Positions 1 to 64,000 of a stretch of 64,000 nucleotides of DNA are shown here, one piece after another. The first letter of the stretch is position 1, and every line of letters starts with the position of its first letter. The DNA is from Acholoe squamosa (Eukaryota > Annelida > Polychaeta > Phyllodocida > Polynoidae): positions 3,960,501 through 4,024,500 of the forward strand of contig OX439043.1 of assembly GCA_949317995.1 (NCBI GenBank). The letters run 5' to 3'. The notes under the pieces were generated by a model. It saw only the letters and a list, made by a program, of their open reading frames with translations, ran no database searches and had not been told where the DNA came from. The position numbers were made by a program, and so were the translations under genes.

Positions 1-722
1 AAGAATTATGCCATTGTGCCTTCTGCTGTATTTAAGAGAGACGGGACAATACATGGATGGCGCCACATGGATAACGTGTAAGCCCTTCTGCACGTAGTGT
101 GATTCAGTGTATGGGAAATATCTTGTGCACTTTAAATCAGAAAAAAAGCATTTTCTGTCCACATGTAAGTTATTGGACATCTACATATAAGATAAGATGT
201 AAACGATGTTGCATTAAGAAATAAAGTCAATTATTTATTTGAATTTTAATTAAAGTGTCAAATTTTATTTGTGATAATCTAGTTCTAAAGAAATACACAA
301 CAGAGAGCCACTTCATATATTAAAAATAGAGTACATGAAACCTACACAATAATGTTATGAATTCCGTTTACTTCTTTTACGTTCCACTTTTTCATAGTTT
401 ATGGGTAAAACACGTGCAAAAGTGCCGTTGGATCTGGTTTAGGCGAAAGCAGGGGGCTAAAGCAATAGATAGCCCTTTGTTAGTGCACCGACAGTCGACC
501 TTTTCCAACATACTTTGCACTAGTTTGGATAAATCCAACACCATTTCTGCCAGATATAGGATATTTGTCTGTGTAATGGTTTGTTTTACCAGCTCGGTGG
601 TTCGGGCCTTACGGATTAGGAAAGAAAGAGTAAGGCAGTGATTCAAGTGTATGCCAATGTTTTTATTGAAAGACACTCAGCGGCTACACGGAAGGTGGTG
701 GTGGGGCAGCTAATATGGATTA
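1..722. other. AT-rich stretch, no supported gene
   Basis: Short overlapping ORFs on both strands (about 94 codons near 357-676) show no recognisable domain and mirror each other, so they look like chance. The 3' end may already belong to the LTR that follows, because a TTTATT box (AATAAA on the minus strand) lies near 659-664. Confidence 0.4.
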
Positions 723-938
723 ATATCTAGGTCTATAAGCTCAGAGGCCTGGAGGGCCTCTGATGTAGCGGCTGAGCCCCGGTCTTTATATACAGACCTT
801 GGTGTTTGTCGCCAGATGTCCCCACAGGCCCGGATCGGTGCTGCCACCTATCCGGAACCTTAGGAACACCCAGTGACTGGACTCACCCGCCACGCCAGAC
901 GGCACCCTTATCTATGGTTATGATATGATACCTCTACA
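723..938 (-). mobile_element. LTR of a gypsy-1-type element, 3' copy
   Basis: The right end is well defined. The LTR stops in CTCTACA at 938 and is followed at once by a run that reads as a G-rich polypurine tract on the minus strand (939-950), as expected just upstream of a 3' LTR. The sequence from 723 matches the solo copy at 36725-36936 closely. It matches the LTR at 6372-6848 only in patches such as GTGCTGCCACC and the shared ACCTCTACA end. The left boundary is uncertain and may lie further upstream. Confidence 0.6.
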
Positions 939-2342
939 CTACTCCCCCAGACATTTAGGAAGGAGTTATAACTATTGTATTATTATATAGGGATAACATT
1001 ACATTATGTCTTACCCTAATAATAGAGGTATAACCATAGATTTTTAAAGTATCATATGAGAGGTATTTAACGTACTTGATAGTATTAATAGTTATGAATA
1101 AGCAACAGGAAAGTCGATACAATTTGACAATGTGGACAGTAACAGATATATGTAATGGACCTGTTTAACTTTTAAATAAGCCACATATTAATATCCTAGT
1201 GAGTTTGTTATTATTACAAATATGATAAGTACATAGTCTTGATAAAGACTTTAAACATAACCATACTATCTAATGATACATTTAGTTAACCAATTAATCC
1301 ACCTAAAGTTCTATATTAAAACTATTCTACATGTTACCGTTTTTGTTTTATGCACTTGAAAAAATACAAAGAAACATATATTACATTGTCATGCATTCAA
1401 ACAACCATCATAGCGCCAGATAATTAATATTATACAATGATATGTCATATTATGACAATCTGGTGTATTATAATCTATGTTGGATCATATTAAGTATTAT
1501 GACAAGTAACAATGGATCCGGATATGTTATGAACCCATAAGAGCATTATAATATTATGTTACTACAGATATACAAATAAGAGTTATATGGTCATTTGAAT
1601 AGTAATTAAGGTAATGATCATGATAATATATATACACAAAATATGAGTAGAGCATTGTGCGTAGTCTAGAAGTATGCCAGATATGATGCGGAGAGGAAGT
1701 GTGGTCAGCTAACCACAGGATGGACGTGCTAGCGTCTATAGTATTCCAGATGAAGTGGTATATAGAGACACGGTAGTTGATTAGGGGCAGCTACCCCCAA
1801 TCCTCTAGGAGTGCTTTTGTTCTTTGTAATAATCCAAATGGTGTTAATAAATAATCCGGTTGTCAACATGTAGTAATAATTGTCCCTTTGAGATATAGTT
1901 GACAAAGTCGTAGTCCAAATAGTAGATCCGGAAGTAGGTAGATAATGGTAATAAGTCCACTCGGTACATAAGACAGGAGTACGGCACAGTGGTAAGTCCA
2001 TCTGATAAGTCAATCAGGAACAGGTAACATCAGGCATCAAGTATAGGTATCCGAATCCGGTAGTATCTTCTAGCAGCACAACTACTATTCGGATTTGTAG
2101 AAAGTTCATAATCCGAAATAGAACTATCAGGAGATAATAGTTAAGTTATATCCTGATCCGTCTAACTCTGGTTATAAAAAATCAGGATGAAGGGAGATCG
2201 TGGAAATTCCCTGCATCCTAGAAATGCGCCCACAGGTATGTCGGTGTGTCGTGATACTCCCAGTGAGTCAGTGCCCAGAAATAGGATGGGTCCGGCTCTC
2301 CCAGCATCCTGGTATGGGTGATGTAAGAGCAGCTCACTGTAC
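939..2342. other. AT-rich noncoding internal part of gypsy-1
   Basis: No domain is visible on either strand. The position between a polypurine tract and a truncated reverse transcriptase suggests 3' untranslated sequence of a Gypsy element, with the rest of reverse transcriptase, RNase H and integrase lost. Confidence 0.35.
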
Positions 2343-3501
2343 TCACTGGGGGGGGATTGAGCTGTGAGCTTGTGAGCAGGTCCTGAGCGCGTGTGGTGAT
2401 GCATTTGATAAAATGTGCAAAATAATGAATAATACCCAGAATGGTCCATTGACAATGTCTCCAGGGTTCATCCCAATCTGCCAGTACCCGGATTGTAGGT
2501 CCAGGGTACAGAACCAGTTGTTCCCTTCTAACGCATCCAAAGTTTCATCGACCCTCGGTAGAGGGTACGAATTCTTCTTAGTCACTCCGTTTAACTTCCT
2601 ATAATCCATGTAAAATCAGATACTACCGTCCTTTTTCGTGGTCATTACGACCGGGCTGGACCAGGGGCTAGTACTTGGTACTATCACCCCCTTCTCCAAC
2701 TGATCAAGAATCTCATTTTCACAAATAATTTTCTTCTTCAGAGGCAGTCGTCTGTACGGAATTTTGAAAGATTCGGCATCTCCGCTATTGATATGGTGCA
2801 ACACCTTATCATTCTGACCTAAGGGCCCACCCGGGTAATGGAACGCCTCCTCGTACCTCCGTAACAGATTCCGCGCTTCCATCTTCTGGTAGCTATTTTC
2901 CAAAGAAGATTCCTCAATCATGCATACTCGGATTAGACTTTGCGAGTCTTTCTGAAGCCGAGTTGAACCCGAGTCAGGGCATTTTGAGTATTAAGGAACC
3001 GTATGATATCCAGGTTGTATGTTTGCTCCGTCAGATCAGTTCAGTAGCCAGCGTAGTGGACACGGTTAAGATTCCCCCAGGTGTCGCCTGTGTTGTGCTA
3101 TGTACTACTGACAGATCTCTAAAAGGTCAGGAAAGCCTGTTTGAGCCAGATACTGCCCACCTGGCCAGTATCGGATTAAAATCAATGGATACCCTGGTGG
3201 GGAATCCATTTTTGAACGTGCTCCCAGTCATGTGCTTCAAACAGGGGTGATCCGGGGGAAGGTGTGCCATGCATGCACGTGCGAGTTCTCGAACCCACGG
3301 CCCTTCCTCTTCCCTGGTGATAAGTGGTACGCTCTTAATCTCTTGATCAACTGATCCACTAGGGTCTTTGGCCCCAAGAAGAGGGGGGTGATCAGCCTCC
3401 CTACCTACTCTGCCAGACGTACTCATCTCGGATTCTTCAGACAATTTACTGTGGACAGTACTGTGGCTTACATTAATTTTATGGGTTGAGTCTTTCACCA
3501 T
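2343..3501 (-). pseudogene. gypsy-1 pol remnant, reverse transcriptase N-terminus
   Basis: Two in-frame blocks (2921-2616, then 2609-2343) read as the start of a Ty3/Gypsy reverse transcriptase: a GGPLGQ-type leader, VIVPSTSPWSSPVV, MDYRKLN and LDLQSGYWQI. A TGA separates them, at a place where relatives usually have an arginine, so a CGA to TGA change is likely. After the SGYWQI block (near 2430) homology stops. The aspartate-bearing active-site motif, RNase H and integrase are absent. The 3127-3501 segment lies where a protease would be, but no DTG/DSG motif is visible. The element cannot move on its own proteins. Confidence 0.75.
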
Positions 3502-3515
3502 AATCCCAACCCTCT

Positions 3516-6014
3516 CTAATTTTCCGAATTCTCGTCTACCTCCTCAACACCAGATACACCCTGAGCTACCGGTTCAGGAGCCCGACAATCATACGCAATA
3601 TGTCCCATTTTTTTACATCTATAGCATCTGACCCTGGATTTATCAAACCAGGGCCTATTCCGCCGATGGCTTTCGATCTCTTCCCTAAGAGACTTCATCA
3701 TATTCTCCATCATATTTTTCATATCTAGTGGGGAGTCCGGTTTTCTTTCGTCGGAACCGTCGTCTTAACTTCAGATGGTTTCTCCCCGGTCTTTTTGTTA
3801 CTTCCCTTCTGGGGCTGGGTAGTGAAACTACGTCGGGGAATAAATTTCTTCTCAGTTCCCTTTGGGAAATCGGATAGCAGAAATAGTACCATCTTCTTCC
3901 TCAAATTGCACAATCTCAAATTCACACCCAGCTTCAGATACCGGAACTGCGACAACCTTCTCTGCTGGTTTCAGAGTAGGCATTACTGAACTATTGGTTT
4001 CCTGAGGTACGAATCCTGTAAGGAATGTCTTCTTTAACGTCAGATCATCAATAGCATCGAATAGGGTATTCATATTGGCCCTGCGTTTCCAGGCTCTATA
4101 CGCACAATCCTGATGGTCTTTCTCTCTTAGTCCTTTAATAAAGTGAGAGATCATTTCACTACTTGTTTAGTCATCATCCAAGACTATATTGGGTCTAGCT
4201 CTTCGTAACAAAATTTGAAGTTCTAATCCATATATTCTAACCGATTCTCCTGGCTTCTGAATCCTTTTCTTATACTGAGTCATAGGATCCTCAGAGACAA
4301 TACTTCCTAAATACCAACTACCCAATTTGACCAACTGAGAGAAAGTTCCCTTCCCTCGAAACTGAGATCTCCACTGATCTACTGCTATTCTCCCGGGTCC
4401 TTTCTTAAGACATCGTATTAGGATCGGTAAAGATTCTTCTTCAGAGTATCCATAGACCTCCCTATCGTCTGTAAAATCAGAAAACCAATCCCTCCAAGGT
4501 TCGGATCCATCAAAGGGCTTGGTCTCGATTTGGCTCTTCTTAGCAGAAATTTCCCTACTTCTTAATCTCGTACACTGTTCTAAGCTCCAGTCTAACATCT
4601 GCTGTTCCTTGCTCATCCTACAACCCCCACCGGATCCTGTAGTCCAGAAATATCCCAAATTCGAATGATTCGGGTTACTCCAAGTCCCGTCACCGCACAT
4701 GTTCTTATTGGATTCCGAGTCAGACCCAGTTCCCGAATTAGGTTGAGATCCCGGATCGGGCTGGGTTCCCGGATTTCGATTGTTCTGATCGGAGCTTGCT
4801 TTAGGCTTCGGAATGGGGTTATTGTTCGGATCACTGTTTTTCACCAAGGTCTCTCCTGAACTCCCAGAGACCTGGTAGGTGTGATTCCCATCTACCGAAT
4901 GGCCCTGGGCATCGTCCTGTCCGCTTATACACACGTCCATCACCACCCCATCTAGTGAGGGGTTCTCCCCACATGTAGAGGACAGTGGCTGCCCCCTAGT
5001 GTCGATATACTGATACTCCCCGTCGGTTGTGAAGGTGGCATCCTTCTGTCCTACACTCAAACATACATTCCGATCCTTATTAGACTGGTACCTATCTCCG
5101 ACCACATTCTTATCCGCGTTGTCATTCACAAAGGGATTGTATCGGTTCTTTAGAATCAGCTTCGGAGTAGAGGTACAGATATCCCCATCCAGTATACTAC
5201 TCACATCCGGACACCCTACTTCCTCATCCTCCTCACTTGCACTCCCTTCCGTATTTTCTAATTGATACCGAATCTGAGTACTCTCATAGATCAAATCCTC
5301 ACGTTCCTGATACAGGACCTGGTTGTTTGCCTTGATGTCCCAAATCAATCTATCATTTTCTTGGATATGGTGGTCCCTTAATTTCACATATTCAGCGTCC
5401 TGAGCCTGTATGATTTTCTTATTCTTCTCATACACTTCTTTTTGGACTTGGATTTGAGTCTCCAGATTGGAAAGCCAGCTCTCGGCCGCCTCCAGCCTCA
5501 TCTGCTGCTGAGATGTAGACCGGTCATGCTCACCGGTCGTATCTTCCAGTGCAGCACAGATGTGATTTAACTGTTCATTAGTTTGTTCAAAATGCTGCAC
5601 TACCGAATCATATTCAGATTTTTTTTCTTTTACCTGATCTTCGATTTCCTTCAATCGGGACTTTTCAGTCGTCTTGCTACGTTCCAGGTCCTCCAAGGTT
5701 CTTTCCAGATTCCATTTTTCCTTTCGTAAACTCTCATTTTCGGATGTAAAATTCTCAACAGAGGTTTGTAATTCCAACAATTGATTCTTCCTTCGTTCAC
5801 ATTCCTTCCTCTGAAATTCCAACAGTTTTTCACTCCTTATTTTCTCCTGATCGCACCTTTTTTTCCATTCCAGATGAGCCGTCCTCTCAGCTTCAAACCC
5901 ACTCCTCTCCTCGCGGTACCTGTCCAAGCCTATCGTGTTCATAGGAGGCGGTTGGCTCGACCCCCCAGGATTGAAGATGGATTTGGACAACATGGCTGTA
6001 CTTAACTGATTCAA
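3516..6014 (-). pseudogene. gypsy-1 gag, coiled coil plus zinc knuckle
   Basis: The first 615 codons (6014-4167) are open. They hold a long acidic/basic coiled coil (about residues 40-260), a low-complexity middle rich in Asn, Gln, Ser and Pro, and a retrotransposon gag block near residues 500-610 (FDGSEPWRDWFSDF, MTQYKKRIQKPGESV). A TAA then interrupts the same frame. The next in-frame block (4154-3852) continues gag. Two frame changes follow, and a CCHC zinc knuckle (CYRCKKMGHIAYDC) lies at 3722-3516. Zinc knuckles bind element RNA during particle assembly. The large coiled coil ahead of the gag core is unusual in length. An overlapping ORF in another frame (6342-5893) is treated as noncoding. 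Confidence 0.75.
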
Positions 6015-6371
6015 AAAAAAATCCCTGGCCGGATAAAGGCAGGATCTGGATGGACTTCCTTCTCCCTCGGGGTTCCGTTGCTGGTATCTGAGCTAACAGA
6101 ATAGGACTACCGAAGGTTCCGCCAACTAATAATTCCGAGTTTCGAATATTCGGAACCGTCTGATTAACCGCTACGGTCCCCTCAAGGCCCATAGAGGTAT
6201 CCCCACTGGCTTCTGAATCAGTACTTCTCGAATCCCCAACATTCCGAATCGGTTCCCTATAGTCCATATATGCAGTTCCCCCAACACACTGTGTTATTGG
6301 AACTGACTCATTCTTAATACCCAAATCAACTTGTTCAGCCACGGCTGCGCACTCTTACTTAACCAATCCAG

Positions 6372-6848
6372 TGTAACGGTCAAGTATTCTGGGTTTGTGT
6401 TTGCGTGTCTAATCAGGAAAGGACTACCAAACGACAACGTACAGAAAAGGCAACAAGTTTTATTCAGGATCCTATGTACAATCAGACTAAAGGTTTCCGA
6501 ATGTAAAGGTACCCGTATCAAAGGTATCCGTATCAGGGTATTCAGACTATCAAACAATGAGCTACCTATGTAAGTTCTCGGAGCCAGAGGAGGAGAAACA
6601 CTCCTTCTACATACGGAATCCGAAAGGGTTCTCTTACCCCCGCCAGTCGCCAACCCGGCCTTATATGCAAGGCCACAGGGGTTGGGTGGCGACCTCTTGA
6701 GTCCAGGCCAAGAAGTCCGGGGAACAGTGCTGCCACCACTCGTCCGGCATAACCGACCTTAGACCCAAGTGTCCACCCCGCTTGGGAACTGACCAATTCA
6801 TACCGAAGTCATCCTAAAACCGTGCCCCTACAATATGATACCTCTACA
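6372..6848 (-). mobile_element. LTR of gypsy-1, 5' copy
   Basis: The plus-strand right end is ...TGATACCTCTACA at 6848, the same end as the LTR at 938. A TTTATT at about 6460 gives a minus-strand AATAAA polyadenylation signal, and a TATA-like CATATAAGG on the minus strand lies near 6660. The left edge is set at a TG directly next to a possible primer-binding TGG on the minus strand and is tentative. The body differs strongly from the 723-938 copy, so the two LTRs probably come from related but different elements. Confidence 0.5.
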
Positions 6849-6890
6849 TCTGCATGACTTGCACATGTTTCCAGCACCCTTCTTCCGTCT

Positions 6891-7346
6891 TCACATCATC
6901 GTCATCATCGCGAGCCTTTGACTCACCAACCGGTCGCTCAGTGTTGGGTTTCTGCTCATTTGCATGACGCTCTTTTTGGGGTGTCTTGTTCGACATGCTT
7001 CAATCAGGAAATGCACGAAATGAGGTCCACAGGTGTCAGCAGAAGTGTCTTGGAGTTGAATACGATTTCTTTGCCACTTGAACAGAGCAGAACGTCTCAG
7101 GAAAGATGAGAACTGTGCGCTCAGCAGAGGTAAACCGAATGAACCAAAGTAGTACACCTCTCCTGTCCTCGACATGTAAAACGCCACCCAATGTTGACCT
7201 GGTAAATGTTGAGGATCCGTGTTACTCACGAAACAAGTGTCCTTGACAGGGTGCTTGGGGATAGTGTCACAAGAGAAAACACCTAGGAAATGATGTTTTG
7301 TGTGAATGTTTTCCTTCAACACTCTGTTTATTTCGAGTGTATTCAT
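6891..7346 (-). pseudogene. Polinton adenain-like cysteine protease, active-site acid lost
   Basis: This 151-codon ORF has the layout of the adenovirus-type maturation protease found in Polintons: a GQHWVAFY block with the catalytic His, YYFGSFGLPL where the family has its acidic residue, and LQDTSADTCGPH with the oxyanion Gln and the catalytic Cys. In this copy the acidic position is Gly (GGT), a single-base change from Asp, so activity is doubtful even though the frame is open. The family cleaves virion precursor proteins. The gene is the last of three minus-strand virion-type genes, and the gypsy-1 LTR ends only 43 bp beyond it. It could still be expressed as an inactive protein. Confidence 0.8.
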
Positions 7347-7363
7347 GCACTACTCTCTCGTCT

Positions 7364-8615
7364 TCAGTTCATATGGTAGTCTGTGATGGGATGTCGATCT
7401 CTGGTCAGCTCGACAACTTTGACGTACACCAAGTACAGGAGCACCGTTGTAATCTCCGCCAGCGCCGTGCCAAAACTGAGCTCCACCCTCAGTTGACCCG
7501 CTTTTATAAGGTTCACCCTACACCCGTCATGCGACCTGTCCAGAGTTAAAACCAGCGGGAACAGCGTGTACCCATTCAGGAAATCCTTGTAGGAAATGCG
7601 GCAGGAGCACGAACCCTCGTACATCCCCGTTTCCGTGTGTAGTGCCAGGTACTCTCTCACCGTTTTTTTTTTTGGCAAAGTTGGGCACATAGGCGTCGTT
7701 CGGCACCTTCTGGTCATTCACTATCACTTGAAGCAAGTTGACATTGCAATGTTTCAGTTCGAACGGGTTCTTGGTGTAACTTCCATTGAAGGCGTCATGG
7801 TCCAGGAAACAAATCATCATGGACTTGGGCAGTTGACCTGTGTTGGAGTGCGTGTAGGTGTTACCTGCAGGGATGGCGTAGCTCGTCACCTCCACTCTGT
7901 TGACTGGGTAGTCGAAGGAACCCTGTTCTATCACAGCCTTTTCGTGCGTTTCCACCACAGCATCAGCTACCAGTGCGCGACGCACATACAGCTAAGCTTT
8001 GTGGATCTTGAGTTTGTATTCCGTGTCGCCGTCGCTCATCATATAGAAACTAGGGGAAGCTTGTTTCAGAGTCAGAATGATTTCCGTCTCTCCAGCTATG
8101 AACTTTGGTTGATGAGTCAGGTCAAAGCGGAGTCTCGCCATCAGCGGAAAGCACCTTTTGGAGATGAGTTCTTTGCCCACCTTGAACCCAGGGTTCTTGT
8201 CAGATAAGGTGTCGAATTTACCAGCTGCGTCTTGGTGCCAGTCTTGGATGCTTGTGATGTTGTCCTTCTCCCCTTTGTCGTAGTTGAGTAAACCTTCCAG
8301 GTAAGCTCTGGAGGGGTAGGTCTTGGTGCCAGGCACTTTGAAACCTCCGATGGAGACTTGGTTGTTGTTCGCCAGAGCCACCTTGTCGTTGGCGTCCAGA
8401 GCCTCGCCGTTTGGTTTCAGGACCTCGCATTCTAGATGAAGGTAGTTTTCGTTCAGGTCTGTGTACTCTTGCGACTTACTGATAGTGAAATTTATGTTGC
8501 TCCCGTCTACCAAATAGTTTTTCGTCTCTAACCCGACGAAGGTCGACTTCAGGATAGTGGTCTGAGTCAGTGCTATGGCATGCAGGTCGAGCTTAGAGAG
8601 ATGTATGAAGGCCAT
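7364..8615 (-). pseudogene. Polinton major capsid protein (F54H12.2-like), broken
   Basis: Three pieces read in order from 8615: 207 codons (8615-7992), 152 codons in the same frame after a TAG (7985-7527), and a third piece in another frame (7717-7364). Landmarks are MAFIHLSKLDLHA at the start, PVNRVEVTSYAIPAGN, DHDAFNGSYTKNPFELKH in the middle, and NGYTLFPLVLTLD and NLIKAGQLRVEL near the end. These are hallmarks of the Polinton double-jelly-roll capsid family, often annotated in animals as 'uncharacterized protein F54H12.2-like'. The two breaks are one nonsense codon (7992-7994) and one frameshift at an 11-base A run on the coding strand (near 7663-7673), where a sequencing slip is also possible. 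Total length (about 417 codons) is near full size. Confidence 0.85.
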
Positions 8616-8800
8616 TGCACTCCCTCTTCACGTCGGTGGTAGACTGACGCCAGTGACCACTAGTCCTTTTTATTTATAGGTCGTTTGCCTAGTGATCGAA
8701 AATGTCACCCCGTCGTCTTTTACAGGAACCTTCGCCCGTCTGAGAAGCAGGAGAGCGCCTCCGACATTTGGTCACCACTTTTTTTCCCGGAGAGAGCACT

Positions 8801-9054
8801 TTACCTGCCAGCACCTACCCCTCTTTCTTTCACGCTGTTCTTGAATGTTCCTCCCGCCATCATGTCCTTGGCCACACCCACGCCAGCACAGAACAGTGTT
8901 TTTCCCATGGTCTTCGAAAGTGGTGCGGCCGAGCGCATGAGATACTGTATACGTCGATACCGCCACTGAACTGAGCGTTGTAGTAATCGCTGTACCCCTG
9001 TCCTCCGGTGGTACGCTTCGACGACGAAAAGTAGGGCACTCGTTTGCGTATCAT
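8801..9054 (-). pseudogene. small Polinton virion-type protein, frameshifted
   Basis: Starting at 9054 a short basic protein (MIRKRVPYFSSSKRTTGGQG...) with a Gly/Tyr-rich N-terminus runs to about 8945. It then continues in a second frame as RSAAPLSKTMGKTLFCAGVGVAKDMMAGGTFKNS to 8801. A Gly-rich start followed by an Ala/Gly-rich amphipathic stretch, placed directly upstream of the capsid gene, is typical of the small hydrophobic virion proteins of Polintons (adenovirus pX/pVI-like). The assignment rests on position and composition more than on strict motifs. One frameshift breaks it. Confidence 0.55.
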
Positions 9055-9398
9055 GTCTCAACTCCAAGACTTACATTTGCTACGATAAAGACGCGATAGG
9101 TGAAAGAAAATCAAAGAAATGGAGTGTGAAGGGTGTCATTAAAAAAAAAACATGTTCAAGAACCCAAAGACTTCTTGGATGTTCTTTTGAAACGAAAAAC
9201 TATCCACCCTGTTAATACAAATTTTAAAGTAACAGAAAACAAAATGCACACTTACACAATAGAGAAAAAGGGACTGAATTACTGTAGATGTTAGGTGTAG
9301 ATAAGCTGGTGAGATAATATCCTTTGTTGTTGTATTAACTTCATCTACTACGTCCACCGACTTACCTTGTGTATCAGTGTTGAAAAGAAAACAAGACA
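9055..9398. promoter_or_regulatory. divergent intergenic spacer of the Polinton fragment
   Basis: This AT-rich spacer separates minus-strand virion genes from the plus-strand ORF at 9399, so promoters for both directions would have to lie here. A poly-A run sits near 9141-9150. No convincing TATA box was singled out. Confidence 0.3.
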
Positions 9399-10097
9399 AT
9401 GTTTACTTGCGATCCCATTTTCACTTGGGAAATAATAGATGCATCAGATGTGTTGTTCTTTAAGGCCCCGTTGTTAAACCAAGGTGTTCATAAAGTGTTC
9501 ATTTCTAATCCTGAATCTGATTCATTGAGTGTGTGTTTCAAAGATGTATTTCAAAGAGTGGTTGGTACCACCACAGATAGAGCTATAGGAGTATATCAAT
9601 TCCATAACAAGAACACATGTGCTTTCGTCAAAAGGCGATATACGATAGAATCGATCAACACGTTACTTTCTCTTTTGGAAGAGAACTCAGACTTCTTGAG
9701 AAAGATGCGTCATTGCTCAAAGGAAACATTCAACTCTTTTTGTCAAAAGTGTGTTGACCGAATGTTGTGTAGCAAAGTTCCTTACCCCGGTGTACCAGCT
9801 GCTCAACTGAGAAGTATCATGTCCAGACAAACTGAATGGAGTACTTGGTATAGTTCTTCAGTGGATTTCACTTGTAATATCGCTGAGATGTGGATGGGAA
9901 ATTTGGCTTACACCTATCCTTCATTTCATGAGGGTACTTGCTCCAAAGTTGTACACCAAGATTACACCATATACAGTCTGAATTATGACAAACAAAAGTT
10001 GAATGTGTACACCTCAATGTGTGGGTTCTGTCATGTTCCTCTCCGATATTCGACTATGTTATGTAGAGAGTGTGAACTTGTATTTAGCAACTTGTAA
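9399..10097 (+). CDS. uncharacterised 232-residue protein with C-terminal zinc ribbon
   Basis: I do not recognise this protein. The ORF is intact, starts in a fair context (AAGACAATGT) and is followed within about 40 bp by overlapping AATAAA signals (near 10126-10141), giving a compact viral-style gene. The last 30 residues carry CxxC...CxxC (CGFCHVPLRYSTMLCRECEL), which looks like a zinc ribbon. An additional CSKETFNSFCQKC cluster lies near residue 105. There is no signal peptide or membrane segment. It lies divergently beside Polinton virion genes and shares their lack of introns, so it may be an accessory gene of that element or of a related DNA virus. It is the only unbroken ORF of the cluster. 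Confidence 0.6.
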   Translation: MFTCDPIFTWEIIDASDVLFFKAPLLNQGVHKVFISNPESDSLSVCFKDVFQRVVGTTTDRAIGVYQFHNKNTCAFVKRRYTIESINTLLSLLEENSDFLRKMRHCSKETFNSFCQKCVDRMLCSKVPYPGVPAAQLRSIMSRQTEWSTWYSSSVDFTCNIAEMWMGNLAYTYPSFHEGTCSKVVHQDYTIYSLNYDKQKLNVYTSMCGFCHVPLRYSTMLCRECELVFSNL

Positions 10098-10250
10098 ATA
10101 ATGAAGGGTAAATATTATTTATCAAAATAAAAAAATAAAATAAATTTGTTTGTTAAGTTTTTATTTTTAGTAAACCCACACCTACCCAAGGGGCTGGTTT
10201 CCAAAAAAGAGGCCCCCACTCTAATGTTAATGAATCTAAAATTCTTTACC

Positions 10251-10545
10251 TACCGTAATCTCCCGCGTATAAGGCGCGTCTTATACGAGGGGTTTTAGTT
10301 ATCCCCAAATCCACAAGGGGGACACCAAGATCTTTCTTTTGATATGTTACACTTCCCCTAAGTCCTAATAGGACATAATGTGGGCCAGAGGGGTCTGGGG
10401 GACCCTAGGTGCACATAGCTTTTTGAATTTTTAAAATCCATTCAGTAGAACAAAAGATATGAATTTTTAATTTTTTTGGCAATATTTTCAAACTCTAGGT
10501 GCGCCTTATACGCGGGCTGCGCCTTATACGCGGGAGATTACGGTA
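10251..10545. mobile_element. MITE family B, copy 1
   Basis: Terminal inverted repeats TACCGTAATCTCCCGCGTAT / ATACGCGGGAGATTACGGTA bound a 295-bp nonautonomous element beginning and ending in TA. Sub-terminal TATAAGGCGCG and its reverse recur at both ends. The interior is the reverse complement of the copy at 26189-26484. Confidence 0.85.
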
Positions 10546-11284
10546 ATGACTGATAATTGACACCTTTCTAATTATATTTTTGCATTTGATAAATATGATT
10601 TATTTCTCCCCACTATCATGTATTAAAGAATGGGGCATGTTTGGTTCCACGTTACCTACACCACAAGGTTTTTAGCAATAACTCCAGGCAGATAAGGGGA
10701 ATAGTTCTTGAATTGATTATATATAATGCTAAATATTGGGGGCTAGTGGAAATATAAAGTGGGAGCACTATGAAAAAATGTTTGAAATATCCTATAAAAA
10801 GCTTATATTTTGTAGTCTGCTGCTTTAAATATTAATGATACATGGGCAAAACCAAGTTTCCAAGCAAGATCCTGACCTTACCCACCTAATGGAAATGAAA
10901 AATATCCAAAACTCTCAATCTTTAGTCACATTTACCCGCTTCCCATGGTGGAAAATGGGTTTGTCCCCATCTCAGTGCAATTGACCATATGATAATTAAT
11001 CAGCATCCTCTACTCAGGTCATGATTATATTTCATCAACATGAAGCCTATACACTTACAGAGAAGCCACCCTGTTTTGAAAGGTTCTATGAGTGAGCCTT
11101 CGTGTATATTAATCCACAGCTACACACATGGGTGAGTGTAATAGTGAGGCCCCATGATTATGATAACTTGGGCCACAGGAGATTTTAATAGCAAAATGAG
11201 GACATGAAGTTTACCAGATCCCTATTTCAGTGGCCAATGGCAAGAGAAAGTGAAAGCAAGGGGTATAACGCAATTTCATATTGG
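10546..11284. other. spacer without recognised features
   Basis: AT-rich sequence with no ORF of note and no repeat matched elsewhere in the window. Confidence 0.4.
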
Positions 11285-11733
11285 TTGCAGGACACCAATT
11301 GACAGGAGGTGGCAGCAGGAGACACTTTGTAACTCCGCACTGAAGGGTGTTGTACAATGATTATTGGTCTAAAATCTGACAGTGGGTAGACAAACCAGGC
11401 ATAGAATTAATCCTTAGAGTGTTAATTCATCAATTTCAGTGATATTTAGGTTGATATTTGATGTTAAGTTGAGGGAGGGGGCTCTATTCATTTACAGAAT
11501 TTATTGAAATCATTCACTGCAAAACCCACAAATCTCGGTATATCCGCACTCTAAGGCCAATAGCAAAAAAGTTAATCACATTGTACAACATGCCATGGCC
11601 CTAAATTATTGGGAAAAATGTATATCTACAAGAAAATAATAGTGGCTAAGCCCAGATACTTGCACAAGTATTTTATTTTCGCCCAGAAGCTATATAGGCC
11701 AACAGTGGAAAAATAATTAGTGTTCTGCAGCCT
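11285..11733. mobile_element. MITE-like element H, copy 1
   Basis: This 449-bp block recurs at 48091-48540 with high identity over its whole length. The ends form short inverted repeats (GGTTGCAG... / ...CTGCAGCC), and the 4-bp TATT flanks this copy on both sides. It has no coding capacity. Confidence 0.7.
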
Positions 11734-11877
11734 ATTGATTGTGTGTGCACGACCATGGGCCAGTCATCTCATCCTTTATGTCAAGGTGAATATCGATGCC
11801 CCATTGACAATCCACTAGCCTCCCGTATTGAACCCCTGTGTTAAATAACCAGCGCCAAATCCGCATGATGACATAGT

Positions 11878-12057
11878 TGAAGTCAGGATGCTTGATGAAG
11901 TATACCTTTATTAGGTGATGATACTTTGGTTACTATGGTACAATACAACTATGTACTTATGTCAACATGCTTCAGAGTTTATAATCTGTGCCATGTGCGC
12001 TGCGGGCCGCCATCGCTAACTAACTTCCGGTCCCGCGAGCTCACGTCTCTACCAACA
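11878..12057 (-). repeat. gypsy-2 3' LTR
   Basis: This is the 180-bp terminal repeat on the left side. It contains TTTATT (minus-strand AATAAA) at about 11910 and ends in TG...CA. Confidence 0.88.
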
Positions 12058-12141
12058 TCTCCCTTTTATCAATTTTTTTTTTAAATGGAACAAACACATC
12101 CCTGCAGACAAGTATTGTCCAACGTCAAGTGTTAAAACAGT

Positions 12142-13486
12142 CTATGTTGAAAGAAAATACAAATTATATTGAGTCACAAAATAAACCATATGTTTGAACA
12201 TGGTCTGAACAAATGAGTCTCTATGCAAGCATATAGTCATCATATCTTGAAGGTCGTGAGATCTTCCTTGTCCTTGTGCGACGAACCGGAGAGGGGCTCG
12301 GGGCAAGGGAGGTACCACCGCCCACAAGAGAGCCACTAGTGGCCCTGGACTGAGATGAAGCAATGTTGCTGCTAGGTGGTGCAGGTGACTTTGGCACTTT
12401 CTGTGGGGAACAAGTCTCCTTTGGTTACACCTCCTGCCAGTTGTCAGCTGGTTCTGGTGAAATGTTGGCTCTGGCTGATGGTGTAACTGGAGCCAAGGGT
12501 ATTCTGGGCTGAGTTGTCTGCCCATGTCTAATACCAACTGGGAGAGGAGCAGCTGGCCGCACATGAACCCGGTTGCGGCTAGCCAGTCCCCCATCAGTCT
12601 GAACGGTGTATGATCTGGGTCTTTTGCAGTCAACTACCTGCCCGTAGCCCCATGGTTGACCACGCCTGTTGGGGGGGGGGGCTTCAGGTAAGCATAGTCT
12701 CCAACTGAGAGAGGTGGATGGTTTACAGTATTCCTATCATATAGCGCCTTGGAGGCCACCCTGCGAGTATTGATTTTCTCCTGCACCACCTGACTGTCCG
12801 CCACCTGAGAGTCTAACAGCCTGTCTGATGTTGGGAGAGGAGTGCGTGTCCGACAGGATAGCATACGCTGAGCAGGAGAGTATGAATATCCAGCCTGGGG
12901 GGGTGTTATGGTGAAGTAACAGGGCGAGTTTGATGTTCATCGATTTCTTTAGCAACCCCTTAGCTACCTTCACTGCTGCCTCTGCGCGACCATTCCCTTT
13001 TGGGTAATAAGGTGATGATGTCATGTGGGTGAACCTGAACCTGGTCACCATGTCTGCATAGTCTTTACTAATAAATTGAGGGCCATTATATGTGTGTATT
13101 CTTGCTGGGGCCCCAAAAGTGGCTAGGTGAACCTCTGTCTTGTCGACTACTGTAGAGGCAAGGGTGTCTCCCAGCTTATCTATCTCGATCCAATCTGAGT
13201 AATGACACACAGTGACTAGGTAGTCCTTCCCCTCAAATGCACACAAGTCTTGGCCAAGTAGTTCCCAAGGTCTTGTCAGTATAGGCAGTGACAGCATGGG
13301 CTCCTTTTGTGATGATGAACCATATACTGCACAGGTCTCGCAGGCATCACACATGTCCTTTATCGTGGCTCTCATTCCTGGCCAGAATAGTACCTCCTTA
13401 GCCATCCTGTAGTTTGATTCAGCTCCAAGGAGATTTGCATGGATCTTGGCTAACATTGCGGCCCTGAGCTGCTGAGGCACTAACAC
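12142..13486 (-). pseudogene. gypsy-2 integrase with altered catalytic residue
   Basis: The block 13486-12737 shows a zinc-binding-like C..C (ACETCAVYGS), then the DDE core: GQDLCAF (first Asp), TYNGPQF and SSPYYPKGNGRAEAAVK (Glu). At the second catalytic position the family Asp is Tyr (TAT), which should abolish strand transfer. Near 12900 the frame shifts, and the C-terminal part continues at 12864-12634 and 12633-12142, the latter Pro/Gln/His-rich. Integrase inserts element cDNA in the nucleus. This copy is a pseudogene. Confidence 0.8.
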
Positions 13487-13540
13487 AGTCTCCCCCTTGT
13501 ATACAGCCTCATTCAGTACAGACAGCTCATCTCTGTATCC

Positions 13541-15521
13541 CTAAAAAGGCCTGAGATCCTTGGGAACTACAGCACGGTCATCTGGCCAGCCGTTGACAAT
13601 CATGTCTCGTAAAGCATTGAGTAACTCATCAGCGTTAGTCATTTGCACTATCTCCCTCTCAGTCTCTCCAGTCAACCTGGGACTGCGGCTGACAGATTCA
13701 CACTTGAGTCTGAACACCTCAAATCCTGTTGTGGGTGTATTGACGGGGGTGCCTAAAGCTGCTCTGGATAGGGTGTCTGCTATGAGAAGCGTGGTGCCTT
13801 TCCTGTACTCCAATGTAAAACGGTACCGCTGCAAGGTCATCAACATCCTTTGCAGTCTGGCTGGTGCTTTGTGTAATGGTTTTGACATGATAGGTACCAA
13901 GGGTTTGTGATCAGTGTGCACCGTAACATCAGCTTTCCCATAAAGCCATTGGTCGATCTTGTGGAGACCATGGCAAATGGCAAGGCATTCTTTTTCCATT
14001 TGAGAATACCTCCTTTCTGTGTCACTGAGCCGGCATGAGCTGAAGGCTACTGGTTGCAGAAGTGTGGCTCCTAAACCTGACTCACTTGCATCAACCTGCA
14101 TTGTCACCGGTTTATCCAGACTGTAGTAGAGGAGTGTAGGTGCTGATGCGATGAGCTTCTTGGCTCTTTGGAATGCTGATTCCTGCACCTTGGACCACAT
14201 GAAACTGGCACCGTCTTTTGTCAGCATACGTAAGGGCTGTATAGTCGAGCTCAGATTGTCACAAAACTGTAATAGGTATGTGGCCATGCCTATAAACCGC
14301 ATCAAACCAGCCTTGTCTGTTGGGCTTGCCATTCTCATTCACTTTCTCAGGGTCGGGCCGCAAGCCACTATCAGCGATGATGTTCCCCATGAACTTGAGC
14401 TCCCGAAGAGCAAACTTGAACTTATCTGGATTGAGTTTGATGTCTTTAGCCACACAACGTTCCATCAATGCCACCTATTTTCTGTCATGGCTGGTCTTTG
14501 CTGTTGTGTAGTCCTCACCCTCACCATAAACAAGGATATCATCAGCAATGTAAATTATTCCTTCAAGGTTCTCAAGGGCATCAAAGAGTCTCTTTTGGAA
14601 CTCCTCTGGTGCACATGATATACCAAAAGGTATATTCGAAGCCAGTGATATCGACCATATGATGTGTGCATGGTGGTGTGCATAGACAACTCTTCATCAA
14701 GAGGAATGTGTAGGAATCCCTCCTGAACATCAAGGAGAGAGAAACACTTGGCATTACCCAATTTGTGTAAATGTTCCTTCAATGTGGGGATTTGGAAGAG
14801 AGGTCTTATCAATGCCTTGTTGACGGTCTGACTTGGGTCAATACAGACACGGAATTTCTTCGGGGTTTCTCTGATGATCATGGCAAAGGTGGATGAGCCC
14901 ACACAGGGAGTGGGCTCATCCACCTTTGCCATGATTCCCAATGTCACATACCTGTCCAGTGCTTCCTTCTCTTTTCCCCGCTTGGCGATCGGCACCCTGG
15001 TGATTTGGCATCTGGACTGGCACAATATCTGCCTTCAACTCAAAATGGACAGGTGGGCCCAGACACCCTAGTCCCTGAAAGCTGTCCTTGTATTCACGCA
15101 AGACTGCATTTTTAGTCAAGTTGCCTGCTGGAGGCAGGCATCTGGAGCGAGGGATCTGAATAGTATTTGGTGAGGGTTTAGCTTGGTCCAGATCTGTTGC
15201 AGAAACCACATCCGGAGATAGACACAGGACCTTGTCCGCCATAATCTTGATAAGACCCAGATTCTCACTGTCTTCTCCTGAGAGAAGTGCAGGTTTCTCA
15301 CCAATGTCACTGTCTGCTAGCACCTGGAATTCCAAGTCATCATAACGATCCCCCTGGTCACATAAGAGGGTGATCTGACCAATGGGCTTTACTGGAGCAG
15401 TGTTTTTGTACGGGAAGAGCTGGTATGGTGAATGGGTCATCTTGATAGACGGAAACATACTCTTGGCCAGGCGTTCTGGCATTGTGTTGATTCCAGCTGC
15501 TGAGTCTATTTGTATCTTCAT
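13541..15521 (-). pseudogene. gypsy-2 protease, reverse transcriptase and RNase H
   Basis: The protease block (15521 downward) has IDSAAGINTM as the aspartic active-site region (DSA instead of the more usual DTG/DSG). The reverse transcriptase start includes AKVDEPT, FRVCIDPSQ and the KCFSLLDVQEGF block (15025-14555). A frame change separates this from the connection and RNase H region (14338-13541), with GLMRFIGMATYL, VDASESGLGA, EKECLAICHGL and VHTDHKPL. Several frame changes split the polyprotein. An exact palindrome lies inside the reverse transcriptase part. Together these parts would copy element RNA into DNA. Confidence 0.8.
14877..14935. repeat. perfect 26-bp palindrome inside reverse transcriptase
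   Basis: The arms 14877-14902 and 14910-14935 are exact reverse complements, separated by a 7-base spacer. On the minus strand both arms stay in the reverse transcriptase frame, around AKVDEPT and STFAMI. Confidence 0.95.
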
Positions 15522-15673
15522 TCTGTTGAACCTGTCACCCTTATCCGACAGAAGAAGCTGTGCAAAGTACTTAAGCCCTTTCCTTGCACCAGCTTGAAAG
15601 ACAGCTGTGTCTTCCAGGGAGTAACACTGCTCGTCATAGTCTACTTCTGAGTAAGGGTCTTGGGGTACATGAG

Positions 15674-16636
15674 CTAGGTCTTCATCAGTCTTGACCGCAT
15701 GGATGCTATGTTGACTTCTTCTGTCGTCAGGCGGTAACTTATTCTGAGGCCCATGGTTGACCCCTCTACCCCGCTGATTTTTCCTGGAATGACCCGCACT
15801 GCGGCTCTGGGTCTGTGGGCGGTGACTGTCTCCTTGAGGTTCAAGACAGACACGGGAGAAGTGATCGTTGCCACCACACTTGCCACACTTCTTTCCATTG
15901 GCTGGACACTTCGACCAAGGGTGTGTCCCACGTCTGTCACCGCACTAGTGGCACGTACCGTTCTCACGTTTCAGCTTCTTATCTTTGTGAGCCTTTCCTT
16001 TTGCCGTCCAATTCACAGCCTCGTCTGTGCCTCTGGTGACTTCGCCAATAAGCTGATTAGCCCGCTTTGCAACTTCTAACACCTTGGCTTCTGCAACAAC
16101 ATCACTAAGTGTCTTTTTTGTGTTGTCAGCTTTGACATGACATTTTAGAAGCTCTGCCCGAATGTCACTGTTTTGTAAACCAAAAATAAACTTGTCACGG
16201 CTCATCTCATCAGTTAAAGTACCATAGTTACACAGGCTGCACTCACGCCATACATGGGTCTCCCAGTCTTACACCAACTCATGGGTGCCCTGTGTGGCCA
16301 TCCAAAAGGTGAATCTGTCTGTCAACAGCGAGGATGTGGCCGAGCCCGTGTAGTGAGTTCTGAGTCTCTCCAACCACATCCACGGCTTGCTTTTGTCCCC
16401 GGCTGAAATTTGGGGCTCTATGCTGTACCGAATAACCTGCAGTGCCTCATCGGGCATAGATGAACGTAACGCAGTAATTTCCATCACTGATACTCAGCCT
16501 GGTGAGTTTCGGGATTCTTGGACAGGTCTCTATATTCGGACTCGATGCAGTAGTCGTTGAATCTCATTTCAAAGTTTTTGAAGTTTTCTGGGATGTTCCC
16601 TGTTAGATTTAGTTCTGGCTTCTTGGGTCTAGACAT
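15674..16636 (-). pseudogene. gypsy-2 gag with paired zinc knuckles
   Basis: The start codon is ATG at 16636-16634 (MSRPKKPELNLTGNIPENF). After about 48 codons the frame shifts near 16489, then continues (16487-16269) to a TAA that lies in frame with the next block (16205-15945: SRDKFIFGLQNSDIRAEL, a typical gag helix region). Nucleocapsid cysteines follow around 15830-15960, one knuckle clearly CGKCGGNDHFSRVC, with a TAG inside the knuckle just before it. Gag forms the particle and packages RNA. At least two stops and one frameshift make this copy nonfunctional. The 5' leader is separated from the LTR by the LINE insertion. Confidence 0.78.
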
Positions 16637-16638
16637 GT

Positions 16639-17187
16639 TTGAAATTCAAGTCACCACCACCAGTGTGTAGGATGCCTACTCGCATCCTACACACCAAAAT
16701 GGGCATAGTTTACCAAGGCGTTAATGCACACTTTTCAAATTGGTTCCCATGCAAACTTGAGTTTATTCACAAAGGCATCAAATACACCTACAATAGCGTA
16801 GAACAAGGGTATTTCCATGTCAGATTGTTAGAGCTAGGTCATCCGGCTGAAGCCCGAGAAGTGCTCTCAATGACAGATCCACGTTTGATCAAGTTGAAAG
16901 GTGACTCCAAAAAAATCCCAATGAATCACCCATTTCTGGATCTCGAACCCTCCCTTATGGAGGACCTGATTAAAGCTAAATATGGGCAGAATAAAGAAAT
17001 AATGCAAGACTTATTAAACACTGGGTTGAGGCAATTAATAGAGGGAACTGGCTCGGACAAGTGGGCTTCAGGTTGGCCGTGGAGCACTGTAAACAATGCG
17101 AAGTATGAAACTGAAGATAAGTTCCCGGGAAAGAACTTGCACGGGAAGATCGTGATGCGTGTAAGAGAATTCTATAGTCAGACCTGA
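16639..17187 (+). CDS. NADAR-domain protein (YbiA-like) carried by a LINE
   Basis: The ORF is open for 182 codons. The true start is probably an internal Met (MPTRIL or MGIVYQG, near residues 12-21), because the first codons overlap gypsy-2 leader sequence and the hairpin. Family signatures in order are HFSNWFPCKLEF with the FxN motif, TYNSVEQGYF with the conserved Glu, KAKYGQNKEIMQDLLNTG, LIEGTGSD and GKNLHGKIVMRVRE at the C-terminus. NADAR proteins act on ADP-ribose-linked substrates, and some remove ADP-ribose from modified guanine bases. The ORF is intact while the downstream SGNH and EN-RT frames are broken. Spacing to the SGNH ORF is 84 bp. Possible roles, such as protecting LINE RNA or DNA from host ADP-ribosylation, are speculation. 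Confidence 0.75.
   Translation: MKFKSPPPVCRMPTRILHTKMGIVYQGVNAHFSNWFPCKLEFIHKGIKYTYNSVEQGYFHVRLLELGHPAEAREVLSMTDPRLIKLKGDSKKIPMNHPFLDLEPSLMEDLIKAKYGQNKEIMQDLLNTGLRQLIEGTGSDKWASGWPWSTVNNAKYETEDKFPGKNLHGKIVMRVREFYSQT
16663..16694 (+). repeat. 13-bp hairpin at LINE 5' end
   Basis: GTGTGTAGGATGC (16663-16675) and its exact reverse complement (16682-16694) flank a 6-base loop. It lies at the inferred first bases of the LINE and immediately before the NADAR domain, so it could be a structured 5' UTR element. Confidence 0.8.
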
Positions 17188-17271
17188 AGTTAATAATTTA
17201 GTGTGTATCAAATAACTACTGCTTAGTGTTGCTTCTATCTTGAATGCAATAATCTGTCACTACAGTTTCAG

Positions 17272-18073
17272 GTGAAGGTCGAAATGTCGGTTCTATTGTC
17301 CGGGGACTCTCGTGGTGAAGGAATGGGGGTTCTGGTAGCTGACGCTCTAGATGATGCTGAAAATAATGAAGTTGGTGAGTGTGCTCATAAATCATGGCCC
17401 ATTGCTACAATTCAGGATAAAGTGCTGAAAAAACTTGACACTGAGGCTTATGACCTGGTCGTGTTCATGGCCGGAGCCTGCGATGTTACAGTGCGGCACT
17501 ATATTCATGGGAAACGTGACATCTACTTCCCTCACATTGATGCTGCCACTTGTAGGGCGGTAGTCTCAGTCAGGCTAAGCCGGATGCTACAGGTCTTGAA
17601 TAAACAACATCCTGAAACCAAATATGTTATTTGTACAATATTCGGCATGGACCTTCAGAAATTCAACAGCAAGAGCTTGCCAGATCCCAATCAGCTTGCA
17701 TTGAATAGGAGCATCAAACTCCTAAAGGGAGATGTGCAATATCTCAACACCATCTACAAAATGCCCACCATCAAGCTGCACACTGTATTCCACAAAAAAC
17801 AGGTGGAATCGGGGCAAGACAGGGAGAAAGGTTGGCAAAGCCCCGAAATTCTCATGCCAATATAGCCCTAAAAAAATGAGACATGGCCTACATGCCACAG
17901 ATGTTGTTAAGAAGGAACTAGCAGCACTTATTGCCCAGGTAGTCAAGAAAATCCTGCCGCCTGAGAAGGTTGAGAATGTTGCTGGAGCTGATGATGTAAT
18001 GGAAGATGAAGAAGATGATCAGTATGAATGGGACGAGGTGACTGCTCAGATAAATAAAATATGCTTAGGCTGA
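17272..18073 (+). pseudogene. SGNH-hydrolase-like LINE ORF, frameshifted
   Basis: The first 190 codons carry VLLSGDSRGEGMG (block I with the nucleophile Ser) and VVFMAGACDVT (block III position). The frame then shifts near 17845. The continuation (to 18073) has KMRHGLHATDVV, where the family's DxxH block would be. The His is kept, but the preceding acidic residue is replaced. It ends in an acidic tail (MEDEEDDQYEWDE). SGNH esterase domains occur in ORF1 of CR1/L2-type LINEs, where they are thought to aid membrane or RNP handling. The frameshift and missing acid imply loss of enzyme activity in this copy. Confidence 0.65.
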
Positions 18074-19290
18074 GCATTTGTCCATAAGATTATAACACAA
18101 GTTCATTGACTGCTGGTTGTCTTGGGAGCAATTCATGAGGATTGCACCTAATACACCTTTTCTATAATTGACAAAGCCAAGGGATACCTGACTGGTTGTC
18201 TTGGGAGCAATTCGTGAGGATTGCACCTACTATGACTATTATGACCACTTGATAAGTTCATAAAATATCTGAACTTTCTAAAAATGACCTGTTATTCTAC
18301 CCTAGGCAACATGTTGCAATTTATTCACATAGCACATCCAAATTTTAGAGTGGAACTTTTGTTAAAAGAAATGCATGCTTCACTCATTGTAAGCTTAGTC
18401 AAGCTGGTGTTGGTACATTGATGATTATACAAAGGGTGGTCTATGTTCTTGGTCGCTTAGTGTTAAGTAATACATGGTTACATATATTTACTCATGTACT
18501 ACTTCTGTATTATTTTTGTCTACAGTTTTTTGTCACTTGAATGGCATGATACAATGAAATGCTAATTAAATAGCTAATCGGTTCATAATTGAAAAATGTG
18601 TCACTGTTATTGATGTATTGTAATTTTTGTTCTATTCTATTTGTAGGTAAGAACATTACTACTGGTGACGGTGGAATGATTACAGTGGGTGCATTGTGGT
18701 GTCTCAGAGAGCTACGAATGCATAGATAAGATCTATGACCAAACTAGTACAAGGTCCGGTAACACTGGGTGAGCTAACTAACCCTTCATTAGTAGTAACT
18801 TATTACTTAATTTATCAATATTAATCCCTAACTTTTCATGTGATTCTACATGACTAAGAAAATATTCTATACTAGAATCAAAATAACCAAGGGCTTACAA
18901 CCTTTTTGAACCTCTAACTTTAACTTTTTTTCCCTCCTTCTTTAGGTGCTTATTTGTAATTTATTTAACTAATTTACTGATTTGATAAGATGCAATAAAA
19001 TATATAAATTTAAGTTAAAAACTCAGAGTTTACTTACTCATTGACACAACACAATATTGCATATGCGTGGTTTTTTATCTTTTGTCACGGAGCTGAGATT
19101 ATCTTATAAGTAACTTGGTATTAGCTCCCTCTCTCTTGTTGTATTCCACCCACAGAACATTAAGTTGGTTATTTTTGTTGGTGGATATCTGAGCCTCTGG
19201 CTAGAATTTAGCCAGGGGCTCCTTTATTTTTAATTTATAATTCTTTATTTTTTGTATATAAACTATTGTCTACTTGTATTTGTTTATGTA
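18074..19290 (+). other. LINE inter-ORF spacer with a 2-copy direct repeat
   Basis: No ORF is supported here. A segment GACTGCTGGTTGTCTTGGGA... near 18107-18160 is repeated near 18188-18230 (TGGTTGTCTTGGGAGCAATT shared, one base different further on). A spacer of this length between ORFs is long for a LINE and may hide a decayed coding part or an internal promoter. Confidence 0.45.
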
Positions 19291-21884
19291 ATGGCAACAA
19301 CTACACGATTAAATGATTTTCTAAATATGAAGGGCTTGAAAATGGTACATCTAAATACGTGAAGCATGTTTAACAAAAGGCAGGAAATATTTGACCATTT
19401 AGATGGTGCTGATATAGTTGGAATGAGTGAAACTTGGTTACATGAAGACTATGATGATGACTTAATAAACTGGGAAGGCATGAATTTGTTCAGGCTGGAC
19501 CGAAAAAGAAAGAAAGGCGGAGGTTTAGCAGTTTACGTTTGAGATGACATTAATCTTGATGTTAAGATACGCAATGACATTAGTTCTAGTAACAAGGATA
19601 TTGAATGTCTAGTATTAGATCTAGTCTTGAAGACACATACTTTACAATTGGTCACTCTATATAGACCTCCTTCTGGCAAGATAGATAAGTTTTTTCTACA
19701 TTTGTCTCGTGTTATGGAAATTGCAGATAAAGAAGGGCTTGAACAATGGATTATGGGGGACATAAATATAAATACCTTGCATGAAAAACTACCTAGTACT
19801 GTAAAGCTAATCGATGCTTGCCGATTTAACGGCTATCATAAACTCATTAATCAGTGCACTAGACCCTATAAGATTATTGTATCATGTTTAGATAATATAT
19901 TGACTAATTACAATGAGTCTATTACATCTGGTGTCTTGAATTTTTTAGTAAGTGATCATCTGCCTGTGTTTGCTGTAAAAACAAGAGAGAAGGTTGACTA
20001 TATTAAAAAGAAAGTTTGGGTGAGAAAGTACAAAGGTTATGATGAAGAAACTTTCAAAGAGTGGCTAATAATGGCAGACTGGGATGTTTTTTATGAACTG
20101 CACGACCCTGATGGTGCTTGGTCATTCATTGAAAACTTGATAATTGAATACTTAGATGAGTACTGTCCTTGGTCTGAAATTGAGATTGTGGACAGAAGAA
20201 ATAAATAGATGACACATGACATCTTGTCAATGATAAATGAACGCGAGGACAATGTGGAAATGTTTTCGAAAATTAAGGATGATTATTATCTCAATAAAGC
20301 CAGGCAGCTACGTTGTAGAATTAATAAGGCTATCAGGTACTCAAAAGCCAACCAGGTCAAGTCTGCACTGGAGGAGGCTAAGACTGACCCAAAGCGATTC
20401 TGGAGAGTTTTAAATGGAGTTTTGAAACCAGAGGTGCAAATTGCCCCTCCAGAATTGATAGGTGATGATGGTTTTATCAAGTCAGAGCACGAATCTGTAA
20501 ATTATTTAAATGATTATTTCTCAAATATTGGTGCTAAACTATCTTCAGTTTTCACAGATAATGGTTATCCTGAGCGTGTATTAATGACTGAACCTGTTGA
20601 TCCAGCTGAAATTCCTGTGCGAGTTGAAAAAGGCTTTGTTGAGATGCTCATAAAAGAAATAAATGTCAACAAAACTTCCGGAATTGATGGTATTAGATGT
20701 GATATTTTGAAAACAGCACTGTTATTTTTGTTAGATCCTGTTACTAGGTTGTACGAACTGAGCTTCACCAGTGGCATATACGTAAGGCGTTCGATTGTGT
20801 TAATCACGCCTATCTTGTTGAAATTTTAGGACAACTTGGTTTACATGACACAACACTCAATTGGCTAATGAGTTACTTAACTGAGAGAAGCCAGTATACT
20901 AAAATTGGTTCCTTTGTTTCTAATGAAGCCCCAGTACGATTTGGTGTCCCGCAAGGGTCTGTATTGGGACCGCTCTTGTTCATACTATATATAAATGATG
21001 TCAGTGATGTTCTTGCTGATTGTAAACATTATCTTTATGCAGACGACTTGGTAATATACAGCTCAAACAACAAAGTTGAAACTATAACCAATAGGTTACA
21101 AACGGCATTAAATCGATTACAATCCTGGTTTGTAACCAAGAGGCTTACTGCTAACACGGATAAATCCAAAGTTGTGTGTTATGGTTCATGCAAAAAGTTA
21201 CCAAAGTCCAGGGGCCAAAAACTATATTTGCATAACAAAGAACTTGAAACTCTGAATAACTACTGCTACTTAGGACTAAAGTTAGACAGTCTATTGAGTT
21301 TTGAACCTGCGCTAAAGGATTTAAATAGTAAAATTAACCACCCTCTTTTTAGATTCAGTAAATTCAGAAACATGTTATCTGAAAAAGTTGCTGTAACAGT
21401 CTATAAAACCACCATAATGTCTGGTTTTGATTACGCTTGTTTTGCCTATGAGGGGGCTAATGAAGGCCTGTTAAAAAAGTTAGACAGAATGCAGAAGAGA
21501 GGCCTGAAAATTTGTTTCAGAGGTTTGGATCTTAATGAAGAAGAGCTCCATGAACGGGCTAATATCCCACTCCTGATGAGGAGACGACAAGAATTATTGC
21601 TTAGCTTCATGTACAAATTATCAAGAAATCCAGATTGGGTAGATGAGGAAATCAGAAGGCCAGGTATGAGGTCCGAATCAAAGATCAAGATAGTCATTCC
21701 CAGAGCACGTAACATGGGATTCAACAACTCGCCGCTATATAGAGGAGTTGAGTTATGGAACAATCTCCGAGCTGATGTCCAACACAGTGAAAGTAAACTT
21801 AAATTTAAAGCAAGAATTAGGCAGATACAAGACTTGTCCAAGATGATGTTAATGGGTGATGAGCTGAATGAGCTGGATGAGTAA
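19291..21884 (+). pseudogene. LINE endonuclease-reverse transcriptase, internally deleted
   Basis: From ATG 19291 one frame carries an APE-type endonuclease: MSETWL, LYRPPSGK, WIMGDININ and LVSDHLPVF. Three in-frame stops interrupt it (19360 TGA, 19540 TGA, 20206 TAG). The reverse transcriptase N-terminal region follows (NKTSGIDGIRCDIL, near 20690). At about 20780 the sequence jumps directly to a block that another frame reads as KAFDCVNHAYLVEIL, so the fingers and part of the palm are missing. The rest (20868-21884) is open, with GVPQGSVLGPLLF, LYADDLVIY and a C-terminal extension. The enzyme would nick target DNA and copy LINE RNA there, but this copy cannot. Confidence 0.85.
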
Positions 21885-22433
21885 TATAAAAAAAGATACA
21901 GGTTAGGGAGCTGTTGAAAGACTTCACCTTATCCTGATTGAGTAGAGGGAGCTGTTGTTTGCTGACTACACCCTCTACTAGAATTTATTCATGTGGACCT
22001 GTTGAAAGACTACACTGCATGAAATTCATCCATGAGCTCACAGTGACTATACTCTCATACTGTATATCTGCTGATCATCTGTTTAAGATATGTTTTGTAC
22101 CTACTGATCTGTCCATATATATCCTATTGGTATAGTGTAATACATGCTAGTATAAAACTTGTTGATAGTAACAAACTGGTGTACCATGCCTGCTGCCCTT
22201 CTTTTTGAAATTTTATTGTAAGATTATAGAGGTTGCTATTTGTGTACATAGTATATACTGTTTGTTATATAGATTTTATTTTTTCTGTTTATATTATTGT
22301 TCTCATTCTTCATTGTATAAATTCCCATCTTTATTCATTGATCTATGTGCAAACAACCACTTAATGTAATAACTGAACGAGGATTCACATTATTGTCTAA
22401 TTTTACCACTTACTGTATGAATAGTGACTTGAC

Positions 22434-22464
22434 AATAAAACATTTTCAAACCTCAAAAAAAAAA
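22434..22464 (+). terminator. LINE polyadenylation signal and A tail
   Basis: AATAAA at 22434-22439 is followed about 15 bases later by ten A residues (22455-22464), the expected 3' end of a retrotransposed LINE. Confidence 0.75.
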
Positions 22465-22531
22465 CCACAAGAAGAATGAGAATGTTTGTTGTTGCACTAC
22501 CTTGTGATTTTGCTTTTGGGTTCCTGACAAC

Positions 22532-22547
22532 CCCACTTCTGACACCA
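22532..22547 (-). promoter_or_regulatory. gypsy-2 primer-binding site, tRNA-Leu type
   Basis: The plus strand reads CCCACTTCTGACACCA, which equals the 3' end of an animal tRNA-Leu including CCA. On the element strand this is TGGTGTCAGAAGTGGG, three bases after the 5' LTR. It primes minus-strand cDNA synthesis. Confidence 0.85.
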
Positions 22548-22550
22548 AGT

Positions 22551-22730
22551 TGAAGTCAGGATGCTTGATGAAGTATACCTTTATTAGGTGATGATACTTT
22601 GGTTACTATGGTACAATACAACTATGTACTTACGTCAACATGCTTCAGAGTTCATAATCTGTGCCATGTGCACTGCGGGCCGCCATTGCTAACTAACTTC
22701 CGGTCCCGCGAGCTCACGTCTCTACCAACA
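22551..22730 (-). repeat. gypsy-2 5' LTR
   Basis: This is the 180-bp partner of 11878-12057, with about four visible differences, most at CpG. Confidence 0.88.
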
Positions 22731-22905
22731 ACATCATAGGTACATTGCGCATGCACGACTGCTTCAAATCGTAAACAAACAAGATGGCGGCACACAGAAT
22801 TTTCGGGTAGACAACAGGTGAATAAGGGTTTAATTTCAATCTTATTGATGAAATATCCATTGATTTTCCACTCAAACACCTTGACATAAATGTAAAGATG
22901 AACTC

Positions 22906-22992
22906 TGATCAGTTTGAGCTTTCTGTTTCTTCACTCGCGCTTCGTGTAGAACAGGCAGGAAGCATGAAGAAACGGTCAGCTCAAACTGATCA
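22906..22992. repeat. 15-bp inverted repeat
   Basis: TGATCAGTTTGAGCT (22906-22920) and its exact reverse complement (22978-22992) flank a 57-bp spacer. The surrounding ORF (22898-23167) has no recognisable domain and is not annotated as a gene. Confidence 0.7.
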
Positions 22993-23111
22993 TCGTTCAC
23001 CTTTACCATTTTACTGCGAGACTGGAGCAAGCTTGATATTACATAAGGAGTTGTTTATTTCGGGAACAAGTAGCACAACAAGAGTAGGGCCTCCCATTTG
23101 GCTGGTCACGG

Positions 23112-23465
23112 TGATTGGCGGGTACATTTCGCCACCAGACTGGTACCAACTTTCGCGCGCCACCTAACCCAGTAGGGGGCTTCTTTGCTCAACTTATTCT
23201 TCTACTCAGGCTTCCCTAGCCCACTCAAAATGGACGATAAAACCTCTTTCCTACCGCCTCAGATGTGTGTAGTGCACATATTTGTGGGTGATTGGCGGGT
23301 ACATTTCGCCACCAGACTGGTACCAACTTTCGCGCGCCACCTAACCCAGTAGGGGGCTTCTTTGCTCAACTTATTCTTCTACTCAGGCTTCCCTAGCCCA
23401 CTCAAAATGGACGATAAAACCTCTTTCCTACCGCCTCAGATGTGTGTAATGCACATATTTGTGGG
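23112..23465 (+). repeat. 177-bp tandem duplication containing SINE sequence
   Basis: Two adjacent copies (23112-23288, 23289-23465) are nearly identical. The second half of each (AGGCTTCCCTAGCCCACT...GTGTGTAGTGCACATA) matches the SINE at 50822-50998 and at 60256-60434. SINE sequence continues past the second copy to about 23510 (ACACATTCCTCTGTGAAATT). Confidence 0.85.
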
Positions 23466-23644
23466 CACAGACACATTCCTCTGTGAAATTGTGTAATGTA
23501 GTTCTCCCACTGCTACATTAGGTTTTTCTACCATCATTCATGCTAGTTGGCATGGTAACCGGCTTGGACATAACTTGGTCACAAATCACTTGTCATGTAC
23601 TGTTCCATGTCAGCTCAGCTACTCAATACGTTCCAAGCTATGTT

Positions 23645-24133
23645 CTGCTCACCATGAGCTGGTCCCCTCACCATGAGCTGCTTCCCTCACCATGAGCTGG
23701 TCCCCTCACCATGAGCTGGTCCCCTCACCATGAGCTGCTTCCCTCACCATCAGCTGCTTCCCTCACCATCAGCTGCTTCCCTCACCATCAGCTGCTGCCC
23801 TCACCATCAGCTGCTTCCCTTACAATACCATCAGCTGCAGCCCTCACCATCAGCTGCTTCCCTCACCATCAGCTGCTCCCCTCACCATCAGCTATTCCCC
23901 TCACCATCAGCTGCCTCCCTCACCATCAGCTGCTTCCCTCACCATCAGCTGCTTCCCTCACCATCAGCTATTCCCCTCACCATCAGCTGCTTCCCTCACC
24001 ATCAGCTGCTCCCCTCACCATCAGCTATTCCCCTCACCATCAGCTGCTCCCCTCACCATCAGCTGCTGCCCTCACCATCAGCTGCTCCCTCACCATCAGC
24101 TGCGCCAATCACCATCAGCTGCTCCCTCACATT
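23645..24133. repeat. 19-bp minisatellite (CAGCTGCTTCCCTCACCAT)
   Basis: About 25 imperfect copies of an 18-19-bp unit run head to tail. Long plus-strand ORFs across it in two frames (23711-24145, 23730-24158) are products of the repeat and not genes. Confidence 0.9.
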
Positions 24134-25206
24134 GAGCTTATATAACACGAGGGGGTAGGGGTGAAATGCAATCCAAGGCCAATTGAAGAAGAAACTCTTA
24201 TTTTGGAGTATCATTTGGTATATTATAAAATGAAGCTGAGTAAAGTTGGACTCTCAGAGCATCAACATTGTACAGAGAACCATCAGTTTAAATAAGATTC
24301 GACACTTATAATAAATCTTTAGATATTTATTGTTTCTTCAACACATTCTGGACATTGGTCCAGTCAATCCAAATCTGTGTGGTGGGGGGGGGGGATATAT
24401 AACAACAAAAAGTTATCACCTTAAATATATCAATATATATGTGTGTCTAAGCTACATCAGCATCAGCTTTATGAAATGTTGCAATGAATGAAAAACTTCT
24501 GACGCTCTAATGCATGATGCACGCTCAAACGGCTCGACTAAGTTGATGTACAAGATGCTTAGATATCTCAGTTATAAAGAGAAGTACATAGGTCCCATTC
24601 AAAATATAACTAACAACCCTGCATGCGAGCTGAGTTTAATAGCTTTGTACAACACTTTGGGTGCCTCTGAAGACTATTACAAAAAACTTTTCTTTCCACC
24701 CTCAAGCACAAATCCGATATTGATTAACAAATTATAAATTTCCCTTGAATTTTAATGTTTCTATTAAAAATATGATAGCATAATTTGAGCATTTGCCCCC
24801 TATATATCACAACAACAATAGATCCGCTATTCGGGTAATTCACACATCACTTCGTCCGTCCGCCCCCTGATTGCTCTGTCCACTCTATCCTGTATCATTT
24901 TCACACTGCACTCTTAAATTTCACACTTCATCACATTTAAACAAGTTGATTCAAAATTGTAAATCATTATTTTCTTGAAAAAGTCATTTCCATTATAATA
25001 TCGCACAGAAATGAAATTTTGACAAACGTCAAATTCAGCCACCATCGACGACATACCGATTATATTATTTGATCAGCATAACATAACATTAAGTAAGGTA
25101 AAACCTCATATATAAACTTCATGTTGAAACTAGCAGTGTTTGTGGCAAATACACAAGGAATTACAGTACATAAATAGATGACCCTTTCTGTTCTGAAGTG
25201 GACATA
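24134..25206. other. AT-rich spacer
   Basis: A 13-base G run lies near 24382. A 75-codon ORF at 24510-24737 shows no domain. Nothing else is recognisable. Confidence 0.4.
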
Positions 25207-25428
25207 TACCGTATTTATTCTAATAAGCGCACATGTGCGGAAATTTAATTGTTAGATGCTAAAAATATCAATACAAAATTAATTCTAATAAGCGCACCCC
25301 CTAAAGCCTAAAAACCATTGTTTTTGCCTTTAAAATCTGTTATTGCATTGCAATTGAATAATTTTAGGTCCCAAAAGGTGGGGTGTGTGCTTATTAGAGC
25401 ATGTGCACTCATTAGAATGAATATGGTA
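25207..25428. mobile_element. MITE family A, copy 1
   Basis: The ends TACCGTATTTATTCTAATAA and TTAGAATGAATATGGTA are inverted, with internal ATAAGCGCAC/GTGTGCTTAT motifs. A second copy lies at 31273-31508. Confidence 0.82.
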
Positions 25429-26188
25429 CATAGTCTAACTATATATTTGAATCACAAAATTTACACAAGCAAATTCAGGCCAAGAACACGAGTTGTTTTC
25501 TTTTCATGAAATAAGTTTATGAACAACAAATAATAAATATAAATCTAACACACATATCAATTCTCTAAAGTCAAAAACCTGCAGCTTTATAAATTCAATG
25601 TATGGTGCAGTGAAAGACTTTCATCTCTTATTTCTGCAAACCTTTGACATAGAATTTAGTATTTCACTGAATGAATCTGGAATATGGTTATTAAGGCAAT
25701 TACACATTTACCAACTGTCTCCTCTTTCACCAAATTCTGATCAATCTACACCTTGTAAGCTCACTCCGTACGCCTTAATTGACTCATAAACCCCAAAAAT
25801 CTTACTCTTAAGACCTAAAGAAATGTTGTGTTCAGATAACAAGGTAAAAAAAAATTAGGGTAGGCAGGTAGGAAATTTTCTCTTTTTTTTTTTGAAAACT
25901 TTTACAAGGCCAGCTGTAAATTTTCGTGCCAACACGACGCAAATATGACATGTGCGATCGTGAAAAGAATTTATCCCAAAGGGACCATAAAAAGGTTAGG
26001 GATGGGCAAAAAAATTAGAGTAATCAACATGAACACATATTTCTTTAGGCCCAAAGTTATTAAGGAGTATTTTCTGTGAAATCAATCTACACTGCTATAC
26101 ACTCATTAGATATATCTATATAGGGCTGATATCAGCTGATATCCACCTGACCGTGCCTTTTTGATTTACTGTAAAAAATTAAAGCATG
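25429..26188. other. AT-rich spacer
   Basis: No gene or matched repeat is seen apart from homopolymer T and A runs. Confidence 0.4.
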
Positions 26189-26484
26189 TACCGTAATCTC
26201 CCGCGTATAAGGCGCAGCCCACGTATAAGGCGCACCTAGAGTTTTGGAAAATTCTCAAAAAAATGAAAAATTCATAACTTTGGTTCTACTGAATGAATTT
26301 TCAAAATTCAAAAATCTATGGGTAGCTTGGGCCACCTTGGGCCCTCCTGGGCCCCATTTTGTCCTATTTTGACCAAGGGGGCATGTAAGATATCAAAAGA
26401 AAGGTCTTGGTGTCCCCCTTCTGGATCAAATGAGAACTAAAACCCCCCGTATAAGACGCGCCTTATACGCGGGAGATTACGGTA
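26189..26484. mobile_element. MITE family B, copy 2
   Basis: The same 20-bp terminal inverted repeats as copy 1 are present, but the interior is inverted relative to it. The interior includes CCCCCTTCTGGATCAAATGA and the AT-rich AAAAATTCATAACTTTGG. Confidence 0.85.
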
Positions 26485-26865
26485 GTCATGTTTCAAAACT
26501 GATATCATTAAAACTGTTTTATAATTTTCTCTTGGCATCAAGACCGGCAATACCTAAGCAGAATAGATTTGTGACTTGCCCCTAATATATAAGCGAGCTA
26601 CTTTTTTTTCTACTTATTTTTTAGCATACACATATAGAAGTCCTCATGCTAAAAGTAGGATTAAGGTGAATGTGTACATGTATATCATATGTAGGACTAT
26701 TTTATACAACAAGACAATTTAGGCATTGCATGTTTCTTTATATATCGCTGTCTATTTCCATTAAAACGACAACTTTCCACACACGATGCTGCCTCTGGTG
26801 CACCCTGATCAAATCATCCACATCACTGGCGCGCTGTTGCACTTCTAAAGGCAGCTGAAGCAGGA

Positions 26866-27010
26866 CTGCTCGCCAGCACTTCATTGGAGCACCATGCTGA
26901 CCCTATGGGATATATCAATCCAGAAGGGTCGGCATGTTTTGTGAATGTAGCCATGGCGAGTGACTTGTCAGGGCTGCATTCATACATCATGATGACCAAT
27001 GGGCACGATA
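26866..27010. mobile_element. MITE family D fragment
   Basis: GCTCGCCAGCACTTCATTGG..., AGGGTCGGCATG and GGGCTGCATTCATACATCAT match the internal parts of the D elements at 32159-32352 and 63615-63861. The terminal repeats are missing. Confidence 0.6.
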
Positions 27011-27563
27011 CGTTAATGCGGGTTAAAATTTTGGGGACATGGATATCCAGGTTTTCCGTTCGACTCAGTCAATGGATGTACAACAGTAGGTATAAGAGAC
27101 TCAATCTGATCCACCATTTAACATGGCTAGGAGAGGCACAATTAAATATCAGACATAAAGGTACAGAATTCCATACAGTATAATTTTTGTCCACAATAAA
27201 TACCCTGAGGTTACTTTTACTCTGTAGATTGTAACTTGTCATATGTGAACCAGAATCCATAATATAAACAATAAATACAACAGTGTATCAAGGATAGGTG
27301 AACTATGCACTTCTATGAAGCATATTTCATGGAGATCAGGTATAATAATAGTATTATCTTTGTCTGCATGTCGACTGCCTTTTTTATAAGTGGCTTTGAT
27401 TTTCTAAATAAAATATGGGCATTGAAGAAGATGAGGAAGGCTTGGTGATGAGTTCAGGATAGGAGCCATGACGTCATGTGACTAAGGACCTCCGCTTGTT
27501 CCAGGCATGTTTCCATAGAAAACGACAATGAAGTCTGTTACCGGTGAAAATATCCATGGCCAG

Positions 27564-27776
27564 ATCCAAGATGGCCGCTGACTTCAAATTGACGACTGAT
27601 AACATGACTCATGTTATAAATCATGTATGGCTGCCACATCCAAGATGGCTGCCAAATCCAAGATGGCCACTGACGTCTCATTAATGACTGATAACAAGGT
27701 TGACTTTGAATGAATCAGGCATGGCCATCAGATCCAATAGGTGAGAGATCCAAGATGGCTGCCATATCCAAGATGG
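27564..27776 (+). repeat. five copies of an ATCCAAGATGG motif
   Basis: ATCCAAGATGG occurs at 27564, 27638, 27656, 27748 and 27766, mostly followed by a GC-rich CYGC. The core AAGATGGC resembles the binding site of the zinc-finger factor YY1. The cluster lies just beyond the 3' end of RMND5. Whether it regulates anything is unknown; it may be a short degenerate satellite. Confidence 0.55.
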
Positions 27777-27917
27777 TCATTGATTCCTGGATGGTGAAAG
27801 CTTTTTCGTAACAAGAGCCATACAAATGTAGGTGCGACATTCAATATGTCATAAAACCCAAGATCCAAAATCAAGCAGCCACATGATTTCTGAAGGTTTC
27901 CATGACAATGCGTGAGT

Positions 27918-30900
27918 TTAGAAGAAGATCTGCCGTGCCTCACTCGAGGATTGCTCGATGGGGCAATACGGACACTTGACCCTAGAAGAAGGAAGATTTC
28001 TGCGGAAGAACAGAGATCTTACGTGAAATTAAAGTCAGACGATTAGTTACAGGAAATAAGATGGTCAAGCTACATGAGCCTGAAGTGTTAATGAAATGTG
28101 TCGAGAATCTTGGAAGTATGAATAAATTTTACAATACATTATCTACATGAAATACATATCTAGTCATCATATAGAACCTACAAGCATACATGATGAAGCT
28201 ATGGTTAACAGAATTTAACTTACTTGTTGCCGTTTGCGAGTTTGTTAAGCGCATCCTTGGAGATCACATGACCACAGATAAGTCGTACCGGTGGGTTACT
28301 ATCACTACTCTGTTGACGTAGAATCGGGCAGGCGAATATCGAGTGGTACCGACATTCCTGACCAAGATCAATTTCCACCTACATGAAAAAAAATATAATA
28401 TCTCAACAGACGTCAGCATGTAGCCCATTTCAGGCATGGTGAACTAAAACCCAGCGTATAAGATGCGCCTTATACAGCAGAGACCTGGGACGTAGTAAAA
28501 GCATATAATTCAATCTGATGCAATGTTTCGATGTCAGACGGAGCTATTTATAGTCATACAGGGTTCGTATAATGGCTGTACTTGCCTAGGGCTATTGCTA
28601 TGATTATTAGGTGAGGGTCTTAGTACTAAACTAATGCTATGACACAATTGAAAATAACTAGGGGACAAGGGCAAGACATGACAGGCCATGAGGACATGGA
28701 CAAACTTCTAGCAGCAGGGTGCGGCTTACACGTGGGTGCACGGCAGGTAATGATGTGATGCCATATGATTAAAGTAAGTATGACATCTTACCGGTAGTTC
28801 GTCCTTAGCTGACCAGATACCAGAACACTGGCGCTGCTGCATGACTTCCTTGATACTGAGTAGTGGTGGGAGCGCCAGGCACCCTGCACGGATCCTGTAC
28901 GTCAATATAAAACATGTCAGAAAGACGCAGCTAACGTTACCTTTCCAACAGCTACCACTAAGGTGAGCTTCTTTTTCAAAAAAGTGCTCTTTTAAAGTGC
29001 ATCCCCTGTCTTCCATAGCGACGTGATGTCACATGGTACCATAGTTACCAGGAGCTGTCAAGTGAATCCTCAGGCAGTATGGTCCGGTATTATTTCAATC
29101 AAGGTGATGCAAATAAATAGGTTGGGTGGAATAATATGAAAAAAAATAGATGAATAAAAGGGGAACAGTAGGACACGGTAAAGGGTCTACCCAATGTATG
29201 ACACTTTAAAGGCTGCTAATGACATACCTGATAAATGACGACCGTACAGGGTGGATACACTCCTGGAGGTTAGACATGATGCTCCAATGAAGTGCTGGTG
29301 AGCAGACCCACCAGCACTCTATTGGTGCATCATGACGACCAATCGGCATGATGCGCCAGCACTTCATTGGTGCATCATGACGACCAATCGGCATGATGCT
29401 CCAATGAAGTGCTGGTGAGCAGACCCGCCAACACTTCATTGGTGCATCATGACGACCAATGGGCATGATGCTCCAATGAAGTGCTGGTGAGCAGATCCGC
29501 CAGCACTTCATTGGTGCATCATGACGACCAATCGGCATGATGCGCCAGCACTTCATTGGTGCATCATGACGACCAATCGGCATGATGCTCCAATGAAGTG
29601 CTGGTGAGCAGACCCGCCAGCACTTCATTGGTGCATCATGACGACCAATCGGCATGATGCTCCAATGAAGTGCTGGTGAGCAGACCCGCCAGCACTTCAT
29701 TGGTGCATCATGACGACCAATCGGCATGATACACTCCTACATTAGTGGCCCTTAAAGGGTTACTTTTAATGAGGCAGGGAAGTAAGTTAGGATATAAAAA
29801 AAGATTCTGAAGATACACATGGAAATTCTGAATCCATTGTAAAATACTACAAAACTATGATCCAAGAAAGGAAATTTGGTTAAATATGAATTATTTGTGT
29901 AAATTTGATATACATACACGACGCTGAGTGGGCTCTCTACTGACAGACCGAGGAGTGAGCAGGCATCACGGGTAAACACGTCACAGATGTCAGCCCAGTT
30001 TACAGGGTCTAAGAGATGGGTGTACGGGGAGTGCTCGATCCCCTGCCGCATGAACAACAGGCTGCCCATCAACACTTGTAACTCTAAAAAAAAAGAGCAA
30101 GTTCAGCAAATAAAAGCTCTCTTTGAGAAATGGATAAGGTGCAGTGTATACATTTATAAGCTATAAAAGTGTTGTAAATTCTGTCATATATGCTGTGGCT
30201 AGAACTAGAACCTAAACAGAAGTGTGGCTTTCAGGATCAGCCCAAGGAAGTCGTGCAGTTTGTAGGAGTGTATTTGGCACTATAGAACAGCACTAAACCT
30301 CTCAAGCCTTCGGTCGGTGCAGTGGTGTGAAAAGCCAAAAATGAATTTCTCTGAAGCACACTTCATGGCTTGGCAACAAAATACCGATGGTGTTTTTTAA
30401 AAGAAAGGAGTTGCTGAAAGAGGTACACATTAGTCTATTTCTAGAAATGATATGGTGTATAGTGTTTTAATTTGACATTGGGATAGTTAGATATTCATAG
30501 GGAGGCGAAGTCACGTCACGTGCGGGCGGATTCTGAGCTCAGCATATTATCGCCGCAGGCTTGAAGGATAGGGGAATATTTTAGGCCTAGCATAACTTTT
30601 TTAAGAATGAGTGTTGAGCCTTAAAAATTCATATATGGTGGGCCTTCAAGTCAATTCAAATATTGGCCATTTTAGTTCCAAATCAGATTTTTTTTTTACA
30701 ACATAGTTTATCGCGAGACTTAGGCTCCCTATCACTAACTACTGGGTCATATATTATCAGAAATGCAATGTCAGACCCCCCCCCTATATAAATGGTAAAA
30801 CATTTTTTTCAGTGGATTTACACTGATTTCAGGAACTATCTTTTTGAAGACAAAAATCTCGGATTTCCGAGATTTCACACCCCTGGAGGTCTTGTTTATA

Positions 30901-33900
30901 GCTTATTCTAAATTCAGAAGGGCGGCTTATACCAGAGAATTCAGAGAACATGTATAAATTTAAACACTTAACAGTTTCCCCAATATTAGACTAATCAGTT
31001 TACCTTTGGCATGTGTTGCGGCGAATGGTGCAAAGTTGCGTGCGTAGAGAAGAGCCTCGGCCTGGCGCTCTGGTCCCTGACTCACTAGGTGTATAAACTG
31101 TAGACGCTGCAACTTGAACTCTAACGAACTGCCCTGACTCAGCAATCGGTCTCTGTTTACACGCGCCCACCTTAAACACAAAAGGTTTATATTTGTAGGT
31201 GTTTTGTTGTAGTTGTGGTTAAGACATGTGGTTCAACATTAACCGAAATATACTACCGAAAGTTCCTACATATACCGTATTCGTTCTAATAAGCACACAT
31301 GTGCTGAAAATTAATTGTTAGGTGCCCAAAACCTTATAAGAAAAAGTAATTCTAATAAGCGCACCCCAGGAACCTAAAATCGTTGTTTTTTTGCCCTAAA
31401 AATCTTTATTTTTACACTTAATTTGACTGATTTTACACCAGAGTGGGACCCAGAAAGGAGGGGTGTGCGCTTATTAGAGCATGTGCGCTTATTAGAATGA
31501 ATACGGTAAGTGGCTTCTTCAAATCAGAGGGCAGGGCTTACAGAATAAGCTCAAAGATGGAGAGTGACATAGGCAGGTGCTTAGCACTATAAAACAGGAT
31601 TACCATAATTCCTGCATATAAGCCACACCCTTTAGTTTAATGCTTTGCTATAGGCTGCACCAATAAAACCCCTAATATAAGCCACATCCTGAGTTCCTGG
31701 AGGTGCTATAAGCCGCACCCTGAGTTCCTGGAGGTGCTATAAGCCACATCCTGAGTTCCTGGAGGTGCTATAAGCCGCACCCTGGGTTCCTGGAGGTGCT
31801 ATAAGCCACACCCTGGGTTCCTGGAGGTGCTATAAGCCGCACCCTGAGTTCCTGGAGGTGCTATAAGCCACACCCTGAGTTCCTGGAGGTGCTATAAGCC
31901 GCACCCTGAGTTCCTAGAGGTGCTATAAGCTGCACCCTGAGTTCCTGGAGGTGCTATAAGCCGCACCCTGAGTTTCTGGAGATGCTATAAGCCGCACCCT
32001 GAGTTCCTGGAGGCGCTATAAGCCGCACCCTGAGTTCCTGGAGATGCTATAAGATGCGGCTTATACACAGGGTTTTACATTAAATGTATTTCAGGCCACA
32101 GGTGCGGCTTCTTGCCTTCTCCCAAAGTCAGAGCGTGGCTTATATGCCGGAAATAAATCCTTTAAGGGCCGCTCATGACAACCTAAGGGCATGATGCACC
32201 AATGACAATGTAAACCCTGCCGGGTTGATATAATGAGGTTCGGCATGATGCATTAATGCAGCCCTGGCGAGTGACTCGCCAGGGCTGCATTCATACATCA
32301 TGTCAACCAAAAGGCATGATGCATGAATACATCAGCGGGCCTCAAAGGTTAATATCATGACTATAAAACTCTAACTGACTGTAGAGCGGGTCCGAGCTCC
32401 TTTTCCTTCAGTGCCTCCAGTATACGGTGCAGCTCCAGGAACGGCTCCTTCTGTTCATTCTCCACCTCCAGCCCCGAGTCCTGGGAACAGGGAAAAAGAA
32501 GAATATGGTACATTGTATAGAAGAGTTAGGTATACACTGCCGACTGCTTAAACCGTTAAGGGCTGCTGATGCCCATTGGGGGACAAGTAACTTGCCAAAG
32601 GCTACATTCATATAGGCCACAGATTAAAGAGAAATTCCAGATTTAACCCCTTTTTAAATGGGGAAATTCCCCCCCTCTCTAAGTCAAGACTCGGCCTATA
32701 CTGGGTAAAGTGGGCTAACATGTGTGGTTTTATGGTAGTCCATGTACGTCATCTATCAAAAAAATGTTGGAAACACCTTGCAAGACATGTCTATTTTTGG
32801 AGGCTAATCTTTCTGTTTAAAATCTGGAATTTAAATCTATTGAAATCCATATACTGGTAAGTGCTGATTTCAAAGATGTCTCCTTAAATCTAGGTAGGCT
32901 TTCATTGTACAACCTAATGCTGTGCAATCTTATTTTTTACAAATGAGAGGATCGAACAACTGCACAATATGACATTACCTCTATGAGGCTCTCAGCTATG
33001 TCGAGCATGCCTTGTCTCAGGAAGTGTTCACAGATGACATTGTTAATCTGCACGGCACGTGACTCACTCTCAAATGCACCGTCCGTGATCACTGCTGAGA
33101 AGTCTGACACAAAATTCTGAAAGACAAAACAAGAATAAATTACCATAGAATCCTGTATACGAGCCACAACCTTTTATTAGACAAATTAAGAGCTCTACTG
33201 TGCCTTACAGGCTGGGTCTAAGTTACCGTAATCTCCCGCGTATAAGGCGCAGCCCGCGTACAAGGCGCACCCCCAACTAAGGGAGGCCTGTCCCACGTAT
33301 AAGGCGCACCCCTAAGAGCAGATTTTTGTTAATGTAGTACTGTTCTATAGTAAAAATACCCCCCTATAAGGCGCACCCCAAACTCAAGACAATTTTCCTC
33401 CCACGTATAAGACTCAGCAGCCTTTTGTTTGGCATATAAGACGCGCCTTATACGCGGGAGATTACGGTAACACTAACTGCATACTCTTGACATTGGGGTC
33501 AATTTTAAAGATGAGATGAGCACTAAACAACCCAATACTAAAGGTTCAGTGTTATTATTTTGTATGTTATGTCATTTGATACCTACCCTGTCAATAGCTT
33601 TGCCGACTTTGGAGACGGAGCCGTGGAGGTCCTTGTGGTCGCTGCTGAGCTTGGTGAGTGTGTCGCGCACCTGACGCAGGCATTGTGAGAGAATGAGGGT
33701 TTGTGCCGTACTCAACTCTCCTGTACCCACTGTAAATAAAACACACATTTCTTCATTACATATCAGAGCAGATTTCATTTTTCTCATAACAATCACCATA
33801 AAAATAGCATTCGTTTAAAGGGTGGCTAGCACGGCTAAGAAATACCCACGTTAGCAAGTCATGTGACTACCCCATGACCAATCAGGGAGTCGCAAATTTA

Positions 33901-36900
33901 CCACTTGGTCCCGTGAGTTTGTGTACCCATGTTGAAATTCGCCATACTGGCCCCCCTTTAAGGGGGAGGAGGTTAAGAATTTATCATCATCACTATAACC
34001 GTGACTTAGACTAAGTCTGCAGGGCTCGACAAGTCAGTTCTGAACCCTTGTGTCCACTGGGCACAGCAATGAATCAATGTTGTGTCCAGCAGGGAAATAT
34101 TGCATGCCCAGCCATTTAACTCTATGCATAAGCCTGGCTTGGCAGTTCGTGTCCACTTGAAGAATAAGTTGTGTCCCGAGAAATAGTTTTGTGTCCCTGG
34201 CACTGAACAAGGGGATTTGTCAAGCCGTGCAGTCTAAGTTTGGTTGACGGGAAGTACTACCGGTAATAGTAGTACTTCCCGAGAGCCTACTAGTCACAAG
34301 GTCCAAAATAAGTAAGACATTAGGGGTCTGTCCAATTGTAAACAATTAGAGGAGACGATAGAAATTACAAACATTCCCCCAGCCATGACTGCCAGAGGAC
34401 CCAACCCACCTACCCACACACATAAAATGAGAAACACCACCTCACCCACCCTCATCCCCCCCAAAAAAGAAAAATGAATAAATAAAGATGAGAAGAGAAA
34501 AAAAGAAACATGAGTGTACATGTATATGTAGTAGGGTATGAGGACCCATTTCGTTTTTGGGACCTAACTCTTTCAAAAACGTGTTTATTTTTCCTACGAT
34601 TATAATACCTCAATGCAGTCAAACCAATGAAAATGCATGTTATCCGGTCATTAAGGTGGGAAAATGGGGTTATGGAATTTATCTCTAGTAAATTCATGTT
34701 GACGAGGTAATTTAGTATGGCTATCTCTACTAAAATCATGTAAGATAAACATTCTCATGTAAGATAAACAATGCTGCTATTTAATTAGAAATGATAATAG
34801 ACAGTGGCCAGACACTGCTATGGGTAGGCCAGAAAATTTGGGGGTGTACCATTTCAGTGGGTCTTTAATAGGTTATGTACAGAGGTGCCAAGTTACCCTT
34901 ACCAAAAATAGTAATTTTGAGGTAAAATAAAATATCATAATTTGAGGTAAAAATTCGTAATTCTCTGTACCAAAACTTGTAGTCTATCTTAAAATAATAG
35001 AAATCTACTTTAAATACACACAAACACGTTCATATGACATCTAAATAAATATGGTTCAACATATTTAGAAGCCCTTATATATGCACAGATATTTCTGGTT
35101 ATTCTAACTTTTCTTCTAACCTTACTTAGCCTTCTAACCTTTCTAAAGTATCATAGCTGGACTACCCAAAAATCGTAATTTTGGCATCTAAAATTGTAAT
35201 GGTTCTAACAGGGGTGGAAAATCGTAACAATTACGAAAAAATTGTAAGACTTGGCAGCTCTGTATTATATATGTAGCCTTGTGAAACAAGCCACAGTTTC
35301 CCATCAGAATAGGACCCAGTGTAGGGTATGGTATTTATATTATAATATTACCGTAATCTCCCGCGTATAAGACGCGTCCTCTACGCCAAACAAAAGGCTG
35401 GGGCGTCTTATAGCATTCTCTCAGGTTGGGGGTGCGTCTTATAAGAGGGGTAATTTTACTATAGAAATGTACTAATCTTACCAATTTTAGCCTTAAAATG
35501 TGCGTCTTATACGCGAAAATGCATTTGCTGAGTTTAGGGTGCGTCTTATATGCGCAACGCGTCTTCTACGCGTGAGATTACGGTACACTCGTAACATTCA
35601 TGTACCCGTGGGGCTCAGACCCAGGTCTCTGGGTGTGATGGGGGAGTCCGGATGGCTTCGTATCCGTTACACCAAGGGGCCTTCCACTTTTCTGTCACAC
35701 GTCGGGTCTGACTTTCGTGGGATTTCCCCCTATATAAGGGCAGTTCCTACAGTAGTTCTCCAGTCCAGTTTGCCATGAGAATGGGCACATGCAGTGAGGG
35801 GTTACACTTGTACATGCATAACTCTATGACATAACTATGGCAATGGCGCCGTGCTGCACCATTCCCATGCTACACAGTAGTTAGGATGAAAGTCAGATCG
35901 GTCAGCTCCCTGTCCCATCAAAACATAGGGGTCTTAATATTTCCTGTCTGTATAATTACACCACCCCTCTAAACCCCTGTCCAAGACCACCCCCATACAC
36001 TGAAACAGAAAGCCAACACCTTTAATAATGTGACAATGCATGATGCTACTGTAGTGTAGCACCAAGGTGTGAAAAAGCCAAGGCTAACACCCAATAACCC
36101 CATACTGCCATAGCCCCCCTGCCAACATCCAAGAGATGTACAAAGAATGGGTTCTGGAGATACCAGGTAGATCAGTCACCCCCCGCCCCCCTCCACCCCA
36201 GGCCAGACTGCATCAGTGTTATCCGGCTGCGAGGGGTGAGAAAGGGTGGGAAAACAGAGCGTGATGCACATCTAAGGAAGACGGCAGTGATGACAGTGAG
36301 GTGGCACCATCTAGTGAGTATTGAAAGAACTAAGTCCCACCAGCTAAACCCAGGCCCTATCTGGGCACTACCTATTGCAAAAACGGTCAACTAAATTCAA
36401 CACATTGGATCAAAGAGAGAAAAATCTTTTCAACCAATCACAGCACAGCAATAATTCAGTGCAGAACACCAACATATTATGCAAATGAGCTCTGTATATT
36501 AGTATATGGTAAGATGGAGATGATGCTCTATTCTATCTCCAAGCATAAATTTCTGATAATAACTGCTCCCCCAGATCCAAGCATGGCCAATGGTGCGTTT
36601 GGGAGGGAGTCCATGCTTGGAACTCACACACCATTAGACACCTAAGGGACTGACACACCACGGACACCTATATGTGTCCCCTTGCGACGATCTGCGGTAT
36701 AAGGGTAGCTAATAGATATTAAAAAGGTCTTACATGATCAGAGGCCAGAAGGGCCTCTGACGTAGCGGCTGAGCCCTGGCCTTTATATAAGGACCTAGGT
36801 GTTCATCGTCAGATGTCCCCACAGACCCGGATCGGTGCTGCCACCTATCCGGAACCTGAGGAACATCCGACGACTCGACTCACCCGCCACGCCAGACGGT

Positions 36901-39900
36901 ACCCAACACTATGGTTTGTATTTACGTACCTCTACAATAAAACATATCGATTCAAATCATATCCTCTTGCCATACTTTATCATATTTCTATATTATAATT
37001 TACAAAAAATCGATATCCGCCATGTTTGTGCCGAAATTATGACAATGAAGATGCGCACGCGGATCAAATTACGGCAAATTCATCAATTATTTGCACCACT
37101 CCGTCCAAAACCGCAGGAATGTTTTTTGCACCACCTATGGGATTTAACATAGGCTTAAAGGTGTCTTAGTTTTTCCCACTGTTAGTAGTGTCTGAAAAAG
37201 TCCATTTTTACCCGGTGCCTTATAACCCTTTTGGGTTAAAAATCAACATTTTATAAATGGTAGTACAACTGTAGATGAGAACAGTGGTGCTAGCCTCTGA
37301 CTGTCACATCTCACGCTGGCCATTCTTCTATTTCTACACAAGATTTTGAACATTTTTATAAATCACACATTCATAGTTTTTATGTCTGCATGTTCCCCTA
37401 GATCTCTACTATATTTGGTGAAAAGGAATTTTTGAACAAGCCTCAGATTTGGGAGAAAATCAGAATTTTGTACAGTGTAGTAGATCGCCACAGTGTGACA
37501 AGACACACACTCACTGCCATACCCCTGCTCCTCCCACATGGCACATTCTTCCACTTCCACATAAGATTTTCAACATTTAAATAAATCAGACATTCATAAT
37601 TTTTAGTTTTAATGCTCCCCTATATCTTTACCATTAGGTGTGATAAGGATATTTTGATCAAAACAATAGTTTAGGAGAAAATAATGGTTTTATAGAAGGT
37701 AGTGTATCGCCTCAGTGCATTATCTATGGCTGCGTGAGTAGGGTTTCTAGTGGCAGATCTCCAACACCCTCATGCACGGCAAACTGATGTCACGTGAAAA
37801 ACCCTTATAGACTATAGACTTAAAGTATACTATAGTGACAGATAGCCTTGCGGGAGTGGGTGTAGTCGTAGTTTGATGACCTCCTTGGGGCCATACGATG
37901 TGAGGAGGTCACCGGGACAGGGTCTCTCTGTCTAGAGTGGGTGCACTAGACCTGCCAACCGGTCCCTACTCTGACCTAGGTAGCGAAGTCAGCCAAAATC
38001 CCAGATTTCAACAGAACTAGACAGAAGCACATGCATATGAAAGGGCTTAAAATTTGCAATTCATAGCTTTTTGAATCAAGTTGATACTCCTATTAGAAGT
38101 GATTCTATGCATCTTTGTATATTGGAAATATGAAAAAAACTTTCTGTCATTTCTCTACCCCACACACTTGGCTAAATATATAGATAAGACCGACCATTGA
38201 CCATGCACTGCCATACACAAATACTCATAACTTCTGATTAGAAAGGCTGATCTACTAAGCAAAGACACCAATTGAAAGCTGAATAATAGCAGATTAACAT
38301 ATCCAAGTTGCATCTAATTACTAGAAGGATAAGTGTTTTAAATATTGAGTTGAAATCAGAAATTGATAAAAAAAAAATCATGAAACTTTTGGTAGTGTGC
38401 ATTCAGCAAATTGAAAATCGCAGCCCTATAGCTGTTTAAAGTGGCCATATTCTAACAAGTAAGATGTCATAGAATGACCCTGTATGTTCTGATAGCTTCT
38501 GTACTAAATAATTATTTTGGAAAATCTGTCCAAAGTTGTATAAGTTGGTCAGACCGCCCGCTCTTAATAAATAGTCAATATTTCTCAAAATCTCCTTAAA
38601 ATGTAGGTCTATATGTTGGCTACACATGTACAATATTATATCTCATCTAACTTTTAGTAACAAAGAGAATATACATGCATTTCTGCAATAAATACATGGC
38701 TGGTCAGGTGAGTCAACATTGTGGTCTGACAGAATCATTAAGTTCACTCAAAAGTTTACTGCCTGACTTTGGAGAAAAAAACAGGGGAATACAGCAAAAT
38801 ACTTCCAGTGGTGTAGACCTATGTTTTACCTTTCATTTGATACTAATTTGAAGTATTTCTGACCACTAGAACCTTCAGAATCAATATTTTACAAACACCA
38901 GTTTATCATAGTGACAGATACGGGGAGGAGGCAGCCAGATTCGGCTACCCTAGGCATATGACGTACAGAGCTCCCCGAGGGCCTGAGGCTGAGCGCCAGA
39001 CGGTGTGGAAACCCCACACTACCGGGTACTCTGCACCCACTCTAGGCACTTCAACAAAAAAATTAAACTGAATACAGAAAGATCCTTGTGACCGCATTTG
39101 ATTAGGGCCATTGAGATGTTCTAGTGATCTATAGTCACAGATCTGAGACCCTACACAAGTATGTGAGTTGGGCGCCGATCCAACTAGTGATCTAGTGAAC
39201 AGATCTAAATTAGTTGATCGCCGCCCAACTCATATATGTTATGACGGTAACTGGACACCTCGGAAGCAGAGACACCTCGGAAGCAGACATCTTGGAAGCA
39301 GGGACACCTCGGAAGCAGACATCTCGGAAGCAAATGACTTTTTTAAAAAGTTATTTTCACAATTCTAAAACAGATATTTGCCATTCCATGAGTCTACGGC
39401 GTAAGGGCAGTATCACTAGGGTTGTAGTTTTTCAAATTCTATAAGAAGAGATAGATATTATCATGGTTTAGTCTGCTTCCGAGATGACACTGCTTCCGTG
39501 GTGTCCTTATGTCTGCTTCCTAGATGTCTGCTTCCGAGGTGTCTCTGCTTCCGAGGTGTCCAGTATTCGTTATGACCCCCAGAAAGAGGTCGACAGCAGT
39601 GGCTACCCACTCCCAATGTCTCTCCGTTTCATAACACTGTCACTAGTATCTGAATGAGTCTAACTGGAGCAGCGATCAACAAACGAGGAGCAGAGAGTCG
39701 ACTCGGACAATAACAACTTGTTCTGAGGTTTGCTGTTTGATCAAAAACTGAGAAGAAAGTAGGGAAAACATGCCAAACTTTTATTTTGGATTTACCCGGA
39801 TAATTTTACATCACCGGGAAGCTGGCAACTTGAGTAATTTAATGGTGTTTAAATTGTCTTCATAGTGTTACTAGAACAAAAGTTATGAGGGATTGAATGT

Positions 39901-42900
39901 GGAATTTCTATAATGTTTTCTGTGAGTGGATTTCCAGCCAGTGTGGCTCTTATCAGTCCCTGCCCACTGTGCACAGGCTGCACTGGTTCTCACACATTTC
40001 AGACCTTGCTTTACTTAATCTCAAATTGAATTTGATTGAACGATCATAGAGGGTAACCAATTATATCACTGTAAGCACAACAGTTTGGGGATTAATGGGC
40101 TATATTTTGCATCAAAAGGAACTAAGATAAGTATTATAGATCATGTTGGAAAGTCAAAATTTTCTAAATGGTGTAGAATGTCGTAAAAGTTATGTCGCGA
40201 TTCGTCCGTACGACGATCGACATTCGTTCTCAGCTTGGCGCGAACCAGGGCGAGAACCGCAACTCATGATGTACTTCTAAAGCATATTTTCAGTAAATAC
40301 AAGTCTTATATACAACACTGGTAGTCTATAATCCTTCATGGTGACAGCAAGTGGGCAACTAGACAAGTGGACATCAATGACAAGTGCAGCTAAGTGAAAC
40401 TCAACTCAAACTGATGTTTTGAAACTGTCACTGTCAGTCACTCAACTAGGTCAAGTTGTGAACTCAGCAATACCAGTGTCTGTGTGTGTGTTTACTACTG
40501 ACAACTACTCAGAATTGTTGTTATATGAACTATTTTGTAGGACTCATTGACTCTACATAGGCCTATGCTTTACTCAGAAGTGCAACAGTGTCCATAAGTG
40601 AAAGTGCCACTCAAAGTTTTTGGCTAAAACTCAGAATAGTAGTTCAACATGGGTGATCAAAAGGCTTCTGGGGAAATTCCCTTTTATCCAACCTTTGATG
40701 AAAAATCAGCAGATCTGTCTCAGGAATGGGAAGACTGGCTAGAGGGGTTGGAAGCTATGTTTGCACTGCAATCTTTTACAAAAGACCATGAAAATGAGGA
40801 GAAATATGACAAACTGTTTTATTATCTCAGAACTACTAGGAAAATTCTCAAGAAATTGGACAATAATGGGGTTGCAACTAGAAGCTATAAGTTAGCTAAG
40901 GAGGCACTCACCAAGCATTTTTCCCCTGGAAAAACCTCATTTGCCCTCCTGCATAAACTCTATCACACTAGACAGGAAAAGGGGGAGACTATGGATAGTT
41001 TCTACCATCGTGTCCGTGATGTCATGGACTCGCTAGACCTGACAAAGAAGAAGGTGGAAGAAATTGAGGAACTTCTAATTATTGCACAACTCGTAAACTG
41101 CACTCACAATGATGGCATCCGGCGTAGAACTTTGCGCACTCGTGGGGCAATAAATCTGACGGAATTCCTCGATCGGGCTCGAAGTGATGAGTCCGCACTC
41201 AAAGAGTCATCCGAAATTAGTGGTACAGCTAACGACGCGGCGGCTGCTCTCGCAGTGAACAAGCATCACCATAAGAAGAAATCGGGTCAAGACACTCAGT
41301 CTTCGGGATCGTCCCGGAAGAAGAAGACATCCGCACCAGCTCAGTCAGGCAAATGTCCATTCTGCGGTGGTGGTCCACATGACCGTCATCGTTGTCCTGC
41401 AAAGAACTCAGTCTGCCATAATTGTAAAATTAAAGGACACTTCATCAAGGTTTGCAGGAAACCAAAGTCCGTTAATGAGGTCATCGAGAACGATAACTAC
41501 TCGGAGATACTGCAGACGCAAGAGACCTTCCTCGGTTCAGTCGATACTCCCCAGGGAGCGGTGTCTAAGAAGGTCACGGGGGTCGTCATCAATGGTATCC
41601 CCACTCCTATGCGCATCGACACCGGAGCAGAGGCTACACTCATAGATAGCCAACTCTATGCCGAAAAGTTCAGCTCGGAGGAACTGCTGGCCTCCGACTG
41701 TGTGTTCCGGGGTGCAAAACAAGGCCAGTTTTCAGCACTAGGCTTCTTTAATGGAGTCATTCAGCATGGACAGAAAAAGGTCAAAGAGCGGATCTATGTC
41801 ATAGAAAACGCATCTAACCTTCTCAGCTGCAGATCATCGACAGCACTCGGACTGGTAGTATTCACATGCTCTGTCTCACAGTATAAGGAGCAGTACCCAA
41901 CATTGTTCAATGGCCTGGGTAAACTCGAGAAGACCTACAAGATTCAACTCAGGGATGACGCAGAGCCATATGAGGTTATGACTCCTCGACGCGTGTCCAT
42001 CACAATGCATGACAAGGTAGGCAAGGAGCTCAAACGCCTACAGAATCTTGGAGTCATCACTCCGGTCAGCCAACCGACGGACTGGTGTGCACCAGTCGTG
42101 GTAGTTCCGAAGTCGAACGGAGACGTTCGCTTGTGCGTGGACCTCACCAGACTCAATAAGGCTGTTAAGAGACCTAGGCATGTGTTGCCATCAGTTGACT
42201 ATGTTCTGGGACAAATCGGTGAGGCCAAAGTATTCTCCAAACTCGATGCCAATAGTGGTTATCATCAGGTTGAATTGGACGAGGAGTCGCGTCTCCTCAC
42301 TACATTCATCACTACCCATGGTAGGTTTGCCTACAACCGACTGCCATTTGGTATCACCTCAGCACCAGAGTTTTACCAGAAACAAGTCTCCAACATCATT
42401 GCCGGACTCCCGGGAGTTGTATGTCTCATGGATGACATCATGATATCTGGTAAAGATGAAGCTGAGCACGATCAGCGTCTACATGCAACACTCAGCAGAC
42501 TCGCAGCTGCAGGAATCACACTCAACAAAGACAAATGTGTCTTCAAACAGTCATCTATCAGCTTCCTGGGTCAGATCATATCAGCTGAAGGCATCAAGGC
42601 CGACCCAGAGAAGGTAGCAGCGATCAAGGAGATGAGTATTCCTTCCGACGTATCGGAACTCCGCCGTTTTATCGGCATGGTGAATCATCTGGGGAAGTTC
42701 ACACCAGACCTCTCTACGGTAATTCAGCCACTACGTGAACTCCTAAGCACCAAGAGTGAATGGTTCTGGGGACCATCTCAACAGGAGGCGTTTGACAACA
42801 TCAAGGACATACTAAGCAATACTCCTGTACTGGCACTGTACAAAGCCGACCTTGAGACCAAGGTATCCGCCGACTCGTCCTCGGGGCAGTGCTGATGCAG

Positions 42901-45900
42901 AAAAACAACTCCATTTGGCGTCCTGTTGCCTATGCTTCCAGATCTCTCTCCGAGACTGAACGCCGCTATGCTCAGATAGAAAAGGAAGCTCTAGCAAGCA
43001 CTTGGGCATGCGAGAAGTTCCGTGATTACCTTATCGGTAAACACTTCACTCTAGAGACAGACCATAAGCCGCTAATACCTCTTCTTGGTTCTAAAGACTT
43101 GGACCTGCTCACTCCAAGAATCCAGAGGTTTAGAATGCGTCTTATGTGGTACGACTACAGTATCATCCATGTGCCGGGCAAGGAACTCTATACAGCCGAC
43201 ACCCTATCCCGAGCCCCAGGCACAGGGCCATCAGAGGCCGACATCCAGTTCCAGGAAGACACTACGGTATATGTGAACTTTGTTCGCAGATCTCTTCCTG
43301 CATCCGACCAACGCTTAGAACAGATTCGTCAGCACCAATGGGAAGATGATATTTGTCGAGAAGTAGCTATGTACGTGCGGGATGGATGGCCAGACCGATC
43401 ACAGGTCAAGGGTATTGCGAAGAAGTATCTACCCTTTCAAGCAGATCTCAACATCGTGGACGATCTGTTACTCATGGGTACTCGCATCGTCATCCCATCA
43501 TCTCTTCGCCCAGACATCCTCAGTAAGTTACACGAAGGGCATCAAGGTATCACCAAGTGTCGTCAGCTGGCACGAGACAGTGTTTGGTGGCCCGGATGTA
43601 GCACAGATGTAGAAGAGTTAATCTCGCGATGTCATCACTGCCGGATTAAGAATCCGAACTACATGGAACCACTGATTCCATCTACTCTACCAGACCATCC
43701 ATGGCAAAAGGTTGCCACAGACCTGTTCCAGCTAGGAGAGGTACACTACATCGTTGTCGTAGATTTCTACTCCAGGTTTGCTTTCTACAAGAAACTAGAA
43801 TCTACAACTTCGAATACCATTGTTGAGACTATGAAGTCGATCTTCGCAGATCAAGGCATCCCTCAAATAGTGTGTTCAGACAATGGGCCTCAGTATTCAA
43901 GCCAAGACTTTCAGAAATTCGCTAAAGAGTATGGATTCCTCCATATTACTAGCTCACCAGGGCATCCCTCCGGGAACGGTGAAGCCGAAAGGGCAGTCCG
44001 CACTCTAAAGGACATCATCAAAGCACCTGATCCTTATATTGCACTCCTTAATCTGAGAAACTCACCAATCAGAAATGGGTTTAGCCCAGCGCAATTGCTC
44101 ATGGGACGTCGCCTTAACACTAAAATCCCAATCCTTCCATCTAAATTGGGAATAAACCCTCCAGATATGGACACCATCCGACAACGCGAGGAGGAATATA
44201 AGCGCAAGCTAAAGGAAAACTTTGATAACCATCACAGAGCACATGATCTCACTCCACTCAAACCAGGAGACGAGGTGTGGTTGCCAGATAGGAAAGAGAA
44301 GGCAACAGTAAAGGAATCTCATCATCACGATAGGTCGTATATAGTTCAAACGCCTAAGAAGACTCTTGTGCGAAACAGAGTCCAGATGAAGGAACTGCCA
44401 GCACCACAGTCAGCTCCACAGTCAGCTCCACAGCCAGCTCCACAGCCAGTTCAACAGGTATCTCAGCCGGTGGAAACTCCACCAGTACCGCCAACACCTA
44501 CTACACCAAAGGCAGTACCAGCTAGTCCAGCCAAATCAGTGACTCCTAGCCAATCACAGTCACCTAAGATCACTCGTACCAGATTGGGTCGAGAGATCCG
44601 TAAACCAGACAGGTTTAAAGACTAGTTTAGGGACATGAACGCTGAGGGTTCATGCGTGGAAGACGTGCTAGAAACCTCTCTCCACAAGTTTAGTTTTGTT
44701 GGTTATCGTTAAAACCCAAGTATCTGTATTATCATAAAGTTCAAAGACTAAAGGTTCTAGTCTATGTTTTATACTCAAGCATTATATCAAACTCCAAAGA
44801 CTCGTATGAGATTATATCTAACTAAAAGACTTATCGTATCAAACTCAAAGACTCGTATGAGACATATATCATATCATCATATCAAAACTCAAAGACTCGT
44901 ATGAGATACATCAAACTCCCTCATTTTATTAGACTCAATACTCACAGTATATATCATACTCAAAGACTAAAGAAAGGGAGATGTAGAATGTCGTAAAAGT
45001 TATGTCGCGATTCGTCCGTACGACGATCGACATTCGTTCTCAGCTTGGCGCGAACCAGGGCGAGAACCGCAACTCATGATGTACTTCTAAAGCATATTTT
45101 CAGTAAATACAAGTCTTATATACAACACTGGTAGTCTATAATCCTTCAAATGGCAGTGTGATAAGCAGACCTGAAATTCTTGGATTTTTTACTCAACTCT
45201 CCTATACTCTTTAGCTTTGGGCTAATTTGGGCTAATAGATAATAAATAGCTGATTAAAGATCCTAAAAGTACACACTTTTGTGGTTATCCCATATAAGTT
45301 TAAAAAAGTTACACAAATATTTAGTTTTGATATTTTCGGGTTTAAGTCATAACTCTTCTGAAATATATACAATCTGTCCAGATATTTCATTCTTTCTCCC
45401 TCTATGGTAACTGATAATGTCTTAAGCTTTCAATAGAGGTCTCAAATGTAAAAATTGACCAAGAATTAACAAAATATCAGCATTTTATATATCAAGGTTT
45501 TATAGAAATTACAGTCTGTGCACACCAATACCCTTTGAGAACTGATAAGATATCAAATCAGTGACTGGATCTAGAGTAAAAATACTAAAATGACCCACAA
45601 ATTCTGATTCCTTGGTTATTTTTACCCTTGGTACATGAAAATAGTTAATGTTGACAGTGGAAAAGAGCCCTAAATTAGAAAATCATGTTGATTGATTTAC
45701 TATAGTGACAGATAGGGACTAGCGGGAGTGGGTGCAGGGGTGTTATTCCTAAAGAAAGGGAGGTTCTGTCACTCGAGACACAGTCGAGTGACATATTTTT
45801 GACGTTCGATTCACGCCGAGTTAAGACAATACCCACCTTCATTTAGGTCCTGTTTGATACTTTGAACATGGTTCAACAATTCCTGAAGCGTTGACGTCGC

Positions 45901-45972
45901 ATTGCGGTCTATTTCGTTGAATTTTCCGAGTACTTTCTCAATTTCCCTTTCCACAGCCAAACATGCATCCAT
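27918..45972 (-). CDS. RMND5A: RMND5 (GID2-type E3 ubiquitin ligase subunit), nine exons
   Basis: Coding exons, minus strand: 45972-45837, 33729-33587, 33116-32979, 32480-32380, 31170-31004, 30083-29918, 28894-28792, 28378-28224, 27981-27918. All junctions are GT-AG, the phases fit, and the sum is 1173 nt (390 residues plus TAA), about the length of vertebrate RMND5A/B. Recognisable blocks are [15 protein letters not shown] (start), [19 protein letters not shown], the LisH/CTLH region in exons 3-5 ([27 protein letters not shown]), [20 protein letters not shown], the exon-8 RING part with [15 protein letters not shown], and exon-9 KCPYCPIEQ. The protein is the RING-like partner of MAEA in the GID/CTLH ubiquitin ligase. 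RMND5A versus B cannot be told apart; invertebrates usually have one gene. Intron 1 is 12.1 kb and filled with insertions. Confidence 0.93.
29205..29762. mobile_element. MITE family D with internal palindromic satellite
   Basis: The ends TTTAAAGGCTGCTAATG and CATTAGTGGCCCTTAAAGGG are inverted repeats of the D family. The interior (29276-29732) is a tandem array whose unit contains CCAATGAAGTGCTGG and its reverse complement CCAGCACTTCATTGG around a short spacer (TGAGCAGACCCG). The array is full of potential hairpins. The 173-codon minus-strand ORF across it is a by-product of the repeat. It lies in RMND5 intron 6. Confidence 0.8.
30317..30886. mobile_element. MITE-like element G, copy 1
   Basis: The ends AGTGGTGTGAAA and TTTCACACCCCTGG are inverted repeats. 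The interior (ATATAAATGGTAAAACATTT, CAGTGGATTTACACTGATTT) is the reverse complement of the element at 54292-54613. It lies in RMND5 intron 5. Confidence 0.65.
31273..31508. mobile_element. MITE family A, copy 2
   Basis: TACCGTATTCGTTCTAATAA and TTATTAGAATGAATACGGTA form terminal inverted repeats, with GCGCTTATTAGAGCATGTGC next to the right end. It lies in RMND5 intron 4. Confidence 0.85.
31602..32158. repeat. 31-bp tandem repeat inside a MITE-like element
   Basis: The block opens with TACCATAATTCCTGCATATAAGCC and closes with GGCTTATATGCCGGAAATAA, a degenerate inverted pair like families A and B. Its centre (about 31676-32053) holds roughly 12 copies of a 31-bp unit (GCTATAAGCCGCACCCTGAG...). 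Confidence 0.8.
32159..32352. mobile_element. MITE family D, intact small copy
   Basis: CTTTAAGGGCCGCTCATG and CATCAGCGGGCCTCAAAGG form the ends. The interior contains GCATGATGCA palindromes and GGCGAGTGACTCGCC. It lies in RMND5 intron 4, 28 bp from exon 4. Confidence 0.7.
33224..33469. mobile_element. MITE family B, copy 3
   Basis: Terminal inverted repeats TACCGTAATCTCCCGCGTAT / ATACGCGGGAGATTACGGTA are complete. The interior carries several repeated TATAAGGCGCACCCC motifs. It lies in RMND5 intron 2. Confidence 0.87.
34878..35264. mobile_element. 387-bp MITE-like element with 16-bp ends
   Basis: TACAGAGGTGCCAAGT (34878-34893) and ACTTGGCAGCTCTGTA (35249-35264) are inverted with one mismatch. 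The interior is AT-rich, with repeated AAAATCGTAATTTTG-like words. It has no coding capacity. Confidence 0.7.
35349..35585. mobile_element. MITE family B, copy 4
   Basis: The left end TACCGTAATCTCCCGCGTAT is intact. The right end ACGCGTGAGATTACGGTA has small changes. Multiple GCGTCTTATA words fill the interior. Confidence 0.82.
35731..35780 (+). promoter_or_regulatory. TATA-box-like core promoter candidate
   Basis: TATATAAGGG at 35731 lies in a GC-richer 190-bp island with CCAGTCCAGTTTG about 30 bp downstream. No ORF of the host gene starts here. It may be an LTR fragment promoter. The evidence is weak. Confidence 0.25.
36725..36936 (-). mobile_element. solo LTR fragment of gypsy-1 type
   Basis: The sequence is closely similar to 723-938, including CAGAGGCC...GGGCCTCTGA, a TTATATAAGG TATA word and the ACCTCTACA end. 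No internal element sequence adjoins it on the right. It lies in RMND5 intron 1. Confidence 0.7.
37829..37995. repeat. TATAGTGACAGATA repeat, copy 1
   Basis: The block begins TATAGTGACAGATAG and carries three short hairpins (for example GACCTCCT/AGGAGGTC and GTCTAG/CTAGAC). Related starts occur near 38908 (ATAGTGACAGATACGGGGAG) and 45703 (TATAGTGACAGATAGGGACT). The word GAGTGGGTGCA or its complement recurs in all three. Its nature is unknown. Confidence 0.4.
39238..39576. mobile_element. foldback element with 8-bp direct flanks
   Basis: GTTATGAC flanks both sides (39238-39245, 39569-39576). Inside, arms built from CTGGACACCTCGGAAGCAGA and short tandem GGAAGCAGACATCT words are inverted at about 39252-39332 and 39466-39562, around an unrelated loop. 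An 8-bp duplication fits a hAT-like or foldback transposition mechanism. Confidence 0.75.
40172..40338 (+). repeat. gypsy-3 5' LTR
   Basis: This 167-bp LTR is identical to the 3' copy. No canonical AATAAA is seen within it, and the TATA word is weak (CTTATATAC near 40306). Confidence 0.93.
40339..40355 (+). promoter_or_regulatory. gypsy-3 primer-binding site
   Basis: TGGTGACAGCAAGTGGG starts at the first base after the LTR and is complementary to a tRNA 3' end ending in CCA, most like a tRNA-Leu isoacceptor. Confidence 0.75.
40649..42895 (+). CDS. gypsy-3 Gag-protease-reverse transcriptase
   Basis: The ORF has 748 codons. Gag occupies about residues 1-210. Two zinc knuckles follow near residues 235-265 ([28 protein letters not shown]). 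Protease has [13 protein letters not shown] near 322. Reverse transcriptase runs about 440-700, with [33 protein letters not shown] and the active site [10 protein letters not shown] near 593. The frame closes in the first strand of RNase H ([10 protein letters not shown] then stop), and the remainder continues in another frame at once. A small deletion there is the likely cause. All visible reverse transcriptase and protease active-site residues are present. Confidence 0.92.
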   Translation: MGDQKASGEIPFYPTFDEKSADLSQEWEDWLEGLEAMFALQSFTKDHENEEKYDKLFYYLRTTRKILKKLDNNGVATRSYKLAKEALTKHFSPGKTSFALLHKLYHTRQEKGETMDSFYHRVRDVMDSLDLTKKKVEEIEELLIIAQLVNCTHNDGIRRRTLRTRGAINLTEFLDRARSDESALKESSEISGTANDAAAALAVNKHHHKKKSGQDTQSSGSSRKKKTSAPAQSGKCPFCGGGPHDRHRCPAKNSVCHNCKIKGHFIKVCRKPKSVNEVIENDNYSEILQTQETFLGSVDTPQGAVSKKVTGVVINGIPTPMRIDTGAEATLIDSQLYAEKFSSEELLASDCVFRGAKQGQFSALGFFNGVIQHGQKKVKERIYVIENASNLLSCRSSTALGLVVFTCSVSQYKEQYPTLFNGLGKLEKTYKIQLRDDAEPYEVMTPRRVSITMHDKVGKELKRLQNLGVITPVSQPTDWCAPVVVVPKSNGDVRLCVDLTRLNKAVKRPRHVLPSVDYVLGQIGEAKVFSKLDANSGYHQVELDEESRLLTTFITTHGRFAYNRLPFGITSAPEFYQKQVSNIIAGLPGVVCLMDDIMISGKDEAEHDQRLHATLSRLAAAGITLNKDKCVFKQSSISFLGQIISAEGIKADPEKVAAIKEMSIPSDVSELRRFIGMVNHLGKFTPDLSTVIQPLRELLSTKSEWFWGPSQQEAFDNIKDILSNTPVLALYKADLETKVSADSSSGQC
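42889..44625 (+). CDS. gypsy-3 RNase H and integrase (frame-shifted second part)
   Basis: This part overlaps the first ORF by 7 bases and has no start context of its own, so it is the downstream part of the same polyprotein after a frameshift. RNase H shows [13 protein letters not shown] and LETDHKPL. Integrase shows the HHCC zinc domain ([13 protein letters not shown]...CHHCRI), then the DDE core ATDLFQ, CSDNGPQ and [11 protein letters not shown], all three acids present. The C-terminal tail has [10 protein letters not shown] repeats. The stretch after RTLKDIIKA looks a few residues shorter than usual. Apart from the frame break, the element appears capable. Confidence 0.9.
   Translation: MLMQKNNSIWRPVAYASRSLSETERRYAQIEKEALASTWACEKFRDYLIGKHFTLETDHKPLIPLLGSKDLDLLTPRIQRFRMRLMWYDYSIIHVPGKELYTADTLSRAPGTGPSEADIQFQEDTTVYVNFVRRSLPASDQRLEQIRQHQWEDDICREVAMYVRDGWPDRSQVKGIAKKYLPFQADLNIVDDLLLMGTRIVIPSSLRPDILSKLHEGHQGITKCRQLARDSVWWPGCSTDVEELISRCHHCRIKNPNYMEPLIPSTLPDHPWQKVATDLFQLGEVHYIVVVDFYSRFAFYKKLESTTSNTIVETMKSIFADQGIPQIVCSDNGPQYSSQDFQKFAKEYGFLHITSSPGHPSGNGEAERAVRTLKDIIKAPDPYIALLNLRNSPIRNGFSPAQLLMGRRLNTKIPILPSKLGINPPDMDTIRQREEEYKRKLKENFDNHHRAHDLTPLKPGDEVWLPDRKEKATVKESHHHDRSYIVQTPKKTLVRNRVQMKELPAPQSAPQSAPQPAPQPVQQVSQPVETPPVPPTPTTPKAVPASPAKSVTPSQSQSPKITRTRLGREIRKPDRFKD
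44970..44981 (+). promoter_or_regulatory. gypsy-3 polypurine tract
   Basis: The purine run AAGAAAGGGAGA abuts the 3' LTR and would prime plus-strand synthesis. Confidence 0.8.
44982..45148 (+). repeat. gypsy-3 3' LTR
   Basis: Identical to 40172-40338. Confidence 0.93.
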
Positions 45973-47011
45973 TCTTGTTGTTTTCTTGTTGTGTGTCTTC
46001 TTTTCCGGTCTATCTGCAGCACAAGGTGCTCCTCGTCTCTGATTGGTCAAAATTCAAGACGTTGTTTTGTGGTGGCGCTCTCTGACGGCGAGCAGAAGAA
46101 CTAAAGTATTCCCGCCAGGTAGAAGCACTGCGCTTTGTTGAAGCAACAAAATCATTGTTTTCTCCTTCGTTCTTCCACAAGGTTTAGAAAACGCCATGTA
46201 GTTACATTCATAAGTGTTTGAACTGAGATTCAGCACCATTTTTTACTGTCAAATGATGCCAAGTTACTTATATCGGGGCGATAGAAAATGGTGAAGTTGT
46301 TGGCGGGAAAACTTGGTTGTGTTCGAGCATCAAATGAAGACATTTTCGGACCTCTGTGAAGTATTCTAGCAAGGAGTTGATACGACTTTCTACTATGATT
46401 CAGTTTTTCACATAGACAAGAAGTAATATTTTGTTTTTTCGACACATAATTTTCCTTCTTCTGGTTATCAAACCGAAATGCTGACGATGGGACCCGCCTT
46501 TCTTGACCAGCAGGTGTGAGCGCGAACGAAGAATTTGCTCTAGTCATGAAACACGGGAATCAGCAAAACCACACCGCAGGCTCTTTGCACGCTTTTTAGT
46601 TTTACAGATTTTCGCCAGAAATCCACACAGTTTGACTCAGTCTCAATTACATAGTACTGACGAATGATTTCGTGTGATTGATCGCTAAATTTAATGGTGA
46701 GTGAGGTTTTAGAGCGAATTATGGACAGGCATTGACCCGGGGCATTGAGTTGACACGAGCAACAGACATTTTAACTTCAACTTGGCAATTTTAATTTACT
46801 TGTCTTCTTCTTCACTGCACTTCAGACTTCAGTCTTCACTCAGTTCTTGCAATCTGGGTCGCCTGTCTTCTCGATCAGCCAAGGCTGAGCCTGAGGAACT
46901 CTGCCTCTCTTAGTCTTACTACCGTTGTGATTTTTTTTTCAACTGCCTGAGATATAGCCTTTATTATTTAAGTTTATAACTTAATTTAGCCAACTTGTTT
47001 GCTTTCCAATT
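45973..47011. promoter_or_regulatory. shared 5' region of two head-to-head genes
   Basis: RMND5 starts its coding region leftward at 45972. The TRIM-NHL-like gene runs rightward with its first coding exon at 48849. GTGAGT at 46697 could be the donor of a noncoding first exon for the rightward gene, because its coding exon begins at a splice acceptor (TTTTTTCCAG, 48838). No TATA box was identified. Confidence 0.35.
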
Positions 47012-47334
47012 AGGGAGTGATCATTTTTTAACAACAGGGGGGGGCTGGTGGGTTTGCGCGCGGACGCGCGGAAAAAATTTCGACCCCCCCCTCTCGAGGG
47101 GGTAAAATTTTTTCAACCCCCCCCCATAAGGGACAAAAATCGCGCGCGAACGTCCCCTTTTAGCCTATAGTAACGCGCGGGGTTTTCCACTGAAAACAGG
47201 TGAAATTATTTTGACCCCCCCCATCAGAGGTATTGAAAAAATTCTGACCCCCCCCGGTCAAGGGGTTGAAAAAATTCTGACCCCCCCCTCAAACCCACCG
47301 GCCCCCCCCTGTTGTTAAAAAATGATCACTCCCT
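47012..47334. mobile_element. TIR element F with GC tracts, copy 1
   Basis: Arms of about 44 bp starting AGGGAGTGATCATTTTTTAA and ending TTAAAAAATGATCACTCCCT are inverted. The interior alternates runs of C and words such as TTGAAAAAATTCTGACCCCC. It has no ORF. Confidence 0.85.
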
Positions 47335-48090
47335 TAATCCAATTTAGAAATCAAATGTCTAAAATTGAATATTTAAATTACAGCATTTTTTCGAAACCGT
47401 TCCTGATTTTGAATGAATGTGAAACCAAAGCTAGTGAGACTTTGCTGGAGCGCTCAGAAATCTCTAAACATTATGGGAAATATCACCAATTAACTGGGGG
47501 GTTTGGAAATTTTGAAAAATTGGCTGAGTTTTCTACGCCAAACAATGAGGAAAAGTCCCAAGTGCACTTTTTTTTTTTTTTTTTTTTTTTGACTTGCTCA
47601 TTGCATTAATGAACTGCTATGTTCATTTAAATAATGCTATAGAGCAGACCAAGTTTTATTGATTTTTCAAAGGAAGTTCACAAATGAAACAGTACAATAA
47701 CTTCATAGATCTTGACAAATGTCAATATGAACACAATCAGGAGATGGAAAAATAGGGACTGGCAATATTCACTCTACAAGCCTGTACTGATTTTTTGAAG
47801 CCTAAATGGCTAAAATGCGTGAGAAAGAACCTCCTCTTTAGTCTAAGACTCTTACCTACAGAGATTTAAGTTGTCAGGGATTTCCCGGAAATAGGGAATT
47901 CAAAAATGTTTAAAATGTAGTCTGAATCTATATCCATTATCTTGAGGGAGAGAATTTATTCACAGCCTTCTTTCCCTAGTCATTTTCTTCACACAGACCC
48001 AGTCCTCAGTTGTCTAATTCAACTAGGGACTCCACTAGCCCCCCCTGGTGTAAGCAGAGAGACTTACTGGGCCAAGGGAGACTCTAGGGG
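47335..48090. other. spacer with a 22-base T run
   Basis: A long poly-T tract lies at about 47569-47590. No gene is supported on either strand. Confidence 0.4.
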
Positions 48091-48540
48091 TTGCAGAACA
48101 CTAATTGACGGGAGGTGGCAGCAGGAGACACTTTGTAGCTCCGCACTGAAGGGTGTTGTACAATGATTATTGGTCTAAAATCTGACAGTGGGTAGGCAAA
48201 CCAGGTATCAAATTAATTCTTAGGGTGTATATTAATCGATTTGAGTGTTATTTAGGCTGATATTTGATGGTAAGTTGAGGGGGGTGCACTCTATTTAATT
48301 AGAGAATGTATTGAAATCATTCACTGCAAAACCCCCAAATCTGGGTATGTCTGCACTCTAAGGCCTATAGCAAAAAAGTTAATCACATTGTACCACATGC
48401 CATGGCCCTAAATTATTGGGAAAAATGTATATCTACAAGAAAATAATAGTGGCTAAGCCCAGATACTTGCACAAGTATTTTATTTTTGCCCAAAAGCTAT
48501 ATAGGCCAACAGTGGAAAAATAATTAGTGTTCTGCAGCCT
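48091..48540. mobile_element. MITE-like element H, copy 2
   Basis: This is a 450-bp full-length match to 11285-11733 with the same inverted ends (GGTTGCAGAACACT / AGTGTTCTGCAGCC). Confidence 0.72.
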
Positions 48541-48848
48541 CTACAGGGAATCTCAGGGGCAGACCCTCCCAGGTGAAGGGAATGCTGCTCTCTGATTAAT
48601 CGAAAATCATCAGTGAGCAACATAGTACAATTGTTTAACACATGATGCTGTGCTGGTGAGAGTCTGCAATGAACACTCTGCTTATACCAAGGGGCCTGCC
48701 AACTCTCCCAGCGTCGCGATAACAGGTTTTCAGGGAGTTTCCCAGTACCTGACTTTCATCTCTGTACCTACTTATGACAGGCATGGCACATAAGTATTTT
48801 TACACAATTTTCTTTATTTTCTTCTCTCTTTTTTCCAGATCAATAACA

Positions 48849-51800
48849 ATGGGGAGTATACGAGAAGAGATAATAGAGCTAGTACAGAGGTCAGTGCAGA
48901 CATTCTCAAGCATCGAGAATGCAGACAGACAGCTGACCGGCCTCCATACGCTGAATATGATGAAGCGAGACCTGGCCCGTAACAGAATAAAGGAAGCTCT
49001 ACACGAGATCCAGGTTTATATATCTAAACAAGCTGCTGAGGACCTCCTAGATCTATCAACGCTTGTCAAGGAGCGAGAAGAACAGCTAAGCTTGGAGAAG
49101 GCCAACCTTCGCACAACGAAGGAGATGTTACTGAGCCTGCTGCAGGAAACCAAAGCCATAGTCACATCCCCATCTGCCATAGTCGATCAGAAACAGGCCG
49201 AATTACTGCGGGATAAAATGAAGCAGCTTGTGGAGACGGATTATAGCCCAGTGCATCTGGAGGCCTTTAGTTACTTAGAGTTCATATCACATCCGAAAAA
49301 ACCAGAGGAACTCTGTGTTGGGTACCTGCGCAGCAGGGCGTTGGATCCGCGGCAGATGTCGCTAAATGAGGTCCCAGGTCACACAGAACAGATCCTTGAA
49401 GTGGGTCAGCTGGCAGCCTTATGGTTGGACACCGGGGCTCCGATCAGCTGCCAAGACCTTATGAAATACACGGTGGTTTCTGTAACTGGGCCAGACGGGG
49501 ACGCACTCGCCTGTAAGATGTTTGAGGTGGACTCCCAGGTTAGGATTGGGTTTGAGGTTAAAAAGGAGGGACCATATATTGTAGATGTTAAAGTTTATAA
49601 AGCTCATGTTAGTCCATGTCCAATGACTATGTGGGCCATGAACCGCGAGACGTCAAAAGGTGTCCGTGCTAACATAATCAGGTCTATAGATCAGAGTCAG
49701 TCCAAACAACAACACACATCAGTTGAACCTAGCAGTGATTATCTGCGCACTGATGAGACTGAGATGGAAGTTGAGCCAGCCTGTCCTGAACCTACACCAA
49801 GCCCTGCCTCCCATGCCCCACGAGTGTATGGACCACGTGCACGCCGCCTGAGTTCCCCTATGAAGGAGAATATTGCCCCTTCTCCAGGTTTTAAAGCCAA
49901 GCAGACATCAAGCCAGGAGACAACACTGCCGAAAGGTCGCCCTGTTCCTCCTGGCTTTTCACAAGACCATATGGGATTTGTCGAGGGGGATGCATTCAGT
50001 AAGCTCTCGCTGGAAATTAAGGCCCCTCATGGCCAGTCAGTGAGAACCCTCAAACAAGCGGCCAGTACTTTACCTGCAACCCGAAATAATGACTCAGGTG
50101 TGTTAGATGTACCGCCGATAGTTATTGAACCTGTAGAAATGTCACCACTGAAAACTACTCAAATTAAATCAGAGCCGGTTGTAGAAATCCATGCTCCTCA
50201 AAGATGGAGCCCACAGAAAGCAGGCCCTAGCAGTAGCTTTAATCTAAACAGTCATACAGCAGTTAAAAAGTCACAGTCACCACCAGGAAAGGCAGCAACA
50301 AGACCTGAATCAAAAACAGAGCAGACTTTGCATCAAAAACCGGATTCAGCAAAACCCAAAGAATCAAATACAAATGTTAGAGACATTCCGCTTCCAAAAG
50401 AGCCATACGAAGTGCCACCTTCGAAGGAGAAAGAGCCTTCAAAGGATAAATCTGTCCCAGAGAGGGACCTTCCTAAGCGACAGGCAAGGCCCGTCAAAGA
50501 GATCCTGGCGGGTGGAGACCATACAAAGAAACTATCACCAGAGAAGATAATGCCTTCATTTAGTTACCTGACAAATTTACTCAACCTGCGGCATGGCTCA
50601 GGGACAGGTAGGTTCAGCTAGTTTTAACTTCAATTAAGTCATTTACCCCAGTAACTTAAAAATACGCGAAGCTTAAGCCAAATGCATCTTTTAGAACTTA
50701 ACCAAAGAGGGGCTATGCCTTTTAGGTAAGGTAAGATAACATTAGATTGATTCTAAATTGCTTAAAATCAAGCCTCAAACTTTCAACTTAAGCCCTCAAG
50801 AGTCTCTTGGTTCATAGTCATCTCAGGCTTCCCTAGCCCACTTAAAAGGGTCTATATCTCCTCTTTCCTATCCCCTCAGGATGTGTGTGGTGCACATATG
50901 CACGGGCACTGACACATTCCTCTGTTAAATTATCAACCTGTAAGGCACAGGATAGCCACTTAGTGCCGCTAAAGTGCTGTAAAACACAAATCAATCAATC
51001 AATTCATAGTCATCTGTCACCAATGAAATGAGGGTGAATTAACACTTTAAGTGTAGCTAATGCTTTAATTTATTATGTCCATTGGTTGTCATGATATACG
51101 AATGCTGTCCTGGTGAGTACTTCCCCCCCCCCCCCATGCAGACCCTATGATGTTGATACACTTTCGACCGGGCATCATGAGGCTCACCAGGACTTAATTG
51201 CATGATGCATCATACCCGTTTCTCATCATGATGCGGGTATAATGCACTGATGCATTAGTGGTCTTCAAGGATTGGAACATCCAAGTAACATTCAATTGAA
51301 CCCAGGAAGGTCCACCTGCTGCCTTGTGGTTCACCTTTATTCATCGTAGAGACTATTATTGAATATAATCCCTACTTTCTCATTATCCGCAGACATCCCG
51401 GCAAAGTTAACTCTGGAACTGGGTAAAAAGGGGACAGGTACACCGTATGTGTTTGCCTTCCCCATAGGTGTAGCCACCACCAAGACTAAGGATGAGCCCG
51501 ACATCATTGCCTGCGACACAGGAAACAATCTTGTCAAAATCTTCACGTGGGCAGGAAAGTTTAAAAAGGCACTTGGAACTGAAGAGGTAAAGTTGTAAAA
51601 CAAATTTTCACAAATATATGTAAAGAAAATAAAGTCATTGTTTGAGGTAAACCAATCCTACCTAGCAAAACAGTCTGGTTGCTATACCGACAATGTAATC
51701 ACAACAGAGGTGCCATGATCTGCCATCCCATAATGCATCAGTTTAGCATGTGATCCTGTAGGAGCAGCACACACATCCTAACTTCAGGAATTCAACTCTA

Positions 51801-54800
51801 AATTTCCTCCAGTTTACAAAGTTCTACAAGCTGTAAGGACTGTTGGTACAGGTCCCATCAGTCCTGTTATTGTTGGCTTCCTTTTGGTATAAACACACTT
51901 TGCTAAGCTGTGTTTAATTTAAGTCCAATATCACCAAGTGCTCTCGAGCCCGTCTGAGCCAGAGCCAACTAGGTCAACACATTTGTTGGCGAACACCACC
52001 TCCTGTCCGAATGTGACACAGCTGACAAGGGCAATGGCCTGTCCAAAACCCTGTCAGTTAGCTTCTCAACTGACCAGTTCACTGATGGTGTCCAAGCACA
52101 AAAAGCACCTTGCATTCCATGACGGTGACCAAGATGTCAGCCAAGCTGACCAGACGGGCACTGAACAAGACACTGACCAAGATGGTGCCAGTGCCCCAGA
52201 TTCAGGAGACAATCTGGATGCCTACTACAAGAGCCTTGATGGCCAGTTGGAGGCAGGGGACTGCACAAGTGAAGACCTCAGTGAAAGATTTTTCAGCATC
52301 TTCCAGAAGGCCTCTGGACCCTCCTTTATCCTAGCAAGGGTTAAGGAAAAAAGGGTAAAAATAATTCTCAACTTCATCCAATGCACCGCAGTTACGAGTG
52401 CCCCAGATGAAGCACTTGCTGAAGCACATGTCTAATCCAAATGCCTGTGCACTGGACAGATGCACGGCTGGGTTACAGTCCAACATATCTGCCACCACAA
52501 CTGCCATGGGGAGACAGACAGCTTCCATGGAAGAGCTAAAAAGCCTGGGCCAAGCAGGTCACTAATCCTTCCATACGGGAGAAGGCAGAGGACTTCACCC
52601 AAATAGTCATAAACACCATGGATGCAAACATGATGACCAGAACCATGTCTGACATGACCAACTTAAGTCAGGACTTCCTAAAGTTGGAATAGTCAGAGAA
52701 GGTAGCCAATCTCTCAAATGAGAATCCACCCACACCAAAATGGTTAGGAGGGGATGACATCATCTCAGCTATGGAGAAACTTGAAAAGGAAGACAAACAT
52801 GTCAACAAATTCAAGGAACACCAGTCTGCTTGGAAAGACAGGCGTCCCTTGGAGGGGAACAAAGCGCTCCTTACAAGAAGGACATGAAGCATGATGGGCA
52901 CAACATGTTCCAGAACCCCCCGGGGGGCACTTGATTTTTTTTTTTACAGGGGTGTGCGGCTGGGCCTCTGACAAACCTTACCCTTGTTAGGGGGATTTTA
53001 CCCTTGAAAGTCCACCCCTGTTGGGGCATTTTCAGTCAAAAACTCCATGTTTTGGAAGGAAAATCTGATCATTAAAATCACATTTTGAAAATTGACTGAA
53101 AAACATCAATTTGTTGGGAAAATTTTCTTGAAAAAATAGCAAAAAGTGCCCGAAACGCGGGCTTTTTACTCAAAGGTAGACCCTTGTTATGGTGATTTTC
53201 TCAAAAGTAGACCCTTGTTAGGGGGATTTTTCTCAAAAATAGGACCCTTGTTAGGGAGATTTTGCCCAAAAAGTGGTCTTGCCAGCCGCACACATGTGGT
53301 ACCAAGACATGAAGTGCCCCCCAGGCAGAACCCCCACAAAAAGAAATCCAACTCAGGTTTTCCCAAGAGGGAGTCCAGGTTAGTGGTATTAATGCTAAGT
53401 GAGACAGCCAAGGTCGCCGGGATCGTGATTTGGTTGCTGAGATCGCGATTTTGCTCTCTACTGCTTAGTGCTAGCCCCAAACTGCCCCAAATCCCCCCTG
53501 CCACTTGTTGGTAACTTAGTTCTATTGTACCTTACCTCAGAATAAAGGAACAACACTTTTTAAATCCAGAATTTTCCAGAAAGGCTGAGAGAAGAAGTGA
53601 AACTCAGGGCCATGTTGACTGCTGTCCTCCATCTTAGATGTTGCATTGTGGGAGTGGTGCGTTGTGGGAGTGTGATGTCACAATGGAGGGTTGCCATGGT
53701 GATGCAACTCCCCCTGTGGAGTGGGGACCTTCATGTGATGGCATGGAGGAGCAGAATAACTTCATTGGGAGTCCACGAAGGAGGAGTTCTCCTTTCATTC
53801 TACCAGTGAGTATACCAGATTTGTAAAAGGCGACAAACTTGCGGTTTCTTGAGGCTTTGGGTGAGAATGTAGGCAGCTGGTGTCCATATGCGCGGGCCCG
53901 GGTATGCATGCTTGCCTTTTGCCTTGGGATTCCCCCTCAGTGAACCACGTCTGAGTGATCAAAGGCCGTGGGTTTTCTGGCCCTGCCTATGGGACCAGGC
54001 AAATAAAAGAACACTTGCTATCCTTCGAAAAGAGTAGGGGAATGAAGCCCAGGTAGCTGTTTCCCCCTCATCCCTCCTCATAGATGCGGTCATTCATCTC
54101 ATAGATTCGGTCATTCATAGATAAGGTCCCTGCTGTGTCGGGCAAGCAGCATATAAATACCTGTCCAAACAGAAAAGAAAGGACTTAATGTCCGAGAACC
54201 CTTGAATGTCTGAGTTCCTCGATGGTCCCCGGACGTAAAACTAAACAAACAAACAAACCAGATTCGTAAAAGGTGACAAAGTTGGGGTTTCAGGGGTGTG
54301 AAATCTCCGCCTAAAGGCGGAATTCAGCCTTTTTTGTGTTCACCAGGACCATTCCTGAGATCAGTGTAAATCCACTGAGAAAATGAAATACCATTTATAT
54401 GGGGGGGGGGGGGTGACTGATACTATATGGTCTCACATTGTTTTGATACCTTCCAAACTGGTTTCTGCTGTTATCTAAATCATACTTAAGCCCCAAAAAG
54501 GTGGTATCATACATTTAATTAGCTGTTTGAACAACTTTATCTAATGTAAAATTGACTATAAATCATCACAATATATACTTCAGCCTAAACCACTTATAGC
54601 GTTTCACACCCCTGGGTTTCTTGTGTCTTGGGGTGAGTGTGTGGGCAGCTGGTGTCCATATGAGCAGGCCCGGGCTTACATGCTTGTCTTTTGCCATGGG
54701 ATTCCCCCTCAGTGAACCACGTCTGAGTTATCAAAGGCCATGGTTTGTCTGGCCCAGCCTATGGGACCAGGCAAATAAAATAACACTTGCTATCCTTCGA

Positions 54801-57800
54801 AAAGAGTAGGGGAATGAAGCCCCGGTAGCGGTTTTCCCGCTCAACCCTCCTCATAGATTCGGTCATTCATATCATAGATTCAGTCATTCATCTCATAGAT
54901 TCAGTCACTGCTGTGTCGGGCAAGCAGCATATAAATACCTGTCCAAAAAGAAAAGAAAGACTTAATGTCCGAGGACCCTTGAATGTCTGAGTTCCTTGAT
55001 GGCCCCCGGATGTAAAACTAAACAAACAAGCATTTAGCATACAAAACAGTCATACTGTTGGCATTAGCAACAACTCTGAAACACTATATAAAGGTCACCA
55101 AACCTTACAGAGAAGGAAACAAAGATAAACTTTGGTTATCTGTAAGGACAAGAAGCAAATCTAGACTGCTCGTCAGTATTCAGATGGATTGAAAACACTA
55201 TATATAGCAGGGATGTAAGTCTTCAGGATTTATCAGGATTTCCTGATTTCTGAAAATTTTGAATGCCGTTTACTTTCCTTATACGAGTGGTAAGGAGGGA
55301 TGTTTGGAAAAATAGAAGGATTTTATATGAAGTAAATGTCTGGCTTCCTGATTTTTGTCCATGCCTGACTTACATCCCTGATATAGGAACCTGGAGTTCC
55401 CAAACAATTCAAAGCACAATCATCAACAGGTGCCTCTGTATCCAAAGTGGACTACAGCAGACTCCTTGTGGATTACATCCTACATCAGGGTAGATGGACT
55501 AATGCAGTGACCTTTGCTAGGTTTTACATAAGATCCTTCCACAAGGACCATGGCAACACACCACTCTACAGTGCTCACCATGGCCTCCAGCACACAATAT
55601 ATTATTTTACCTCGCATAACACTACTTTGTGTTACCGTGGTAACCGACGAGAAGAGACTTGGCGCGCCAGCATGACGTCAGTTTGCAGCAAGGTCGACAG
55701 CGAAGCAGACGTACCTTGATTGAGAGTGGTAAGTTTAACTTATTGAAGTTTCCCTTACTATTTTGGGTTTTGTGATATATTTGTTCGAACCCAAGTTGGT
55801 TAGGGGTCTTGTGCACATTTTGACAGACTATCTCAGTGAGGTGTCAAAATGATTAATTCTGGACGCTTTTTGTTCCAGATCTGACCGGAGCGAGTTCACG
55901 CCGCCCGAGCAGACGTTTCTCAGCTGGCTGACTTTGTTGCAATTATGCCCAAAGACAGTGATTCAGGTTCATCCACCACGAGTCTGGTAGAACGAGACAA
56001 GTTCATGCTGTTTCGGATACCGAGTCAGATTCGGGTTCAAAAGGCAAGAGGGGAAAGACGCCTAAGCCGCCATCGATCCCAACGACCGTGCCTCCAACGG
56101 TCACCACTGTCAGTCACACCACCTATACCACGCCTACTGTGATGCCAGTTGTCAATCTTCCGACCAACCCAGCCTGGATGGCCAATCAAGGATTTTCCCG
56201 CCCATGATGAACCCAGCCTCCCTGATGAACCCAGCGTTCTATGGGGTGGGCGGGGCTATGCCGTGGGATAGCCTATCACAACACTCCATTATTGACATGG
56301 AGAGGGATAGCACAGGCGGGGAAGTTACAGGGGACGCTACAGTGTCAGTCGCTCCGGTTGTCGTGACACCTATTGACAGCACCACAACTACGACCGGGCC
56401 GACGCAGCCTGTCACAACGGCTGTCAGTACTGCGGCGGCTGACAACAAGACGGACACAGCGGCCATAGAGAAGAAGAGGGAATTCGACCTCTTGGAGCTT
56501 GGTGACAGTGCATTGGGCGCAATAATTAAGGGGAAGTTTGAACAGCAGATTGAAGAGAACAAGCTGGGAGTTACCCTAAAGCACAATGTAGCACTGCTGT
56601 TAGATTCTATGTTCACAGATAAATTGCAATTGCAGCAGTTATGCAAGGCCTATTTCCCACCGGTTAATTAGGAGAGGATTGTCACTCCAGTTCTAGAGAA
56701 GGAAGTACCTCTCATCATTGATTCCCAGCCTAAGACTGCTAAGACTGTCAAGGAGGAGGATGTCAGGTGGTCTTACATACAAACTGATTTAGTTGCTGCA
56801 ATGTCTGCTTTGGCACCCATTGGGGATTTGATGATAAACAAAGGGAAAGCTAACCCAGAGTTACAAGGATGCTACCCAGCTTCTGGCTTCTGTCATTAAC
56901 TTTATATCTAAGGAATGCAGGGAAAAACTGGGAGGGTCTATGAAGGAGGAAAACTACAAGCATCTGTGTAAGAAACTCGATGAAGGGGGCTCACCTAAAT
57001 ATCTCTTTGGTGGAAATTTATCCGAGGTTACCAAGGAACTGGAGACAGCAAAAAAGACGGCGGCTACCATGAGAAGGGATCCACAGCTGCAGCAGGGTGG
57101 AGGTAAGGCGGTTAGGCCTACCCTACATGCTATGAGACAACATCACTACCCACAAGGCATGCCTAGGGCTAGGCAACATATCAGACAACAGGCGGTCGTC
57201 TATGGAAACCAAGCTATGAACCAGCCCTTCATGATGGTCAATCCAAACTCCTTCAGACCGCGGGGTCAGGGAGGGCAAGCCCCTAAACACCAGAACAACA
57301 GCGGTGGCTACAAGCAATTTCAAGGCAACAAGCAACAGGCACAACAGCAAAACCAATCCAATGCGGGTTTTCAGAAGAGGGCGTCTCGGTAGAACAGGTG
57401 AGCTCCCTACTTAATGTTAAACCTGTTCAAAATGTTCAAGCTGGTTTTGTAGCACAAAGGGTTAACAGCTGGTGTAGCTATACTAAGGATCCCTGGGTAC
57501 TAGCCATGGTACAAGGTGTTATACTTCCTTTAGAGGATTGGCCTTTTCAAGAGACCCAGCCTTTGCCCTATAGGTTAAGCAAGGAGGAAAGGCGCATTAT
57601 GGATGAGCAAATCAGAAAACTAGTTGAGAAAGGGGTTATACAGGAGGTTAGGCATGAGGACGGGGAGTTTATCTCAAGTGTCTTCTTGAGACCAAAGCCG
57701 GACGGTTCCGATAGATTAATCTTAGACCTTACCAATTGAATGAGTACATTGAGTACCAACACTTTAAAATGGCGAGCCTTCACACAGCTTTAGATATGAT

Positions 57801-60800
57801 TAGACCCAACTGCTGGATGGGTTCTGTTGATTTAAAGGGTGCCTTTTACACTCTTAACATGGCATCTCAATACAGGACATATCTTAGATCTTCCTGGAAT
57901 CAGAAGCTGTATGAATTTGTGAGGATGCCTCAACAACTGGTGTTTCTAGGCTTCCTAATAGACTCCACCAATATGACTGTCAGACCAACCCCAGATATAA
58001 TCGCCATATGAGAGCAGCCTGTGAACTGCTGATGAAACCTGAGCCTACCATCAGAGAGGTAGCAGGACTGCTGGGGTAGCAGCCTGTGTACTGCTGATGA
58101 AACCTGAGCCTACCATCAGAGAGGTAGCAGGGCTGCTGGGGTAGCAGCCTGTGAACTGCTGATGAAACCTGAGCCTACCATCAGAGAGGTAGCAGGGCTG
58201 CTGGGGTAGCAGCCTGTGTACTGCTGATGAAACCTGAGCCTACCATCAGAGAGGTAGCAGGGCTGCTGGGGTAGCAGCCTGTGTACTGCTGATGAAACCT
58301 GAGCCTACCATCAGAGAGGTAGCAGGGCTGCTGGGGTAGCAGCCTGTGAACTGCTGATGAAACCTGAGCCTACCATCAGAGAGGTAGCAGGGCTGCTGGG
58401 GTAGCAGCCTGTGTACTGCTGATGAAACCTGAGCCTACCATCAGAGAGGTAGCAGGGCTGCTGGGGTAGCAGCCTGTGAACTGCTGATGAAACCTGAGCC
58501 TACCATCAGAGAGGTAGCAGGACTGCTGGGGTAGCAGCCTGTGAACTGCTGATGAAACCTGAGCCTACCATCAGAGAGGTAGCAGGACTGCTGGGGTAGC
58601 AGCCTGTGAACTGCTGATGAAACCTGAGCCTACCATCAGAGAGGTAGCAGGACTGCTGGGGTAGCAGCCTGTGAACTGCTGATGAAACCTGAGCCTACCA
58701 TCAGAGAGGTAGCAGGACTGCTGGGGTAGCAGCCTGTGTACTGCTGATGAAACCTGAGCCTACCATCAGAGAGGTAGCAGGACTGCTGGGGTAGCAGCCT
58801 GTGAACTGCTGATGAAACCTGAGCCTACCATCAGAGAGGTAGCAGGGCTGCTGGGGTAGCAGCCTGTGAACTGCTGATGAAACCTGAGCCTACCATCAGA
58901 GAGGTAGCAGGGCTGCTGGGGTAGCAGCCTGTGTACTGCTGATGAAACCTGAGCCTACCATCAGAGAGGTAGCAGGACTGCTGGGGTAGCAGCCTGTGAA
59001 CTGCTGATGAAACCTGAGCCTACCATCAGAGAGGTAGCAGGGCTGCTGGGGTAGCAGCCTGTGTACTGCTGATGAAACCTGAGCCTACCATCAGAGAGGT
59101 AGCAGGACTGCTGGGGTAGCAGCCTGTGTACTGCTGATGAAACCTGAGCCTACCATCAGAGAGGTAGCAGGGCTGCTGGGGTAGCAGCCTGTGAACTGCT
59201 GATGAAACCTGAGCCTACCATCAGAGAGGTAGCAGGACTGCTGGGGTAGCAGCCTGTGAACTGCTGATGAAACCTGAGCCTACCATCAGAGAGGTAGCAG
59301 GGCTGCTGGGGTAGCAGCCTGTGTACTGCTGATGAAACCTGAGCCTACCATCAGAGAGGTAGCAGGGCTGCTGGGGTAGCAGCCTGTGAACTGCTGATGA
59401 AACCTGAGCCTACCATCAGAGAGGTAGCAGGACTGCTGGGGTAGCAGCCTGTGAACTGCTGATGAAACCTGAGCCTACCATCAGAGAGGTAGCAGGACTG
59501 CTGGGGTAGCAGCCTGTGAACTGCTGATGAAACCTGAGCCTACCATCAGAGAGGTAGCAGGACTGCTGGGGTAGCAGCCTGTGAACTGCTGATGAAACCT
59601 GAGCCTACCATCAGAGAGGTAGCAGGACTGCTGGGGTAGCAGCCTGTGTACTGCTGATGAAACCTGAGCCTACCATCAGAGAGGTAGCAGGGCTGCTGGG
59701 GTAGCAGCCTGTGAACTGCTGATGAAACCTGAGCCTACCATCAGAGAGGTAGCAGGACTGCTGGGGTAGCAGCCTGTGAACTGCTGATGAAACCTGAGCC
59801 TACCATCAGAGAGGTAGCAGGGCTGCTGGGGTAGCAGCCTGTGTACTGCTGATGAAACCTGAGCCTACCATCAGAGAGGTAGCAGGGCTGCTGGGGTTAC
59901 TGACAGCATATTCGGCGGGAGCATACTATGGGCCAGCTCACATAAAAGGGTTAGAAAGGGAGGAGATCAAGGCCCTGGAAGTAGCAAAGGGGAATTATGA
60001 TGCCGCTATGATCATTGGTGAAGAAGGATGGAAGGACATCCAGTGGTGGAGACAGGCTTTGCCTACAGCTTTCAGAGAGATCAGATTGGAATGCCCTGAT
60101 GTGGAAATATGCGCAGATGCGTCAGATGAAGGCTGGGGTGGAGATCAGCAAGGGATTGACTCAGGGGGTAGATTTAAACTGAGTGAGTTACACCTACATA
60201 TCAATGTCAAGGAGCTAGTGGCAGTAGAAAATGCATTGAGGTCCTATGTACAGGAGTGAGTGAGTAATAGATGTTTAACGCCATTTCGACAGCTAAGGTC
60301 ATATTCATGGCGAGAACGACATTACACAATTTCACAGAGGAATGTGTCGGTGCCCGTGCATATGTGCACCACACACATCTGAGGGGATAGGAAAGACGAG
60401 ATATAGACCCTTTTAAGTGGGCTAGGGAGGCCCGCCTATGTACAGGATAGGGATGTTACAGTGAAGGTACACACTGATAGCACCACAGCTTTAGCCTATA
60501 TAAAACATATGGGGGGCACAAAGTCTGTGACATGTGACAAGGCAGCCAGGAACATATGGGCTTGGTGTGAAGAAAGAGGGGTATATCTCATGATCCTATC
60601 AGTAGGGACACCTTAGCACGTTTGGTCACACAGACACTCAGGATGGCAGGGGTGCCTGGTAAATACAAACTCTACTTGACTAGAGGAGCCTCTGCCTCTG
60701 CTGCTAAGAGGCTGGGAGTGGACATCAACAGGATCCTAAAACATTCTAGATGGAGGTCAAGTGAAAGTTTTGCCCGGTTTTATGACAAAGACCTGGACAC

Positions 60801-62684
60801 CGACACTGATCAGGTTGCCAATGTATTGTTGAGAAACTCTAAATGAAAAAAAAAAAATAGGAGTTGGTTGTTGTTAGACCTGGTCGATTGCAGGCACTGC
60901 TTGATTACAAAGACATGGATAGATAGATTATATCATATGAGTCAAGTTAACCATATGGTTATTGATCAATTGAGATTTATGAAATTTCACATGAATTTAA
61001 ATTCCTTTGTGAGAATAAAGCTTGAAGTTCTTTAAGCTGTAGTTTGCACTTGGTTATTTAATGTTATTAATATTAATGCCAATATTGGAAAATTTATATT
61101 CAAGTAGTCAAAACTGGGGAAGTTGATAACTGAAACAACTTGCTCTAAAATTCTTGTCTGTTACCATGGTAACACGAAGTAGTGTTACGCGAGGTAAAAT
61201 TTTATAATTGTACGAGACTTACTTGTAAGGTGAAGTAAAATTAGGATTTTACCGAGGGGAACACTACGTGTGTTCCGGGGGAACAGGCACCCGCCTCAAC
61301 CCTCCCTAGGCTATCCTATATATTAAAGGTGTAATTACATGTCTATAAGAAGGGGAGCTACATTGTAGCCCAGCTTCAAGGGGAAGGGGTTTTTCTAAGG
61401 GGTTGACCACTTAGAAAACAACTTAAGTTAACTATACATTGTAAGTAGTCTAAGTTACCACTTCCCCAGGCTCTCAATCCTGACGTCACGCTGGCGCGCC
61501 AAGTCTCTTCTCGCCTGTTCCCCCGGAACACACATAGTGTTCTCCTCGGTAAAATCCTAATTTTACTTCACCTTACAAGTAAGCCTCGTACAATTATAAA
61601 AATTACCTATTCTTATGGTGTCATTGACTGCTGGGTAAAAAGGCAGCTTTCAAATCTCTGTTGTGATTACTTCGTTGGCATAGCAACCAGACAACCAGAC
61701 TGGTAAAAGGTGTAGTTTGACTCAAAGTATAGAAGAGTTGCTTGACTGCCGATGAAGAGAACAGCAGTGCCACCTGGTTTGAGTGGGCTTTTCACCCTCC
61801 TTGTTATTGTCAGGGCGGGTGATTTACCAGAATTCTCCATTTACCTTGTTACACAGCTAGCTTTAAATAACTGATGCATTGTGGGATGGGTTGTGGTGAC
61901 CTCTCTGATGTTCTCTTTGTCAGCAGTCAAGCAACCCTTATAAACCTTAAGGCAAACTTCACCTTGTACCAAGTTTTATAAAGTCTTGTCTAACCTATAA
62001 ATTTTTTCCCCGATTTTAAAGAAATAATGTGTTTTTGAGCAATATTTTGGACAGTTTAGTCATGCCGCGACTTTTCCCCAAGTAATCACAACTTGTTGCG
62101 GATCATTGTAGCAGTTAAGAAAAAAAAATGGAAAATAAGGTAAAGCTGTGCACTTATCTGATATTTTTGTTGATCAAGTAGTTAGGCCTAGAAAAAAAAG
62201 TTTGGTGTTCAGGTAACACTACCTACCCTAACTTTTCTATGGGCGTTTTGGGGGAAAATCTGATATTTTGGCACTTACCAGGATATGTAAAAAAAAATTT
62301 ACGATCACGCATGTCAAATTGGCGTCCCTTGGTGCAAACATTTACAGCCAGCCTTAAAAAAATTCTTCAAAGTAAAAAGATTTCCCTACCTACCTACCCT
62401 AATTTTTTTTCAACCCTGTTACTTGAACAGGACATTTATTTACCAGGTGTATTTGTATGTTAGAAAGTTTTTATGCTCTGAATTTTGGCCCCCCCCCCCC
62501 CCATAATGAGTGAGCCTCTGATTGACAACTTTCCAGTCTGGTATCGGGTTCCGGCGTCCCTCAGCTGTGGTGGTGGACAAGGCGGGGGACATCTTTGTTA
62601 AAGACGACCGGATGATCCAGAAGTTCTCGTCCATGGGAGAATTCATCATGAGGATCGGGGACCGCCACCTCAACAAACCTTACG
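48849..62684 (+). CDS. TRIM-NHL-like protein without RING, partial (exons 1-3)
   Basis: Coding exons are 48849-50607, 51393-51586 and 62537-62684, all with GT-AG junctions and matching phases. The gene runs off after the third. Start ATG 48849 has a good context (ACAATGG). The exon opens at acceptor 48838, and upstream in frame there is no RING or B-box. Domains: coiled coil (about residues 5-130), filamin-type Ig repeat (about 150-265, ending GPYIVDVKVYKAHVSPCPM), a long Ser/Pro/Lys-rich linker to 586, then NHL blades (FPIGVATTK...IACDTGNNLVKIF in exon 2; RRPSAVVVDKAGDIFVKD in exon 3). TRIM-NHL proteins act as ubiquitin ligases or RNA-binding repressors; without RING, scaffold or RNA binding is more likely. 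A missed 5' exon with RING cannot be excluded. Confidence 0.85.
50822..50998 (+). mobile_element. SINE copy with (AATC)n tail
   Basis: AGGCTTCCCTAGCCCACTTA...TGTGTGTGGTGCACATATGC...ACACATTCCTCTGTTAAAT matches 23190-23510 and the insertion at 60256-60434. It ends in a CAATCAATCAATC tail. Confidence 0.75.
51042..51276. mobile_element. MITE family D, degenerate copy
   Basis: ACACTTTAAGTGTAGCTAATGC and GATGCATTAGTGGTCTTCAAGG are eroded D ends. The interior includes GCATCATGAGG and GATGCATCATACCCG. It lies in the first intron of the NHL gene. Confidence 0.55.
51938..52690 (+). pseudogene. decayed ORF, possible DIRS/YR gag
   Basis: A 165-codon ORF rich in Asp, Gln and Ser (ADQTGTEQDTDQDGASAPDSGDN, then EDLSERFFSIFQK) ends near 52435. 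Further coding-like sequence in other frames runs to about 52690 (NTMDANMMTRTMSDMTNLSQ). The composition recalls gag-like proteins of DIRS-type elements, but no decisive motif is present, and it may be something else. Confidence 0.3.
52691..53814. other. spacer with imperfect TAGACCCTTGTTAGGG repeats
   Basis: Near 52970-53285 the words ACCCTTGTTAGGGGGATTTT and CAAAAGTAGACCCTTGTT recur four to five times. Nothing else is recognised. Short ORFs on both strands carry no domain. Confidence 0.4.
53815..55029 (+). repeat. tandem pair of a 440-bp retroposon-like repeat
   Basis: Copy 1 (53815-54257) and copy 2 (54258-55029) share CCAGATTYGTAAAAGGYGACAA at the start and TAAAACTAAACAAACAAAC at the end, a typical retroposon tail. 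Copy 2 is interrupted by the MITE at 54292-54613. Confidence 0.8.
54292..54613. mobile_element. MITE-like element G, copy 2, with empty-site proof
   Basis: AGGGGTGTGAAATC and GTTTCACACCCCT are inverted ends, and GGGTTTC flanks both sides (54285-54291, 54614-54620). The neighbouring tandem repeat copy has the uninterrupted GCGGTTTCTTG at the same place (near 53839), so insertion is directly shown. Confidence 0.85.
55030..55604. other. spacer before the DIRS-like element
   Basis: No gene is supported. It contains CCTCTGTATCCAAAG and short inverted words near 55215-55380 (TGTAAGTC and GACTTACATCC). Confidence 0.35.
55605..55680 (+). repeat. DIRS-like left inverted terminal repeat
   Basis: The first 42 bases pair with 61160-61200. 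The following AGAAGAGACTTGGCGCGCCA (55652-55669) pairs with a block at 61480-61513 that lies beyond the right terminus. Confidence 0.75.
55945..57392 (+). pseudogene. DIRS-like gag
   Basis: Pieces at 55945-56142, 56204-56671 (ending at a TAG) and 56940-57392 lie in different frames. The middle piece has a Thr/Val-rich segment and a helical core (LGDSALGAIIKGKFEQQIEENKLGV). The last piece is Gln/Asn/Arg-rich (NNSGGYKQFQGNKQQAQQQN), a likely RNA-binding tail. There are no zinc knuckles, as usual for DIRS gag. At least one stop and two frame changes are present. Confidence 0.65.
57398..58011 (+). pseudogene. DIRS-like reverse transcriptase lacking its active site
   Basis: The first block has LPYRLSKEERRIMDEQIRKL, LVEKGVIQEV and SVFLRPKPDGSDRLILDL. 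The second block, in the next frame, has NEYIEYQHFKMASLHTALDM and GSVDLKGAFYTL (an Asp-containing motif A). The text then passes directly from YEFVRMP to QQLVFLGFLIDS. The family's YLDD-type segment between these points is missing, so polymerase activity is lost. A minisatellite begins right after this ORF. Confidence 0.8.
58013..59897 (+). repeat. 65-bp minisatellite, 29 copies, from retroelement coding sequence
   Basis: The start positions 58013 to 59833 are exactly 65 bp apart (28 intervals). The unit is nearly invariant: one A/T site (GTGAACTG or GTGTACTG) and one A/G site (CAGGACTG or CAGGGCTG) vary. The unit reads in one frame as the polymerase-RNase H junction (MKPEPTIREVAGLLG), continuous with the downstream RNase H ORF. 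Because 65 is not a multiple of 3, the array cannot encode a protein. Confidence 0.95.
59852..60600 (+). pseudogene. DIRS-like RNase H, split by a SINE
   Basis: The ORF from 59852 continues the repeat unit into LTAYSAGAYYGPAHIKGL, then VEICADASDEGWGG (first acidic site) and HLHINVKELVAVENALRSY (Glu). At 60256 a 179-bp SINE interrupts it. After the second target copy, coding resumes as VTVKVHTDSTTALAYIKHMGG (last acidic region) and AARNIWAWCEERG. The frame breaks again near 60595. RNase H degrades the RNA strand during reverse transcription. Confidence 0.8.
60256..60434 (-). mobile_element. SINE insertion with 13-bp target duplication
   Basis: CCTATGTACAGGA occurs at 60243-60255 and 60435-60447. 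On the minus strand the 179-bp insert runs CGGGCCTCCCTAGCCCACTT...to a (CACT)n-like tail. It matches the SINE copies at 23190-23510 and 50822-50998. Confidence 0.9.
60600..60846 (+). pseudogene. C-terminal part of a tyrosine recombinase
   Basis: The sequence YLTRGASASAAKRLGVDINR ... HSRWRSSESFARFYDKD matches the catalytic end of DIRS recombinases: Arg in LTRG, His/Trp in HSRW and the nucleophile Tyr in FARFYDK. The N-terminal half is missing; the text jumps from the RNase H end to SRDTLARLVTQTL near 60600. The family integrates circular cDNA. Confidence 0.75.
61160..61200 (+). repeat. DIRS-like right inverted terminal repeat
   Basis: This block is the reverse complement of 55605-55646 with a few changes, ending in GAGGTAAAAT. 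Confidence 0.75.
61199..61605. repeat. large foldback adjoining the DIRS-like right end
   Basis: The arms 61199-61290 and 61513-61605 (about 90 bp, AATTGTACGAGACTTACTTG...GTGTTCCGGGGGAACAGGC and its complement) are near-perfect inverted repeats. The loop includes GACGTCACGCTGGCGCGCCA, which pairs with the left DIRS terminus. Confidence 0.85.
61606..62536. other. intron sequence before NHL exon 3
   Basis: No gene is recognised. A C run lies at about 62490-62502, just upstream of the exon-3 acceptor TTTCCAG (62530-62536). Confidence 0.4.
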
Positions 62685-62849
62685 GTAAGATTGTCACTGT
62701 CATGTATAATGAGGTTATGGAATGCTGGAAAATTGCTGAAGCTAGTTTCCAGCAGTTATCACTGATAACAGTTATCAAATGGGTACTATCTGCTCCCCAA
62801 GAAGTCCGCAGTGAATATCTAGTTGGAATCATTTCATTGGCTGTTGATA

Positions 62850-63027
62850 ATTAAGTCGCTATATGGTGCACCTGGCAAATACGGCACACCCTTATGCCTG
62901 ACCCATAATAAGGCACACCTTGGGCCAATTTGTGGTCATTTTAGTATTGTTTTATAGTATGAAGCCCTTCACTATAAGGTGCACCCTGACTTCTGGCTGG
63001 TTTTAAAAGGTGCAGCAGGGGTTAAAA
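62850..63027. repeat. degenerate GGCACACC/TATAAGGTGCACC repeat
   Basis: Words such as ATATGGTGCACCTGGCAAATA, CCTTATGCCTGACCC and CTATAAGGTGCACCCTGA resemble the sub-terminal motifs of MITE families A-C, but no clean ends were found. Confidence 0.4.
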
Positions 63028-63214
63028 GGTCATTATTTATTAATTGGGGGTTTGAAAAGCTTTTTGACCCATCTTGAAAGGGGTGGGGGAGGGGGTTAAA
63101 AAATTTGCCTCTTTTCAGCTAAAAACAACCTCCATGCGACTATAGATAAAAGAGGATGTAAAAGTTGCACATCCATGCGAAAAACTTATCACCCTCTGTT
63201 GATAAATAATGACC
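63028..63214. mobile_element. TIR element F-like, small copy
   Basis: GGTCATTATTTAT (63028-63040) and ATAAATAATGACC (63202-63214) are exact inverted repeats. The interior TTTGAAAAGCTTTTTGACCC resembles element F at 47012-47334. Confidence 0.65.
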
Positions 63215-63614
63215 ACTTCTCTGTACGCTAGGCGAGATATTTCTGTTGATTTTCCATGACGAAACATTTATAACATGGGTCTTTTTTTTTCTCACTTAAT
63301 AGTAGGGGCTCGGCTTATAGGTAGGATTTAAGTATATATAATCTAGTGACAAAAGCCTCCTTTTTAAGATCTAATGCATAAGGTGGGATCAACCTATTGT
63401 TAATAGAGTTTAAATGGCATGTAACCATTTGACTTCCAGCCGACATGAGTGTATCGCCAACAACACTGACAAGTATATCATGCACACGTTCCTAGTTAGC
63501 AAAAATCTTTTTGTGAATTGGCCCTGCCTATGAGTCAAGCCCTAAGTATCAAGAAGAGAGATATTTGTTAAAGCGGTTAGACGCTTTCTTCTCCTTTGTT
63601 TTGCTGTGATACCT

Positions 63615-63861
63615 TTAACCCTTTATGGCCTGCTAATGCATTAAATGCATAATGCCCGCTGGACGGCAGGATGAACCAAGGAAGTTCTAGCGAGTCTGCT
63701 CGCCAGCACTTCATTGCTGACCCTCTGGGGGTGCATCAGTCCTGTAGGGTCGGCATGATGCTTGAATGTAGCCCTAGCGAGTTACTCACCAGGGCTGCAT
63801 TCATGCATCATGACAACCATGGAATGGTGCATTAATACATCAGGGGCCCTAAAAGGGTTAA
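63615..63861. mobile_element. MITE family D, copy with complete ends
   Basis: TTAACCCTTTATGGCCTGCTAATGC and ATTAATACATCAGGGGCCCTAAAAGGGTTAA form the ends. The interior holds CTCGCCAGCACTTCATTG, AGGGTCGGCATGATGC and GCATTCATGCATCATGAC. Confidence 0.75.
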
Positions 63862-64000
63862 AGCCTGTATTTAAGTTAACACTCGACACCTTCATGTGGC
63901 AGTTAAACTTACATGGAGAAAATAAATAAAAAGAAATACTGGCTTAAAGGTAGGGCTTTTGGCTATCATGTACTTTAATAATTACATGTATTTTAGGCCA

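Follow-up and report, generated by a model that had tools for sequence, protein, structure and literature searches.

A LINE in the polychaete Acholoe squamosa begins with an ORF for a NADAR domain, which raises the question of whether the retroelement possesses NADAR as an accessory gene or acquired it by accident in a single copy. NADARs have been reported to strip ADP-ribose from guanine in DNA (PMC11543638) and RNA (PMC11833690), and bacterial and plant members to act on riboflavin intermediates (PMC11543638). In the available text of these sources, the family is absent from vertebrates (PMC11543638, PMC11833690) and its function in animals is described as largely unclear (PMC11125620). The original prediction for this locus treated NADAR as LINE cargo as not established, a view contradicted by PMC12477816, the available portion of which reports NADAR in ORF1 of an oyster Tx1 LINE and in an Ectocarpus Gypsy element; supplements aside, this was the sole relevant paper on NADAR in retroelements among the matches listed. 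We analyzed the locus within a 64-kb stretch of genomic DNA (the window).

Results

A three-ORF LINE inserted into a gypsy-type retrotransposon

The LINE lies within an LTR retrotransposon of opposite orientation (Table 1), whose LTRs are identical at 179 of 183 positions and which is flanked on both sides by ACAT (11871–11874 and 22731–22734). Matches to reverse transcriptase (RT), RNase H, and integrase follow one another on its minus strand in the gypsy order, and we therefore classify this element as gypsy-type. ACCAC, a 5-bp sequence that borders the insertion as a candidate target duplication, occurs at 16653–16657 or 16656–16660 on the left and at 22464–22468 on the right, and an A-run (22455–22464) is present at its right (3') end only; both features count in favor of NADAR as an accessory gene. 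Duplications of 5 bp have reportedly been observed for the zebrafish LINE ZfL2-1. The predicted span of 16639–22464 was accurate at its right end, but positions 16639–16657 still belong to the LTR element. Neither a second copy nor an empty site occurs within the 64-kb window, and all readings of the LINE rest on this one partly decayed copy.

Table 1. Features of the LINE and of the element that received it (window coordinates).
Feature	Position	Strand	Details
LTR (gypsy-type) retrotransposon, recipient of LINE	11875–22730	−	LTRs 11875–12057 and 22548–22730
LINE insertion, ~5.8 kb	16658–22464	+	5' boundary 16658 or 16661
5'-terminal hairpin	16663–16694	+	13-bp perfect inverted repeat, 6-nt loop
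NADAR ORF, complete, 162 aa	16699–17187	+	ATG 16699, TGA 17185–17187
Spacer, NADAR stop to SGNH start	17188–17283	+	96 nt, without A-run
SGNH/GDSL-type ORF (ORF1 position)	17284–18073	+	frameshifted between about 17790 and 17870; ATG 17284, stop 18071–18073 in another frame
A+T-rich inter-ORF region, SGNH to ORF2	18074–19290	+	1.2 kb, without coding signal
ORF2, endonuclease (weak match) and reverse transcriptase	19291–21884	+	frame from about 19291
3' untranslated region	21885–22464	+	ends in A-run

As originally predicted, the NADAR, SGNH, and endonuclease-RT blocks could all be located, on the same strand and in that order inside one LTR element. NADAR is intact, SGNH is frameshifted, and ORF2 carries three stops (19360, 19540, and 20206) and lacks about 98 codons near 20780 compared to its relatives. 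The order of the three ORFs on one strand, with no A-run between NADAR and SGNH, counts in favor of an accessory gene. Alternatively, NADAR may have joined this one copy by accident, either through a template switch during target-primed reverse transcription, in which the enzyme left the LINE RNA for the mRNA of a host NADAR gene, or because a NADAR retrocopy and a LINE arrived at one site. The lack of an A-run in the spacer between NADAR and SGNH argues against such an accident, as do the completeness of the NADAR ORF, its shared orientation and position at the extreme 5' end, and the single pair of candidate target duplications. The intactness of NADAR beside a decayed endonuclease-RT, singled out earlier as notable, is unremarkable: the other two ORFs contain 5 lesions in 3383 bp, a rate that predicts 0.72 lesions in NADAR (P(0) = 0.49), and an intact frame is thus within chance.

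The NADAR ATG lies 4 nt downstream of the 5'-terminal hairpin (−25 kcal/mol, z = −5.8 versus 200 shuffles), one of 4 perfect hairpins in 64 kb with arms of at least 12 and loops of 3–10. Given this proximity to a structure unusual for the window, a transcript with NADAR as its first ORF could begin at the start of the insertion, a further point in favor of an accessory gene. An RNA family search over 16000–23500 gave no match at the gathering score. The inter-ORF region contains a 41-nt repeat in two copies (at 18113 and 18192) and an AATAAA (18994–18999), and a Pfam scan of its three plus frames (18074–19290) detected no further coding gene; this stretch, splitting SGNH from ORF2, counts against the accessory-gene reading. 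A candidate in-frame splice of NADAR to SGNH, from GT (17161) to AG (17265), is likely due to chance and was rejected, because it would remove the conserved end of NADAR (R156, invariant in alignment A5, see below) and because an intron is normally lost from retrotransposed RNA.

ORF2 and the LINE clade

The RT of ORF2 matches PF00078 with E = 7.2e-22, while its endonuclease gives a weak match only (PF14529, E = 0.019, under its cut-off). A protein database search returned seven close RT relatives at 55–63%, and Pfam found no RNase H in the LINE ORFs of the window, in P0055, or in P0001. The LINE is probably a near full-length copy of a CR1/L2-like element, a name that we take from its RT motifs. 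RTEX would also fit an endonuclease and RT with RNase H absent. In the available part of PMC4120745, esterase ORF1s are confined to two vertebrate L2 and CR1 groups, and PMC3905857 extends their range to RTEX, to Penelope elements, and to hosts among the cnidarians and sponges.

The second ORF is of SGNH type

Three relatives of the SGNH ORF (P0121–P0123, 273–275 aa) were found at 49–51% in the protein database. In Pfam, P0121 scored under the cut-off (1.4e-5), and P0122 and P0123 had no match. We used a predicted model of P0122 (mean pLDDT 59) as the query for a fold search, in which 13 PDB entries matched with E no higher than 0.001 and with low TM-scores (0.33–0.47 by query length). By title, 12 of these are esterases, lipases, a thioesterase, PAF-type enzymes, or O-acetyltransferases, two of them named as GDSL, and the remaining one is a designed scaffold; we presume that the matches not titled GDSL are also SGNH folds. 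The matches to this predicted model support an assignment of the second ORF as SGNH-type.

The GDSR motif with the catalytic Ser is present in three of the four SGNH sequences, P0123 starting behind it. The Asp-x-x-His motif reads DGCH in all three relatives and HGLH in the LINE copy, with loss of the Asp, and the oxyanion-hole Asn of block III, whose position we take to be set by the G-x-N-D motif, is replaced by Cys in 4/4. In both P0122 and the window ORF, GDSR begins at residue 7, too close to the start for an N-terminal coiled coil or arginine-rich part to fit ahead of it. Such a part precedes the catalytic Ser, at 143, in the ORF1 protein of ZfL2-1 (PMC3905857, available text). NADAR occupies the corresponding place, which favors a second alternative: that NADAR genuinely belongs to the LINE without working as an ADP-ribosyl hydrolase, and instead binds RNA or partners in place of the missing N-terminal part, in a manner comparable to the NADAR domains of the nematode trans-splicing protein SNA-3.

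NADAR homology and active site

The NADAR ORF encodes a whole single-domain protein with its own start and stop, matching PF08719 over profile positions 11–160 of 163 (E = 1.3e-17; 64.9 bits, cut-off 35.1). A tblastn search of 50,697 phage records gave matches in 228 of them with E values no higher than 0.01, in every case at <60% identity. Single-sequence fold prediction gave a mean pLDDT of 32.5, too low for use. Its match to the N-glycosidase model TIGR02464 (E = 4.7e-13, though below that model's cut-off) and the use of riboflavin intermediates by bacterial and plant NADARs (PMC11543638) are consistent with a third alternative, in which NADAR acts on such intermediates or on free ADP-ribose derivatives and gives no direct help to LINE nucleic acid. 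Capture by unrelated retroelements (PMC12477816) and RNA viruses (PMC9503650), as far as the available texts describe it, would better suit a role in counter-defence or on nucleic acid, and we regard a small-molecule role as highly unlikely.

We compared the active site with known enzymes in alignment A5, which contains the LINE NADAR and five other NADARs; identity is 23% to E. coli YbiA and 27–30% to four phage NADARs. Residues are numbered after the Phytophthora NADAR; we equate this enzyme with PDB 8bau on the grounds that the residues of that entry agree with the published numbering at an offset of 2. As in E. coli YbiA and the Phytophthora enzyme, the domain is whole and both catalytic glutamates are kept: E35 corresponds to the catalytic Glu (E43; E88 in E. 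coli C7) and E115 to the YbiA-subfamily Glu (E125). These two and the equivalents of D130 and W133 are invariant in 6/6. The resemblance does not extend to three other positions. The essential Lys (K50/K95), present in the five other sequences, is R42 in the LINE NADAR, and R79 and W89, which contact the pyrophosphate in the one enzyme from which these contacts are known, with no formal family definition, are Arg and Trp in the other five but Asp and Phe here. ADP-ribose binding may therefore be weaker or different. For the K95R mutant, PMC11543638 reports that hydrolysis in vitro is retained and rescue from DarT1 is lost. The Y84 and D86 positions are Pro and Asn in a weak alignment (E = 0.065), and these differences are little informative because the corresponding residues of E. 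coli YbiA are Pro and Arg.

The three changed binding positions count against an accessory hydrolase and favor the non-hydrolase role introduced above, against which stand the retained glutamates and D130 and W133 equivalents. Mutation of N-glycosidase-type residues also impairs SNA-3, with an effect on folding allowed for by the authors (PMC9303266, available text), and an RNA role is therefore compatible with catalysis. We consider a purely non-catalytic role unlikely.

NADAR-bearing relatives

A protein search with NADAR gave 5 candidates and no match. With joined NADAR and SGNH, 908 candidates yielded 3 matches, covering 48–52% of the query in its SGNH part and none in NADAR; these three SGNH relatives are not fused to NADAR, as judged from the proteins alone (longest contigs 1.5–4.1 kb). 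No relative was found with RT, NADAR, and SGNH queries against viral contigs (6/8 scans) or with NADAR and RT queries against genome contigs (2/2 scans). Since relatives were found for SGNH and RT and none for NADAR, NADAR would be either restricted to a LINE subfamily or caught by a single copy. The absence of a NADAR relative from the protein database despite three SGNH and seven close RT relatives, the 0/3 fusions, and the single copy in the window count against an accessory gene and favor an accident. Weighed with the layout described above, an accident of one copy is a plausible but, on balance, doubtful explanation.

Discussion

NADAR is probably a true component of this LINE and, if so, the case for and against a hydrolase mechanism is evenly balanced. 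We tentatively propose, at somewhat less than even confidence in the explanation as a whole, that NADAR is an accessory first ORF of a LINE subfamily, captured relatively recently, that acts on ADP-ribosylated guanine. Other copies of the subfamily would then carry it as well. The LINE RNA would contain three ORFs, NADAR first, SGNH second, and endonuclease-RT third, and NADAR would be translated from its 5' end. Acting as a YbiA-type ADP-ribosyl hydrolase directed at guanine, it could clear ADP-ribose from guanines of LINE RNA or cDNA during target-primed reverse transcription, where an adduct would block translation or copying and so restrain the element. Counter-defence against ADP-ribosylation, as originally suggested, remains a reasonable inference. 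The complete ORF with start and stop, both catalytic glutamates and the kept D130 and W133 equivalents, the reported activity of NADARs on guanine in DNA (PMC11543638) and RNA (PMC11833690), and the occurrence of NADAR in other retroelements (PMC12477816) count in favor of this proposal.

The pairing of NADAR with an SGNH ORF in a LINE appears to be new. Among the closest arrangements is that of the Crassostrea gigas Tx1 LINEs (PMC12477816), in which NADAR also lies upstream of the endonuclease-RT. There, a YbiA-type NADAR is located inside ORF1, and the available text mentions no SGNH ORF, whereas the Acholoe LINE has a separate, minimal NADAR ORF followed by SGNH. The Ectocarpus Gypsy element of the same paper likewise bears a YbiA-type NADAR, but it is an LTR element of a brown alga with NADAR N-terminal in Pol. 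LINEs with an esterase-type (Type IV) ORF1, such as ZfL2-1 (PMC3905857, PMC4120745), share the SGNH-type ORF upstream of endonuclease-RT; the LINE described here differs from them in lacking the N-terminal part before GDSR, in having Cys for Asn, and in the additional NADAR ORF ahead. Animal RNA viruses with a NADAR domain in the polyprotein (PMC9503650) are likewise selfish, RNA-using elements, but differ in not being LINEs.

We know of no host transferase that acts on the LINE, which counts against the accessory-gene reading. It is rather unlikely, though worth stating, that the SGNH LINE represents a third retroelement lineage, besides Tx1 and Gypsy, to have captured NADAR independently, here as a first cistron against a host guanine-ADP-ribose defence acting on RNA or cDNA. 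A NADAR carried by a LINE hints that such elements may need an ADP-ribose mark undone. Repeated capture of NADAR by unrelated retroelements, if borne out, would mean that retroelements are probably under pressure from ADP-ribosylation of nucleic acids in their hosts, and one could then look for the corresponding host transferase. The LINE offers a defined substrate for testing such a pressure, namely its own RNA and cDNA.

The LINE insertion and its surroundings

The LINE sits within an LTR retrotransposon whose LTRs are identical at 179 of 183 sites, which is flanked on both sides by ACAT and whose minus-strand matches run in the order reverse transcriptase (RT), RNase H, integrase. By our own reading, the insertion point lies between the gag frame start and the primer-binding site. 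Ten consecutive A close the insertion on the right. ACCAC at both ends is a candidate 5-bp target duplication with two possible placements on the left; taken alone, this match is weak evidence of duplication, and nowhere in the 64-kb window does the LTR element occur without the insertion. Zebrafish L2 inserts reportedly carry duplications of five bases (PMC4245944). The LINE is younger than the surrounding LTR element.

Coordinates of the LINE, its host element and NADAR-associated features
Feature	Position	Strand	Basis
LTR retrotransposon	11875-22730	minus	LTR pair, flanks, domain matches
LINE insertion	~16658 or 16661 to 22464	plus	candidate target duplication, A-run
5'-terminal hairpin	16663-16694	plus	13-bp arms; -25 kcal/mol, z = -5.8
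NADAR ORF	16699-17187	plus	162 aa; PF08719, E = 1.3e-17

Elsewhere, an apparently young LTR retrotransposon (40172-45148; LTRs identical at 167/167; by our reading, candidate flanking duplication AATGG) has two long ORFs that overlap but lie in different frames, 40643-42895 and 42856-44625; the first matches RVT_1, RNase H and zinc-knuckle profiles. Minus-strand ORFs at 6891-8627 include an adenovirus-type protease (PF00770, E = 4.4e-5), which points to a Polinton/Maverick fragment; ORF 7992-8627 has no Pfam match. In a tandem array (58013-59897), a 65-bp unit recurs 29.0 times with 98% matches; the array adjoins ORF 59798-60259, which has no Pfam match and looks DIRS-like to us. A 622-aa ORF (48753-50621) with a weak, sub-threshold filamin repeat (E = 0.0011) is possibly a host gene.

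ORF2 and the state of the frames

ORF2 matches the RT profile (PF00078, E = 7.2e-22) and, weakly, an endonuclease profile (PF14529, E = 0.019). The original prediction of an intact NADAR beside a decayed endonuclease-RT was borne out: ORF2 has stops at 19360, 19540 and 20206, and about 98 residues are absent near 20780 relative to the RT relatives P0007 and P0001. That this contrast is notable was not upheld. Five lesions (three stops, a deletion and a frameshift) in the 3383 bp of the other two ORFs give a rate that predicts 0.72 lesions in NADAR and a probability of 0.49 for none (0.65 counting stops only). In simulations (3000 cases per divergence level), the NADAR ORF stayed stop-free in 81, 65, 36, 12 and 6% at 1, 2, 5, 10 and 15% divergence, and the divergence of this copy is likely low because the LINE is younger than an element whose LTRs differ at only four sites.

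From RT motifs alone, we take the LINE to be CR1/L2-like. Membership in RTEX is a real alternative: esterase ORF1s are reported within the CR1/L2 superfamily only from two vertebrate groups (PMC4120745), which speaks against the CR1/L2 assignment, and are listed for RTEX and Penelope elements and for cnidarian and sponge hosts (PMC3905857).

NADAR as a probable component of the LINE

NADAR is probably, if by no means securely, a true LINE component. It shares one orientation with SGNH and ORF2, no A-run occurs in the 96 nt separating it from SGNH, and its start codon lies 4 nt behind the hairpin at the insertion's extreme 5' end. This hairpin, one of four such perfect ones in the 64 kb, may be an authentic 5' terminus or may have arisen during second-strand synthesis. 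The PF08719 match spans nearly the whole profile, and the predicted product is a complete minimal NADAR protein. The main rival, which we regard as somewhat unlikely, is accidental capture in this one copy. The database searches speak against a component role. Among 5.8 billion protein sequences, we found at least seven close RT relatives (P0001-P0005, P0007, P0055; 55-63% over 40-94% of the query) among the 120 best of 6834 matches, and three SGNH relatives (P0121-P0123; 49-51%), yet no NADAR relative with either NADAR alone (lengths ~89-283; five candidates) or NADAR plus SGNH (~184-586; 908 candidates). NADAR is fused to none of the three SGNH relatives, which begin at the Met of the window's ORF (P0122), ten residues upstream of it (P0121) and inside the ORF (P0123). 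This suggests that NADAR either is not conserved across the wider LINE family or changes too fast for the search; NADAR is also the shorter sequence and the more difficult one to detect. Between SGNH and ORF2 lies a puzzling 1.2 kb, with two copies of a 41-nt repeat, AATAAA at 18994 and no Pfam match; this stretch would allow for more than one event. A GT-AG pair (17161-17265) that would splice NADAR to SGNH in frame is probably chance.

When this NADAR is aligned with the E. coli YbiA protein and four NADARs from phages, the equivalents of E43, E125, D130 and W133 (Phytophthora numbering) are invariant in all six sequences; E125 marks the YbiA subfamily (PMC11543638). At three positions kept in the five others this NADAR differs, with Arg for K50, Asp for R79 and Phe for W89; it also differs at Y84 and D86, as YbiA does. 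The same source reports that a K-to-R change at the K50 equivalent of the E. coli C7 enzyme retained hydrolysis in vitro and lost rescue from DarT1. The activity of this NADAR cannot be taken for granted despite the intact frame.

The SGNH ORF

The SGNH ORF starts at ATG 17284 (plus strand). Its Pfam GDSL match is weak (E = 0.0093); that of P0121 is stronger yet under the cut-off (E = 1.4e-5), and P0122 and P0123 have none. A structure model of P0122 (mean pLDDT 59) matched 13 PDB entries with E no higher than 0.001, of which 12 are titled as esterase- or lipase-like enzymes or O-acetyltransferases and one as a designed scaffold, with TM-scores by query length of 0.33-0.47, and we assign the SGNH fold with moderate certainty. 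The Asn position of the SGNH set, placed by the G-x-N-D motif, is Cys in all four sequences, and in the window copy the Asp of Asp-x-x-His is gone as well. The ORF opens almost directly with GDSR, which stands at residue 7 both in this copy and in P0122. In ZfL2-1, by contrast, an N-terminal part with a coiled coil and an arginine-rich stretch precedes the esterase (catalytic Ser 143; PMC3905857); the LINE here has the NADAR ORF in that space, and in a rival reading NADAR would substitute for the missing part.

Relation to known NADAR elements

NADAR as LINE cargo, not known as established to the original prediction, has a precedent. PMC12477816 describes YbiA-type NADARs in Ectocarpus, where they belong to the Pol of Gypsy elements, and, from Repbase, in ORF1 of several Pacific oyster Tx1 LINE families, and proposes a role in processing the RNA intermediate; the LINE here differs from both in carrying NADAR as its own ORF, ahead of the SGNH ORF. 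Other reports place NADARs in phages, large DNA viruses and animal RNA viruses (PMC9503650) and in nematode trans-splicing (PMC9303266), and describe their removal of ADP-ribose from guanines in DNA (PMC11543638) and RNA (PMC11833690). Among the matches listed from the open-licence literature, none described a LINE that combines NADAR with an SGNH ORF. Since NADAR retroelements are already known, as are modular, exchanged ORF1s in CR1/L2 LINEs (PMC4120745), this LINE is a new combination of known parts. Were NADAR a component, the chances would be evenly balanced that it removes ADP-ribose; in the joint proposal, tentative and a little short of even, a LINE subfamily would have NADAR as its first cistron, and NADAR would clear ADP-ribose from guanines of the LINE RNA or cDNA.
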